Shown piece after piece: positions 1-64,000 of a stretch of 64,000 bases of DNA. Each line of letters starts with the position of its first letter. Positions within the stretch are counted from its first letter, which is position 1. Below the pieces are notes generated by a model, which worked only from the letters and a program-made list of their open reading frames with translations, did no database searches and was not told where the DNA came from. The stretch covers positions 2,231,001 through 2,295,000 of the forward strand of contig CM077653.1 of the NCBI GenBank assembly GCA_039707465.1, given 5' to 3'. The translations under genes and the position numbers were made by a program. The stretch comes from Rhabdophis nuchalis (taxonomy: Eukaryota; Chordata; Lepidosauria; Squamata; Natricidae).

Positions 1-23
1 AAGGGCATCCCATAATGGTAGGT

Positions 24-377
24 AAAAGGTAGAGGTAAAGGTTCCCCTGGCATATATGTGCTAATCGTTCCTGACTCTAGGGGGCAGTGCTCATCTCTGT
101 TTCAAAGCCGAAGAGCCAGCACTGTCCGAAGACGTCTCCGTGGTCATGTGGCCAGCATGACTCAACACCAAAGGAGCACAGAACGCTGTTACCTTCCCAC
201 CAAAGGTGGTCCCTATTTTTCTGCTTGCATTTTTAATGTGCTTTCGAACTGCTAGGTTGGCAGAAGCTGGGACAAATCACGGGAGCTCACTCCGTTACAC
301 GGCGCTGGGGATTCGAACCGCCAAACTGCTGAGCTTTCTGATCGACAAGTTCAGCGTCTTAGCCACTGAGCCACCTA
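24..377 (-). mobile_element. tRNA-derived SINE, full length
   Basis: Read on the minus strand this begins with a tRNA-like head (A-box-like 'gtggctcagtggctaag', B-box 'ggttcgaatcc') followed by a body shared with five other loci in the window (about 4.7, 11.9, 14.0, 34.7 and 58.0 kb). A perfect 14-bp target-site duplication, ccataatggtaggt, flanks it at 10-23 and 378-391, which proves retroposition. It resembles the Sauria-type squamate SINE class; the exact family name is uncertain. Confidence 0.85.
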
Positions 378-391
378 CCATAATGGTAGGT

Positions 392-1011
392 TTTCCTAAA
401 ATGTTTTCTGGATGATCCCTGGAAAATGGGCCTCTGAATGAGGAAAAGAAGGGTGCAAATTTGTGACTCGTTGTCTCCACGTGCTAGTTAACGTTAGGCT
501 CCAAGAGAATTGAAGATAGGGTTAGGGTTACTCTGGGAGAAAGGATGGCTCACTTTGAGATCAACCCAACCGCAAAGGGTTGGCTCAACCTTCCTGGGTA
601 TCGTTGTGGCGTGAACATCTTTATTTTTCGCCTATCAAAAGAGGGTCTCCAGTGCCTTGTCATTTGCTGGGCTGGGAAGGGGCCCAATCTCCAGGGAAGC
701 CCAGGCCATCGATGGAAACACGTTGATGCCATTGTGATCCTCAACTCCGAGGGACAAATTGAGGCATTCTCTGCTAGTCTCCCAGCGAGGCTCATCTTGG
801 AAAAAAGGTTGCCTTGGCAACCAACTTATCAAAGAGCCGCGATGCTCTCGCGGAGCAGAGGAAAAATGGTTTTTGACAAGGGAGGCGCGGCATACAAAGA
901 CACACCAGGCACCCACAAAAAGAGCAAGGGGGCTGCGATTCTTTTCTCCTGGGGGGAAAAACGGAAGGCAAAAGTGGGGGTCCTCCATCCTCCCCAATCT
1001 GGGCTTCCAGG
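392..1011. other. Single-copy intergenic stretch
   Basis: No repeat family or gene recognised. Open frames here are not supported by splice sites or by any protein family. The only notable motif is a perfect RFX-type X-box palindrome at 808-821. Confidence 0.5.
808..821. promoter_or_regulatory. RFX X-box-like palindrome
   Basis: The 14-mer GTTGCCTTGGCAAC is a perfect inverted repeat and matches the RFX-factor X-box consensus. It is far from any recognised promoter, so function is inference only. Confidence 0.3.
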
Positions 1012-1735
1012 ATGGTGGAATTCTTCAGGATTCTTCGCCAACTGGACTACTGCAATGCTCTCTACATGGGGCTCCCCTTGGGGTGCACCCGAAGGCTACA
1101 GCAGGTCCAGAATGCGGCCGTGCGGGCGATCTTGGGAATGTCTAGGTATTCCCATGTAACACCGCTCCTGCGCGAGCTGCACTGGTTACCTGTGGTCTTT
1201 CGGGTGCGCTTCAAGGTGTTGATTACCATCTTTAGAGCGCTCCATGGCACGGGACCTAGCTACCTGCGAGACCGCATCCTACCTCATACATTCCTGCGGC
1301 CGATCCGCTCCCACAGAGAGGGACTTCTCCGGGTGCCGTCCACCAGGCAATGCCAGCGGGCGACGCCCAGGGGAAGGGCCTTCTCTGTGGTGGGCCCAAC
1401 CCTCTGGAACGACCTACCCCCCGACCTCAGAACAACCACGGACCTCCGCACCTTCCGCCAGAAATTAAAGAGACTCCTGTTTCATCAGGCCGGCTTGGCC
1501 TAAGTTATTTACCTAGCCTACAGTCTGTATAATAAATTGTTTTAATTGGGTTTGAATGGGATTATGTTTTAACCTTTTAAATTTTAGCACAGGGATAATT
1601 TATTTAATTTGATTTTAACTATTTATATTGTGATACTGTTGTGTTTTTTAACTTCCTGTGCACCGCCCTGGGTCCCTTTGGGGAGAGGGTGCGGTTATAT
1701 AAATCTGAAAATAAATAAATAAATAAATAAATAAA
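1012..1735 (+). mobile_element. L2-like LINE, 3' end
   Basis: The plus-strand frame to about 1503 encodes the C-terminal part of a LINE reverse transcriptase, with LDYCNALYMGLP, LHWLPV and WNDLPPDLR motifs. It is followed by a short 3' UTR with the 'caccgccctgggtcc' block and a terminal (AATA)n tail. The 5' part is missing. The same family recurs at about 6.1 (minus), 33.4, 44.4 and 54.5 kb. Confidence 0.85.
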
Positions 1736-2080
1736 CCTACCACAGCTGGTATTCCTGTTGGAGCTTCAATTGCAATCCTTTCTCCTTCCGATGAAAAGCT
1801 ACATGACTGCTGGATAAGAATGAGATCTTCTCCATTCCGTGGAGTAACTTCAAAAGAACTGTAGAATTTCCTTCTCCTTGCTTGTTCCATCATTTGCTGC
1901 ATCTCTTCTGGGTTTCATGACTCTTCTACAAATGTGTGCAAAACTCACCTGCTGGGAACAATGAACGATGCCTTCTGTCACTTCAGTCATTCTGGAAAAT
2001 GAATCGGGAGTTGCCAAAGAAAGAGACTCAAACAATTGAAGAGCCAGGCGATTGGTGGAGCCTGAGAAGAAGGCATTGAC
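1736..2080 (-). pseudogene. Unassigned coding-like fragment
   Basis: On the minus strand a stretch from about 2068 to 1955 looks like an exon: it follows a 'ttcttctcag' acceptor, stays open, and ends in 'cccagcag' before gtgagt, a strong donor. A second open stretch (about 1899-1736) follows a 'gatgcag' acceptor and ends where the (AATA)n tail of the LINE begins. The implied intron is only about 52 bp, unusually short for a vertebrate. No family was recognised. It could be a decayed host gene fragment, part of an uncatalogued transposon, or chance. Confidence 0.2.
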
Positions 2081-2289
2081 TCAGGATTGTTGGGTCAATG
2101 TAGGGCAGGGTCTAGCTTGGTGAGGCGGACCTGGTTTCCATTCCTAAGTGGAATCCTTACAAACTCCTGGCCAACTACTGGATAGACAACATTGAAACCC
2201 ACAGACCATTGGACTGAATCAGGCCATGACTGGGATATTTCTGGATCACCCAAGTGCTGATCCACGGAGCTACTGGACAATCACTTAAC
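2081..2289. other. Unassigned stretch
   Basis: No repeat or gene recognised. It is directly upstream (minus strand) of the coding-like patch and could belong to the same unknown element. Confidence 0.3.
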
Positions 2290-3233
2290 AAGGAGCCAGT
2301 CATGTGCAGCAGCTGCCAAAAAAGCCAACACCGTTCTAGGCTGCATCCACAGAGGGACAGAAGTATTAATACCATGTGAAGTATTAATACCACTTTATAA
2401 CGGTTTGATTAGATGACATTTGGAATCCTGCATCCAGTTTTGGTCTCCACGATGTAAAAAAAAAGATGTGGAGACTCTAGAAAGAGTGCAGAGAAGAAGA
2501 ACAAAGAGGATTAGGGAACTGGAGGCTAAAATATATGAAGAACGGTTGCTGGAATTGGGTAGGTCTGATTTAGTGAAAAGAAGGACTAGGAATGACATGA
2601 TGGCATCTTACAATATTTGAGGGGCTACCATAAAGGAGAGAGGGTCAACCTGTTCTCCAAAGCACCTGAAGGCAGGGCAAGAAGCAACAGATGGAAAGTA
2701 ATCAAGGAGAGAAGCAACCTAGAACTAAGGAGAGAAAGTTCCTGACGGTGAGAAGAATTAATCAGTGGGACTGCTTGCCTCCAGAACAAGGGTCGTCAAC
2801 CTTAAACACTCAAAGAACGATTTGGACTTGTTTCCCACAGAAAACACCGGGAGCCACAAAACCCTTTTGACATCTAAAATGAAGATAACACTGAATATAT
2901 CGGCCTACCGAGGGTTAAAAAGCTCAATAAACTGTGTGCCAGTGGGTGTCACACATTGGCAGTTGCGACGCATATTTGGAATGCTCCAACACTGGGAGTT
3001 TCTAAGAAGAGATGGGACCACCATTTGTTTGAAATGGTATTGGGTTTTCTGAGCAGTGGGACAGCCGGTTTCTGGAGCAGAGGGCTTCCTAAGCAGGGGG
3101 TTGGACTAGAACAGGGGTCTCCAACCTTTGCAACTTTAAGTCTGAAGGACTTCAGCTTCAGACTTAAAGTTGCAAAGGTTGGAGACCCCTGGACTAGAAG
3201 ACCTCCAAGGTCCCTTCTAACTCTGTGATTCTG
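2290..3233 (+). mobile_element. CR1 LINE, 3' portion
   Basis: Translated pieces match the C-terminal CR1 reverse transcriptase: AAAKKANTVLGC-like, [22 protein letters not shown] and related motifs. The 3' end is the conserved 'ggttggactagaagacctccaaggtccc' type sequence. Frames are broken, so it is a dead copy. An unrelated insert (about 2785-2965) begins like a hAT element (ggGTCGTCAACC), and a palindromic MITE sits at 3112-3191. Confidence 0.85.
3112..3191. mobile_element. hAT-like palindromic MITE, CAGGGGTCTCC subfamily
   Basis: Exactly 80 bp: two perfect 36-bp inverted arms around an 8-bp loop, starting CAGGGGTCTCC and ending in its complement. An exact 8-bp target duplication, gactagaa, flanks it at 3104-3111 and 3192-3199. 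Eight-bp duplications with CAGGGG termini are typical of hAT transposons. It interrupts the CR1 3' end. Confidence 0.9.
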
Positions 3234-3940
3234 TTATTCTGGTAGCAGGTCCTCAAAGACAACTTTCTGGTTCTGGATGGACACGAGCTCAGCCTCCTGC
3301 AAGGAGAAGCCAGCACTCTGGCTCCCAAGAGGTTTGGCTTCTCCCATCCCCGTCATGAGACAAAACAATGACAGGGACTCTGAACATGGCCATGCTGGGC
3401 CCCCTCCTCGCTGACATCCGACATGCAGAATGCACGTTCTCCTGGTTCTGAGCCTGCGTCCACAGCAGCTTCTGGACTCAAAGGGCTGCGACTTTCGGTG
3501 TTCAGAGTAAAAGCTGAGAATTGGGGGGTGGGATTGTCGTTAAACAATGGAGGGGGGAGGGGAGACGAAAAAGCAAGGAAGGAGATCGACTTTTGTCTCT
3601 CCTCCTCGCACTAAAAGTCTCTCCTGCTGCAGCCAACCGTCTGTTTGCAAGTCCCTTGGATGGTAGCCTGATGCCTTTCATGCATAATTTATTTCTCCTC
3701 TGCGGCATTTCCCTGGCAGGGATGGCGCTGGAAAGTTAATAAGAGAAATGGCTCTTCAGTTCGCTGCCAACGGTTGGGCTGGGGAGGGGGGGGGCTTAAA
3801 AGGGTTCAGGGTGGGATCCTCTGGGCAAACTCCTTCCTTTCCCTCCCCCCCCCCCTGCAGATCCTTCTGCAGCTGAAGAGGGCTTCCTGCTGCACGCACG
3901 CACGCCCTTTGGTAGGCAGGGATCTTACCCAACTCCAGGA
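3234..3940. other. Single-copy stretch without gene
   Basis: No gene or known repeat seen. Mixed G-rich and C-rich runs at about 3785-3860. The block at 3600-3740 is AT/GC-balanced unique sequence that could be a conserved element, but this cannot be judged without alignment. Confidence 0.4.
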
Positions 3941-3944
3941 TTAG

Positions 3945-4195
3945 AAGCAGGGGTAAAACTCAGCAGGTTCTGGAGAACCAGTAGCAGAAATGTTGAGTAG
4001 TTTGGAGAATTGGCAAATACCATCTCTGCCTTTCTCTCTGTCTGTCTTTCTCTGTCTCTGTCTCTGTGTGTGTATCTGTCTCCCTCTGCCTTTCTCTGAC
4101 TCACTCTGTCTCTCTGTGTCTCTTTCTGTCCTTCGCTGCCTTTCTCATTCTCTTTCTCTTTGTCTCTGTCTCCGTCTCTCTCTCGTGTCCTGTTT
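3945..4195. repeat. Dispersed 'cagcaggttctg' repeat fragment plus CT-rich tract
   Basis: Positions 3945-4035 match a dispersed family also present at 18.8, 27.6 and 63.1 kb ('cagcaggttctg', 'gagtagtttggagaa'). It runs into a low-complexity (TCTC/TCTG)n tract at about 4025-4190. Confidence 0.7.
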
Positions 4196-4244
4196 GTGAG
4201 CACTGCAGAGAATCTGGGTGGCATCATCCAGTTGGAATATTAAA

Positions 4245-4435
4245 CTCAGATGTCTCTTCAAAAAGTAATTGGAATTTCTTTTTTCTTTTTTCTCTTCTTG
4301 AAGACATTTCGCTTCTCATCCAAGAAACTTCTTCGGTTCTGGATGAGAAGCGACATGTTTTCAAAGAAAAAAAAACCAAGAAAGTCCAGTGGCCTTTTGG
4401 AAAAGCAGCTTTGGGACAACCATGACCATGATTTA
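4245..4435. repeat. Inverted-repeat dispersed element ('cttctcatccaagaa' family)
   Basis: Contains 'gaagacatttcgcttctc' and, inverted, 'gatgagaagcgacatg', so it folds back on itself. The same family occurs at 10.1, 19.15, 47.7-48.5 and 60.7-61.1 kb. Class not determined; the fold-back suggests a DNA transposon relic. Confidence 0.6.
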
Positions 4436-4498
4436 GGAGAGGAGGGCATGGCAGGGGAAGAACAGAAGAGGGGAAAGGGAAAGGAAGATGGACTAAGA

Positions 4499-4633
4499 CA
4501 GGGGTGTCCAAACTTGAGAACTTGAAGACTTGTGGACTTCAACTCCCAGAATTCCCCAGCCAGCATGGCTGGCTGGGGAATTCTGGGAGTTGAAGTCCAC
4601 AAGTCTTCAAGTTCCCAAGTTTGGACACCCCTG
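4499..4633. mobile_element. hAT-like palindromic MITE, CAGGGGTGTCC subfamily
   Basis: 135-bp near-perfect fold-back starting CAGGGGTGTCC and ending GGACACCCCTG. The core is 'ttcaactcccagaattccc' and its complement. An exact 8-bp target duplication gactaaga flanks it at 4491-4498 and 4634-4641. Confidence 0.9.
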
Positions 4634-4721
4634 GACTAAGATGTGGTTGAGCTGAGCCAGAGAGGCAATTCTTCAGTTTTTCTCTTTCAGTGCAACATTA
4701 AAGTTGACCTAACCTGAAATA

Positions 4722-5033
4722 CAGTAAAGGTTCCCCTCGCACAGATGTGCTAGTCGTTCCCGACTCTGGGGGGCGGTGCTCATCTCCGTTTCAAAGCCGG
4801 AAAGCCAGCGCTGTCCGAAGACGTCTCCGTCGTATGTGGCCGGCATGACTCAACGCCCAAAGGTGTTCCTTTCCCATCAAAGGTGGTTCCCGTTTTCCTA
4901 CTTGCATTTTTCGAACTGCTAGGTTGGCAGAAGCTGGGACAAGTCACGGGAGCTCCCTCCGTTACGCGGCGCTAGGGATTCGAACTTCTGAACTGCTGAC
5001 CTTTCTGATCAACAAGCTCAGCGTCTTCGCCCC
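4722..5033 (-). mobile_element. tRNA-derived SINE, internally deleted
   Basis: Same family as the SINE at 24-377, also reversed, with short internal deletions (for example around 4855 and 4905). The tRNA-like head is at the high-coordinate end. Confidence 0.8.
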
Positions 5034-5222
5034 TGATATATATGTGTATATATCATAGCTATGCCCAAAAATGAGAATGATTTTCCTGTCCAGGTTGAGG
5101 GGTGGGTGGTATTGAGGATGTGATGATTTCCGAATGGGGCAGCCTTATTCTCTTCGCACCTCCTGACCCCTTCTCAACGCCCCAGCAGGGGTAGAATGGC
5201 TCCGAGTAAGGGAGAAATAATT

Positions 5223-5352
5223 ATACAATACAATACAATAGCAGAGTTGGAAGGGACCTTGTAGGTCTTCTAGTCCAACCCCCTGCATGGGCAAGAACCT
5301 TATACCATTTCAGACAAATGGCTATCTAACATCTTCTTAAAGACTTCCAGGG
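5223..5352 (-). mobile_element. CR1 LINE 3' end with (AATAC)n tail
   Basis: Reversed CR1 3' end ('agagttggaagggacc', 'ccaaccccctgc') with a pentanucleotide tail at 5223-5240. Such AT-rich pentamer tails are known for snake CR1-L3 elements. Confidence 0.75.
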
Positions 5353-5945
5353 TTAGCTTGCTGTTACAAAGGGAGGTTAGCTTGCTGTTACAAACAAGGA
5401 GCTACTAAATTAGCGCTTTGCTAAGTGAACTTTCCAGTTTGTTGGCATTCATTTAGAACACAAGTGTTGATTTCCCATGGATTGCATTTCCCAAACCCAC
5501 AACCCGGCTTTGGGCTTAAAAATCCAAGGAGAACATTGTATGTGCGTACGTGTAGAATAACTTTAGGGGAGCCCAACGTGATTTCTATGTCTGGCCTTCT
5601 TTTCATTTGCTTGGTTTCATCACGCGATCTTCGTCCTGCCTAATGTTTTAAGTTAATTGCACTAAGTTTTTGGTGCTCTTCAAAAACCAGAGCGCCGTTT
5701 GTGTTATGGCTGTTTCCATAGGGATCTTCCCAGACCCAAAGGAATGGGCATATTTGCGGTTCATCTGGAAAACGTTGGCTTCTCACTCAAGACTCATGAA
5801 ATTAATTTGAGGGGCTGCGAGGAGAAATGGAGGTAACGTTTTCAATGTGACAGAGGCGCCTTTATTAAAGCACTTTAATTCACCAGAAAGAAACTCACCA
5901 AGGAGGCTGATTAAATAAATATTGGGTAGGGTAGGGTAGAGTAGG
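5353..5945. other. Single-copy stretch without gene
   Basis: No gene recognised. A 20-bp direct duplication ('agcttgctgttacaaa') lies at about 5355-5395. Confidence 0.4.
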
Positions 5946-6350
5946 GAAGAGGATTTATTTATTATATTATATTTATACCCCGCCCTTCTCCAAACGGACC
6001 CAGGGCGGCGCACAGGAATGTTAAAATACATACAAAACATAATAAAAATTTTAAAAACTTATTCTAATAAAATCCTATGCTAAAACCGAATTAAAAATCC
6101 CAAATTTAAAACTATCTAGAAGTCAGTAATGGAGGTTACGCTAGGCCGGCTAGATGGAATAGATGTGTCTTCAGACACTTGCGGAAGAGGCGGAGGTCGG
6201 AGATGGTGCGTAATTCGGGGGGTAGGTCGTTCCAGAGGGCTGGGCCCGCCACAGAGAAGGCTCTCCCCCTGGGTGTCGCCAGTCGGCATTGTCCGGCCGA
6301 CGGCACCCTGAGGAGGCCCTCTCTGTGGGAGCGTATCGGTCTGAGGGATA
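5946..6350 (-). mobile_element. L2-like LINE, 3' end
   Basis: Reversed copy: the 3' UTR block 'accccgcccttctcc' is at about 5980-6015, then the reverse-transcriptase C-terminus (RSHREGLLRVPSAGQC, ALWNDLPPELR) up to about 6350. Confidence 0.85.
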
Positions 6351-6440
6351 GGATAGCATAGCATAGCATAGCATAGCATACAACAGAACAGAACAGAACA
6401 GAATAGAAATATGGAGAAGGGAAGGGAAGGGAAGGGAAAG
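6351..6440. repeat. Pentanucleotide microsatellites
   Basis: (GCATA)n, then (ACAGA)n, then (GGGAA)n succeed one another with no unique sequence between. Confidence 0.9.
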
Positions 6441-7194
6441 GGGTACCCTGGGGAGTGAGAAATAGAATTAAGACTGCAAAGCATCCTTCAGCTGGTCCAG
6501 CAAATACCTACCGAGTGAGGCCCTCGAATGAGAAGCAGCCGAGATTGGAGGTCGAAATATGAGCCACAAGGCTGATGTGCACAGCATATTTATTTGCTTT
6601 GACCAAGACAACAAACGTAGCGCGGAGGTTTTCCGATACAGAAAGCTCCAATTACGGCAGAGGGTTGTGGGGAGGGGGGGGGTCTCAAAAAAAGTCAGAA
6701 AGGTAACCTGGAGGAGGGGGAGGGGCATGGTAGAATTGCTTCATTTTGGTTCGTTTCTCCGTCTCCCGCCAACGTGCATCTGCAGCAGCAGGTGGAAATA
6801 ATAAAGAAAAAGGAAGTCGGTCTATTCCTTCGGGCATCAGCTTCAGGCAGTGGTCTTCCTTCCTCATGTAAATTGCCCTCATATTTTATTTTATTTTTTC
6901 CCCTCCTACAGGACCCCGGTCAGCCTCTGCTTTTTATGAACCCTGCAGATTGATTTCCCGGCGATATCTCCCCGACTCCACGATCAGAGTTCATCGATAT
7001 AAATTATAGAGTGATTTATTTCATGGGTTGCTTTGAGCAATATAAATCCCGCAACTTCGGTGCAATTTATGGTAAAACTTCCTATAAATCTTTGGGGAGG
7101 GGTTGGGGGGTGGGTGGGAGGTGGGTTTGCACGGAGGATGCAAACCCCAGAGAAGCTGATGGGGTCCAGGGGAGAAGGGGAGAAAGCCACGATA
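6441..7194. other. Single-copy stretch without gene
   Basis: No gene or repeat recognised. The part at 6860-7080 is AT-rich unique sequence and a candidate conserved non-coding element. Confidence 0.35.
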
Positions 7195-7195
7195 C

Positions 7196-7227
<32 letters not shown>

Positions 7228-7262
7228 AGGGAGGGAGGGAGGGAGAGAGAGAGAGGGAGAGG
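7195..7262. repeat. (GA)n/(GGGA)n purine tract
   Basis: Pure purine run of alternating GA then GGGA units. Confidence 0.95.
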
Positions 7263-7377
7263 AATGAGAAATTGTCTCTGTGAAAGAGGGCCCGGTTTTC
7301 TTTGAAGCAACGAGTGCAGATGACACTGGAGATTACAACTGCGAAGGAATCAAATAAATAAACAACTACAGAAGCAA

Positions 7378-7720
7378 ATGCAAAGATTATTCAGCCAGTG
7401 TTGTGGCAGCCAGCAGAGTCGGACAGTGAGGAGGTTGGGGAGGAACAAGGAGGCTGGGGAAGGCTCTGATAAGGGCTCTGAGGGGCCAAGGCCATCTGGC
7501 AGTTATCAGGTGCCTAGGGAGCGAGACAGCAGTGAGGCAGAGGAACAGCTGGAGCCTGTTCCCAGTGTGCACATGAGCAGAGCTCCCAGACGAAGGGAAC
7601 AGCTAAAGTACAGGGTCGACTTGGCCACCTTCTCATGCTCCCTTTTCAGCCTCTGCATGCACCATTTTTCACCCATTGGGAACGTGAGGCCGAAAATGGG
7701 GCGCAGGACTATGGCAATCC
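7378..7720. repeat. Dispersed repeat with acidic frames
   Basis: Shares 'gaggaacagctgga' and surrounding sequence with the reverse complement of about 52.06-52.39 kb, and 'cggacagtgaggag' with 51.43 kb. Both copies give glutamate-rich frames. Family not identified. Confidence 0.5.
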
Positions 7721-8825
7721 CCGCAGCCTGAAACAGCTGATTGTCGGGAGGCCGATCCAACAGATAAGCAGCTGCTTGTGCTAATCAGGCTGTGCTGAAG
7801 CTGAAACGGAAACAGGCTATTTGCTGTTTGCTGCAAGGAGGCAAATGGCTGGGAGGCAGAGGCAGATTTTTTTTCTTGCTTCCCTCCCCAAAAGCTAGGT
7901 GCGTCTTATACTTCGGAGCGTATTATACTCCAAAAAATACGGTAGATGAAAGGATCGATGTGTGCATGGACGGAGGTAGGGTTCTATCTGATCTGCTAGC
8001 GATCTCCAGAGTGGGGCACCCCCACCAGGGGTTGGGGGACAAGATCCAAAGAAGACTTTTAACCACATCAGGCTCCGATCTTGTCAGATACAGGCAGGTT
8101 CAGAGGAGGAAGTGGAATAAACCCTACGGTGGAAAACCAATCCCAAAGGAGAAAGTTATGGAGTCCAGCAGGCCACCATGGGAGGACAAGGCTCACCAAG
8201 AGAATGTGAAGGGCTAAACTTTGCAACTCTTGCGTTTCATCACTCGTGACGGATGCTGGTCTGGGAAAACGTTTCATTACCTTCTCACCAGGCTGTTGAT
8301 CAAAAGTGACAATGGCACGGTGCGCTAAAATGTAGAAACATCGTTTTGGAAGCGTAGAAGGGGACAGGAGTTGCATTTCCCCATCATAAAAAAAATGAGC
8401 AATCGAGGTTTTTTTTAATGTTGGGGTCTTTTCGAGCTCCTATTGACTTGGGCTAGAATTCTGACCCCCGAGAACATCTTCGTGTTCTCTGCATGTTCAA
8501 ATTGGAGTTGTGAAATGCGGCAAGATCGGATTCACTTGATCTAATTTGGACAGATAACTTGATACAGGAAACAGGCCTTCTTTGGCTTAAACACCTGGAT
8601 CAATCCAAACTGAGTCACTGGATTCATTAAGACCCCACTGGGCTTGGTAAACCGATTCGGTTCCTGAAATCCATCAAATTGCCATTTGATTTCCAAATTA
8701 AAAGCTGGCCCTCCTCTAATTCCTATTACTTAGGCTGTTACCAACCTTAAAACAATTGCAGCGGCTTTCCTAAAAAACCTGAGGCGATAAGAGAGAGGGA
8801 AATTTTGAAACTGCACCCAATAAAT
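7720..8825. other. Mostly single-copy stretch without gene
   Basis: A DNA-transposon end ('gtgcgtcttatac' ... 'aaaatacggta') is at about 7888-7942, related to ends near 30.31 and 40.48 kb. Nothing else recognised; 8620-8800 is unique AT-rich sequence. Confidence 0.4.
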
Positions 8826-9418
8826 TCAGTCATTTCCTTCCTTCCTTTTTTTCCATCTTTCCTTTTTCCGCTCTTCCTTTTTTTCTTTCCCTTTCCTTTC
8901 TTCTGTCTTCTTCCTTCCTTCCTTCCTTCCTCTGTTCCTCCTTCCCTCCCTCCCTAAGCCTTCATCTTCCTTTCCTTTCCCTTCCCTCTTTCCTCCTCTT
9001 CCTCTCTCCTGCCCTTCCTTCTGTCCTTTTCCTGCCTCCCTCTCTCCGCCTCCCTCCCACCCTAAGCCTCCATATTCCTTCCCTTCCTCCTCCTCTTCCT
9101 CTCTCCTGCCCTTCCTTCCGTCCTTTTCCTTCCTCCCTCCCTCCGCCTCCCTTCCTCCCTCCCACTCTAAGTCTCCATCTTCCTTCCCTTCCTCCTCCTC
9201 TTCCTTGCCCTGCCCTTCCTTCCATCCTTTTCCTTCCTCCCTCCGCCTCCCTTCCTCCCTCCCACTCTAAGCCTCCATCTTCCTTCCCTTCCTCCTCCTC
9301 TTCCTTGCCCTGCCCTTCCTTCCATCCTTTTCCTTCCTCCCTCCCTCCGCCTCCCTTCCTCCCTCCCACTCTAAGCCTCCATCTTCCTTCCCTTCCCCAC
9401 AATCTTCCTTCCCTTTCC
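8826..9418. repeat. Pyrimidine-rich minisatellite, unit about 100-108 bp
   Basis: (CCTT)n-rich sequence in which 'ctaagcctccat' variants recur at about 8955, 9063, 9168, 9268 and 9372, giving four to five units of 100-108 bp. Long open frames on the minus strand are a by-product. Confidence 0.85.
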
Positions 9419-9847
9419 AAAACGGTGTCATCCCAAAGAATGAATAATAGCCAACAGTTTGCTAAACGCTATGAATAACCTCCCTCTCGTTATTTTAATA
9501 CAAATTTGATGTGTAATTAATCCTGGGTCTTCACACGCACACCCTTGATTAATTGCACGCAGGTGTCGTGACATGCATTGGAAGTGCCGTTGCGTTCATT
9601 TACTCAGCAGTTCCATCTTAGTCTGGCAGAGGTCAGAAAGCAGGGCGAGAATTAGCTAAAATCGCCTTCTACCTGGGGGATCCTTGGATCCCCTCCTTGA
9701 GTGATGGAACAGCCCATCAAAGAGGTGGAAGCATCTCTTCCTAGACTGCATTTCATCAGCAAGAGAGAACAGGAAGAGGGACCTGAGGATACCGGTGGTG
9801 ACCAAGGGCTGTTCTGGGCGATCTCAAAGTCTTTGACTTTTTTTGAA
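9419..9847. other. Single-copy stretch without gene
   Basis: No gene or repeat. 9430-9620 has several homeodomain-like 'taatta' blocks and is a candidate conserved non-coding element. Confidence 0.35.
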
Positions 9848-10000
9848 GCCTGACTAGGTGGCTCAGTATCTAAGACACTGAGTTTGTCGATCAGAAATGT
9901 CGGCCGTTCGCCGGTTCGAATCCCTACTACAGGTCTCCTGTGTGAGCAGGGGGTTGGACTAGATGACCTCCAAGGTGCCTTCCAACTCTGTTTCTATTAC
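9848..10000 (+). mobile_element. Chimaeric tRNA-head / CR1-tail SINE
   Basis: A tRNA-like head with A-box ('gtggctcagtatctaag') and B-box ('ggttcgaatcc') at 9858-9925 is joined directly to the CR1 3' end ('gcagggggttggactag', 'caaggtgccttccaac'). The body of the usual SINE is absent. Confidence 0.65.
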
Positions 10001-10125
10001 CTGCTACTGCTACCTGTCTCGGAGAAGCTCCCCATCGGGAACAATTTAGGGCCAACTTAGGATAGAAATAATTCTCGCCGTCGTTACAAAGTCCGTCTCT
10101 TCTCTTTATTCCCAGGTTAAGCAAT

Positions 10126-10270
10126 ATCGATGGAGATTCTCAATCATCCAGGTGATGGTTTTCCCAAAGGTGCTTTTTTCAAAACAAAAACAAAAACCCC
10201 AGCTGGACTTTCTTGGGTTTTCTTTTCCTTGAAAATGTTTCTCTTCCCATCCAAGGAGCTTCATCACAGC
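10126..10270. repeat. Dispersed 'cttctcatccaagaa' family fragment
   Basis: Matches the families at 4.25, 47.7 and 60.7 kb: 'gagattctcaatcatcc' and 'cttttccttgaaaatg', then 'ccatccaaggagcttcatc'. Confidence 0.65.
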
Positions 10271-10344
10271 TATGTTAACCAGTGGTGTGTGCATCTGTGT
10301 ATCTTCCCCTGTTTCACCCAATCCATTGCTTTTACACAATTAAA

Positions 10345-10715
10345 AAGTGATTTGTTGTTGTTAGTTGTAAAGTCGTGTCACACCCATAGACAACGTTCCT
10401 CCAGGCCTTCCTGTCCTCTCCCATCCTCTGGAGTCCATTGAAGCTCAGGCCGGCTGCTTCAGTGACTCCATCCAGCCCCCTCCTTCTCTGGCGTCCCCTT
10501 CTTCTTCTTTTGCCCTCCGTCTTTCCCAGCATGAGGCTCTTTCCAGGGAGTCCTTCTTCCTTCTCCTTAGGTGGCCAAAGCCCTTGAGTTTCCTCTTCAG
10601 GATCTGGCCTTCTAAAGAGCAGCCAGGGTTCATCTCCTCTAGGACTGACCGGTTGGATGGCCTTGCAGTCCAAGGGACTCAATGCAGGAGTCTTCTCCAG
10701 CACTATTATTCAAAG
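10345..10715 (-). mobile_element. BovB/RTE LINE 3' end
   Basis: Minus-strand translation gives the reverse-transcriptase C-terminus of BovB type ([26 protein letters not shown], [16 protein letters not shown]) and the 'gttgttagttg' terminus. Confidence 0.85.
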
Positions 10716-10781
10716 ATCTATATATTATCATCTTTCTCTCAAGGAATGTCTATCTGTCTGTCTGTCTCTCCATTATATATC

Positions 10782-10829
<48 letters not shown>

Positions 10830-10983
10830 CCTACCTACCTACCTACCTACCTACCTTATCTTTCTCTCAATCAGTGTCCATTCATCCACCCACCCACCCA
10901 CCCATTTATCTATCACCTATCATCTTTCTCTCAATCAATGCCTGTCTGCCTATCTGCCTGTCTATCATCTATATATTGTTTTT
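10716..10983. repeat. (TCTA)n, (CTAC)n and (CCAC)n microsatellites
   Basis: Pure (TCTA)n at about 10787-10828, (CTAC)n to 10856, then imperfect repeats. They lie between two overlapping BovB 3' ends. Confidence 0.9.
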
Positions 10984-11175
10984 GTTAGTTGCGAAGTTGT
11001 GTCCCACCCATCTTGACCCCATGGACCACGTTCCTTCAGGCCTTCCTGTCCTCTACCATCCTCTGGAGTCCATTGAAGCTTCGGTGACTCCATCCAGCCA
11101 CCTCCTTCTCTGCCGTCCCCTTCTTCTTCTTTTGCCCTCCATCATTCCCAGCATGAGGCTCTTCTCCTGTGAGAA
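10984..11175 (-). mobile_element. BovB/RTE LINE 3' end, second fragment
   Basis: Repeats the region already present at 10.35-10.55 kb ('gttagttgcgaagttgtg', 'ccatcctctggagtcc'), so this is a separate insertion or a local duplication across the microsatellite. Confidence 0.8.
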
Positions 11176-11699
11176 GAATGAGTCCCCCCCCCCAAAAAAA
11201 GAGATTTACTGATTCCAGCAGAACGAGGGGCCCGTAAGACAAGGGTAGGAACTGTGGTCTGTGCCAACCAAAGACAGCACAATAAAACGGAGGTGCCCCA
11301 CGTGAGATGAGTGTAGACTGGCAGCCGAGCGTCTCCAGAGCTTCCTTGACTCATGGAGGGGAATTCTACGCTGACTCCGATCCCAGCTGTGCACGTTTAT
11401 TGCATTTTCTTTTTTTTTTCAATTTGATTTCCACCGTTCAGCAGACATGCCAACTTGAGATGCCTTCAAGGAAGAATAAATTTCCGCCCTGAAGTTCAAC
11501 TATTTGCATAACTCCCATCCTGGGGGAAAGCCGGGCCTCGTGATAAAGGCTGCTCGTCATTCTCTCGGTTATCATCAACCTCTCCTGTGCTGCCAGGGTG
11601 AAACAGACACTCCTACCTGCAAAGAGCAGATTTAAGTGGAAAGAATGAAGTCAGCTGTACTAGTATCTCCAGAGCTGTGGATTTTCTTTTCACAGTTTT
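11176..11699. other. Single-copy stretch with octamer motif
   Basis: No gene recognised. An octamer (POU) motif ATTTGCAT lies at 11502-11509 inside unique sequence 11450-11620, a candidate conserved non-coding element. Confidence 0.3.
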
Positions 11700-11865
11700 C
11701 TTGTGGGTCTCTCTTTGTCTGTCTGTCTGTCTGTCTGTCTATCCATCCATCCATCCATCTCCATATCTATCTATCTATCTATCTATCTATTTATCTATCT
11801 ATCCATCCATCCATCCATCCATCCATCCATCCCCATCTCTCTATCTATTTATCTATCTATCAGAT
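11700..11865. repeat. (GTCT)n, (CCAT)n and (CTAT)n microsatellites
   Basis: Successive tetranucleotide arrays with abrupt changes of unit. Confidence 0.95.
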
Positions 11866-12192
11866 AAAGGTTCCCCTCACACATTTGTTGCCAACTCTTG
11901 GGAGCAGTGCTCATCTCCGTTTCAAAGCCAGAGAGCCAGCGCTGTCCGACGACGTCTCAGTGGTCATGTGGCCTGCATGACTAAAAGCCAAAGGCACATG
12001 GAATGCTGTTGCCTTCCCACCAAAGGTGGTCCCTATTTTTCTACTTGCATTTTTATGTGCTTTCGAGCTGCTAGTTGGCAGAAGCTTGGAGAAGACCTGG
12101 GAGCTCACTCCGTTATGCGGGGCTAGGGATTCAAACCGCTGAAGTGCCGACCTTTCTGATCGACAGCGTCTTAGCCACTGAGCCACCATGCC
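11866..12192 (-). mobile_element. tRNA-derived SINE
   Basis: Same family as 24-377, reversed; tRNA-like head at about 12120-12190. Flanked on both sides by microsatellites. Confidence 0.85.
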
Positions 12193-12194
12193 CC

Positions 12195-12231
<37 letters not shown>

Positions 12232-12334
12232 TATATTATACTTATATCTATATCTATCTATATATATCTATTTATCTATCTAGCTTTCTATATCTGTCTA
12301 TCTCTGTCTCTCTTTCTATTTCTCTATCTGTCAT

Positions 12335-12377
<43 letters not shown>

Positions 12378-12380
12378 GCA
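12193..12380. repeat. (CA)n, (TATC)n and (TC)n microsatellites
   Basis: (CA)n at about 12197-12229, then TATC-like, then (TC)n at about 12330-12372. Confidence 0.95.
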
Positions 12381-13279
12381 GGCTCTGTGATGCTTTAATG
12401 GCTGCATCACAAGAACGGGTTGCCATGGCAATGGACCAGCATCCCTGCAGCCCAGCCTACTTGGCATCCTCTACCCATTCTAGCGCATCAGAGACCCAGG
12501 CAGGTTGGTGCTTGCTGAGGGACCCTTATCAAGCAAGCTGTGACAACAACAGACAGGTCACCAACCTCTCCGATTCGGAACTACGGATGATTCATCATCG
12601 GGTTTTCAAATCAAGATCTCAAAGATCAAGTCTCTCCAATTATAGAGTCTTCCTCCCGTTTCTGCCCCACCCTTCAATTTGATCCTCAGATTTTCCTTCG
12701 TCGAAGGGCTGTTGCCATGGCTGCAAACCTTCACTGACAACAAGGCTGAACTGGTCCAAAGGGTGGGGAGAAACAAATGTTCTAGAGGCGATTCTCCATG
12801 AGTTGGCCTCCTTTTCTTTGTCAAAAGTATGGAGTTCGAACAAAGCAGCTGGTCTCCCTGGGGATCTCTTGGGTACTACCCTGTCTTTTCTTGACAACAC
12901 TACGAAGGCCATCTCTTCTCCTGGGATGTTCTTCACGGCGCCACCTTGGGTTGCTTCCAAGAAAGCTAAACAGGGGCCGGTCGAGTTAGAGCAGGAGGGG
13001 ATCCCAGAGAAATGGGAAGTTAAAAAAATAGTTAAATAAGTCAAAAAAAGCAAAAGAATATTTTGGACACGGGATGCGACACCCAGAAAAAGACGGCATC
13101 CTTCACTGGAAATCCTCCAGGGAAAGATTGAAGGCAAAGGAGGTCCAGGCAGAAGAAGAAGATCAGGGCTTCAAAATCTAAGGGAACGGTTTAGACAAAA
13201 CTCAGTACTTTTTTGTGTGGCTGCTGATCAAAATAGAGTTGCCAAAATGATCACCAACATCTGATGACGGATATGGCAC
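12381..13279. other. Single-copy stretch with two RFX-like motifs
   Basis: No gene recognised. Two RFX X-box-like palindromes occur 290 bp apart: GTTGCCATGGCAAT at 12419-12432 and GTTGCCATGGCTGC at 12711-12724. Confidence 0.35.
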
Positions 13280-13446
13280 AAGAAGAAGAAGAAGAAGGAG
13301 GAGGAGAAGGAGAAGGAGGAGAAGAAGAAGAAGAAGAAGAAGAAGAAGAAGAAGAAGAAGAAGAAGAAGAAGAAGAAGAAGAAGAAGAAGAAGAAGAAGA
13401 AGAAGAAGAAGAAGAAGAAGAAGAAGAAGAAGAAGAAGAAGAAGAA
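13280..13446. repeat. (GAA)n trinucleotide array
   Basis: About 125 bp of uninterrupted GAA preceded by GAA/GGA variants; all purine on the plus strand. Translates to poly-Glu/poly-Phe but shows no gene context. Confidence 0.95.
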
Positions 13447-13947
13447 ATAAGTCAAGGACAAAAGACTTCCATATTGTTCCAAAAAATTGCGCGGAGTTGC
13501 TCCTTTTTATTCTAGGATAATAACTTGATGTCTAGTTGAAATCTGGGGATTTAGGACTTGTGTGTCCTCAAAAGCCAAACACAGCTGGGCCTGGTTTGTA
13601 TTTAGGTGAGAAATTATCAGAAAGTCCCACAAATGTAGCTCTTTCACCGTGAGAGAGACTCCCCCAGAAGTAGCTGCCCAACTGATTTCTAGTTATTTCA
13701 ATGGCATTTTCACTCACATTGTTTTCCTTTTTTTGTGAAGGATCGTCTTGCAATTGTCTAGCGTTTGTAAGGTATGGATTTTTTTTATTTTGCATTTTAT
13801 TGGTAGACTTTTTTTATATTTCCTGTGCTTTCTTAGTATGTTATATTCTGAGCAGGCTCAAATAAAACTGTCAACTATCAAGCTCTTTTGGGATTTTAAT
13901 CAATTAAGACATACATCAGTAATAAATGGATTTATTTATTTATCAAA
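13447..13947. other. Single-copy stretch without gene
   Basis: AT-rich; nothing recognised. Confidence 0.4.
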
Positions 13948-14288
13948 AGGGATGCAGTGGCTCAGTGGCTAAGACTCTGAGCTTGTCGGCAGTTCAACAG
14001 TTCGAATCCCTAGCACCACATAAAGGAGTGAGCTCCCGTGACTTGTCCCAGCTTCTGCCAACCTAGCAGTGCGAAAGCAGGTAAAAAATGCAAGAAGGAA
14101 AATAGGAGACACCTTTGGTGGGAAGGGAACAGTGTTCTGTGCACCTTTGGCATTAAGTCATGCTGGCCACATGACCACGGAGACGTCTTCGGACAGCGCT
14201 GGCTCTTTGGCTTTGAAACAGAGATGAGCACTGCCCCCTAGAGTCGGGAACGAGTAGTACATATGTGTGAGGGGAACTTTTACCTTTA
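13948..14288 (+). mobile_element. tRNA-derived SINE, full length
   Basis: Forward copy: tRNA-like head ('cagtggctcagtggc' with B-box 'cagttcgaatccc'), then the family body to 'gaggggaacttttacc'. Confidence 0.85.
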
Positions 14289-15576
14289 TCTTAGACTGGG
14301 AAGTCAAGATCGCATCCAGAAGAAAATCAAGGCAAACCTCTTCCATCTTCTTACCAAGGAGATAGTTGGCCATCCAGGTCAGTAGGTATCAAGGTTGACT
14401 TGAAGGAGGAACAATCACCTTCAGATTCTTGAACAATTTGTCTTCCAAACTCCATGCCATTGTGAGTACAAACATTCCACTATCAAGTGTCATTGTTGAC
14501 ACAACAGTCTTGTCAACCAAATTATAGCTCACGTCAGTATTTCGGAGAGTATCGTGTAAGAAGCTCCATATTTTAGCAACAAGGATCCCTTGTGGGATTG
14601 GTTCATTGTCTTGCTGGAAGTCTTCAAGGTTTGTTCCTAGAATCAACCAGAAATAAAGTAAGTTGGAGGGACAGAAACCCCAAATACACCTTCAAACACA
14701 CAGCATTTTTGAAACTGTGCTATGGCCATTTGTCCAGAAGGGTATATGGTCTCCTGCTTGAGCAGGGGGTTGGATTAGAATACCTCCAAGTTCCCTTCCA
14801 ACTCTGTGATTCTGCGAATAGCATTCTGCTGAGATGCCTGTGGCTTTTTCACGGACAGAAGTTTCAGATTTGAAAGAGTCCCGCTGCAAAATTTTAACAC
14901 AAAGGATTTGTGTCGATTGGCCTCGTGCTTCCCCTAAACCAACATCAGCATTCTCTCTCCGCTTCAATCCGCGTTTTTCCAAACCTGACAACTTTTAAAG
15001 ATTTCAAGCCCCAGAATTCTGGAGGTGGAGATCCAGACGTCTTTAAATGTGTCAAGTTTGAAAAAACTCTGCCCTAAATGGTTAAAATGGCATTGCAGTA
15101 AACGGCGTGCCCAGCAGATGGCAAAGAAAAGAAGCAGAAGGAATTGAAGTTGGTCCCAGATGCTTCAGAACATTTCGAGCAGATTTTCCTACGGTAATTA
15201 GGTGCCCTCAAAAATCATCTCACATCACAAACCAACAGACACACACACACAGACACAACACCTATTCCTCCATCCACCCACCCCCACCCCTTCATCATGC
15301 CCTCTTCTTCCAGCTCATGAATCTTGGTATCCACCAGGTGATCTGGTCTTCTGTTGTCCTCCTCTGGTTGACTTTGGCTTCTGGAATGAACTTTGACAAT
15401 GGAGTGGAAGATAGTCCATTGACAGAGGTTCTACATGGAGGACTCTAGAAGAACACCCAACATCTTGCGTTGAAGCATTGAGCTTTCTTGTCCTGACCCA
15501 TTTTGGAGAACACAAGTGGAATCTGAGTCATGCTGTTCTGTTGTAGGAGTATCTTCTCAGCATTTCCATCTTGTGA
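14289..15576. other. Mostly single-copy stretch with repeat relics
   Basis: Contains a short CR1 3' end (about 14738-14816, plus), an eroded palindromic MITE relic (about 14990-15085, 'gccccagaattctgg') and a short (AC)n at 15236-15260. No gene recognised. Confidence 0.5.
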
Positions 15577-15735
15577 GGTCCTTGGTGCTCTCTGAGCTTG
15601 GTTGTTTCCTTGCAGACGTTTTGTTACCCAACTAGGTCACATCATCAATGCGGATAGTGTTGTTAGCAGTTTGGTAATGAAACATGGGGAAGAAAAACAT
15701 TCAAGCTCAGAGAGAACCAAGGACCCCACCGTTCA
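15577..15735. mobile_element. Inverted-repeat element, 'ccttggtgctctctgagc' family
   Basis: The left end 'ggtccttggtgctctctg' is the imperfect complement of the right end 'cagagagaaccaaggac', so the unit folds back. Related sequence is at about 33.13-33.20 and 52.75-52.86 kb. Class not determined. Confidence 0.55.
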
Positions 15736-16694
15736 ACCCTGAATTCCAAATATTCTCTTCTGTCGGTATAACCATCTTGTTTACGGCACAGCCCGTGAAG
15801 TTGCAAACTTTAGAAAAGTGTTCAACCAGGCAAAATTAAAAAACCCGTGTGTGCTCTGCCATTGGAGGAAGTTTAATAAAAACTCTACATCCAGGTTCAT
15901 CTTTGCTGAATGCAAGCGTTGCTATAATTCACCGAAGAGCTATTGCCAGGAGAGGACAACAGATAAAACTTCGCAAGGATAAATCAATAATATGACTGGG
16001 ATGTAGAATAAAAGTCCTACAATTAAGTACATTAGGGGATTTGACAAATGCATACAGCCTTGGGATTTTCTGGTGCATCCATCTTTCTTTACTATTTTTT
16101 CCTCCCCTCTCAAAATTACCCAGTTCTAATTTAGTGAAGCAGATGAATCTTCGGATTCACATCCTCCCAGATCAGATGGAGGAGAGAAGGAAAAATCTTA
16201 ACAAAAGAATTCTAATTCAGATGCAGATGTGAAGGCTGGGGGTGTCTTTAGCCTGAATTGTTCAGCCCCAAAAATACGGTTGGAAATAAAAGAGAATTGA
16301 TGAGGGAACACGAGTGCCTTCTTCTTCTTCTGGGGAATTCTTCCATTGCTCTTATTCTAATCGTTAATTAAGACGATTATTGTCAGTGGGTTGGGCCCCC
16401 CTTTGACAGGTTCTACAAAGCAGGTTCCAAGTATGCTCATCAATTAGAAGCAGAGCCATCATCACGAAGGGATAATGAGGGAATTTATTTCTCCTTCGGA
16501 ATAACATTGCTGTTATCTCTCCTTTAAAGACTCCGTTTGGCCCACAGCATCCTTCCTTCCTCCTCCTCCTCCTTCCCCCACCCACTCTATACTGAGCCTC
16601 AGCATGGCATCAGCTGGCACAAGGCTGGCACTGAGCCCTTGGCTTGGAAAATGAAGAAGGGCCCTGTAAAGGTTCAGAGGAACCTCACATCTGA
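15736..16694. other. Single-copy stretch without gene
   Basis: No repeat or gene recognised. 16340-16560 is unique and holds several 'ttaatta'-like blocks. Confidence 0.35.
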
Positions 16695-17148
16695 CGAGAA
16701 GGGGAACTAAAGAGACTCTTGATGCGGGTGAAGGAGGAGAGTGCAAAAGTTGGCTTAAAACTCAACGTTAAGAAAACTAAGATCAGAGCATCAGGCCCTC
16801 TCAATTCCTGGCGAATAGATGGGGAAGAAATGGAGGGAGTGACCGGTTTTATTTTCCTGGGCTCCAAGATCACCACAGATTGGAGACTGCAGCCAAGAAA
16901 TTAAAAGACACTTGCTCCTGGGGAGGAAAGCTATGGCAAAGGTAGACAGCCGACTAAAAAGCAGAGACATCCCCCTGCCAACAAAAGTGCGTCTAGTCAA
17001 GGTGATGGTTTTCCCACTTGCAATGGATGGCTGTGAAGGTTGGACCATAAGGAAGGCTTAGCGCCAAAGAATGGAGGCCTTTGAACTCTGGTGCTGGAGA
17101 AGAAGACTCCTGCATTGAGTCCCGTGGACTGCAAGGCCATCCAACCTT
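16695..17148 (+). mobile_element. BovB/RTE LINE fragment
   Basis: Plus-strand frames match the BovB reverse transcriptase: [27 protein letters not shown], then VFPLAMDGCEGWTIRKA in another frame, FELWCWRRRL. At least one frameshift and an in-frame stop, so dead. Confidence 0.85.
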
Positions 17149-17710
17149 GGTCCAAATCCTTGCATGGGCAACCCACCACCAGCTCGGTTTTCTAAAGGTC
17201 CCAGTCTGGACACCTCTCAACCAGATCTTCCTTTCCAATTTCCCTCCCCTCCTGCCTGCCTGCCCCACCCTTCCCTCTTGCTCCAGGTGCTTTCCAATTC
17301 CATGGGGCGAGGACCCAACGAAACCATCCAGAGAATTGAATTGCAGCAGCCTCCTTCACCTGGTGCCAGAGGAAGTGTTGGACTGCCCTCTTTCGCCAAC
17401 TTCTTCCACCTCCTCTGAGTTGAATCTCCCGGCAATTAGGCGAGGGAGGCATGGACAAGCAAGAGCATCCAGCAGACCAGGTTTCTACTTCCCTATCATT
17501 TAAGGATCACGCCCAGCCCTCAATCAGTCAATCAATAATTAGTTTAATGCAATGTTTCCCAACATGAGCCATTTGAAGATGTGTAGATTTGGTCTCCCAG
17601 AATTCCCTTGGAGTTCATCAGCTAATTGGGACTATGAAGGAGGAGGAGGAGGAGAACTTCTCTGAGCAGATGAAGTTGGTATGAAAGGTGGGTCTCAAGT
17701 CCATTGAGAA
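17149..17710. other. Single-copy stretch without gene
   Basis: No gene recognised; short (GGA)n near 17640. Confidence 0.35.
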
Positions 17711-18215
17711 AGTATTGTTGTTGTTAGTTGCAAAGTCATGTCCAACCCATCATGACCCCATGGACCACATTCCTCCAGGCCTTCCGGTCCTCTACCATCC
17801 TCCGGAGTCCATTTAAGCTCACGCTGACTACTTCAGTGACTCCATCCAGCCACCTCATTCTCTGTCGTCCCCTTCTTCTTCTTTTGCCCTCCATCATTCC
17901 CAGCTTTAGGTTCTTCTCCAGGGAGTCCTTCCTTCTCCTTAGGTGGCCAAACTCTTTGAGTTTCCTCTTCAGAATCTGGCCTTCTAAAGAGTAGTTGGGG
18001 TTGATTACCTCTAGCACTGACCGGTTGGATGGCCTTGCAGTCCAAGGGACTGGCAGGAGTCTTCTCCAGCACTAGAGTTCAGAGGCCTCCATTCTTTGGC
18101 CCTCAGCCTTCCTTATGGTCCAACTTTCATAGCCAGATATTGCAACTAGAAAAACCAGAGCCTTGACTAGATGCCCTTTTTTTTGGCGGGGTGATGTCTC
18201 TGCCTTTTAGGATAC
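17711..18215 (-). mobile_element. BovB/RTE LINE 3' end
   Basis: Minus-strand frames give [28 protein letters not shown] and the 'gttgttagttgcaaagtc' terminus. It extends further 5' than the other reversed copies, to about 18215. Confidence 0.85.
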
Positions 18216-18775
18216 TCTCTAGATTTGTCTAGAAAGTTTATGAGTGGTCAATTTCCTTCTCAGCCAAAACGGGCATCCCTTCCTTTCATTGGCAACAGGA
18301 GATACGATATTCCCAGAAGCTCCATTTTGTGTTCAGGCCACCCATCCAGATATCTCCAATATATTGTGTCCTTGCATCAGATGCAACTGCTGTATTTTAC
18401 ACCAGTTCTGTCTAAAACACAAGAAATTTATGTCGGAGTGATTGATTAGCCCCTTGGACTCGACAAAGGCATGACGTTCCTTTGATCTTATTCATCTAGC
18501 CACTCCCACCCAGCTTTGCATGGTCTGGATGCAGGGTGAAATTATAATAGAAATGGAAAATGCCAGGTGAAAGGCGCATTACCACCTAGTCCAATACACA
18601 AAATGGATAATCGGTGGCAAATCCAGAGTTTTCTACTTCCGCTTCTTCCCATTCTACTGCTCTTATTTTGTCTAAAATCCAACCTAATACTAAAAAGGTT
18701 GGGAAAAAATAATTAGATTGCAGCTTGGCATCCTGTTGTAGAAAAAACTCCTATGCCGCCACAAGGAAAAAGGGG
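18216..18775. other. Single-copy stretch without gene
   Basis: Nothing recognised. Confidence 0.35.
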
Positions 18776-18955
18776 TCAACCCAGGAGTGAAATTCAGCAG
18801 GTTCTGACAAGTTCTGGAGAACTAGTAGTGGAAATTTTGAGTAGTTTGGAGAACCGGTAGCGGAAAGTTTGAGTAATTCAATGCCACCTCTGGCTGGCCC
18901 CAGGGGGAGAGGAGGAATGGGGATTTTGCAGTATCCTTCCTCTGCCACGCCCACC
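18776..18955 (+). repeat. Dispersed 'cagcaggttctg' repeat with 'ttttgcagtatcc' end
   Basis: Contains 'ggggattttgcagtatcc' followed by 'gccacgcccacc'. The reverse complement of this end is the seed of the minisatellite at 28.7-29.5 kb. Another full copy is at 63.05-63.25 kb. Confidence 0.75.
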
Positions 18956-19215
18956 AAGAATTAATCAGTGGAACAGCTTGCCCCCAGAAGTTGTGAATGC
19001 TCCAACACTGGAGGTTTTTAAGAAGAAACTGGAGAACCCTTTGCCTGGAATGGTAGAGGGTCTCCTGCTTGAGCAGGGGGTTGGATTAGAAGATCCCTAA
19101 GGTCCCTTCCAATTCTGTTATTCTGTTGTCCCCAAGGTGCTTTTTTGCTTTTTGCTCTCTTTTTTTTTCTAAGTGGCAGCTGGACTTTCTGGTTTTTCTT
19201 TGAAGACTTTCTGGT
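18956..19215 (+). mobile_element. CR1 LINE 3' end plus 'cttctttgaag' family fragment
   Basis: 18956-19125 is the CR1 3' end (INQWNSLPPE-like, 'gcagggggttggattag', tail 'tctgttattctgttg'). 19126-19215 is a fragment of the fold-back family seen at 4.25 and 60.7 kb. Confidence 0.75.
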
Positions 19216-20239
19216 TTTTCTTATTCTTTTCTGTTTTGTGCAAATAGCTGGAAAGTTATTTAGTGGTAGGATGGGAAGCCAATTCATTTTACAACTAAAT
19301 AAATGAGTGAGTGAGTGAGTAATTAAGTAGTTATTCTCTGGACTAGCTAGCCAAGACACCGTCCAACAGAAGTTCCAAAGAAATGAAGGAAAGCCAACTT
19401 TTGCATGCCTACCACTTCTTCTGTGACCTACAGCTTATCCCAGGTTTATTCTATGCACTCGGGTGCATCTGCTCCAAAAGGAGAACAAGGAGATTGCTGA
19501 AAACCGGGGAGTTGATGCTTTGCTCTTCCTGGAGCAGGTGGGACGCCCAATTTACCTCCCCTTGGACCTCAAGACCTTCCCTCCATGGAGGTCCTGGGCC
19601 ACCTGTTGTCTGGGCCTCCACTGAATCCCCTTCAGTGGCGCAAAACAAACTCCCTCCCACCCACATAAGCCTTGGAAGCTGAAGCACAGGAAGCCGAATC
19701 CCTGCCTACTCAAGGGCAGGAATGTTGAAGCAGCAGGGTTTCCACCGGGGTGTAGGCAAGGTGTCTTCTCCCACCTTTGCCTCACCTGAGATGCCGCAAT
19801 CCACCTCCAGGCTTGGTTGTCATGGCACGGAGCAGAGACTCAGCTGGTGTGTCATGAACCGGCCCTTGGCAGATTGCAGGAAGGGGCCGGAGAGGGCAAA
19901 TATTAATGACCCATCTCAAGGAACAGCCGGAAGGGGCTTCAATTTACACCTGGGAGGAAGCCATGGATACTCTGAGAGAGTCCAGGCAGGTGCTGCCTGC
20001 CAATCCAGCGGCCCAAGGTCAAAAAGTCTGCCCTAATATTTGGGCTGTTAATCTTTGGCATCCTTCAACACCAAACCTGGTTTTTAAGGGCAGGTCCCAA
20101 CACACACCAATGATCGTGGGTTGCATGCCATTCGTCCAGCCCACACGTGAACTGCGGTGACATCATGGAAATTTTGAGCCAGCTCCAGTTTTCCTGCTGG
20201 AAACTGCGGAATATGCATAAGCTGTGCAATATATATGTG
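19216..20239. other. Single-copy stretch without gene
   Basis: A short (GAGT)n at about 19303-19322; otherwise unique and unassigned. Confidence 0.4.
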
Positions 20240-20330
20240 TTTTTACACAAGAGGGAGAGAAAAAGAAAGGCGAGAAGAAAGAAGCGGAAGGGAGAGAGAC
20301 AGAGAGACAGAGAGAGAGATGAGCTAATGT
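20240..20330. repeat. Purine-rich (GAGA) tract
   Basis: Imperfect GA/GGAA repeats. Confidence 0.8.
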
Positions 20331-21130
20331 AGAAGTTGCATTTGTTTGGCAGAGAATATATTTTATCCTCCCTCAGGGCGGGAAGGAATCTTACAATCCC
20401 AAAACAAGCGCACGGAAACCTAACATTCCACACTTAATCATTCTATAAAAATAAAAAAGAACAACTTCTGATTACTCCAATATCATCATTTGGGGAGGGG
20501 GGAGATTCGTTATAAATTTCCTCGTTTGGGGAAATGGATTTTGAATGTTTACAATTTTCGTGAATGACGATACGGCTTTAGTTTTTCCTGCATTTTCCGG
20601 TGTAATTAATTCCTGCAGGCCACCCACCCACCCACATCTAAACAGAGTGGGAAGACAGAAGGATTTCTGTCTGGAAAATGAATTCTGGTGTGTTCTTACG
20701 GAAAGACAGGGAATCAGCGTGTCTCTCTCGCTCTCTCTCCTTCTCTCTCTCTCTCTCAGGTGCAAGGAAGACCCTCCCCCGTGGTGCAGCCTTAAAAGGA
20801 AAGGCTTTTGGGCGTGCAAATTTTATGAGACTTGAGATAGGAGAAAGGAACGGCGTTGTGTTTGCATGAACACAGAGATGCTGCTTTCATTTTGGAAAAG
20901 GCCCCCGAGGCTTCCCACACCCCCTGGAAGCCTCTGGCAACCTCTCTTGACGTCTTCAGGTTGGACTGAAGTTAAGATTTCCTTCTTGAAAAAGGATGGC
21001 CCTGGATTCCTGGGCCAGGGCTTGCAAATGCCAGGGGGAAGAGTCACGCCCAGACCGAATGTACCGAAGTTATCGATTATAGATTGCGGTTGTTTCGTTT
21101 TTTAAAATAAATTGTTCAAAGACATTTTTT
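20331..21130. other. Single-copy stretch without gene
   Basis: 20340-20640 is AT-rich unique sequence and a candidate conserved element; a (TC)n lies at 20720-20758. No gene recognised. Confidence 0.35.
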
Positions 21131-21784
21131 TACAGATTGGAAATGAAATGAGGGAGGGGGGAAAGGGAGGGAGGAAGGAGAAAAATGGGAGGGAAGGAGG
21201 TGAAAAATAGAAGGGAAGGAAGGAGAAAAATGGAAAGGAAGGCAGGAAGGCGAAAAATGGGAGGAAAGGAAGGTAGGTAGGTAGGTAGGTAGGTAGGTAG
21301 GTAGGTAGGTAGGTAGGTAGGTAGGTAGGAAGGAAGGAAGGAAGGAAGGAAGGAAGGAAGGAAGGAAGGAAGGAAGGTAGGAAGGAAGGAGAAAAATGGG
21401 AGGAAAGGAAGGAAGGAAGAAAGATAGGAAGGAAGGAGAAAAATGGGAGGAAAAGAAGGAAGGAAGGAAGATAGGAAGGAAGGAGAAAAATGGGAGGAAA
21501 GGAAGGAAGGAAGAAAGATAGGAAGGAAGGAGAAAAATGGGAGGAAAAGAAGGAAGGAAGGAAGATAGGAAGGAAGGAGAAAAATGGGAGGAAAGGAAGG
21601 AAGGAAGGAAGGAAGATAGGAAGGAAGGAGAAAAATGGGAGGAAAGGAAGGAAGGAAGATAGGAAGGAAGGAGAAAAATGGGAGGAAAGGAAGGAAGGAA
21701 GGAAGATAGGAAGGAGAAAAATGGGAGGAAAGGAAGGAAGGAAGATAGGAAGGAAGGAGAAAAATAGGAGGAGAGAGGGAGGGA
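21131..21784. repeat. (GGAA)n/(GGTA)n array with a roughly 44-bp higher-order unit
   Basis: Starts as purine-rich sequence, passes through about 15 GGTA units (21270-21328) and about 12 GGAA units, then through repeats of 'ggagaaaaatgggaggaaa' spaced about 40-48 bp. It ends about 2.4 kb upstream of the PLET1 TATA box. Confidence 0.9.
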
Positions 21785-22163
21785 AGGTTCAGTTTTATTT
21801 ACAGCAATTATGCCTCTCTCTCTCTTCCCATCCTCCCTCCTCCATTCTTCCGCTATGCCAACCATCAGATCCATAAATCCCAAGTTATTTATTTCTCTTC
21901 TCAACAAAAACTCTACAAAGCACTTCCAGTCACTGGCTAAGGTTATTTCCGAGAGGCACCCCAACATTTGAAAAAAACAGCCTGGTGACTGCCCATCCAA
22001 CTTATTGCAGCATCCTCGGCCGATCCAATCTCCTGCACCTGGATGCCTAGATCTTTTTGGACCACCACACCCAAGTTGGGCTTGATGGGAGCCAGAGAGC
22101 CACTGGTCTGGAAAGCCCATCGAGTGCAGCCGAGTCCCCCAGGTCCGAAAGGAGACCTGAAGC
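21785..22163. other. Single-copy stretch without gene
   Basis: Nothing recognised. Confidence 0.35.
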
Positions 22164-22290
22164 TGGCTGCCTTAGAGGTGAAGCTCTCACCTCCCAATCA
22201 AGAGGTTGTGAGGGTCTCCTGCTTGGGCAGGGGGTTGGACTAGATGACCTGCAAGGTCCCTTCCAACTCTGTTCATCTGTTAATCTGTCC
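22164..22290 (+). mobile_element. Second tRNA-like head / CR1-tail chimaera
   Basis: A tRNA-like segment ('gaagctctcacctccc', 'caatcaagaggttgtg') joins the CR1 3' end ('gcagggggttggactag', 'caaggtcccttcc'). The head differs from the one at 9.85 kb and resembles that at 27.39 kb. Confidence 0.5.
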
Positions 22291-22900
22291 CCTTCCCGAA
22301 GGCCGCGAAGGAATTTGCTGTGCAAATAACTCCTTGCGTGGTGACACATTGGCCCATTGTCTCCTCTGGTTGGCTTTTAACCCCTGAAGGAGATTGCTTT
22401 ATCGGAATTACTCGATTCAAGGAATTTGAGCCTTTATGGTTCCTTATCAGGCCTGAGTCTATCTTTTTTTATTAGTATTCCCCTAATAATGACGTGTGTG
22501 TTTGTGTGTGTTTAGCATGCCCAAAAGGTAACGATGGAATCTCTACCTTCAGAAACGCAGCTTGCATTTCGCTTAAGGGAGGGAGGGTGAGACTCGAAGC
22601 CCCCAAGGCAGTAAACTTTGCTTGTAGCTGGTGAAGGGGGGGCGGGCTGCCTTTCCATAAAAATGTGCAAATGGCAAAAATGGAAAAACCAAAGAGACTC
22701 CCTCGGAAGGAGAAGTAATAAATAAGAGACCGACGTGCGCAGAGATGGGCAGGCTGACTCGAGAGCCCAAAGACAAGGACGAGACAGAATACCGCGAAAT
22801 CTGGGACAAATGATGGTTAGAAAGGAGGGGAAAAGGCCGGGACAGAAAAACACAGACAAGTTAAGAATTGGAGAGCGTGGTATTAAGAATGTGGGATGGG
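22291..22900. other. Single-copy stretch without gene
   Basis: Unique sequence; 22370-22470 AT-rich. No gene recognised. Confidence 0.35.
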
Positions 22901-23150
22901 TAGGACTTCCGTCAGGCCTTGAAAATGCATTTATTCCGTGCGGCCGGCCTGGCGTAGTTTTTAATCGATTTTAATCGATTTTATTTAGGAGTTTTATTCG
23001 GATTTTAGAACAGGCTCCCAATTTAATGTCATTTTAAAGTATTTTTATATATTGATGTTCTTTGTAGTTTTTATTGATGCCTGTTCACCGCCCTGAGTCC
23101 CGCAAGGGAGAAGGGCGGTATACAAATTTAATAAACTATAAACTATAGAT
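22901..23150 (+). mobile_element. L2-like LINE 3' end
   Basis: Last few codons then the 3' UTR: 'gcggccggcctggcgtag', 'caccgccctgagtccc', 'gaagggcggtatac' and an AT-rich tail. Confidence 0.75.
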
Positions 23151-23550
23151 GTATTTGTACGATTAGTAATTATATAATAGAAAGGATCAACGCAGAGGTA
23201 ATCTGACCGACTACACATACCTATGTAATAGTAATAATAATCTTTATTGTCATTGTACTAAAATTACAATGAAATTGGTTTTATAGTGGATTATATTTTA
23301 TAATGGATATAAAATATAATTGGTGTAAGATCTAAATCACTAGATGGAAACGTTTACACCAGAAATGTCGCACTATGTCCAATGTTTAACTAATTAAAAA
23401 CTGTACAATAATTTTTTTTTAATTGTGCAAATTGGGGGGGGGGGGAAGAGGAGCTTGTAGGGAATTCCTCTAGATTCTTGGGTGCCAGTTTCTCCTGCTT
23501 GGACAACCCCTGTGGCTACTACATTCTTTGGCAAATACTCCCCACTTTCC
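23151..23550. other. AT-rich stretch without gene
   Basis: Contains 'aatctttattgtcattg', a motif found in dispersed vertebrate repeats, and homopolymer runs at 23410 and 23434. Confidence 0.4.
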
Positions 23551-23830
23551 TGGAGAGAGAGGGAGAGAGAGGGAGAGGGAGGGAGGGGGAGGGAGATAGA
23601 GAGAGGGAGGGAGAGGGAGAGAGAGAGAGGGAGGGGGAGAGGGGGGGGAGGGGGGGGAGAGAGAGAGAGAGAGGGAGGGAGGGGGAGATAGAGAGAGGGA
23701 GAGGGAGAGAGAGAGAGAGAGAGAGGGAGGGGGAGAGAGAGAGAGAGGGAGAGGGAGAGGGAGAGAGGGAGGGAGAGAGGGAGGGAGAGAGAGGGAGAGA
23801 GAGGGGGGGGAGAGAGGGAGAGAGGCGAGA
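23551..23830. repeat. (GA)n/(GGGA)n purine array
   Basis: About 280 bp of uninterrupted purine with G-runs up to 8. It ends about 340 bp upstream of the PLET1 TATA box. Confidence 0.95.
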
Positions 23831-24068
23831 AAAGGCTGCCATCCCTGATCCCTCTAGAGAAAACTTTCCACTCTGGAGATGGAGACCCAGATACAGAAAC
23901 CAAAATAGAAACTCTTAGAGGAGAGAACCAGCTGGGCTGCTTGGAGGACGAGAGCAGGAAGCTGCTCTGCCCCTCTAGGTAGACCACGCCCGCAAGGCAA
24001 TCTCAGTCATCATTACCTTCTCCCCTTCCCCCCCCCCCTTCCCTGGGGGGCTTCCACAGCCTCATAGG

Positions 24069-24173
24069 TCATGTGAGTTTCGTTCGGCAGCAGCTGGGCA
24101 GGTAGAGCACCCCGATGTGTCACCGGGGAGGGTGTGAGAGGGGAAGGAATGTGCAACCTCCAGAGCATATAAG
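24069..24173 (+). promoter_or_regulatory. Probable PLET1 core promoter
   Basis: A TATA box (atataag) at 24167-24173 would place the start of transcription near 24200, about 90 bp before the ATG. A TCATGTGA element (E-box/M-box type) lies at 24069-24076. There is no CpG island, which fits a tissue-restricted gene. Motif-based inference. Confidence 0.5.
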
Positions 24174-24290
24174 AGCCGGGCTGGTGGCTCGGCTGCCAAA
24201 GATCTCCAGGGCAGACCAGGTGAAGCCTACGGAGAGGAGGAGGAGGAAGAGGAAGAGAGGAGAAAAAAAGGAAGGAGAAGACTTTTGAAG

Positions 24291-24459
24291 ATGACTTGGG
24301 TGAAGCTCGCCTGGCCGCTCTTCTTCCTGGGGGCCCTGCTGGTTTCGCCAGCTTTCTGCCAACCAGCCCCTTGCGAGGTGGTCAAGAAGACGGCGCCACG
24401 GGGTTCCTTCCGGCTGGACGTGGAGCCCCGCGATTATACACCCAACGAGATCTATACAG
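24291..24459 (+). CDS. PLET1: PLET1 exon 1 (coding part)
   Basis: Encodes residues 1-56 including the signal peptide; ends ...NEIYT in phase 1 before donor gtaggg. The 5' UTR from about 24200 is purine-rich (GGA repeats). Confidence 0.85.
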
Positions 24460-27400
24460 GTAGGGGCAGATTCACGGCTGACCCTGGAGGCCATTCTACC
24501 TGCCTTGGCTTTTCTTCTTTGGTGTGTAAAATTCTCTCGCCATTCTTTCCGCTCTCCCTGTTCGTATCCGCCTTCTGAGTCCAGCAGCTGCTCAGGGAAT
24601 TAATAGAAGAATCATTCCGCCTTTTTTTTCTTTTTTTTAAAGCATCTTTGCAGAATTTAGCATGCCCCAAGGGGAGTTTGAGGCATGCAGGGACTCGAGA
24701 ACGGAGAAGGAACAGAGCACGGCTTCTTCCCTTTGGCATTCACAGAATCAGAGAGTTGGAAGGGACCTTGGAGGTCTTCTAGTCCAGCCCCCTGCTCAGG
24801 CAGGAGACCCTTACAGAATTACAGCGTTTGAAGGGACCTTGGAGGTCTTCTAGTCCAACCCCACCCTGCTCAAGCAGGAGACCCTATACCACTCTGGCGG
24901 TCTGGTTTCTCCTAAAAAGCCTCCAGCGATGAAGCCCCCACGAATTTCTGGAGGCAACTTCCGTCCCACTGGTTAATTTTTCTCACCGTCGGGAATATTA
25001 ACGTGGGGAATAGGCCATTCTTAGGCACGGCCCTCCAAGCAATGCAGAATTCATGATGCAATCAGTAAAAGGAGAATTTGCAGCATTGCAGGTTTGGGGA
25101 GGTAAAGCAGGAAGAGCACCTGGCCTAGAAAAGTTTCTAGGTTCTTTCTTGGCAAAATATAAAATAAAATTTAGTCCACTAGAAAGGACAATCGTACGTT
25201 AGATCCATGCCAAGGCCTCCTTCTCCGCCAGAAGAGAGTAATAAGGAGAGGAAGGTTTCCAAACGCCTAACCCTAACCCTAGGCAGGTTGGCTGGCTTAT
25301 GCCCCTCTTGCAGAAGGGAACACCGAGGGCAGCTGCGAAGCGTTCGGCCTGCCCTTGGTTCCCATGGGCGTTTTCCCCATTTCACAACTTTTAATGCCAG
25401 CCGCACTTGGTCGAAACGCAACCCGGGCTGAGAGCCCCACCTTGTGAGTCAGAGGCAGCCCACAGAGGAGGAAGGCTGGAGATCCCAAGATCAGCTCGGA
25501 TTCTTTGGGACACCTGGAATTTCTCCTCCAGCATCTGCAGCGTGTTCGGCTTCTCCTTCCAAACTAAAATGTCTTTCTTCTTCCTCCTCTCCTCCTCCTC
25601 CTTTCCTTGGCAGTGTCGCTCACCGGTGCAGAGAATGCCTCTTCCGTCATCTTGCAAATTGTGCCTTCGGAGAACAGCGCTGGGGAGAGGTGGGAAGAGG
25701 GGAACCTGCTGGTGCGCTGCAGCCCCACTGACAGCGTCATGCAGAAGAACATCTCGGGGTCCAGCCTGAGGACACGCTGGATTGCCTCAAGCAACCCCAA
25801 CATTGGATCGGCAGAAATAAGGTGAGGGGTCCCGGATTTTGTGTGTGTGTGTATGTATGTAGAGCAGTGGTTCTCAACCTCCCCAATGCCCTCCTTCCCC
25901 TTTAAGACAGGTCCTCATGTTGCGGTGACCCCCAACCATAAAATTGGTGTCTCGGTTCCTAAGACCATCGAAAATATGTGTTTTCCGAGGGTCTTAGGCC
26001 AGGGGTCTGCAAAGTCGGCTCTTTTAAGACTGGTGGACTTCAACTCCCAGCTATGCTGGCTGGGGAACTCTGGGAGTTGAAGTCCACCAGTCTTAAAAGA
26101 GCCGACTTTGCAGACCCCTGTCTTAGGCGACCCCTGGGAAAGGATCGTGGGACCCCCAAAGGGGTCCCGACCCACAGGTTGAGAACCAGTGGTGTAGAGG
26201 AAGCTGAGGGGCTCCGTCTTTAAAGGAGGCAGGAGGCACACATTATATTTGTTTTTAATCTTTGCCATAATCCTGTGTGGAAAGCGAGGCTGAAAGATGG
26301 AAATCCCGAGGGCCAAGGTGAAAACACGGAGAACGGGGTTTTTTAGTCCCAAATGATAAGCAAAGCTTCCATATGGCAGGGAAGTATATCTTAGAAGAGC
26401 AGAAGCTGAAGACAGGGGCATAACGTCTTCAGGCTGCTCTTTTCAGCTCCTCAGGGTTGGCCATTCTGGTCATTCAACATCAAGATCAGATGATCTACCT
26501 GGTATTTTTCATCCAGTTCCCTGGTAGGAGTGGTGAATCCTCCCTTTCTTCCCTCCCTCTCTCCTTTCCCATTTCCTTCTTTCCATTCCCATCTCCTCCC
26601 CCCCTCCTTCCTTCCTTCCTTCCTTCCTTCCTTCCTCCTCTCTCCTTCAATTCCCATCTCCTTCCTTCCTTCCCTCCCTCCTTCCTATATCTCTCCTTCC
26701 ATCCCTCCCTCCATTCCCATCTCCTTCCTTCCTTCCTCATTCCTGTATCTCTCCTTCCTTCCACCCATCCATCCATCCAAGACTAGCTTATACCACCTGC
26801 CAACCATGGAATTGTTTCATTCCTTTTATGATTAATCAGCATTTTAACACTGTGGCTCTGATCACCAGGAAACGCCTTGTAAGAATCCCACAAATAACTG
26901 AATATTGAAACATTTGAAACTGAAATTAAACAGTGGTTCCTGCTTTCCTAAATTCTGTGCAAAAACCCCCCAACAACCATTGGCTTTCTATGGATCCAAC
27001 CTCTCCTTTTTCTCAACTGTGATCTTTTCTGCTTGTCTATTTGCAAACAGGGCCTTCGTCACCTTCCTCAACGGAACTACCCTGCTCCAGACCAGGACCC
27101 TGGAAAAAGGTAATTTTAGCAGGTCCCTGGGGAAAAAACGGCTCAGGAAAATAGGGATATTTGCAACAGTGGTTTGGTTTGGCGGCAATTCATAGCACTA
27201 AGCAAAGCTAGGACGTAATTCAGTGGAAGAAGAGCAGCTATGACGCCTGCCGAAAGCTGCATCCTCTTAGCATCCTTGACTGAAAGTCCACAGATGCTCA
27301 GAGAGTACACAACATTTATGCCGTGTTGATATCCTTCCCCAAGACAGCTTGGGAGGCAGGGGCCATCAGAATAGTCAAGATGGAGTGGTGCAAAAGTGGC

Positions 27401-28475
27401 CTAGAGACAGAGCTCTCGCCTCACAATCAGGAGGCTGTTGGTTCGATCCTAGGTAGAGGCAGGTATTTCTCCCTCTGGGCATGTTGAGAATGTATCTGCG
27501 GAACAAAAGTCTGCATTGGGGACAGGAAGGGCATCCGGCCATTAAAACATTCTGCTAGTTTCATTCAGTTGCCCAGACTCCACCTCGCAAGGGATTATGG
27601 CAGAGGTGGAATCCAGCAGGTTCTGACAGGAGAAGCAGAAATTTTGAGTACTTTGGAGAACCAGCAAATATCTCCTCTGCCTACTCAAGAGCAGGTGTCA
27701 GGGTTTTCTAAAGAGGTCTGGTGTCAGGGTTCCAAATAGCATCCAAAATTAAATCAGAGTCCAAGGCAAAGGATTCCTCAAGGTTCCCATTGATGAAGAG
27801 AGCCACGTTGGCACCTCTGGGGAAACCCGAATCTGAAAGCTTCCCGGTTTTCCCCACCCAGTTGAAAGTTCAAGATCTTGCCCCCAACACCCACCAGTCC
27901 ATCCCATGGTCCAATCTCCCACTGCCACGCTGGCAGCTTCCACCCATCCAGTTCCGGTCAGGTGCAGAGGTGCAAAGACAAAGGATGACCTTGGCTTTCT
28001 CGAAAGAATGTTGTTATGGCTACCTATCATCCAACTCCATACAATCCCCCCTCCCATTTTCCCACCATAGAAAAGGCATAGCAGAATAATAGAAAGTGGG
28101 GCAGGCCAAAGATCCAAAAGAAAAGATGGCTGCAGACCTGACATCACAGAAACCACAGCAGCTCTCCCCATTTCTCCCTCAGCAAAAGGACTCATCTAAC
28201 CTCGCTTCCATTTTTCCTTCTCAGAGGTGGTCAGCTCAATGTCATCGTCTTCCATCTCCCAGCCAACCAGCAGCACCGGCAAGCCAGCTCTTCTGAGCAA
28301 GCCTACTGATGTTCACCGCCACATCAACTCCACCTCGTTCCACCATAACGTAGCGTCTTCCCACCAATCCACCAAAGGTCCACACAGTTCCGTCTCGGTG
28401 ACCCAAGCCAGCTCGGTCCTTCTCGCCACCCTGCAGTTTCTTTCCATCTCTCTGGGATACAAGCTCCTGGCCTGA
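24291..28475 (+). CDS. PLET1: Placenta-expressed transcript 1 protein (PLET1), four exons
   Basis: Spliced CDS 24291-24459, 25614-25821, 27051-27109, 28225-28475 encodes 228 residues; every junction is GT-AG (phases 1, 2, 1). Residues 1-23 form a signal peptide (hydrophobic LFFLGALLV). The ectodomain (24-145) has two cysteines (C28, C92) and N-glycosylation sequons at N64, N102 and N133. A Ser/Thr-rich stalk (146-208, sequon N180) follows, then a hydrophobic C-terminal tail (209-228) typical of a GPI-attachment signal. The WIASSNPNIGSAEIR-AFVTFLNGT segment resembles the family, and the length is close to the human protein (about 207, from memory). PLET1 is a GPI-linked surface protein of epithelial and trophoblast progenitors. 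Assignment rests on architecture plus the neighbouring convergent PTS gene; sequence similarity was judged by eye only. Confidence 0.82.
24738..25010 (-). mobile_element. CR1 LINE 3' ends in PLET1 intron 1
   Basis: Two successive copies of the reversed CR1 3' end ('ttggaagggaccttggag' at about 24757 and 24828), the first truncated, the second running to about 25010. Confidence 0.8.
25614..25821 (+). CDS. PLET1: PLET1 exon 2
   Basis: Follows acceptor 'ttccttggcag'; 208 nt encoding residues 57-125 plus part of 126; donor gtgagg. Carries sequons N64 and N102 and C92. Confidence 0.85.
25865..26191. mobile_element. hAT-like element with CAGTGGTTCTCAACC ends
   Basis: Terminal inverted repeats CAGTGGTTCTCAACCT / AGGTTGAGAACCAGTG with a 7-of-8 match target duplication (atgtagag 25857-25864, gtgtagag 26192-26199). 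A second MITE (26000-26120) has inserted into it. Confidence 0.85.
26000..26120. mobile_element. hAT-like palindromic MITE, CAGGGGTCTGC subfamily
   Basis: 121-bp fold-back with an exact 8-bp duplication tcttaggc (25992-25999, 26121-26128), nested inside the hAT-like element above, hence younger. Confidence 0.9.
26532..26782. repeat. (CCTT)n pyrimidine tract in PLET1 intron 2
   Basis: Imperfect CCTT/CCCT repeats broken by 'attcccatctcc' blocks; ends in (CCAT)n. Confidence 0.9.
27051..27109 (+). CDS. PLET1: PLET1 exon 3
   Basis: Acceptor 'ttgcaaacag'; 59 nt encoding the end of residue 126 to 145 (AFVTFLNGT...), phase-1 donor gtaatt. Sequon N133. Confidence 0.85.
27388..27600 (+). mobile_element. 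tRNA-derived SINE, second family, PLET1 intron 3
   Basis: tRNA-like head with B-box 'ggttcgatcc' at about 27440, then 'gaagggcatccggcc' and 'cgcaagggattatgg', a body unlike the SINE at 24-377. Confidence 0.65.
27601..27700 (+). repeat. Dispersed 'cagcaggttctgac' repeat fragment
   Basis: Matches 3.95, 18.8 and 63.05 kb. Confidence 0.7.
27722..28143. mobile_element. Solo LTR-like element, copy 1, PLET1 intron 3
   Basis: 422 bp starting TGTCAGGGTTCC and ending CCTGACA, about 85% identical by eye to 32011-32436. TG...CA ends with matching inverted termini are LTR hallmarks. Its right end is 81 bp upstream of PLET1 exon 4. No internal retroviral genes are present. Confidence 0.65.
28225..28475 (+). 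CDS. PLET1: PLET1 exon 4 (coding part)
   Basis: Acceptor 'ccttctcag'; encodes residues 146-228: Ser/Thr/His-rich stalk and GPI-type hydrophobic tail; stop TGA at 28473-28475. Confidence 0.85.
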
Positions 28476-28724
28476 GCTCTGAGCCAGGCATCAAGAGCAT
28501 GTTTGCGTACAACCGGGATTTGAGAACTAACAGAGTGATTTTCTTGGGAATCCAATAGCCCTCCTGCAAAATCCACTCCCTTCCCTCCTCCCCCTCCCAG
28601 TCTCTCTTTTCTGCTGAACTCAGAGGCTGATTCCAGAACCCTTTTCAGCCTCTGTCTTGCCCAGAGTTGAAATGCCATTTTTTTTTACTACTGGTTCTGT
28701 GGGTGTGGCTTGGTGGGCGTGGCA

Positions 28725-29456
28725 GGGGAAGGATACTGCAAAATGCCCATTCCCTCCCCACTCCAGGGGAAGGATACTGCAAAATCCCCATTCCCTCCCC
28801 ACTCCAGGGGAAGGATACTGCAAAATCCCCCTTCCCACTCCAGGGGAAGGATACTGCAAAATCCCCCTTCCCACTCCAGGGGAAGGATACTGCAAAATCC
28901 CCCTTCCCACTCCAGGGGAAGGATACTGCAAAATGCCCATTCCCTCCCCACTCCAGGGGAAGGATACTGCAAAATCTCAATTTCCTCCTCATTCCAGGGG
29001 AAGGATACTGCAAAATCCCCATTCCCTCCCCACTCCAGGGGAAGGATACTGCAAAATCCCCATTCCCTCCCCACTCCAGGGGAAGGATACTGCAAAATCC
29101 CCCTTCCCACTCCAGGGGAAGGATACTGCAAAATCTCCATTTCCTCCTCATTCCAGTGGAAGGATACTGCAAAATCCCCATTCCCTCCCCACTCCAGGGG
29201 AAGGATACTGCAAAATCTCCATTCCGTCCCCACTCCAGGGGAAGGATACTGCAAAATCCCCATTTCCTCCTCACTCCAGGGGAAGGATACTGCAAAATCC
29301 CCCTTTCCACTCCAGGGGAAGGATACTGCAAAATGCCCATTCCCTCCCCACTCCAGGGGAAGGATGCTGCAAAATCCCCATTCCCTCCCCACTCCAGGGG
29401 AAGGATACTGCAAAATCTCAATTTCCTCCTCATTCCAGGGGAAGGATACTGCAAAA
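28725..29456. repeat. Minisatellite, 19 units of 36 or 41 bp
   Basis: 'ggaaggatactgcaaaat' (one unit reads 'ggatgctgc') occurs 19 times with spacing of 36 or 41 bp. The 41-bp units carry 'ccccattccctcccc' or 'ctcaatttcctcctc', the 36-bp units 'cccccttcccac'. The 5' edge, 'gtggcttggtgggcgtggc', is the flank of the same motif in the dispersed repeat at 63.2 kb, identifying the seed. Multi-frame open reading frames of 250-280 residues on both strands are artefacts of the periodic, stop-free unit. Confidence 0.95.
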
Positions 29457-30122
29457 TACATAGCAAGAAGAATTCCAGGGGGGTGGGCATTTGAGGCCCG
29501 GATAATCAGGCTAAAAGGGTGAAATCACTGTCACAAACTGGAACTGACATTCTACTCCACCCTCCCCCCCCCCGCCCCCACCCTCCAGTCCTGCAAAGAT
29601 GCTGACCGAAGCATTTCGTAGCAGGCCAATCGGACAACACACAACTGCCCCACTGAAATACACATTAGAAAAGTTCTCAAGTTAAACAGCCTCTTTCATC
29701 TGTTGGTCCGACCGACCATCTGGACTGCGGATCCTTCACAGCAGCGAGACTGAAGGAGGTGGGGAGGGGAATCCTTTTTTTTTTTAACACTTTTTGCTAT
29801 TTAAATCCCCTGCTGGTAAGGCATTCTCCAGTGTTAAAAAGGGGGGGGGGAGTCTTTATCTTCTCTCCAAAAATAACTTGGGAGCTGCTCGCTGCTGCTA
29901 CTACTACTACTACTATGTGTCTGAAGAACTAACTCTCGTGGGATTTGGAGAAAAAAGAAAATTGGGGGAGGCAAGAAGAAAGAGAAGGAGGATTTTAGAA
30001 GCTCGGAGTCCTGATGTTGGACTTCCAAATGTTCTGTTCGTGGGTTTTTGTTTTTGTTTGTTGTTGTAAATACTGTATCTTTGGGAAACGTATTTTGAAT
30101 CTCCATTGTGCTTTCCAAAGCC

Positions 30123-30128
30123 AATAAA
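30123..30128 (+). terminator. Polyadenylation signal, probable PLET1
   Basis: Canonical AATAAA, the first downstream of the PLET1 stop on this strand. Confidence 0.5.
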
Positions 30129-30145
30129 ATATATTCATAAGACCG

Positions 30146-30436
30146 GGTGCAATTGTGGTGTCTGGTGGGGAAGGAGGGGGAATGATGGCACAACGAACTT
30201 CAATCTGTAGGGCGGGGTTGTGGCAACTCGAAGTCGTGTGGACTTCAACTCCCAGAATTCCACAGCATAGTACGGCTGGCTGGGGAATTTTGGGAGCCCT
30301 AAATCCACATACCGTATTTTTCAGACTATAAGAAGCACCGGTGTATAAGACACACAAAGATTTCGAAGAGGTAAGTAAGGGGGAAAAAAGTTTTTGTCCT
30401 CCCCCAATCCCCCAGGAGCACTCTGCTCAGTGTCCA
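30146..30436. repeat. MITE relic and DNA-transposon end
   Basis: 30225-30300 is an eroded palindromic MITE ('cttcaactcccagaattcc'); 30309-30375 has the 'accgtatttttcagac' transposon end also seen at 7.9 and 40.48 kb. Confidence 0.6.
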
Positions 30437-30960
30437 GTTAGAACAGGTAGAGGAAAAAGGATGCCGTGCTAGGAGGAGCCTCTATGCTGGGGGAACCTGT
30501 GGCTCTGGAGCCGCATGTGGCTCTTCCATCCCTCTGCTGCGGCTCCCTGTCACCAGTCGGCTCCGCAATTGATACGACTTTCAGTTAGGACAGGTAGAGG
30601 AAAAAGGATGCCTTGCTAGGAGGAGCCTCTATGGTGGGGGAACCTGTGGCTCTGGAGCCGCATGTGGCTCTTCCATCCCTCTGCTGCGGCTCCCTGTCAC
30701 CAGTCGGCTCCGCAATTGATACGACTTTCAGTTAGGACAGGTAGAGGAAAAAGGATGCCTTGCTAGGAGGAGCCTCTATGGTGGGGAAACCTGTGGCTCT
30801 GGAGCCGCATGTGGCTCTTCCATCCCTCTGCTGCGGCTCCCTGTCACCAGTCGGCTCCGCAATTGATACGACTTTCAGTTAGGACAGGTAGAGGAAAAAG
30901 GATGCCTTGCTAGGAGGAGACTCTACAGTGGGGGAACCAGACTTCCGGTTGGCTCCAGAA
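30437..30960. repeat. 147-bp tandem repeat, about 3.5 copies
   Basis: 'agttag.acaggtagagg' recurs at about 30437, 30584, 30731 and 30878: three intervals of exactly 147 bp. Units are nearly identical; the fourth is truncated near 30950 and passes into a hAT-like end ('ggttgctgacccctg', about 31015-31030), so the array probably grew inside a transposon. Confidence 0.9.
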
Positions 30961-31184
30961 TTGAACGGGGGGGGGGGCTTCCATTTAGGACCTTTGTGGC
31001 TCTTTGAGTGCTTAAGGTTGCTGACCCCTGACCTAGAGTGTCCTGCTTCCAAAAGTCCAACCCAAACCAGTTGGTTAGCAAATGGGACACAATTATCTGG
31101 AGCCCGATTCCACCCCCGTTGTAAATTTCTCAAGGTCGCGGAGGGGGGAAAAAAACCAATCAGAGTAAACAAATCCCCCCCTCC

Positions 31185-31405
31185 CTTTTTTATTTATTTT
31201 TATTTTTTTATATATTCGCATTTATACCCCGCCCTTCTCCAAAAAGGACCCAGGGCGGCGCACAGGAAATTAAAACATACAAGTGTAAACAAAAATATAA
31301 AATTTAAAAAGATATTAAATTACCCCGTGCTAAAATCAATTTAAAATCCCCAAATTTAAAACTATCTAAAAATAGTCCCCAACGGAGGTTACGCTAGACT
31401 ACGGA
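31185..31405 (-). mobile_element. L2-like LINE 3' UTR fragment
   Basis: Reversed 3' UTR only: (TTTA)n, 'accccgcccttctcc', 'agggcggcgcacagg'. Confidence 0.75.
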
Positions 31406-31480
31406 GGTTTGAATTATTCCTACGTTCAAATGCACAGAAATAACTTTTGGTGGCTTTTCTCTCCCCGAGGCTCTCCCTGC

Positions 31481-31511
<31 letters not shown>

Positions 31512-31870
31512 AATGACTCTGCAAGCCAGTTTCATCCAGAACCCCCCCACCCCCACCCCCGGCCCACCCCCTCCATGTTGACATGCATCTATTTTAGCCG
31601 AATAACAAGCACATTTTTAGTGCCCGGCAGAACACAGAGTCCATTTTAATGAAGGCTTCCGTAACTGCAACGGCTGGTGGGTATGCAAATTAACCCCAGA
31701 TGCCCTTGCTTTCGTGTCAGCTGCTCAGCACTGGACAGGAAGCCCCTGGTTCTTCTCCAGAGCACGGAGGGGCTTTTCTGTTTCTGAAAACTGAACCCGG
31801 GGATAGTTCGCTTTAAATTCTCCCGTTCTCCCACTGTATGTACCAACGACAGTCTAATGATTGCAACTTG
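31406..31870. other. Single-copy stretch with octamer motif
   Basis: A poly-T run of about 27 lies at 31482-31508. Octamer ATGCAAAT at 31683-31690 in unique sequence 31580-31740; candidate conserved element. No gene. Confidence 0.35.
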
Positions 31871-31878
31871 TTCTAGGA

Positions 31879-31965
31879 CAGGGGTCTCCAACCTTTGCAA
31901 CTTTAAGTCTGAAGGACTTCAGCTCCCAGAATTCTCCAGCCAGCTTTGCTGGTTGGAGACCCCTG
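31879..31965. mobile_element. hAT-like palindromic MITE, CAGGGGTCTCC subfamily
   Basis: 87 bp, ends CAGGGGTCTCC / GGAGACCCCTG, 7-of-8 match target duplication (ttctagga 31871-31878, ttctaggt 31966-31973). Confidence 0.85.
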
Positions 31966-32010
31966 TTCTAGGTAATAGAACCAAGAAGCAGAAAACTGGC
32001 AGAAGGCAGC

Positions 32011-32436
32011 TGTCAGGGTTCCAAACAGCATCCAAAATTAAATCAGAGTCCGAGGCTCCAAGGATTGCTCAAAGTTCCCATTGATGAAGAGAGAGCCATG
32101 TTGGCACATCTGGGAAAACCTGAATCTGAAAGCTTCCTGGTTTTCCGCACCTAAAGTTGAAAGTTCACGATCTTGCCCCCCCCCTCCCTCCACACCCACC
32201 AGTCCATCCCACGGTCCAGTCTTTCACTGCCACGCTAGCAGTTCCACCCATCCAGTTCGGGTCAGGTGCTGAGACAAAGGATGACCTTGGTTTTCTAGAA
32301 AGAATTTTGTTTTGGCTACATATCACCCCACTCCGTATAATCCCCCGTCCCGTTTTCCCACAATAGAAAATGAATAAGTAGAAGGTGTGGCAGGCCTGCT
32401 GAAGTCCAAATGAAAAGATGGCTTGTAGGCCTGACA
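32011..32436. mobile_element. Solo LTR-like element, copy 2
   Basis: 426 bp, TGTCAGGGTTCC ... CCTGACA, with an exact 5-bp target duplication gcagc (32006-32010, 32437-32441). Homologous along its length to 27722-28143. Confidence 0.75.
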
Positions 32437-32441
32437 GCAGC

Positions 32442-33200
32442 CATGAACAACCAAGTAGCAGTCAGAAGTCTTGATGGAAACTCTTTTGATTTCACAACCT
32501 GTGGACGGACTTCAGCATAGTTTCAATTGGGAAACTGGGACAATCCTAGGCCAAGCCAAGCTCAAAAGCGCCAGGGAGTGTCTAGAAGCCAAGCACTCTG
32601 ACCAATTAGCCTTCAACAGACTCGTAGGCATAAACAATATCTGTAGACTATGCAAAAGAGACAATCGATAAGTCAACAAGAGAACGCAAAGACCAAAGCA
32701 CTTGTTCACCAGCGATCAGTACCCAGATGAACATAGATTAACTCCAAGATTAACATGAGATCAACAATCCCGTAACCAAGACCCCAAGCAAGAAACTGTC
32801 AAACAAGCCAACCAGGGGTAGGTTGCTGCTGGTTTTACTACCGGTTTGCAATGCGTGTGCATTCTTAAATGTAAATGGTTCTACGCAGATGCATGCGCAA
32901 TCACAGAAATCCAAAATGGCGGTGGCCCAGCAACAGTGAAGGAACCGGTCCGGGGGGGTGGCAGGCCTGAGTCACTGCTGGTTCTGCGACCCAGGCCGAA
33001 CCGACAGCAAACCACCTCTAAAGCCAACATTAAAGAGCTCAATCAAATAACCTCAACTACCCAACACTTATGACTACCCAACCATAATCGACAGAACAAA
33101 TCACTAGAATATAAGAGCAAACCCACTTCTTTCTTGGACTGATGATGTTACCCAGTTGGGTCATGAAACATCTTCAAGAAAGCAACCAAGGAACCCCCAT
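32442..33200. repeat. Relic repeat region with an inserted element
   Basis: 33125-33195 ('tgatgatgttacccagttgg', 'catcttcaagaaagc') matches the family at 15.58 kb; 32500-32800 probably belongs to the same larger element. An unrelated insert at about 32812-33018 resembles 35.69-35.96 kb ('gcctgagtc', 'gacccaggccg'). Confidence 0.5.
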
Positions 33201-33225
33201 TCTCCCATCGCGGGTGATTTTGGGT

Positions 33226-33795
33226 GCCCCAAGGCAAGCCCACATAACACCTCTCCTGCGCGAGCTGCACTGGCTGCCTGTGGCCTTTCGAGTGCGCTTC
33301 AAGGTGTTGACAACCATCTTTAAATCGCTCCATGGCTCGGGGCCTAGCTATATACGAGACCGCCTCCTGCCCCATACATCCCTTCGTCCGATCCACTCCC
33401 ACAGAGAGGGTCTTCTCCGGGTGCCGTCGGCTGGGCAATGCCGGTTGGCGACACCCAGGGGAAGGGCCTTCTCTGTGGAAGGGCCTTCCCTCTGGAACGA
33501 CCTACCCCCCGACCTCCGCACTACCTTGGACCGCCGCCTCTTCCGCCAACGTCTTAAGACACATTTATTCCAACAAGCCGGCCTAGCATAGCCCCCCGTT
33601 TCTGACTTTTTACACATAAATTGCAATTTGGCAGGGTTTTAAATGGGTTTTAGCATGGGTTTAACAATTTAATAATGTTTTAATGATGTATATTGTTTTT
33701 TACTGTGGTTTTAATAATGCCTGTGCGCCGCCCTGGGTCCTAACAAGGAGAAGGGCAGGGTATAAATTCGAATAAATCTAAATCTAAATCTAATC
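33226..33795 (+). mobile_element. L2-like LINE 3' end
   Basis: Open frame to about 33591: LLRELHWLPVAFRVRFKV, LPHTSLRPI, SLWNDLPPDLRT; then the 3' UTR 'cgccgccctgggtcc' and a short AT-rich tail. Confidence 0.85.
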
Positions 33796-34632
33796 CTGTG
33801 CATTGTTTTCTTTTGAAGCAATTGCCTTGATTTGCACAGTGCGAGCATTCAAACCAGCATGCTTGAGATCGGGGCTTCTCAAAGTTGGCCACCATTAGAG
33901 GAAGAAGAATTCAAGTCCCAGGATTCCCCAGCTTTTTCCAACTTCTTTGTGGCCCCTCATGTCCTTGATTGTAGATTGACGTTAGTCCTTAAGTGGCCCC
34001 AAAGGCTCTTTCCAAGCTCTAACGTCCCATTTTTTGACCATCTCCTGCCACAAAGCGTGACAATAGCCCCCTCCCACGATCAGCCCATCCCTGCCCAGAC
34101 GATAAGCTGCTGAATCACCTCGCCCACAATTTGTCCAATCGAGTTTTTAAAACTTTTAACAAATCTTTTAGTAAAGCAGGCTGCCTCTCCAAGAACGAAA
34201 TGAGAAACTTTTTCCTTTTTTTTTGGTTTGATCCTAATTTTGAAATTGTTCGCTGGCTGAGATTTGCCTTTGTTCTTTTTCTGTTCGTGGTCCAAGGTCC
34301 GCTCTGCAAAATGTCGATAAGCTTTGCAAATAGTTTGAGAAATACAATTGGAAAACAGCAGAGGTAGAGTTTAGAGGAGACGAATGTTGGTTTGGCTTCC
34401 GATTTTTCATATTCAGCGTTTTTCAATGGATTGCAAGGGGGCTGAGAGAGCCTCATCCCAGAAGCTGCCCCTACGTTTCTCCATCTTGGCCACTTTGAGA
34501 CATGGGCTTCAACTCCCAGAATTCCCCAGCCAGCACGGGGAATGGCTGGCTGGGGAAGTCTGGGAGTTGAAGTCCACATGTCTTAAAGTGGCCAAGTGTG
34601 AGAAGCACTATGCTACAGCCTGTTGACATAAG
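33796..34632. other. Mostly single-copy stretch with MITE relics
   Basis: Eroded palindromic MITE copies at about 33867-33950 and 34478-34612 ('cttcaactcccagaattcc' with its complement). 34080-34370 is unique AT-rich sequence. No gene. Confidence 0.5.
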
Positions 34633-35105
34633 AACGCGGTGGCTCAGTGGCTAAATACGCTGAGCTTGTTGATCAGAAAGGTCGGCAGTTCAGCGGTTCG
34701 AATCCCAAGCGCCACATATGGGAGGGAGCTCCCGTGACTTGTCCAAGCTTCTGCAAACTTAGCAGTTTGAAAGCACGTAAAAAATGCAAGTAGAAAAATA
34801 GGAACCACCTTTGGTGGGAAGGGAACAGCGTTCCGGGCACCTTTGATGTTGAGTCATGCCAGCCACATGACCACGGAGACGTCTTCGGACAGCGCTGGCT
34901 CTTCGGCTTTGAAATGGAGATGAGCACCACCCCCTAGAGTCGGGAACCACTAGCCCAGGGGTCTGCAAAGTCGGCTCTTTTAAGACTGGTGGACTTCAAC
35001 TCCCAGGGAATTCTGGGAGTTGAAGTCCACCAGTCTTAAAAGAGCCGACTTTGCAGACCCCTGCACTAGCCCATATGTGCGAGGGGAACCTTTAACTTTA
35101 ACTTT
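34633..35105 (+). mobile_element. tRNA-derived SINE interrupted by a MITE
   Basis: SINE head at 34640-34715 and body to 34955, resuming at 35072 ('catatgtgcgagggg') after the MITE at 34956-35063. Confidence 0.9.
34956..35063. mobile_element. hAT-like palindromic MITE, CAGGGGTCTGC subfamily
   Basis: 108-bp fold-back with an exact 8-bp duplication cactagcc (34948-34955, 35064-35071). The SINE reading 'cactagcccatatgtg' supplies the undisturbed target. Confidence 0.95.
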
Positions 35106-35689
35106 AGAGCATATTTCCCATCATCCTTCAGCCCCCTTTGGCCATGCTGGCTGGGGAATTCTGGGAAACGCCTTTCAACATGCCCCCCCCCCAAAAGGCG
35201 CCCATTTGGGCCAGGCTGTCTTGTTCTAAACCGTGTGTGTCTCGGTGTGAAATGCAAGCCAGAAGCCTCTCGCTGGGGCATCAAATCGACCCCTTCCGTG
35301 CTGAGCCATCCCTGCCAAAATCAGCGGCCTGGCTTTACCCATAATATCGTCTCATTTTGTCTGAAGCACCCGTGTTTAATTTGGGAGGCCTTGGTCGCAG
35401 TCAGCTGGCTCCAATTAGTCACTCGCCAGTGAGCCGAACATCAACAATTGTGGCTTTTTCAAGCACCCCGGCACGAAGAACCCAAATGTGCAGCAGCCAA
35501 GATAACAACACACAAGCAGGCCTCTTTCGCTGGCCGTGTTTTGTGTCTGTTGGCACTTGGTTAGGAAAAACGTCCGCGGGCCCTTGAACTGAAGGACCCC
35601 CTTTTCAAAGGCTCCGTGAAACCGAGACTTAGCCACGGAAGAAATAACGCCGTCAAATAACTCTGCAAAGGACCTCGGTGGCGGGGTTC
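35106..35689. other. Single-copy stretch
   Basis: A MITE fragment at 35120-35170, then unique sequence. 35390-35670 looks like a good candidate conserved element, but no gene is seen. Confidence 0.35.
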
Positions 35690-35960
35690 GCACCAGGTGG
35701 GTTCCTACCGGTGTTGGTACCGGTTCACCACGCACGCGCCTGACCCGCGTGCACAATTCACTGTCAATTGTTCTGCCCATGCGCAAAGACCATGAAAAAC
35801 TAATATAAAGCATGCCAGCAACAGCAGCAGAGACCGGGGAAATGGTTCAGGGGCGTGGCCAGCCTGAGTCGCTGCCAGTTCTGTAACCCAGGCCAAATTA
35901 CCAGCCACCAGTTCAGCCAAACCGGTGTGAACCGGTGGCAGCCCATCTCTGGTTCTTTTT
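35690..35960. repeat. Dispersed element, CpG-rich ends
   Basis: Shares 'gcctgagtcgctgcc', 'aacccaggccaaa' and 'accggt' blocks with 32.81-33.02 kb. Class undetermined. Confidence 0.5.
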
Positions 35961-36594
35961 ATGACACCGTTTTAGGATCAGGCATTAGCTTTAATGCTGC
36001 GCCTTCCCTTCCTTGCTCTTCTCACACACACCCGCTCTCCCGATGTATGTTTCTCCAGTTGAGCGCTTGTGAATGGGACTATTTTCCCAGAAAGCAAGGC
36101 ATAAATGTTTAAATCCTTCCTTTTCTATTTATGACGTTCAGGCATGAATTATGGAAAGCCGTCAGAGGGCTTGAATCCCCCTTGATCGGCACACACGACA
36201 GGAATGGAGGCACCGAATCCAGTTAGCCAGGGGTGTTGTCTTAGATGATGAAGAGTGGCCAGAGGGCAGGGAGGGCATGAACCTGGAAGGTTGGCCAAAA
36301 GAAGGTCAATGCCCTCAGAGATGGCTTCTCCAGGTGGGTCATTCCACCTCCTGCTTGGCTCCATGGATGCTGAGTGGCCAATGAATCAAGACTGGCCCTA
36401 CCAGAAAACTCTAGCGTGGCCTAAGTGAGCCTCTGGCCCTTTGCCCTTCAAAATGTGCTGACAATCCAGATCTTGCCAACTGAAGAGTGGAAAGAAACAT
36501 TACCAAGCAGTTCATGACCCAAGCCAAGTGAGTCTGCAGGCATCAGCTCAAGCTATGATCCACCAAAGCTCAAGCTTTGATCTATTGCTATTGC
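35961..36594. other. Single-copy stretch without gene
   Basis: Nothing recognised. Confidence 0.35.
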
Positions 36595-36690
36595 TATCCT
36601 AATTCTATTCTATTCTATTCCATTCCATTCCATTCCATTCTACCCTTACCCTTATCCTATCCCTATCCCTATCCCTATTCTCTTCAGTGT
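36595..36690. repeat. Pentanucleotide/hexanucleotide microsatellite series
   Basis: (TTCTA)n, (TTCCA)n, (CCTTAC)n and (CCCTAT)n succeed one another. Confidence 0.9.
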
Positions 36691-37226
36691 TAATACCACT
36701 TTGTAAGGCCTTGGTAAGGCCACACTTGGAATACTGCATCCAGTTTTGGTCGCCACAATGTCAAAAACATGTGGAGACTCTGGAAAGAGTGCAGAGAAGA
36801 GCAACAAAGAGGATGAGGGGATTGGAGGCTAAAACAAATGAAGAACGGTTACAGGAACTGGGTATCTCTAGTTTAAGGAAAAGAAGGACCAGGGGAGACA
36901 TGATAGCAGTCTCCTGATATCTCAGGGGCTGCCCCAAAGAAGAGGGAGTCAAACTATTCTCCAAGACACCTGAGGGCAGAACAAGAAGCAATGGGTGGAA
37001 ACTAATCAAGGAGAGAAGCAACTTAGAACTGGGGAGAAATTTCCTGACAGTTAGGACAATTAATCAGTGGAACAGAAGTTGCCTCCAGAAGTTGTGAATG
37101 CCCCAACACTGCAAGTCTTTAAGAAGATGTTGGATAGCCATTTGTCTGAAATGGTATAGGGTTTCCTGCCTAGGCAGGGGGTTGGACTAGAAGACCTCCA
37201 AGGTCCCTTCCAACTCTGTTATTCTA
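36691..37226 (+). mobile_element. CR1 LINE 3' portion
   Basis: [37 protein letters not shown] and [10 protein letters not shown] motifs, conserved 3' end 'gcagggggttggactag'. Confidence 0.9.
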
Positions 37227-38149
37227 GGGATGGTTACTTCATACTGCTTTACGTCCATGGGACGCAATTCCAGCCACTTCCTTTGGAACATAATTAGGCA
37301 GGGGCACATAATGAAGCCATCAGCAGTTCAGAGAGGCAACAGCATGGATGGAGGTCTCGTTGCCTACGTGGAGGAGTCTGTGGGAGAAGGGAACGTTAAC
37401 CTTTCTCCCTTAACCATGGCTGCATTTACACAACCCGCTGGATCCGCTTCCAGAATTAACTGGGTTTCTACATGCTTAATGACCCCCCACACACACACAC
37501 ACAAAAATGACAACAAGCAAGGTTAACGACAACCAATTAGTCTTTGTACACGCTGTCCCTTTAAGGCAATTGACTTATTGATTTGCTTTCTCCTAAGGAG
37601 GAGATGGATAGAGAGCACGCTCCGATTTGTTTACCCAAGTAAGAGAAGCACGCACTGGGTTTAAGCCACATCTCGCATTCCTTGCGGTTCTATTGTGTGC
37701 GTCCCCCACTGGCTTTCTGATTGCAGATCAAAATCAGAGATGGCATGTTTGCAGCTCAGAGTCCCAACAAAGTGAGGAGTCGCAGCTTCTGAGCAGGTAG
37801 AAGAATAATTTCTAGAAGGGTTTTAGGGATGAAGCAAGGAAGGAGTAAGCCATAAGAAAGAGGAGAGAATGAGAAAGAAAGTCAAAGTAGCTCCGCCTTG
37901 GTTTCATTTAGCAGCGGGTGAAGCAACGGAAAACTTGGACAGGCTACCAAGATTATGCCATCCCTTCAAAGCAGGGAAGGCCAAGGAACTGGCGGAGCGA
38001 GCGTGGCAGGAATCTCTTCTGTATTGGGGCAAGGAAGGATAACAGAGCTTTGAACACCTAGCCAAGTTTCTCTTGGGCCCCATTTATACCCAACCGAATC
38101 GAGGCGGGGTTATGAGGAGTTTCTTTCTCCTGCATCCCAAGTCTATGAA
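37227..38149. other. Single-copy stretch without gene
   Basis: Short (CA)n at about 37489-37503. Nothing else recognised. Confidence 0.4.
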
Positions 38150-38741
38150 CTCTTGTCCACATTTGATCATCACAATATAAAGAGGTTGAGACTCTAGAAA
38201 GAATGCAGAGAAACCACACAGATGATTAGGGGACTGGAGGCTAAAACATATGAAGAACGGTTGTAGGAACTGGATATGTCTAGTTTAATGAGAAGAAGGA
38301 CCAGGGGAGACATGATAGCAGTCTTCCAATATCTCAGGGGTTGCCACAAAGAAGAGGGAGTCAAGCTATTCTGCAAAGCACCAGAAGTCGTGGGGGCTCC
38401 ATCACTGGAGGCTTTTAAGTAGAGGCTGGAGAAGCATTTGTCTGAAATGGTAGAGGATTTCCTGCCTGAACAGGAGGTTGGACTAGAAGACTCTGTTATT
38501 TTGTGTTTTATATTCTAATATAAAAAGAGAAGCAACCTAGAACTAAGGAGAAATTTCCTGATGGTCAGAACAATTAAACAGGGGAATGATTTACCTCCAG
38601 AAGTTGTAAATGCTCCAACACTGGAAGTTTCTAAGAGGAGATTGGACAACCGTTTGTCTGAAATGATGTAGGCTTTCCTGCCTAAGCAGGGGGTTGGACT
38701 AGAAGACCTCCAAGGTCCCTTCCAACTCTGTTATTCTATTC
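38150..38741 (+). mobile_element. Two CR1 LINE 3' fragments in tandem
   Basis: First copy 38150-38516, second 38520-38741, both ending in 'ggttggactagaagac'. The second has a (TTCTA)n tail split by a MITE. Confidence 0.85.
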
Positions 38742-38845
38742 CAGGGGTCTGCAAAGTCGGCTCTAAAGACTGGTGGACTTCAATTCCCAGAATTCTGGGA
38801 GTTGAAGTCCACCAGTCTTAAAAGAGCCGACTTTGCAGACCCCTA
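38742..38845. mobile_element. hAT-like palindromic MITE in a CR1 tail
   Basis: 104 bp, CAGGGGTCTGC ... GCAGACCCCTA, flanked by ttctattc (38734-38741 and 38846-38853); the duplication is inside a (TTCTA)n tail so its length is not independently proven. Confidence 0.85.
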
Positions 38846-38905
38846 TTCTATTCTATTCTATTCTATTCTATTCTGTTCTGTTCTGTGCTGTGCTGTGCTG
38901 TGCTA
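38846..38905. repeat. (TTCTA)n to (TTCTG)n to (TGCTG)n tail
   Basis: Continuation of the CR1 tail with stepwise drift of the pentamer. Confidence 0.9.
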
Positions 38906-40049
38906 TTTCCCCATTTACTGACTCCCCCCATCCTTTCCTGTCCCCAAAGTCAGCTCAAGATGGGACCTGCCAATATGGCAAGAGACCCAGGGATTCCTCC
39001 CAGCTTTTTTGCAGAGATGCCTCTTGTGTAGGCAGAAGAGCGATGCCCCGCGATCTGCAAGATGCGTCTTCAAGCAAGGCTGCTCCCCTCTACTGCCGCC
39101 ACTTTCAGCTAGTGTAAAATTCGCTGCTGCCAGATGGGGATGAGAAGGGGGTTCCTGGCTTGCTTTTTAAACCCCAGGAAGCTGCTGGGTTTCAGGCGTG
39201 GATGGGCAGAGATTCCCCACCCCACCCCCCTCGAGCCAAAGGAGCGAATGAATGGAGAAGGTTCCCGCCACAGGTTCAGTCTCCTCCTCGTAACGGGGTG
39301 TGTGTGTGTGTTTGTGACCAGAAAGGTAAACAGCGAAGAAGAAGAAGAAGCTGTATTGCAAAATCTAGGTCAACGGCAACACAATAGGGAGCCTCTAGAC
39401 TGGCTGGATCCCGGGATTGCCAGCTGCCCATTCCCCTTTCTCTGCTGTTTCTCCTCCTTGCTCAATTCCCTCCTCCCGGGTTGCTCTAGCACAGCTTCAA
39501 AGGCAACCCTCCGCGGGGGAGGTAAGAGTAGGAGAGAGGGGAAGAGAGGAGGAGTGGGGGAAGGAGAGGGGAAGAAGGAAAGGAGGAGGAGAGGCGGAAA
39601 GAAGGAGGCAGAGAAGGGAGGCTGAGAAGACGGAAGGAGCGGGGCCTTTGCAAAACAAGGGGGAGGCACCGGGTGGCGAGGAAGTGACCCCCAACTGTGC
39701 TTTCTATATTCGTAGGGGGATAGCGATAAATGCTGATAGTTAATAGACGAATGTTAACAGTAACTACAAGAATCTACATTGGTGAATGGATTGGAAAGGA
39801 AATAAAAAATAAAAAAACTTCATGCAAAGAAAAACAAAAGGCACCCTCCCTCCGCGCCCATCCTCCCCCCCGGAAGATTTCTCTCTCTTCGCCCTCAATG
39901 AAGCACACATCACTGGGAGTCAGCTGGGTTGCCACACGCACCCAGGTTGGAAAGGAGCAGGGCTCAGAAGTCTCAAGAGCTGCCCTTCAGCCTAGCTCAA
40001 ACGTCTCCCAGCTTCCCCCTGAGTTTTTAATACTCTGGATGTCCGTCCA
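38906..40049. other. Single-copy, partly GC-rich stretch without gene
   Basis: 39130-39720 is GC- and purine-rich with a short (TG)n at 39299-39312. Open frames exist but no splice signals or known domains support a gene. Confidence 0.4.
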
Positions 40050-40482
40050 TGATGGTATATGCTACCGTTCACCGTGATGGCGAACTTATGGCAGGCGTGC
40101 AAGAAGTGGCACATGGAAGTGGCCATCGTCTGCTGCTCTTCTGGGTCCTGGCGCGCATGTGATAATATTTGCAGGCGAATGCATGCCAGAAACCAGAAGA
40201 CCAGAGCGCATGAGCACGCTGCAAAGCGGAAGCTCAGCATGCATGCCAGGGAACTGCTCTTCCAGTTTCCAGCGCTCCCATGCATGCACACCGGGGAGCA
40301 TGCATGGGAGCCCGTTTTTTTTCACAAATGGGGGCGTTTTTGCCTTCCCCTACTCTGAAGCCTGCCGAGTGCTCCTGGGGGATTGGGGGAGGAGAAAATC
40401 TTTTTTTCCCTACTTACCTCTTCGAAATCTTGGTGCGTCTTATACAGCGGTGCGTCTCATAGTCCAGAAAATACGGTTAATT
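40050..40482. mobile_element. Mosaic DNA-transposon relic
   Basis: The left end 'cgtgatggcgaactta' matches the element at 41.05 kb; the right end 'gtccagaaaatacggtt' matches those at 7.9 and 30.3 kb, so two families are joined. Confidence 0.5.
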
Positions 40483-41050
40483 ATTTAAAATAACTAAGAG
40501 GTCATTTTAATGTTTATCATCCACATTTCATTTTGTCCCTCCTTGTGCATCCTTCCCTTCATGATTCTACTCCACCACTTCTTCGATATTAGCGTAGCTC
40601 TCATTCCACGGTGAGTTACCTTCACACACACACACAAGTTGTCCTACATCCAGACAGAACCACCTACCCGTCTTCCTATTTTTTAAAACCTTGTGTCTTC
40701 ATGGAGTCGGTCTCTGGCTGACGTTCAAGAGCTTTTCGTCCATCCCGCTCTTCAATACTCCACAATCCACCATGTCCTTGGGCCCTCGTGACACGGCTTG
40801 CGTCGTAAATCACTTTCTGTGATGGGCACCCGTAGAAATGTGATTAATAAATAAAAGTTCAAGATTGTGTAACAAGGACGGGGGGAAACAATTCTTCCAC
40901 ACTGTCCTTTGACTAGATCAAAGACGATTTTGTAAAAGGCTACTCTCACAAGAGCTAACAACCGGTGCCTAGCCTTTTGCAGACAGCATCATTTCCAATT
41001 ATACTCCAGATACAGCCTTGCTTGCTTCAATATCAAGCAGGCTTCCTTGA
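40483..41050. other. Single-copy stretch without gene
   Basis: Short (CA)n at about 40622-40636; nothing else recognised. Confidence 0.4.
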
Positions 41051-41052
41051 CA

Positions 41053-41620
41053 CAGCACAGGGATGGCGAACCTTTTTCTTATGGCGTGGCAAAATTGCTA
41101 TCGTGCGCGCAGGCGTGCCTACACATGCCTGCATCAATTGAATCCTCCTCGCCCACCTGTGCATACATGTGCAACACATACACACCCATACATGCGTGTG
41201 TGACCCCTCCCCAAGCTCTGGAGACTTTCCTGAAGCCTGGGGAGGGCGAACATGGCCTCCCCTGCCCCCTGCCCCGCCCCCCCCCCCCCGAGGCCCTCTG
41301 GATGTCGGAAATGGATTGTTTCCAAACTTCCAGTTGGCCCGGGACCATTTTTCACCTTCCCCGGGATTCAAGAAAGCCTCCGGAGGCTGGGAAGGGCGAA
41401 AAATAGGCCCAAGGGGCCAACCGGAAGTTTGGGAACGAACTTCCAGTTGGCATATTGGGCCTCTTTTTCACCTTCCCCAGCCTCCGGAGGCTTTCCTGAA
41501 GCCTGGGGGAGGCGAAAACGGTCTTCCCCCGGCCCTCCAGAAGGCCGAAAATCAGCTGGCCAGCGTGTGCCTGCGCACCAGAGCTGATGGCTCCATGTGC
41601 CACAGGTTCGCCATCACGGG
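41053..41620. mobile_element. Element with 'gatggcgaacc' inverted ends
   Basis: 'cagggatggcgaacc' at about 41059-41073 and its complement 'ggttcgccatcac' near 41605-41617 bound a 560-bp GC-rich unit with internal repeats ('cctccggaggct', 'gaaggcgaaaa'-like). No clear target duplication. Confidence 0.55.
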
Positions 41621-42799
41621 GATAGCATGTTCTTTAAAAGTGCAGACATGCCTGGGTCATGTATCTCCCAGTCGGTTCTTTACTTGCTAAAAATCATTTT
41701 TCTTTTTTTGGGGAGGGGGGAGGAGAGAGGTGAACGTGAGCTCCTAACAAGCTTAAATTGGTTATCTCCCACTTGGAACGTTTCTCAATTCTAGTCCTCC
41801 AGTGGTCTGTTGATGTCAGTTATCATTGCTATCCTCGTGAATTCCTCTCCTGGGAAAACTGGCTGAGATGGAAAAGATAGAAATTGCAACCTCGAGGGGA
41901 GGAACTCCCAGCGGGAAGCACCCAAGCTGATAACGGCGCAAAAATTAAGCCTTTTGTGATGAGCTTGATTGTCTCGATGAGCCTCCAGGTGCCCCTTCAG
42001 CCCCAAAGAGATCCTCCCTTAAATGTTCAAGAGCCACCTGCTTCTCTGGGTATGCAACCCAGACAGAAAAGGGGGCTTTTGTCGGGACAAGGAGTTTGCT
42101 TCATGCTCTCGGGGAGCCTGGGTCAGAACAAGTAGACCGTTTTGCAAGCAATGAGAACCTTAGACTAAGGAAGTGAAAGGATCCCTGAAGGATGAGAGCA
42201 TACACAGAGTGTAACCTAATTCAGCTTTTGTTAAATTGCTGTTGAGAGAAGCTACGTTGTAACCTAATGCGCCAACTTCATAGATGAAACTTTCTAGGCA
42301 AATTGCCAAACTTAGCCTAGTAAAGTAACAAGTGGATTGTGCCAAGTAACCTTGCTTGTAACTTGAAATGTGTGTTCAGCATTCCCTAACAAAGCTCTGT
42401 TTTATATGCCAGAAAATGCAGTTCTTTCCTCTTCTCTGTTGTTTTCAGTGCGCTGAGAAAAATTATGAGGTTTGCGTAACATGAAATAATGTTTCTAACA
42501 CTATGACGATCTGTGTGGGCTGTGTAAGACTATAAGAAGTTTGACAAAAAGTTTTTTCCCACAACGAGCCTATTTTTTTCTCTCTCTATGCCTGCTCTGT
42601 TAAGGTGGGAGACAAAAATGCCATTGAGTCTCTTTGCTTTCTGCAGAAAATAAAAACTGACTATCAGTAGCCTCTCGTGTTCAGAGTTTCCCTGGGATGA
42701 TCAGATTCTGAGCTGAATTCAAAAACCTTACAGAAGCTAGCTTTTTCCAACTGAAAACTAGCTCAGATCTAATTGGGCAGTCTCTGTGAGCTAAATTGC
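41621..42799. other. Stretch without gene; possible eroded LTR
   Basis: 42400-42700 has a TATA-like 'ttttatatgcc' and 'gaaaataaaaactgac' about 250 bp apart, as in an LTR, but no TG...CA ends or duplication could be fixed. Confidence 0.25.
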
Positions 42800-43518
42800 A
42801 CAGAATAAAATGCACAGATACAATATAGGTGGTACCTTGCTCAATAGCAGTAACTGTGAAAGGGATCTTGGCGTCCTAGTGGACAACCATTTATATATGA
42901 GCCAGCCGTGGGCAGCAGCTGCCAAAAAAGCCAACACAGTTCTAGGCTGCATCAACAAAGGGATAGAATCAAGATCATGGGAAGTGTTAATACCTCTTTA
43001 TAAGGCCTTGATGAGGCCACACTTGGAATACAGCATCCAGTTTTGGTTGCCATGATGTAAAAAGGATGTGGAGACTCTAGAAAGAGTGCAGAGAAGAGCA
43101 ACAAAGATGATTAGGGGACTGGAGGCTAAAACATATAAAGAATGGTTGCTGGAACTGGGTATGTCTAGTTTAATGAACAGAATGACTAGGGGAGACATGA
43201 TAGCAGTGTTCCAGTATCTCAGGGGTTGCCACAAAGAAGAGGGAATCAAGCTATTCTCCAAAGCACCTGAGGGCTGGACAAGAAGCAATGAGTGGAAGAG
43301 AAGCAACTTAGAACTGAGGAGAAATTTCCTGACAGTGAGAACAATGAATCAGTGGAACAGAAGTTGCCTTCAGAAGTTGTGAATGCCCCAATACTGGAAG
43401 TCTTTAAGAAGATGCTGGATAGCCATTTGTCTGAAACAGTATAGGGCTTCCTGCCTTGGCAGGGGGTTGGACTAGATGACCTCCAAGGTCCCTTCCAACT
43501 CTGCTATTGTATTGTATT
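42800..43518 (+). mobile_element. CR1 LINE 3' portion with (ATTGT)n tail
   Basis: The longest CR1 piece in the window: [58 protein letters not shown]; a stop codon separates two open frames. Confidence 0.9.
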
Positions 43519-43935
43519 GTAAATTCCTCCATGAATCTCCTTCCCTTGGTGGTGCCCAGCATTGACCGCGAGATGAAGCTTTCTCAGAAGAGATTATGGA
43601 GCGGGATTCTTTCCAAGGCCAATACTGGATGCCTGAGATATGGACAAACTATTCATCCGAGCGAGAAATATCAAAGAGTATTTTTCCTCCCTCCAAGTTT
43701 GAAAAGGAACACTCAGCTAGGTTTTCCTATGTTCTGGTTGCCTAGGAAACTGCAAAACACTATTAAGAGTTTTGCATGCCCTAACTCTTTCCTCCCTGCA
43801 GAACATAAATTGCAGATACAGCGGCCTCATGGAAAGCTGATTTTATAAACTTTGCATGCAAAGCAATGAAGGCCTGTCAAGAATGAAAAACGTCGTCTAG
43901 TGTCCCATCTAAATGTGCATATTCATCTGTTGGCA
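43519..43935. other. Single-copy stretch without gene
   Basis: Nothing recognised. Confidence 0.35.
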
Positions 43936-44168
43936 TTGTTGTGGTTAGTCATGAAGTCGTGTCCAACCCATCATGACCCCATGGACAACGCTCCTCTAGG
44001 CCTTCCCATCCTCTGGAGTCCATTTAAGCTCACATCAACTGCTTCAGTGACTCCATCCAGCCATCTCCTTCTCTGCTGTCCCCTTCTTCTTCTTTTGCCC
44101 TCAGTCTTTCCCAGGATTAGGCTCTTCGCCAGGGAGCCCTTCCTTCTCATCAGGTGGCCAAAGTACTT
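43936..44168 (-). mobile_element. BovB/RTE LINE 3' end
   Basis: 'gtggttagtcatgaagtc', 'ccatcctctggagtcc', 'cttctgctgtccccttc'-type sequence, reversed. Confidence 0.8.

Positions 44169-44169
<1 letters not shown>

Positions 44170-44252
<83 letters not shown>
44170..44252. repeat. (GATA)n, about 20 copies
   Basis: Uninterrupted GATA array. GATA/Bkm repeats are a known feature of snake genomes. It again lies between two BovB 3' ends. Confidence 0.95.
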
Positions 44253-44254
<2 letters not shown>

Positions 44255-44255
<1 letters not shown>

Positions 44256-44772
44256 GATAGATGGATGTTGTTAATTGCGAAGTCATGTCCAACCCAACAC
44301 GACCCCATGGACATCATTCGACCTGCCCCCCGACCTTCGTACAATCACGGACCTGCGCCTCTTCCGCCGGACACTAAAAACTCACTTGTTTCAGATGGCC
44401 GGCCTGGCATAATTTTAAGATGGTTTTTAGTAGGGTTTTAAATTCATTTTAGCACAGGCTTGTATATTTAATTCATTTTAATTATTTTGTACTGTATTTA
44501 TTGAATATTGTTTTATTGTCTCCTGTGCACCGCCCTGATTCCCTTCGGGGAGATAGGGCAGTTTATAAATCCAATTAAATAAATAAAAATAAATAAATAA
44601 ATTCCTCCAGGCCTTCCTATCCTCTCCCATCCTCTGGAGTCCATTGAAGCTCATGTCAGCTGCTTCGGTGACTCCATCCAGCCCCCTCCTTCTCTGCCGT
44701 CCCCTTCTTCTTCTTTTGCCCTCCATCTTTCCCAGCATGAGGCTCTTCTCCAGGGAGTCCTTCCTTAAATTG
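44255..44772 (-). mobile_element. BovB/RTE LINE 3' end split by an L2-like insert
   Basis: BovB sequence at 44255-44310 continues at about 44601-44772 ('cctccaggccttcctatcc'). Confidence 0.85.
44311..44600 (+). mobile_element. L2-like LINE 3' end inserted in BovB
   Basis: Starts in the last RT codons (DLPPDLRTITDLRLFR) and carries the 3' UTR and (AAAT)n tail; short 'attc' repeats at both junctions. Confidence 0.85.
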
Positions 44773-45202
44773 GTTGGCATTTTGGCATGGTCTGTTGGCA
44801 TTACTGGTGTAACAAACGTCTTCTTTGTGCACCAGGACCCACACAGAACGCTCCGACAGCACTAAGGCGCGTGATCCTACCCTAACTTTGACTTCATCCA
44901 GAAAACCCAAACCCTTTCTCTCTTTTTTCAACCTTTTCGGCCCAAAGATGAGCCAAGCGGGGCAATCTTAAAACGCGTGAGCGTTGAATCGACCGTATGA
45001 GCGCTTGGTACGCAGCAGGAATTCAGCCAAACTCGCCTTGCCTCTGCCGAACCTTAGCTAATTCCCAAATTGAAGATAAGATATGTATCTCGCCTTGCGT
45101 TCCGGACAGAAGGAGACATGCTGAATTAGCTGTGGGATGTGGGGAAGGCGTAAGCCGGGATCATGCTCCTCAGGACCAATTCTTTTTGCAGTCAGATCTT
45201 GG
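44773..45202. other. Single-copy sequence upstream of the PTS-like gene
   Basis: No repeat recognised; likely contains regulatory sequence of the gene at 45281. Confidence 0.4.
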
Positions 45203-45230
45203 TCACATGAGGGCTGGTGGGGTTATTTAA
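45203..45230 (+). promoter_or_regulatory. Putative PTS-like promoter: M-box and TATA-like element
   Basis: TCACATGA (45203-45210) is the complement of TCATGTGA, the core M-box bound by MITF/TFE factors. A TATA-like ttatttaa follows at 45223-45230, about 50 bp before the ATG. There is no CpG island. Function is inference from motifs. Confidence 0.4.
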
Positions 45231-45280
45231 CCAGCCCCTCGGGCAGAGTTTCTCCGATGAGCTGAGCTCCTGAAAGGAAC

Positions 45281-45345
45281 ATGGAGGACAAGATTATTTT
45301 CCTGTCCCGCACCACAACTTTTGCAGCTGCCCACAAACTGGACAG
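45281..45345 (+). CDS. PTS paralogue exon 1
   Basis: 65 nt, residues 1-21 ([20 protein letters not shown] then D) and two bases of S22; donor gtaag. It is the same length as PTS exon 1 (65 nt) although the residues before F14 are unlike. H18 is the first zinc ligand. Confidence 0.85.
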
Positions 45346-48300
45346 GTAAGGGTTGCCAAGACAGGGTGGGGAAGCGAATCTTGAGAAGATAGCACCTAGG
45401 ACACTTCTGGGATGGTTTCTCAGCCATCATCCAAACTGACCAACGCTGGAGTTGGGGGAAGAACCACAGCAGAGATGAAAGTCAAACCTGGTATCCAAGG
45501 GTAGGAATGTCCAACTATTTAGAACCTGGAAGAGTAGGGCTGGAAAGGACATTGGAGGTCTTCTACGCCAAACCCCTGCCTGTGGCAGGAGATCCTACTC
45601 CGCTTATATTTAAATACCTCCTTCACAAATATCAGAGAAGAGGTCCACTTCTAACATTCATTCCATAAACGCTAACAGGTTTAAGATCCCCCTTGCCTTT
45701 CTCCTCCAATTCATGTCAGGGCTACAGCACATCCACATGAAATCAAAGGTCTTCTGCTACCTTGCAGGCTGATTTAAATGTTCAATGGGTTGTGGCGTCT
45801 GCCAGTGTACGCCAACTCAGTTCATTTCAGTCCTTAAGTTGTGACTTAAGTCTTCAAAGGGATATGAGATACGTGGGTTCGGAGTAATGAAGTTAACCAA
45901 CCTAACAATCTGGTTTTGTAGTCAAGGCTGATGGGGATCTTGATAGTGTAGGTGGGTCCCATCATTTGGCTGGTGAGAGGGTGCTGTCAGTTGTTTTTCA
46001 CATCTGCTATTTACACTGTTTGTGATTCTGTTGTATTGTTGTTATTCTCTTTTTAAACTTTGTCAGCTGTCCGGAGTCTTGTAGTATCCTGTACGTGAGA
46101 TGGGAGCCCTTATACGTTCTAAAAATAATCCATTTTTCCCCCACCACCTACTTTGTGGACATGTTTAAGAGCTTCTATCATCAGCAGTTAGCTCCATGGA
46201 TAAAATTGGGGCAGAACATTAAACCAATGTGTGTTTGTTAGGATGTGGCTGACAATGTTATACAAGCCTAGATGTTGTGACTGGTTAAGGGTGGCTTCTG
46301 ACTTAGGTCGATATGCAAACCCCACCCAATAATGACTTAGCCAGTGAACGAGAAACAATCAAATCAGGACTGAATACGTTGATTGACACAGTCAATGAGT
46401 AAAGTCACGATGGATGAAGCTATGTCAACGATAGGGATAACTTCTCTCGGGTGGGGATCTCTAGCATTGAAGTTGACGACCTGTGGACTTCATCTCCCAG
46501 AATTCCCCAGCCAGAATGTATTATGGCAGGGGTGTCCAACCTTGGCCACTTTAAGGCTTGTGGACTTCTGTTCCCAGAATTCCCCAGCCAGCATGGCTGG
46601 CTGGGGAATTCTGGGAGTTGAAGTCCATGTCTTGACATCGTAGGCACCTTGATGGTTCTGGAGGACTAGAGTCATTATAAAATACCTCAGCAGGTATTCT
46701 ACAAAGAATACCTCTACAAAGTTGGCTGGAGAAGTCTGGGAGCTGAAGTCCTTCAGACTTAAAAGTTGCAAAGGTTGGGGACCCCTGCTCTAAACAGAGG
46801 TGCATTTGTCAAAGGTCGGTGTTTTAAGCAAGAAAATAGATGTGTTCACCGGTTCGTGCTTGCTAGAGTAAGGGCAGAGGAATTGGGACCAGCAATAAAA
46901 AGATATTAGCCTCTTGGGGGGGAGGAGAAGTAAGGAACGTTTGTCCAGTGAAGGAAAATGCAAGACAATCCCAACTAAGGTTTAACAGGGAGAGAGACCC
47001 ACCCTATTCAGAAGACAACTCCTCGGCAGAAGGAGGGCTTCAGGTGAGCAGGCTTGACCAGAATCTCTTCTAGATTAGAATCAGCTAGATATATAAAATA
47101 TTCCTCATACGGACACAGGTAGGTGGCGAGATCCAGTTTTGCAGTAATGGTTATCCAGCCAGTTGTGCTCACCTACAACAGAGAAGAACATAAATTATTT
47201 GCAGAGGAGGAGCATTCGGATTAAAATAAATGGAAATAAAAACTCGGTAGGGAGATCATCTGAACACAAACAAGCTAAGGGAAACTGGAGTTGATACAGG
47301 ACTTCACTTCGGAGAAGGTATCTCAGGTGACCTCCTCATCCCCTCCTCAATTCCAAATCTTTCTTTTTTTCCCCGTGTCAAACGTGCCCAGAGACCCCTG
47401 ACATCTGCAAGTAGCTCACTAGGTCAGGGTTTCTTCACCTGAGCAATTTTTAAGATGCATGGGCTTCAACTGGCCAGGGAATCCTGGGAGTTGTAGTCCA
47501 CACAAGTCGCTGAAGAAACCGCGGGTGAAATCTGATAGTCCACCTTCTTCTTGTCCACCTTGACCGTCAATGACATTTCCAGAAACTGATGGCCTTTGGT
47601 CCTTAAAGGTCTACTGGCTTGGCTTTGGTCTCAGCTGCCAAAATACCTTCTCTCTTTCCAAATGTCTATGGAGGATTCTCAGTCATCCTGGTTGTCCCAA
47701 AGGAGCTTTTCTCAAGAAGCAAATGGACTTCCTTGGTTTTTTTCTTTGAAGACGTTTCGCTTCTCATCCAAGAAGCTTCATCAGCTCTGAGAGGAGCTGG
47801 AAAGATTTTTTTTAAAAAAAATGCAAGGGACCAGCTGCCTGCTAGGAGTCTAAATCCTTCCATTCCCCTCCATCCAGTCAGAGGGGAAGAAGTTTCTTTT
47901 TAAAAGTTTTTTATTTCTCCATTTTCAAAACTTACAACCACATGTATACTATTACATAGCCAACATCATGTTGTATTGTTAAATGGTTACATCAATCTGT
48001 CTTGCCATCAGCTCCCAAAATCAATTATTGGCTCTCCATCCACCCTATTTGTATCTTATCCATTACTTTCTTCTCCCTCTTTCCTCGCCCTCCCTACCTC
48101 CTTTCTTCCCTCTGTCTCCTTCTCTTCTCTACTTCCCCTTCCTCTCTCCTTCTCCTCCCTCCCACTACCCCTCCTTCTTTCTCTCCTCCTCCTCCCTACG
48201 TCCTTTCTTCCATGGGTCATCCTTCCCTTCTCTATTTCCCTTTCCTCTCCTCCTCTCTCCTTTCCACTCCTTCTTTCTCTCCTCTTTCCCCCCTCTCCAC

Positions 48301-51300
48301 CCTCTCTCCTATCCCTCTCTTCTTCCCTTACCTCTCCCCTCTACTTCACACTCTCAAGCTGAAGAAGCTTCTTGGATGAGAAGAGAAACATCTTCAAAGA
48401 AAAACAAGGAAGTCCAGTTGTTACTTGAAAAAAAGCAACTTTTGGGACAACCATGGAGGACTGGGAATCTCCATACACTCCTTGGCTTCTCTCTTTCTAC
48501 TGAAACGTGGTCTGATCTCTCTTCCTCAGTTTGCTCTTCCTATTTATTTTATTTTATTTATTTTGGTTTGTCAAGCATGCATGAGAAAACAAGTATGAAT
48601 TTAACATATAAGCATCTAAGAATAAGCAGGCATACATACATACATGAGTTCAAATCAATGGGGGCAGTAGGGGAGGGACGGTAGGCACACTGGTGTGCTT
48701 ATGCACACACCCCTTTACCGACCTCTTCGGAATGGGGTGAGGTCAACAGTAGACAGTTTGAGGTGAAAGTTTTGGGGGTTTGAGGCTGTAACAATGAAGT
48801 CGGGTCAAACAATCCAGGCAATGACCCTGTTGAGTTTCTATCTATTGTTTGCCCGAGTATTATTATTTTTTTTATTTATTGAAAAAGTTTTTCACCAACA
48901 GTTTTCCCCCTTTCCCCCCCTTCCCCCAAAATTCCCTCCCATACCCTCCCCAACCTCCCCTTCCCCCCCCTCAACCCCCTGACGTCCGCTATATGCAACC
49001 CTAGTAATTCCAAACACAATATATGTTATTCATTCCCTTCATATTCTACCCCCTGCTGACTACCTTATTCATCTAATCTCCATCAGCTAAAAGCTACACA
49101 ATATTTTCTAGTCTGATACTTGTTTTGTATATAATCAATCCACTTTTTCCACTCCTGTGTATAAGTCTCTTGCATCTGGTCCTTTAAAAAAGCTGAAATT
49201 TTTGCTATTTCAGCAAATCCAGCCATCTTCTGCGTCCATTGGTCTATAGTAGGCAAAACATCTTTCTTCCAATGCTGGGCAACCAGCAGTCTAGCTGCTG
49301 TCACCATATACAAAATCAATTTTGTTTCCCCCAATGTAAAATCCCTAACTATACCCAATAAAAACAGTTGTGGCGTAAATTGTATTTCCCGAGTATTATT
49401 GAGGTTGAAGCTGAAGTAGTCTTGGTGGGACGTTGTAGCAGACAATGTTGTGTACTACGCTTAGTAGTAGGCGTATTTCTAGGTTGCACGGGTCCAAACT
49501 TTCAAGCCTGGTGCCATAAGGCAGCAAAGCTGGCTGGAGAAGTCTGGGAGCTGAAGTCCTCCAGACTTAAAGTTGCAAAGGTTGGAGACCCCTGCCATAA
49601 GGGATTCTGTTTACAAGCCATATTTCTCCTCCTCTCGTCTTTCAGCAAACACCTGAGCAAAGATGAAAACATGGACATCTTTGGGAAGTGCAATCACACC
49701 CACGGACACAACTATCAAGGTGCTGGGCCTGGTTGAGGACCGGGGCAGGTTGGCCTCTGGAGGGGGCATGAATCCCTGAACCCCTTTCCCTGGCGGGGAG
49801 GTGTGGGGTGGGAGCAGGGAGGGAGACAAGCAAGGCTTGGCAACGCGGCAACTCCTCTGTTAATCTCTTGCCGCCGCCTGCTTCTTCTGGCGTTGTGCTT
49901 CCACCTTGAGGTGCAGAAGCAGGGTTGCAGCTAATGACTGAGACGTCTTTTCTTTTCTCTTCCTCCTCGGCCATGCAGTGACGGTCACTATACGTGGAAA
50001 GGTGAGTAGCGGTTTGAGATTTCTCCATCCTTCGGGAGCACGAGGCTTAAGGGCAAGCAGCAGCTGGGCAAGACTCCATTCTCTCATTGATCGTCTTTTG
50101 GTTCAGCCCTTTTGGCCATCCTTCGCAGGGGTGAAATCTAATTCCCCTCCTCCACTGGTTCTGTGGGCGTGGCTTGGCGGGGAGGGGGGGAATCATGTGA
50201 CTGGGTGGGCGTGGCCAACTTTTTTCCCCACTTTCTGCTGTTTTAAAAACTTTTTAAAGCGTTTTTAAAATGCTTTAAAAAGCAGGGGGAAAAGGCTTTT
50301 GATGGGCCATGCGATCCTTGGCTTTGTTTTTTATTACCATTCATTCATTCATTCATTCATTTATCTATTTATTTATTTATTTATTTATATTTCTATCCCA
50401 CCCTATCTCCCCAAAATGGGACTCAGGGCGGCGCACAGGAATTACAGGTTTTTAATATGGGTTTTAGCACGGGTAAATAATTTAATATATTTTAATGTTG
50501 TATATTGTATTTATTGTGGTTTTTAAATAATGCCTGTGCGCCGCCCTGGGTCCTAACAAGGAGAAGGGCGGGGTATAAATTCGAATAAATAAAATAAAAT
50601 AAAATAAAAATCTAAAAATACAACAATACAAAATTCTACAAAAGTTAAAACTAAAATTAAATAATTTAGCCCGTGCTAAAAGAACAATTTAATTTAAAAC
50701 CCAACTCTTAAGAATAGCATCTTAGTTCAGTTCACAGAACCAAGGACAATCGTCCCTAATGGTTCAGCCGAACCGGGAGGATTTCACCCCTGATCCTTTG
50801 GCCGTCTCCGGTCAGAACTTCCACCGCTTAATTCGATTTCCCAGTCATAGCCTCTTAGCCACTTGATGCCTTTCCCCAACTATGCCGGGCACCGGGGAAA
50901 TTGGCATTACTCCCCACCACCACCAAGAACTGGCACTCGGTGGTAGGTGGCAGCAGCAGCAGCCTATGGAGGTTTTGCCATGCCCTCTTTTTCGGGTGCT
51001 CCTTAGGAAGGCATCCTCATCCTCACAGCAGAGGAAGGACGTCTGAAGGCCCTCAGGGTTCCCCTATTTTTTCCATTGAAAAAGCCAGCCAATGTGGGAG
51101 AAAGGAAGGGGTTTTTTCCCACATAAGTGAGGACTTTAAAGGCTCCAGCCGTGTTGGTCGGTGGAAGATGGAACCAAAGAAGAGGGAGTAAGGGAGAAGG
51201 CACACCGCCAGCTGCGTGGCCGAGGGGGGGCAGTCCCCGTGAGGGTCTCCGAGAGACGCTGCCCTTCCAGTTAGTTTTAGGGGGTTGTGCATTTCGGTTT

Positions 51301-52675
51301 CCCCATGGATCTTTTCCAGTCTATTAAAAGAATGTTTTTCCCCATGCAGATTGACCCCATCAGTGGCATGCTGATGAACGTTTGCAAGCTGCATGAATAC
51401 ATGGAGGTATGGTTAGACAGTCAGTCGGACAGTGAGGAGGGTTGGGGAGGAACCTGGGCCAGTCCTGGAGTCTGGACTGGTCGAGGACCATCTGTATTAA
51501 TATCCTGGGCCCTAGTTTCTTTATTTTTATCCCACCTGTAGTGTTTTTAACACCTAATGATGCCCCTCAACGTAGAAAATGTCCACTTTGGGCGGAAAAA
51601 AACGCCGGGGTTTTTAATGCTTTTGTCCTCAGATGGCCATCACCGAACCTCTCGATCACAAGAACCTGGACGAAGACGTGGATTATTTCGCCAATGTTAC
51701 CAGGTAGTAGCCGGGAAAAGATGGGAACGGTGGTGTGACTCCCCCTCTCCCCAAACCCTCTAAAGCAGGGGTCTCCAACCTTTGCAACTTTAAGTCTGAA
51801 GGACTTCGGCTCCCAGACTTCTCCAGCCAGCAAAGCTTATTATGTATACACCCACATAGCAAAGCTGGCTGGAGAAGTCTGGGAGCTGATGTCCTTCAGA
51901 CTTAAAGTTGCAAAGGTTAGAGACCCCTGCTCTAAAGTTAACCCAAAAAGTTTCCTTTACTAGGAGCGCCAGCAGCCCCAGGCAAAAAGTCGGCTAACAA
52001 GTCCCTCCGACTAGAAGATTAATAGTTGTCTCCACCTCTTCATCTCCGCTCCCTGCTTTTTATCCCCAGAGCTTGGTGGCTTTTCCGTCCCAAGGACCGG
52101 CCCATAGATTTCCACTGCTCTCCTCTCCTTTGCCTTCCGTGCATCTGTGCGTCAGGCACTGGATCCAGCTGTTCCTCCTCTTCCTCATCAGCCACCTCCA
52201 GACCTGGGGGCTGTCGACTCTCCATCTGAGGGCTGACGGACAGCCCAGGCTCCGCCTCTCTCTCTCTCTGCCAGCTCCATTCCCTCCCACCCCCAAGTGC
52301 TCTCAGGCCCTGACTCCCACTCCTCCTCCTCCTCCTCCTCTGATTCGGCTCTTGGAGGGGCCACAAGAAGCTGCAAGGCACTCACACGCCCACAGGGTGC
52401 CACCCTTGGGAATAGCGGACCTGATGCCTGTGGCCAAAGAGTAGCCAAAAGCAACAGGAGGGACATAAGAACAACTGAGAGTTAAAACCGCTTCTCAGGA
52501 ACAGCTCCTGAGCTCCCTTTTCTCTCCCATCCTTCTTCTGCCCTTCTTCAGCTCGACCGAGAACCTGGCCATGTACATCTGGAACAGCATGGAAAAAATC
52601 CTTCCCTCCGGGTGCCTCTACAAAGTGAAGATCTACGAATCGGACAAAAACTTTGTGGTTTTTAAGGGCAACTAA
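45281..52675 (+). CDS. 6-pyruvoyl-tetrahydropterin synthase paralogue, six exons
   Basis: Spliced CDS 45281-45345, 49646-49719, 49979-50001, 51350-51406, 51633-51703, 52552-52675 encodes 137 residues; all five introns are GT-AG with phases 2, 1, 0, 0, 2, identical to PTS at 57-62 kb. The ATG has A at -3 and G at +4 and follows an in-frame stop at 45263. The T-fold enzyme residues are all present: zinc ligands H18, H41, H43; nucleophile C37; D81-H82; E126. The active-site loop reads [11 protein letters not shown]-x3-HGH, two residues shorter than the C-x5-HGH of canonical PTS and equal in spacing to bacterial QueD. PTS enzymes convert 7,8-dihydroneopterin triphosphate to 6-pyruvoyl-tetrahydropterin in the cytosol. 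No lesion is visible, so it is probably active, though substrate or rate may differ. Confidence 0.87.
45525..45650 (-). mobile_element. CR1 LINE 3' end in intron 1
   Basis: 'ggaaaggacattggaggtc' and 'ccctgcctgtggcagg' at the reversed CR1 terminus. Confidence 0.7.
45651..46479. other. Intron 1, single-copy part
   Basis: No repeat recognised. Confidence 0.4.
46480..46795. mobile_element. Cluster of palindromic MITE copies in intron 1
   Basis: 46480-46515 and 46527-46630 carry the 'actcccagaattccccagcc' core (the second starts CAGGGGTGTCC); about 46715-46789 is a single-arm copy ending GGGGACCCCTG. Right-hand duplications are eroded. Confidence 0.7.
46796..47650. other. Intron 1, mostly single-copy
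   Basis: An eroded MITE relic at 47430-47520; otherwise unassigned. Confidence 0.4.
47651..48480. repeat. Fold-back element with an internal pyrimidine tract
   Basis: Left arm 47660-47785 ('ttgaagacgtttcgcttctc') and inverted right arm 48355-48475 ('ggatgagaagagaaac') enclose about 370 bp of (CCTT/CTCC)n at 47990-48350. Same family as 60.68-61.11 kb, which has a similar enclosed tract. Confidence 0.65.
48555..49510 (-). mobile_element. LINE fragment (unassigned clade) split by L1
   Basis: 48555-48864 and 49401-49510 are one element in reverse: 'caagcatgcatgagaaaac', 'tttaccgacctcttcgg', 'gaagctgaagtagtc'. On the minus strand it reads as an RT C-terminus with a [11 protein letters not shown] segment. 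Confidence 0.6.
48865..49387 (-). mobile_element. 5'-truncated L1 LINE with 13-bp target duplication
   Basis: Minus strand encodes an L1 ORF2 C-terminus ([53 protein letters not shown]), then a G-rich 3' UTR and a short A tail. cccgagtattatt is repeated exactly at 48852-48864 and 49388-49400, so the insertion is recent on the scale of its neighbours. Confidence 0.9.
49522..49594. mobile_element. Single-arm MITE with intact target duplication
   Basis: 73 bp: only one arm, from 'cagcaaagctggctgg' to GGAGACCCCTG, yet flanked by an exact 8-bp duplication ccataagg (49514-49521, 49595-49602). It ends 51 bp upstream of exon 2. Confidence 0.8.
49646..49719 (+). CDS. PTS paralogue exon 2
   Basis: 74 nt against 80 nt in PTS. 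Acceptor 'cgtctttcag', donor gtgctg (non-consensus at +3 to +5). Encodes S22-Q46 with nucleophile C37 and zinc ligands H41 and H43. Confidence 0.9.
49979..50001 (+). CDS. PTS paralogue exon 3 (23-nt microexon)
   Basis: Acceptor 'ggccatgcag', donor gtgag; encodes VTVTIRGK, matching VEVTVQGE of the minus-strand PTS, whose exon 3 is also 23 nt. Confidence 0.9.
50110..50780. repeat. Intron 3 repeats: dispersed element and L2 nested in L2
   Basis: 50145-50230 holds 'ggttctgtgggcgtggc' sequence. A minus-oriented L2-like 3' UTR (about 50375-50443 and 50606-50720) is split by a plus-oriented L2-like 3' UTR (about 50444-50605) with an (AAAAT)n tail. A (CATT/TTTA)n lies at 50338-50390. Confidence 0.7.
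50781..51349. other. Intron 3, single-copy part
   Basis: No repeat recognised. Confidence 0.4.
51350..51406 (+). CDS. PTS paralogue exon 4
   Basis: 57 nt, residues 55-73 ([19 protein letters not shown]); acceptor 'cccatgcag', donor gtatgg; the same size as PTS exon 4. Confidence 0.92.
51633..51703 (+). CDS. PTS paralogue exon 5
   Basis: 71 nt, residues 74-96 plus part of 97: [19 protein letters not shown], with catalytic D81-H82. Acceptor 'gtcctcag', donor gtagta. Confidence 0.92.
51766..51929. mobile_element. hAT-like palindromic MITE, CAGGGGTCTCC subfamily
   Basis: 164 bp with an enlarged centre; exact 8-bp duplication ctctaaag (51758-51765, 51930-51937). In intron 5. Confidence 0.9.
52060..52395 (-). 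repeat. Dispersed repeat with acidic frames, reversed
   Basis: Reverse complement of the family at 7.38-7.72 kb; minus-strand frame is Glu-rich ([17 protein letters not shown]). Confidence 0.5.
52552..52675 (+). CDS. PTS paralogue exon 6 (coding part)
   Basis: Acceptor 'gcccttcttcag'; residues 97-137: [18 protein letters not shown], then [10 protein letters not shown] with catalytic E126; stop TAA at 52673-52675. Confidence 0.92.
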
Positions 52676-53451
52676 CACCTCCCCTCCTCTCCTTGCGAAT
52701 GAAAGACGGGGAGCACAGGTGAGAATCCGGGAGGGTTTGTAAGCGTTCTTTGGGGTTCTTGATGCTGTCTGGTTTGTTTTCTTGCAGATGTTTCATTATC
52801 TCATTAGGGAGCATCATCAGTGCAGTGTGGGATTTGCTCTGTTTATATACAGTAATTATATACAGTATTTTTACCCCGCCAGTTTTGGTAGGTGTTCACT
52901 TTGGTAGTTCTTTGCATTTGTCTGGAGTTAATCCCCGCTTATCTAGCTATTGCTGGAGAGGATGTGACTTTGTTTCTTTCTCAGCTTTTGAATGGGGTGC
53001 AAATGTGCTTTATCTCTATGTGTCTATTAATCACGGCTGACGTCTTTTCTGTCTGACAGTCTGGCAACCCCAAGAAGACCCCCGTCAAGTTCAACTTAAC
53101 TGCTTCGAGGAACTCCAGTAGTCGCTTTTGCTAAGGCGCATCTGTACATGTATGTGTCATGCTCGATACCTAGGTGCAGAGCATTGGGACCTAGTAGGCT
53201 GCAAAGCATGGGGCGAGGCCAGGCGACATATCCCTCATCTTTGTAAGGTTCTGTAACGAATCTTCTTTAAGACACCCGTCCCATACATTTAATTGGACAG
53301 TCTTATAATGTCAGGATTATCAGCATGATAGCTTGATGGGCCAGAGTTTTTGCTGAGGGGGAATTGGATGAACAAAACTGAACACAAACCGTGTTAAGGG
53401 CAATGGCACCTATGAATTTCAAAGAAGCTGGGCAGTGAATCAATCAGTCAA

Positions 53452-53816
53452 TCAGAATAGAGCTGGAAGGGACCGTGGGGGTCTTCTAGACCGACCCCCT
53501 GCTCAAGCAGGAGACCCTATATCCTTTGAGACAAGTGGCTGTCCTATCTCTTCTTAAAAACCCTCCAATGATGAAGCACCCACAATTTCTGGAGGCAACT
53601 TCTGTTCCACTGGTTAATTGTCCTCACTGTTGGGAAGTTTCTCTTTAATCCCAGGCTGCTTCTCTCCTTGATTAGTTTCTATCCATTTTTTCTTCTCCTG
53701 CCCTCTGGTGCTTTGGAAAACAGATTGACTCCCTTTTCTTTATGGCAGGCCCTCAAATATTGCAATACGGCTATCATGTAGCCTCCTAGTCCTTCTTTTC
53801 TCTAGACTAGGCAGGG
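53452..53816 (-). mobile_element. CR1 LINE 3' end
   Basis: Reversed CR1: 'gagctggaagggacc', 'ccctgctcaagcagg', 'cttctgttccactgg', 'ggcaggccctcaaat'. Confidence 0.85.
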
Positions 53817-54124
53817 GACAAAGATGACACTACCGGGCTCAAGGCCAAAAGACCCCTCCCCAGGGTTTCTGCAGAGCCACTCCCATAATGCATTGTTTAG
53901 CCACACCGCGCTGCCTTATTATGCACGGAGAGACATGCTCACACTGACACACACACTGACACACACCATGTCCTGCCTTCCTTTCATGTTGATAACCGTT
54001 GTCCAACGCTCGGGGGCTGAGCAGCTCCTTCTTTGTTCCATGCCAATGAGGTTTTGTCCCATCTCAGCCTAAACGGAACGAGGTGAAGGGTTCCCCCACA
54101 TCCTCACCCTTGTAAAGCATACAC

Positions 54125-54130
54125 AATAAA
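54125..54130 (+). terminator. Candidate polyadenylation signal of the PTS paralogue
   Basis: AATAAA, the first on this strand after the stop codon, 1.45 kb downstream. Confidence 0.35.
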
Positions 54131-54224
54131 ATGATTTTACAAAGCAAATTGACGCTGATTGCTTATCCGGACATAAAAACAATGTCCCCATTGTCTCTCG
54201 GTTTGCAACGTGACTCATCTTCTC

Positions 54225-55175
54225 GTGCCAGATCCTCTTGGCGAGGGAAATGACTCTGCCAGCCCCACCAAAGCATCTTTGGGCAGAAGGACAAGCAGAG
54301 GTCATCGAAACTCTGGCCATTGGGGGCGAATCACTGGCCCCCGTGGAGAGGGCGCGCAATTTGGGTGTCCTCCTGGATTCCCGGCTGTCCATGGAGGACC
54401 ATGTGGCGGCCGTGGCCAGGGGGGCGTTTCATCAGGTACGCCTGATGCGCCAATTGCGCCCCTTACTGGACCGGGCTGCCCTTCGCACAGTCACTCAAGC
54501 TCTCGTGACGTCCCGGCTCGACTACTGTAATGCTCTCTACATGGGGCTTCCCTTGAGGTGCACTCGAAAGCTACAGCTAGTCCAAAACGCAGCCGCGCGG
54601 GTGATTATGGGAGCCACTAGATGCTCCCACATAACACCGATCCTGCGCGAGCTGCATTGGCTTCCTGTGGTTTTTCGAGTGCGCTTCAAGGTTTTGACAA
54701 CTATCTTTAAAGCGCTCCATGGCTCGGGGCCTAGTTATATGCGAGACCGCCTCCTGCCCCATACATCCCTTAGACCGATACGCTCCCACAGAGAGGGCCT
54801 TCTCAGGGTGCCGTCGGCCGGACAATGCCGACTGGCGACACCCAGGGGAAGAGCCTTCTCTGTGGCGGGCCCAGCCCTTTGGAATGACCTACCCCCTGAA
54901 TTACGTACCATCACCGACCTCCGCCTCTTCCGCCAATGTCTTAAGACATATTTGTTTCAACAAGCCGGCCTAGCCTAACCTCCCATGGGGACTTTTAGGT
55001 AGTTTTAAATTGGGTTTTTAAAATTTGGTTTTAGCGCAGGATAGGTTATTTAATAGTTTTTTAAATTATATTTATTGTATTTTGTATGTTTTTAAATTTT
55101 CCTGTGCGCCGCCCTGGGTCCTTCTTGGAGAAGGGCGGGATATAAATTTAAATAAATAAATAAATAAATAAAATA
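54225..55175 (+). mobile_element. L2-like LINE with intact C-terminal reverse-transcriptase frame
   Basis: A single open frame of 246 codons (54238-54978) covers the end of the reverse transcriptase: RNLGVLLDSRLSMEDHV, SRLDYCNALYMGLP, ITPILRELHWLPVVFRV, ALWNDLPPELRTI. The 3' UTR and (AAAT)n tail follow to 55175. No frameshift, so it is the youngest L2-like copy here. The endonuclease and most of RT are missing. Confidence 0.9.
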
Positions 55176-55372
55176 AAAAATAAGAAAGACTGCTCCGAAG
55201 CCATCCGTGAACAGGGCAGGGCTGGACTTCATGCTGCCGCTTTTGGCCACTCAAAGAACCCCTCTGTAAACCGCTTAGAGAGGGCTGTAAAGCACTGTAA
55301 AGCGGTATATAAGTCTAAGCGCTATTGCTATTAATGATCCCAACACTCAAAGCAGAATGTTTCATGGTACAG
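55176..55372 (+). repeat. LINE-type 3' end ('gcggtatataagtc' block)
   Basis: 'aaaccgcttagagaggg', 'aaagcggtatataagtc', 'gctattgctatt' at 55265-55333 is the end of another squamate LINE family. Confidence 0.55.
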
Positions 55373-55486
55373 CAGGGGTCTCCAACCTTTGCAACTTTAA
55401 GTCTGAAGGACTTCAGCTCCCAGAATTCTCCAGCCAGCTTTGCTGAAGTCCTTCAGACTTAAAGTTGCAAAGGTTGGAGACCCCTG
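55373..55486. mobile_element. hAT-like palindromic MITE, CAGGGGTCTCC subfamily
   Basis: 114 bp; 7-of-8 match duplication (tggtacag 55365-55372, cggtacag 55487-55494). Confidence 0.85.
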
Positions 55487-55494
55487 CGGTACAG

Positions 55495-56404
55495 CAATGC
55501 ACGTAACAATAGAGATAATCCTCCCAGCCGTATTGGCTAATGGGGTGATGGGTTTTGAGGATGATGAGCCTAAAATCCCGGCTGTCACCTGTGACTAGGT
55601 ACCTCTGCTTTCTCTAAAAGAAAACAATTCAAAATTCAGGTGCAAACACGGTGTTTAATGATTAACTCTCCGTGGAAATCGCATTCCTCCATAATGTTTA
55701 TGCACCACTTGATTAGGGAGAGCTTACGTAATGGATAATACTGAAAGGCTGGGTGAATCTTCAGAAGGGGGCTGCGTCAGGTCGATGGGGACTCCCTGCA
55801 CCCCCTTCTTCCCAAAATTAGTCAGCCCTGGCTGGCACACTGGTGAGAGACCGACAGGAAATCTAAGGAGTGTTGGCTAGATTAGAAGTATAAAAAAGGA
55901 AAAACATCCAGAAGGCAGATATCTTCGTACTGCTTCCCCGAAAAAATCACCTGGATTTATCTAAGCAGTGGCGAACGTGCTTTTTAAAAATGGGGTAAAA
56001 TCAGCACATCCAGACCAGCCCAAGATGAGACTGAAAGAGGAAAGTTTATTGAGTTTGTGCGAGAACCGAGAGCTGGAGCTTTTAAAGGAATAGTCTTGAA
56101 TGAAAGAGGGCCCTGAGGATGGGAAAGATGGGAGCACAAAGAGAAGTGGGAAGAGAGTGTCCTCGACACGATGACCATGAATTTGGACACATTCCAGGAG
56201 ACAGTGGAGAACGGGGGCAGGAGGGAGGGGGCCGGTGTGCTGTGGTCCATGGGGTCCCAAAGAATGGGGCCACTGAACCACCATCCTAACTTGCATAAAA
56301 CAATACGAGACTGAGCTTAATTAGAGTAATTGGGCTTAATTACCCATTCCCCGCCTCTCCAGCTTAAAACAATAAAGAAATAACAGGTGGTCAAGAAAGG
56401 AAAA
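55495..56404. other. Single-copy region 3' of PTS
   Basis: No gene. On the minus strand AATAAA occurs at 56050-56045 and is a candidate PTS polyadenylation signal (3' UTR about 1.2 kb); low certainty. Confidence 0.35.
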
Positions 56405-56770
56405 TACAGATAGTCCTTGACTTACAACAGTTCATTTAGTGACCGTTCAAAGTTACGACGGCTCTGACAAAATGTGACTTGTGATCGTTTTTTCACCCTT
56501 GTGGCATCGCCAGGGTGCCGTGATCAAAATTCAGGTGCTTGGCATGTGACCCATGGATCGGATATTTATTGACGCAATATTTATGACCGTTGCGGTGTCC
56601 CCTTTTGCGACAAGCAAAGTCAACGGGGAAGCCAGATTCACTTAGCAACGGCCTTACTAATGTAACAACTGCGGCAAGAAAGGTTCGTAAAAACGGGGCA
56701 AAACTCACTTGACCAATGTCTCCCTTAACGACAGAAATTTTGGGTTCCGTCGTGACCGTAACTCAAACTG
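56405..56770. mobile_element. Dispersed element ('agtccttgacttac' family)
   Basis: 'gtgaccgttcaaagttac', 'gacaagcaaagtcaacgg', 'gattcacttagcaacgg' are shared in inverse orientation with 60.17-60.49 kb. Probably a non-autonomous DNA transposon. Confidence 0.6.
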
Positions 56771-57000
56771 CTTGGGACCAGGAAAACTCCCTCCTACAGT
56801 CAAATAAGCCCTGGCTCTTGGGATTTACACACAGGGTTGAAAAAGCAGCAACTTTCTCTTGGAACAGGAACAAGCAGGAAGAAAGAAAGAATTGCTATTT
56901 TTCTTAACTCGGGGTCGAACTGAACGCTTGCATGGCAGGGAGGTTTGGCACCACCCAGCTGCATAAAACACCTGCTTTATAGATCAACTCACTCTCATGA

Positions 57001-57105
57001 GTCGGAGAACCGTTTGTCTGAAGTGGTGTAGGGTTTCCTGTCTAGGCAGGGGGTTGGACTGGAAGACCTCCAAGGTCCCTTCCAACTCTGATATTCTATC
57101 CTATG
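57001..57105 (+). mobile_element. CR1 LINE 3' end
   Basis: 'accgtttgtctgaagtgg', 'gcagggggttggactgg', (ATTCT)-like end. Confidence 0.8.
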
Positions 57106-57246
57106 ATTCTTCAACAAAGAGATCAACATTGACACTCACAAGTCCAACAATGTGGGGTGGGTGGACGGACGGACGGACGGTCGACGGACTGGCTGAGTTA
57201 AGAGCTGTTCGGTGACAATAACAGCCCAAAGGCAACCACAGGTGTC

Positions 57247-57391
57247 TCATTTCTCAGAAGGCACTCCCTCCTCTCCCTTGTAAACCACCACGTTCTTCTC
57301 GGTTTCATAGACTTTGACTTTATGAAGAGCTCCGGTAGGAAGGCGCTTCTGGAGATTGTCCCAGATAAAGACAGCCACGTTTTCAGTAGTA
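57247..57391 (-). CDS. PTS: PTS exon 6 (coding part)
   Basis: Acceptor 'tccctccag' on the minus strand; residues 99-146: [28 protein letters not shown] with E128; extended C-terminus EEGVPSEK then TGA. Confidence 0.95.
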
Positions 57392-60300
57392 CTGGAGGGA
57401 GGGGAAAAACCTTTTTGAGAATTACGCTTCCTTGCTAGTGATATTTTTAATCATTTGCACTGTGGCTGCACCAGAGGGGGAGCAGGGGGAAACCCCTCCT
57501 CCTGCAGCTACGGGGTTTCCTTCCGCAGAGTCTTACACAAGTGAGCGTGTTGAGGTTGCAGGTTTGCGTTGGCCTGGAATTCTAAAACCCAGCTGCGAAA
57601 CACCTTAAAGGCCACCAGGTTGGGATTTCCTGAACCAGTGGAAGACAATCAGTCTTGATTTCCCCAACAGTGAAGAACACTGCTGTTGAAAACCCAAGTT
57701 TCTAGTCCTCCTTGCCACTGGTAGAGGAAATCCCCTTACCCAGCAGGATTTCCCCCTTACGCCACCCTGAGTCCCTTCGGGGAGGTAGGTGCGGGATAAA
57801 AATCAAACAAATTCAAATTCAATTCAAATTCAGCAGGCAGGGAGAAAAAAATAGAGCAATCCTTTACAAGTTTTTTTCCCCTCCTGATGTTACATTAAAC
57901 GTCTGAAATTTAGGCAATTCAGAGTCCTTTAAGAGAGAAAAATCCCTCAAAAGCACTCTCTATACCCCAAGTTCTGGGCATGTAGTGGCTCAGGGGCTAA
58001 GATGCTGAGCTTGTCGATCAGAAAGGTCAACAGTTCGGCAGTTCGAATCCCTAGCACCGCGTAATGGAGTGAGCCTCCGTGACTTGTCCCAGCTTCTGCA
58101 AGCCTAGTTCAAAGGCATGTAAAAAATTCAAGTAGAAAAGCAGGAACCACCTTTGGTGGGAAGGGAACAGTGTTCTGTGCGCCTTTGGCATTGAGTCATG
58201 CCGGCCACATGACCACGGAGACGTCTTCGAACAGCGCTGGCTCTTGGGTTTTGAAAGGGAGATGAGCACCACCCCCTAGAGTCAGGTACAACTAGCACAT
58301 AGGTGTGAGGGGAACCTTTACCTTTTACCCCAAGTTCAGGATTAGAAAAGAGGCCTGCCCAGGGCCAGGAATAGAGTCGCCTACCTGACCACCTCTGCGA
58401 AATAGGGGACGTCTTTATCCAGATTCTTGTGATCGAGTGGTTCCATTATGGCTTCCTAGAAGGCAGAGATGTGAGGCGTTTAGCTCCTTGGAAAACACTC
58501 CAAAGTTAATCAGACGCTTTGGGAGACCGGCCTCATGCGGCAGATAAATATTTGATGGCATGAGTCAAGAGCTCCTCCGGCGTTTTTGCTGAGAAGTGAA
58601 ATCAACCTGTAGCCTTTTCTTGAGTGTTTTCTACTTGGGTAAAAAAATTCCCCCCTCTCCACCCACTGGCAGCCAGCCCTCTCAATTCCTGGCGAACAGA
58701 CGGGGAAGAAATGGAGGGAGTGACAGATTTTATTTTCCTGGGCTCCAAGATCACCGCAGATGGGGGACTGCAGCCAAGAAATTAAAAGAGGCTTGCTCCT
58801 GGGGAGGAAAGCTTTGGCAAATCTAGACAACACACTAAAAAGCAGAGATATCATCCTGCCAACAAAAGTGCTTATAGTCAAGACTATGGTTTTCCCAGTT
58901 GCAATGGATGGCTGTGAAAGGTGGACCATAAGGAAGGCTGAGCGCCAAAGAATGGAGGCCTTTGAACTCTGGTGCTGGAGAAGTCTCCTGCACTGAGTCC
59001 CTTGGACTGCAAGGCCATCCAACCAGTCAGTCCTAGAGGAGATCAACCCTGACTTCTCTTTAGAAGGCCAGATCCTGAAGAGAAACTCAAAGACTTTGAT
59101 GAGAAGGAAGAAGGACTCCCTGGAGAAGAGCCTCATGCTGGGAACGATGGAAGGCAAAAGAAGAAGAAGGGGACGGCAGAGAAGGAGGTGGCTGGATGGA
59201 GTCACTGAAGCAGTCGGCGTGAGCTTCAATGGACTCCAGAGGATGGTAGAGGAGAGGAAGGCCTGGAGGAATGTTGTCTATGGGATTGCGATGGGTCGGA
59301 CACGACTTCTCAATTAACAACAACAACCATCCCCTGCTTTCCCTTGGAGGGTTATGACTTCCCCTTCTTATCTTCCACCCACACGCCTGAAGAAGCTAAA
59401 GTTGTCAAGCTGCTCTCCACACTTCCTGGTGTGCCTTGATTCCCACAGTGGCTCCCCGACTGCCTGGTCAATACCCACAAAGTCCATGCGGCTCATCCCT
59501 GCTGGCAACCTCTGGGATCCAAAGGGCTTCCTTACCTCCATGTAGGCTTTGAGATCCGTCAGGTTGATCACCATCCCTGTCAGAGGATTGATCTAGAAAG
59601 GAAAATACGAAAGGAAAGATTCAGAGTGGGTGTAATAAATAAAATTTGTAATATTTATGCTATTTCTGATAATCTCTTTTGCTGTTTAACAGAGAAAGAT
59701 AAGGTTCCAGAGATGGCTTTATAGAAACTGGAGGGAGATATGGAATGAAGAGATGTTTGGCTCTATTTGGAAAGATAGTGTTGTTGTTATTATTAATTAT
59801 ACTTGCTGGAGGTGAAGGGGGCAGATTTGTTTTTCTATTTGTTTCTTTTTCTGCACTTTTAATTTTAAAAAACATGTTTTCTTTATTCTGTAAATGTAGT
59901 ATACACTTCACTTGTATAATACAATATTTAATAAACTTAGGGGGGGGGGGGAAGAATAGAAAGAAAACCCAAATCTTTAAAATCTGAAAACATTTCTCTT
60001 ACCTCTCCTTGCACAGTCACTTCCACTAGAAGAAATGAAAAGGAGCAAGGAGGAAATATCAGGTTGCAGTTTTGATTTCACATGACGATAATCAGCAAGC
60101 AAATATAATAACAAGCCACATGAATAACTTCCGTCAGGAATTTGAGAAAGCTTCCAGCTTTCCTTTACACAGACAGCCCTCCACTTATGACCACAACCGA
60201 GCCCAAACTTTCCGTTGCTAAGCAAGTCAAGTGAGTTTTGCCTCATTTTACACCCTTCCTTGCTGGAGTTCCTAAGTGAATCTCTGCAGTTGCTAAGTTA

Positions 60301-62592
60301 ATGGCACAGTTATAAAATGAATCTGGCTTCCCCATTGACTTTGCTTGTCAGGTCGCAAAAGGGGATCACAGGACTTCAGAACGCTGCCATCGTCATAAAT
60401 ATGAGTCAGTTACCAAACGTCCAAATTTTGAAGATGTGATCATGGGAATGACTGCAATGACAAAGGCCAGTTGTAAATTTCCTCTTTACGGAGTCCAGTC
60501 TAAGTTGATAACTGGAACCAAAGTTTTAGTTTTCCAAGCTTTTGGGGTGATGATGGGAGCCCACCATCAGGAAACCTCTCTCTCTTTCTCTCTCTCTCCA
60601 GAATATCTCCTTTTTACCACTAAGGTCATTTAGAATGGTCACTCAACCTGTGGTTATTCAACTAGGACTAGCTAGCCAACATCCCAAAGGTGCCTTTTTT
60701 TTTTCAAGAGGCAACTGGACTTTCTGGTTTTTCTTTGAAGTTGTTTCACTTCTCATCCAAGAAGTTTCTTCAGCTCTGGATGGATGGAGGGGAAGGAATG
60801 AAGGAAGTGAGAAAGGGAAGGAGAAAGGATGGAAGAAAGTAAGAAAGGGAAGGAGGGAAGGAAGGACCCTGAAGATACAGATAAACTTGATGACCTACAT
60901 AACTCTCTAAAAGGATGCAAATACCCAGCTGTCTGCAAGGAATATAAATCCTTCCATTCCCCACCATCCAGTCGGAGCTGAAGAAGCTTCTTGGATGAGA
61001 AGGGAAATGTCTTCAAAGAAAAACCAGAAAGTCCAGTTGGCTCTTGAAAATAGCACCTTTGGGACAACCAAGACCTGGAGGATGGAGAACCTCCATAGAC
61101 ATTTAGCTAGCCAATGTAACAAAATTGTTCAGGTAACACTTCTACTTGCAATGAATTAGTAATGGTTGGACGTTGCCATAGGCCAGGGGTCTGCAAAGTT
61201 GGCTCTTTTAAGACTGGTGGACTTCAACTCCCAGAATTCCAACTTTGCAGACCCCTGCCATAGGCCATTCATTATTGATGGTGTTTTGGAAGCAATGTAT
61301 AAAAGCTAGTGGGTTTCAGCAGGTGTGCAAAATGAATAACTGCACGTATTACATCTGTCCCAGGAGTGCAGTTTTCATAGGATGAGGGACCCACGACAGG
61401 TGAGTTTCAATCTCAAAGGCTCATCGCTCTGTGGATGATGGGGCATCAGATCCCCCCTTTTCTCCAGCTTCTCTTGGTTTCAGCGATGGAGGCCATCCCC
61501 ACGTCTCACCTCTGTAGTTGTGGCCGTGGCCGTTGGGGTTGTTACATTTCCCAAAAAGTTTCTGGTTTTCTTCATCGCTCAGCAACGGGCTGCAAGAGAA
61601 GACGGGGGAATTGTGGTCTTAACAATAAAGGCAGGGCTAGTGGTCACGTCTGGCGCAATTGTGTTAATCACCTTGAAAGGCGGACACTCCACAGAGTCCC
61701 TGGCTGGACTTCACCCACCGGACTGGCTGAGCTTCATCGGACCAAGTGGGCTTCATCAGCCGGGACCCCCAACTCAGAGGCCCAACAGAAGGATCCAAAG
61801 CAAGCCAGAGAGGGGCGAAGAGGGACCTGGGCTGGCTTTCCAGAGGGTCCCAAGGCGGGACCAGATCCCTGCATGAGGAAGCTTCACCCTGGGAGATCCC
61901 ACGGCCAGATAAGGAAGGGCTTCCTGACCTGGAGAGCTATGGGGTGTTGGGAGGGGGGTGTCACCCTACCTCTTTGAAGAAGGGGGGGGCGGGGGGGGGA
62001 GACTGCTGGTGGGGAGGGGCAGAGGGGAGGGGTCTGAAGCCCAGGTGGCCCAGCCACTCACCTGGAATGCTCAGAGGGATCCTGCCCTGGTGGGGAGGGA
62101 GGACAGACTAGATGACCTCCAAGGTCCCTTCAGGTTGCATAAAGAAACCTGGACATGGGCAGCACCACCTTCCAGCCTGCTCTCCTCCAAGCATGGGGGC
62201 TGGGACAGCCTAGAGGGGGGGGGCAAGCATGGGGTCGGGGCGCCTAGTGGGCAGGGCTGCCTTTAAGGGGTTCAAAGGCTGAGCCGCCTGGGGGAAGGAG
62301 GGGGGCCTCCCCATTCTTTAAAAGCATGCATAAGAACAGCCACACCTGGGGACCGGGGGGGGGGGCCTCCATGCACGCTTTGCCACCTGCGCCCACCCAC
62401 CCACAAACACACACACCTACCCCGGGGGCGCCCTTTCCCCTCCGGCGCTCTGCACACGCTCAGGAGCCCTCTCTTCCTCCTCTGTGCTCCCCCCCAAACA
62501 AAACGAGCCCCCTCCCCCTCCCGTCACCTGTGCAGCCGGTGGGAGGCGCTGAAAGCCGCGCAGCGAGAGACCCGGGCCCGCGGCGGCGCCAT
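57247..62592 (-). CDS. PTS: 6-pyruvoyl-tetrahydropterin synthase (PTS), six exons
   Basis: Spliced CDS complement of 62528-62592, 61510-61589, 60003-60025, 59536-59592, 58385-58455, 57247-57391 encodes 146 residues (human 145). All introns are GT-AG. PTS forms the second step of tetrahydrobiopterin synthesis, 7,8-dihydroneopterin triphosphate to 6-pyruvoyl-tetrahydropterin, as a zinc-dependent cytosolic hexamer. Zinc ligands H18, H43 and H45, nucleophile C37, D83-H84 and E128 are all visible; the loop is the canonical [12 protein letters not shown]. The start codon has G at -3 and G at +4 within a CpG island. The N-terminal arm is several residues shorter than in human, and the position of the human regulatory Ser19 is alanine. 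It faces PLET1, as in mammals, with the paralogue between. Confidence 0.95.
57757..57840 (+). mobile_element. Short L2-like LINE tail in PTS intron 5
   Basis: 'gccaccctgagtcccttc', 'gcgggataaaaatc' and an AATTC-rich tail. Confidence 0.6.
57975..58335 (+). mobile_element. tRNA-derived SINE in PTS intron 5
   Basis: Forward copy: 'gtagtggctcaggggc', B-box 'cagttcgaatccc', body to 'gaggggaacctttacc'. Confidence 0.85.
58385..58455 (-). CDS. PTS: PTS exon 5
   Basis: 71 nt, residues 76-98 plus part of 99: [19 protein letters not shown] with D83-H84. Confidence 0.95.
58676..59330 (+). mobile_element. BovB/RTE LINE in PTS intron 4
   Basis: The longest BovB piece (655 bp), in plus orientation, antisense to PTS. 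Frames read [12 protein letters not shown], [27 protein letters not shown], then [18 protein letters not shown] and [11 protein letters not shown], ending 'caattaacaacaacaac'. One frameshift. Confidence 0.9.
59536..59592 (-). CDS. PTS: PTS exon 4
   Basis: 57 nt, residues 57-75: [19 protein letters not shown]. Confidence 0.95.
60003..60025 (-). CDS. PTS: PTS exon 3 (23-nt microexon)
   Basis: Encodes VEVTVQGE; acceptor 'catttcttctag', donor gtaag. Confidence 0.93.
60168..60490. mobile_element. Dispersed element in PTS intron 2 (inverse of 56.4 kb)
   Basis: 'gacagccctccacttatg', 'ccccattgactttgcttg', 'atatgagtcagttacc'. Confidence 0.6.
60670..61115. repeat. Fold-back element enclosing a purine tract, PTS intron 2
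   Basis: Left arm 60680-60780 and inverted right arm 60975-61085 ('ttggatgagaagggaaatg'); (GGAA)n at 60790-60870 in the loop. 'tagctagccaa' occurs at both outer edges (about 60669 and 61103), possibly a target duplication. Confidence 0.65.
61184..61257. mobile_element. hAT-like MITE, internally deleted
   Basis: 74 bp: both CAGGGGTCTGC ends but most of one arm lost; exact 8-bp duplication ccataggc (61176-61183, 61258-61265). Confidence 0.9.
61510..61589 (-). CDS. PTS: PTS exon 2
   Basis: 80 nt, residues 22-48: [16 protein letters not shown] then [12 protein letters not shown]37, H43 and H45. Confidence 0.95.
61590..62527. other. PTS intron 1
   Basis: G-rich; a CR1 3' remnant at about 62105-62135 ('gatgacctccaaggtccc'); the 3' half is in the CpG island. 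Confidence 0.6.
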
Positions 62593-62860
62593 GGCAACGG
62601 CTCCTCTCTCGGGCGCCACCGCGCATGCGCAGGGAGGGGACTCCGGCCCCGCCCCTCTGCCCGGGCTTGGGGGGGGAAATGGGGCGGGGCCCGAGCACGT
62701 GGCTGCGGGATGCCCGGGCGCTGGCGCGAGCCTTGGCAACAGAAGCCGGTGCCAAAGTTGGGCCTGCAGCTGGCGTGGCTGCTCCGTCTCTGGGGAGTTG
62801 CAGCGAGCTCCCATGCCACCCGCAGGACCGCCCCAGCCCTGGGCGGAGGCCAGTTGCCCA
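62400..62860. promoter_or_regulatory. CpG island and PTS promoter
   Basis: Dense CpG around the start codon, with a perfect NRF1 motif GCGCATGCGC (62621-62630), an Sp1-type ccccgcccc (62647-62655) and an E-box cacgtg (62696-62701). The start codon itself lies in a half X-box (ttgccatggc on the minus strand). Confidence 0.7.
62528..62592 (-). CDS. PTS: PTS exon 1 (coding part)
   Basis: 65 nt, residues 1-21 ([20 protein letters not shown] then H) plus two bases of S22; donor gtgacg. H18 is the first zinc ligand. Confidence 0.92.
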
Positions 62861-63044
62861 AAGGGGCCAGGCTGACCAGGTGTCCGGCCAAAGGAGGACG
62901 TGCCCTCTTCTTTTTGCCCCCTGGTCTGAAAGTCAAATATTGTCTGGGCTTCGGAGTAGTGCATCTAACTGAGCTTCACCCAAAGTTAACAAGCAGGCCC
63001 TGAAACTGACAAGAGCATAATCAGTGGACAGGCAGAGGGCTTTG
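62861..63044. other. Sequence upstream of PTS
   Basis: No repeat or gene recognised. Confidence 0.35.
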
Positions 63045-63255
63045 GACCAGAGGTGGTATTCTGGGCAGGTTCTGACCAGTAGCAGAAATTTTGAGTAATT
63101 TGGAGAACCGGTAAATGGCACCTCTGACTGGCACCACCCCCATCTATTCCTTGCCTCCCGTAGTCCCAGCTGATCCAGAGGGAATGGGGATTTTGCAGTA
63201 TCCTTCCCCTGCCACGGCCATGCCCAACAAGCCACACCCACAGAACCGGTAATTA
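63045..63255 (+). repeat. Dispersed 'ggttctgaccagtagc' repeat, full copy
   Basis: Ends 'ggggattttgcagtatcc', 'cccctgccacggccatg', 'ccacacccacagaaccgg'. The best single copy of the sequence amplified at 28.7-29.5 kb. Confidence 0.75.
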
Positions 63256-64000
63256 AAAAATGTGAATCCCACCAGTGCTTTTGACTCTTCCCTTCCCCTC
63301 CTTGGCACCTTCCTCCCCCGGATGGGCTTTTCTTTCGCTCCCTTGGCAATTCCTTTATCTGCCATTAGTATAAATGCAAACACACCACTTGATGAGATTG
63401 CCCTTGGCACATTTGACTTGGTTTTGTTTGTTTTATAATGTTGTTAGTTACAAAATTGGTTTCAACAGAGCTTTGTGTGCTGCGTTTAACTTTTAATTGG
63501 GAGCCGCCCACACATCTGGGATCCAGTTGTGGGAGTTGAAGGCAACATATCCTTAGCTTGCCAAAAGGGAGAAATATTATCATAGGCGGTTCAACAGATC
63601 TCCCCATCAGGAAGTCTTCGCTTATATTCAAGTGAAAACTTGGCAACTGCAATTTACACCAGTTGGTTCTGCTCCTGCTTTATGAAATACAATTCCTGAC
63701 CTCCTTCGCGGCGTCTGGAATTCTGGTGTCGTGTGTCTTGTCTCCAGACTGAACTTCTCAAATGCCTTATGAATCCCGAAGGCATCTGCTGGTGACCTGC
63801 ATTATACCCTCGTTTTCGGGAGACCCCTGGGAAGCTTCCCCTCGGAATTGGAGCCTCTTGCCCCACCTGACTGGAAAGCTTCTAAAATGTCCCATAGATC
63901 AGGGGTCTCTCCAAGCGTGGCAACTTGTGGGCTTCAACTCCCATGCTGGCTGAGAATTCTGGGAGTGGAAGTTCACAATTCGTAAACTTGCCAAGGTTTG
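63256..64000. other. Single-copy region with a MITE at the edge
   Basis: No gene recognised to 63890; 63900-64000 begins an hAT-like MITE of the 'gggtctctccaagc' / 'cttcaactccca' type, cut by the window end. Confidence 0.4.

What the first reader, a model, noticed from the sequence alone, without database searches (positions are those of the whole stretch)
45281..52675. A second, complete PTS gene with a QueD-like active-site spacing
Sequence shows six exons with intact splice sites and every catalytic and zinc-binding residue, but C-x3-HGH (C37, H41, H43) instead of the C-x5-HGH seen in canonical PTS here and in animals I recall. C-x3-HGH is, from memory, the motif of bacterial QueD, while C-x5-HGH marks tetrahydrobiopterin-type PTPS. 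A two-residue deletion in this loop should reposition the nucleophile relative to zinc. Inference: an old vertebrate paralogue with altered chemistry (other pterin product, or slower reaction), not a pseudogene.
Basis: partly seen in the sequence, partly recalled or inferred. Interest (0 to 1): 0.88.

Follow-up and report, generated by a model that had tools for sequence, protein, structure and literature searches.

The report
Reptile-only second pterin-synthase gene
Snakes, lizards, turtles and crocodilians carry a second, very old and well-kept copy of the gene for a pterin-making enzyme, with a shortened active-site loop like that of a bacterial relative; what it makes is unknown and can be tested in a tube.

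Summary
Observation confirmed. Window 45281-52675 (+) holds a complete six-exon PTS-like gene (PTS2, 137 aa) with C-x3-HGH for C-x5-HGH, tail to tail with a complete canonical PTS1 (62592-57247, -).

It is no private defect. All 39 proteins with a single C-x3 site among 238 examined are from non-avian reptiles. In a tree built without the loop, PTS2 is one clade (100/100) with snakes, lizards, turtles and crocodilians; a third short-loop gene, PTS3 (lizards, turtle), is its sister (95/84). One deletion explains both. PTS2 keeps Cys, Asp, His and Glu in 22 of 22 rows; among lizards it is no less constrained than PTS1. Squamate PTS3 lost the catalytic His (12 of 12) and often the Cys.

A review confirms the motif rule, but PTS2 fails the QueD model: convergence, not descent. 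Best reading: an active, reptile-specific enzyme on dihydroneopterin triphosphate, specialised beside PTS1, perhaps for skin pterins. A changed product is possible but unshown. Expression, dN/dS and activity were not testable. Ten searches of the held library showed no paper describing it.

The parts
45281..45345 (+). PTS2 exon 1 (start codon; TFAAAHKL with zinc His18)
49646..49719 (+). PTS2 exon 2, 6 bp shorter than PTS1 exon 2; holds C37, H41, H43
49689..49709 (+). codons of the C-x3-HGH motif CNHTHGH (C37 to H43)
   Evidence: sequence and spliced frame
49979..50001 (+). PTS2 exon 3
51350..51406 (+). PTS2 exon 4
51633..51703 (+). PTS2 exon 5 (PLDHKNLD: catalytic Asp81-His82)
52552..52675 (+). 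PTS2 exon 6 (SSTEN, YES with Glu126; stop)
45203..45230 (+). possible core promoter: TCACATGA (45203-45210; E-box of MITF type, recalled) and TTATTTAA (45223-45230), about 50-80 bp before the ATG; weak
   Evidence: sequence; TCAYRTGA occurs 4 times in the window against 2.65 expected, so only its place is suggestive
57247..62592 (-). canonical PTS1, six exons (62592-62528, 61589-61510, 60025-60003, 59592-59536, 58455-58385, 57391-57247), [11 protein letters not shown]; convergent neighbour of PTS2

Best explanation
PTS2 is a working, reptile-specific paralogue of 6-pyruvoyl-tetrahydropterin synthase. It arose from PTS by duplication before the living reptile groups separated, and a 6-bp in-frame deletion shortened the catalytic loop from C-x5-HGH to C-x3-HGH before PTS2 and PTS3 split. 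It most likely forms the usual PTPS fold and oligomer, binds zinc through H18/H41/H43, and uses C37 with the Asp81-His82 relay and Glu126 to act on 7,8-dihydroneopterin triphosphate. It would be a second, specialised source of pterins beside housekeeping PTS1, perhaps in skin pigment cells, with the nucleophile held in a QueD-like position. Shown: gene structure, orthology, age relative to reptile groups, residue conservation, predicted fold. Inferred: catalysis, substrate, oligomer, tissue, and any change of product.
For: Intact gene. Orthologues in snakes, lizards, geckos, turtles and crocodilians. Catalytic Cys, Asp, His and Glu in 22 of 22 PTS2 rows, zinc His before the loop in 21 of 22. 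In 15 pairs of six lizard species (pairs not independent) PTS2 is closer than PTS1 in 12 (mean tree distance 0.371 against 0.454), so constraint is like that of the housekeeping enzyme. Elapid to window is 0.27 in PTS2 (Pseudonaja) against 0.34 in PTS1 (Naja). The Crotalus PTS2 model (pLDDT 92) superposes on human and rat PTPS at 1.0 A over 135-136 residues and on the E. coli QueD entries at 1.5-1.7 A over 117-119. QueD, with CxxxHGH, shows that a Cys at this spacing can be catalytic. PTS1 starts in a GC-rich CpG island; no 500-bp piece at the PTS2 start met the same cut-off, and a TATA-like TTATTTAA stands before it, which would fit housekeeping against restricted expression.
Against: No transcript, protein or activity was seen. 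dN/dS was not measurable: only proteins of other reptiles were available, and PTS1-PTS2 dS is saturated (2.27). The snake stem of PTS2 is long (0.51); window-to-lizard distance is 1.07 for PTS2 against 0.68 for PTS1, and Python to window in PTS2 (0.38) exceeds Candoia to window in PTS1 (0.31), so snake PTS2 changed a lot and may have shifted role again. The sister gene PTS3 lost catalytic residues while being kept, so retention alone does not prove catalysis. The promoter contrast is weak: CpG observed/expected is 0.63 at the PTS2 start and 0.65 at PTS1, the difference lying in GC content (0.504 against 0.722). Birds show no such gene in the rows listed, so it seems dispensable in at least one lineage.
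Confidence: 0.55

Rival explanations
1. Changed product. The short loop moves the nucleophile so that PTS2 cleaves the side chain (as QueD does, giving 6-carboxy-tetrahydropterin) or splits its products, feeding pterin-6-carboxylate and xanthopterin-type skin pigments.
For: C-x3-HGH is the signature that separates QueD from biopterin-type PTPS (PMC5041015). In Plasmodium PTPS the residue at the place of this Cys is Glu, and mutating it changes the product (PMC2229834 passages). Turtle skin contains pterin-6-COOH and xanthopterin but no detected sepiapterin or drosopterin (PMC6689573 passages).
Against: In PMC2229834 the E. coli and the human enzyme each gave only the single expected product, so spacing alone need not change what is seen. 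QueD equivalog model not met, 62.4-68.9 bits in four PTS2 rows against 89.25, no better than three PTS1 rows at 64.2-70.9. Pterin-6-COOH also arises by oxidation and is known from animals without PTS2 (recalled).
Confidence: 0.2
2. Regulatory or structural subunit. PTS2, and more clearly PTS3, joins PTS1 in mixed hexamers and alters the shared active sites instead of working alone.
For: The PTPS catalytic triad is intersubunit (title of a reference cited in PMC2229834, seen). Squamate PTS3 lost the catalytic His in 12 of 12 and the Cys in 5 of 12 but keeps the zinc histidines of the HGH motif; its gecko model (mean pLDDT 79.5 with a disordered tail) still matches human PTPS, TMt 0.90.
Against: PTS2 itself keeps Cys, Asp, His and Glu in 22 of 22 rows, which a non-catalytic subunit would not need.
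Confidence: 0.15
3. Redundant duplicate: same reaction, same place, with a tolerated short loop; kept by dosage only.
For: Catalytic residues kept; global fold kept.
Against: A long PTS2 stem (0.56) followed by constraint, and PTS2-specific residues (A15, I65, S127 at 91-95% where PTS1 has S, L, T at 85-100%), point to divergence of role.
Confidence: 0.07
4. Pseudogene or private defect of this snake.
For: None found; no expression data were available.
Against: Intact frame and splice sites; same loop in orthologues of snakes, lizards, turtles and crocodilians.
Confidence: 0.03

Closest known systems
Animal 6-pyruvoyl-tetrahydropterin synthase (PTPS-II, PTS; human 3i2b, rat 1b66/1gtq)
   Same: Same exon plan as PTS1 of the window, same fold (Crotalus model 57% identity, 1.0 A over 135-136 residues), zinc histidines, Cys, Asp-His and Glu
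   Different: Loop two residues shorter, C-x3-HGH for C-x5-HGH; separate clade (PTS2 100/100); four PTS2 rows score 108.5-117.8 bits on TIGR00039 (cut-off 125.5), which the three PTS1 rows tried pass
QueD, 6-carboxy-tetrahydropterin synthase (PTPS-I; E. coli 4ntk)
   Same: C-x3-HGH spacing; tunnel fold (1.5-1.7 A over 117-119 residues for the E. coli entries)
   Different: 27-28% identity in the superposition; fails the QueD equivalog cut-off; nested inside vertebrate PTS in the tree, so the motif arose by convergence
PTPS-III of Plasmodium
   Same: A PTPS whose catalytic residue was altered; there the change gave a new product (PMC2229834 passages)
   Different: There Cys is replaced by Glu (ExxHGH); PTS2 keeps Cys and lacks that Glu
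PTS3 of lizards and turtle (6-pyruvoyl tetrahydrobiopterin synthase-like; e.g. P0131, P0149, P0175)
   Same: Sister clade of PTS2, same short loop (13 of 13 tree rows)
   Different: Squamate PTS3 lost the catalytic His and often the Cys; not found in the window, in 60 kb of flank, or among the snake rows listed

Membership tests
PTPS-II (biopterin-type PTS) | Common descent with animal PTS | tested here: met
   PTS2+PTS3 lie inside vertebrate PTS with an insect outgroup
PTPS-II (biopterin-type PTS) | Signature CxxxxxHGH (PMC5041015) | tested here: not met
   CNHTHGH in the window; short loop in 22 of 22 PTS2 tree rows
PTPS-II (biopterin-type PTS) | Makes 6-pyruvoyl-tetrahydropterin from dihydroneopterin triphosphate | not testable with these tools
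   needs an enzyme assay
QueD (PTPS-I) | Signature CxxxHGH (PMC5041015) | tested here: met
QueD (PTPS-I) | NCBIfam TIGR03367 equivalog cut-off 89.25 bits | tested here: not met
   four PTS2 rows 62.4-68.9 bits, three PTS1 rows 64.2-70.9 (relatives, the window protein itself was not scanned)
QueD (PTPS-I) | Makes 6-carboxy-tetrahydropterin | not testable with these tools
   needs an enzyme assay
PTPS-III | Signature ExxHGH (PMC5041015) | tested here: not met
   position -3 is Asn in the window (CNHTHGH); Asn, or Ser in Sceloporus, in the PTS2 rows
Pseudogene | Broken frame, splice sites or catalytic residues, here or in relatives | tested here: not met
Pseudogene | No transcript; dN/dS near 1 | not testable with these tools
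   no RNA data and no coding DNA of relatives were available

The most novel reading that the evidence does not exclude
Reptiles re-evolved, inside the animal biopterin enzyme, the catalytic loop of bacterial QueD, and PTS2 is a vertebrate side-chain-cleaving pterin synthase (6-carboxy-tetrahydropterin or a split product) that feeds reptile skin pterins. PTS3 is a decaying or regulatory third subunit of the same gene cluster.
Probability: 0.2. Interest if true: 0.9.

Novelty: new variant of a known kind. Interest (0 to 1): 0.72.

Why it matters
Vertebrate tetrahydrobiopterin synthesis is usually drawn with one PTS gene (recalled). Here a vertebrate group keeps a second gene with a changed active-site loop and, outside snakes as far as seen, a third that has lost catalytic residues; where contig lengths could be compared the copies lie on one contig. 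It gives a small system for asking how loop length sets pterin chemistry. [quoted passage not shown] Transcript counts that merge the copies under 'PTS' could mislead colour studies.

Tried and rejected
Rejected: pseudogene; private defect; QueD by horizontal transfer (the tree places it inside vertebrate PTS; exon plan shared with PTS1); gene-model artefact (the motif lies inside one exon).

Led nowhere or inconclusive: the AU test cannot date the duplication to the reptile stem rather than before the amniote split (p 0.246; the free tree groups amniote PTS1 without PTS2/3 at 72/87). Dropping outgroup and Pelusios gave PTS2+PTS3 at 92/85, no longer starred. Pfam on ten open frames of the window gave nothing. 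The MITF-type motif upstream of PTS2 is not enriched in the window. I obtained no coordinates of the predicted models, so the Cys-zinc geometry was not measured. A tblastn search for PTS3 gave nothing convincing in the window (best E 0.017, a tail match; hits inside the two PTS gene bodies were not displayed) or in 60 kb of flank (best E 0.098). The one whole-genome search that was answered (PF01242) matched only PTS1 exon 6 and missed PTS2, so it says nothing on copy number; protein searches of the genome did not complete. Papers on COG0720 promiscuity and on the QueD structure are not held. A first PTS3 distance figure (0.91) mixed two Anolis species; recomputed as 0.85.

Rows left out: the tree used 72 rows chosen by hand, 70 of the 238 fetched proteins plus the two window proteins. 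Fragments, isoforms, near-duplicates and chimeric models were dropped, among them P0007, P0022, P0023, P0024, P0028, P0050, P0099, P0107, P0113, P0122, P0204 and P0207. The 238 are only the best 120 rows of each of three searches that matched 6660, 7775 and 7796 proteins. Library searches list only their best rows (20 of 292, 15 of 1,422).

Full report
What is there. The six exons at 45281-52675 join into a 137-residue protein with GT-AG introns and no internal stop. The loop reads [13 protein letters not shown] inside exon 2, so C-x3-HGH is read straight from the DNA. A second, canonical PTS with [11 protein letters not shown] runs on the opposite strand from 62592 to 57247; the two genes face each other tail to tail, 4.6 kb apart. 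Exon lengths agree except for 6 bp in exon 2 and a longer last exon in PTS1. The window lies on a 34.75-Mb contig of a 1.92-Gb genome. By its closest relatives (Crotalus for PTS2, Thamnophis for PTS1) the host is inferred to be an advanced snake.

Who else has it. Three protein searches were run: with PTS2, with an alignment of PTS2-like proteins, and with an alignment of PTS3. Together they listed 238 different proteins. Of these, 160 have one C-x5 site, 27 have two, 39 have one C-x3 site, one (P0198, unnamed source) has C-x3 and C-x5, 10 lack the Cys at a site (four two-domain proteins, six reptile PTS3), and one fragment lacks the motif. All 39 single C-x3 proteins are named as non-avian reptiles in those listings: snakes (for example Crotalus, Python, Pseudonaja), lizards and geckos, turtles (Pelodiscus, Pelusios, Emydura) and crocodilians (Gavialis, Alligator). 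No protein listed for a bird, mammal, amphibian or fish has the short loop. The tuatara row found (P0217) is a canonical PTS. Rows beyond the best 120 of each search were not seen.

Three genes, one deletion. A tree of 72 proteins, built without the loop columns so that the motif could not group them, gives PTS2 100/100 (22 rows), PTS3 99/86 (13 rows) and the two together 95/84 (92/85 without outgroup and Pelusios). The loop state needs one change on this tree. Within PTS2, crocodilians branch off first, then turtles, then squamates; the turtle-squamate join is only 95/69, the squamates 100/95. PTS2 in all three groups makes it at least as old as the common ancestor of living reptiles. Whether the duplication came on the reptile stem or before the amniote split is undecided. 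No convincing PTS3 match was found in the window or in 60 kb of flank.

Constraint. PTS2 keeps the catalytic Cys, Asp, His and Glu in 22 of 22 rows. PTS3 keeps the Cys in 8 of 13 and the His in 1 of 13, the turtle. Over 15 pairs of six lizard species PTS2 is closer than PTS1 in 12 (mean 0.371 against 0.454). Over 36 pairs of nine species PTS3 is farther than PTS2 in 36 (mean 0.85 against 0.43). The pairs share branches and are not independent. So PTS2 in lizards is held about as firmly as the housekeeping enzyme, while PTS3 looks like an enzyme losing catalysis. Against a simple story, PTS2 has a long branch on the snake stem (0.51), the window snake is farther from lizards in PTS2 (1.07) than in PTS1 (0.68), and within snakes the comparison is mixed: elapids 0.27 (PTS2) against 0.34 (PTS1), python or boa 0.38 against 0.31 (different species for the two genes).

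Chemistry. PTS2 nevertheless scores no better on the QueD model than PTS1 does (62.4-68.9 against 64.2-70.9 bits, cut-off 89.25), so the QueD-like spacing is convergent. The predicted structure of Crotalus PTS2 (pLDDT 92) matches human and rat PTPS at 1.0 A over 135-136 residues and the E. coli QueD entries at 1.5-1.7 A over 117-119. PMC2229834 (passages, part of the abstract among them) shows that Plasmodium PTPS has Glu in place of this Cys, makes a second product, and loses it when Glu is mutated to Cys. It also reports that the E. coli enzyme (taken here to be QueD, C-x3) and the human enzyme each gave a single expected product. So a changed product is possible but does not follow from spacing.

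Possible role. Reptile skin uses pterins. In turtles, pterin-6-COOH, xanthopterin and others were found but not sepiapterin, erythropterin or drosopterin (PMC6689573 passages). PTS1 begins in a GC-rich CpG island. The PTS2 start does not meet the cut-off used (GC 0.504), although its CpG observed/expected ratio (0.63) is close to that of PTS1 (0.65), and it shows TTATTTAA and TCACATGA before its ATG, the latter not enriched in the window. This is a lead toward restricted, perhaps pigment-cell expression, no more. The anole skin study PMC8290120 speaks only of 'PTS' in the passages read. Ten library searches listed no paper that I could recognise, from title and start of abstract, as describing this paralogue; only the best rows were listed, and subscription journals are mostly not held.

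Verdict. A real, old, conserved, reptile-specific PTS paralogue with a changed catalytic loop: new variant of a known kind. Existence and orthology about 0.97; catalytic activity about 0.75; changed product about 0.2-0.3. These figures are judgement.

Noticed in passing
proteins P0131, P0149, P0150, P0167, P0169, P0097, P0101, P0159, P0160, P0175, P0203, P0205, P0206 (and P0107): Third reptile PTS paralogue (PTS3): squamate tree rows have Lys or Arg in place of the catalytic His (12 of 12), and Sphaerodactylus, Eublepharis, Paroedura, Varanus and Elgaria also lost the Cys (at least three changes on the tree); the fold is kept in the gecko model. A candidate pseudoenzyme or regulator.
   Followed up: partly
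snake stem of the PTS2 tree: PTS2 has a long branch on the snake stem (0.51); 5 of 22 PTS2 rows have Ser for the first Thr of STTEN, the window protein among them.
   Followed up: partly
proteins P0135, P0181, P0214, P0229 and P0198: Two-domain PTPS proteins from metagenome-type sources in which the first domain lacks the Cys, or in P0198 has C-x3, while the second is C-x5: a natural parallel to an active plus altered pair.
   Followed up: no
24291-27109 (+): First exons of a gene with signal peptide (MTWVKLAWPLFFLG...), resembling PLET1, the neighbour of PTS in mammals (recalled); no Pfam match for 24138-24578. TCATGTGA lies at 24069.
   Followed up: partly
28618-29524: Minisatellite-like array open in several frames on both strands (repeated TPGEGYCKIP and related reading).
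   Followed up: no
877-1503, 33115-33591, 54214-54978 and L003: Recurring open stretches (RLLPHTSLRPIRSHREGLLRVPSAGQCRLATPRGRAFSV...LWNDLPP), probably the end of a reptile LINE (recalled; no Pfam match for the three window stretches); they coincide with small CpG-rich patches, one of them (54.0-55.0 kb) between the two PTS genes.
   Followed up: no
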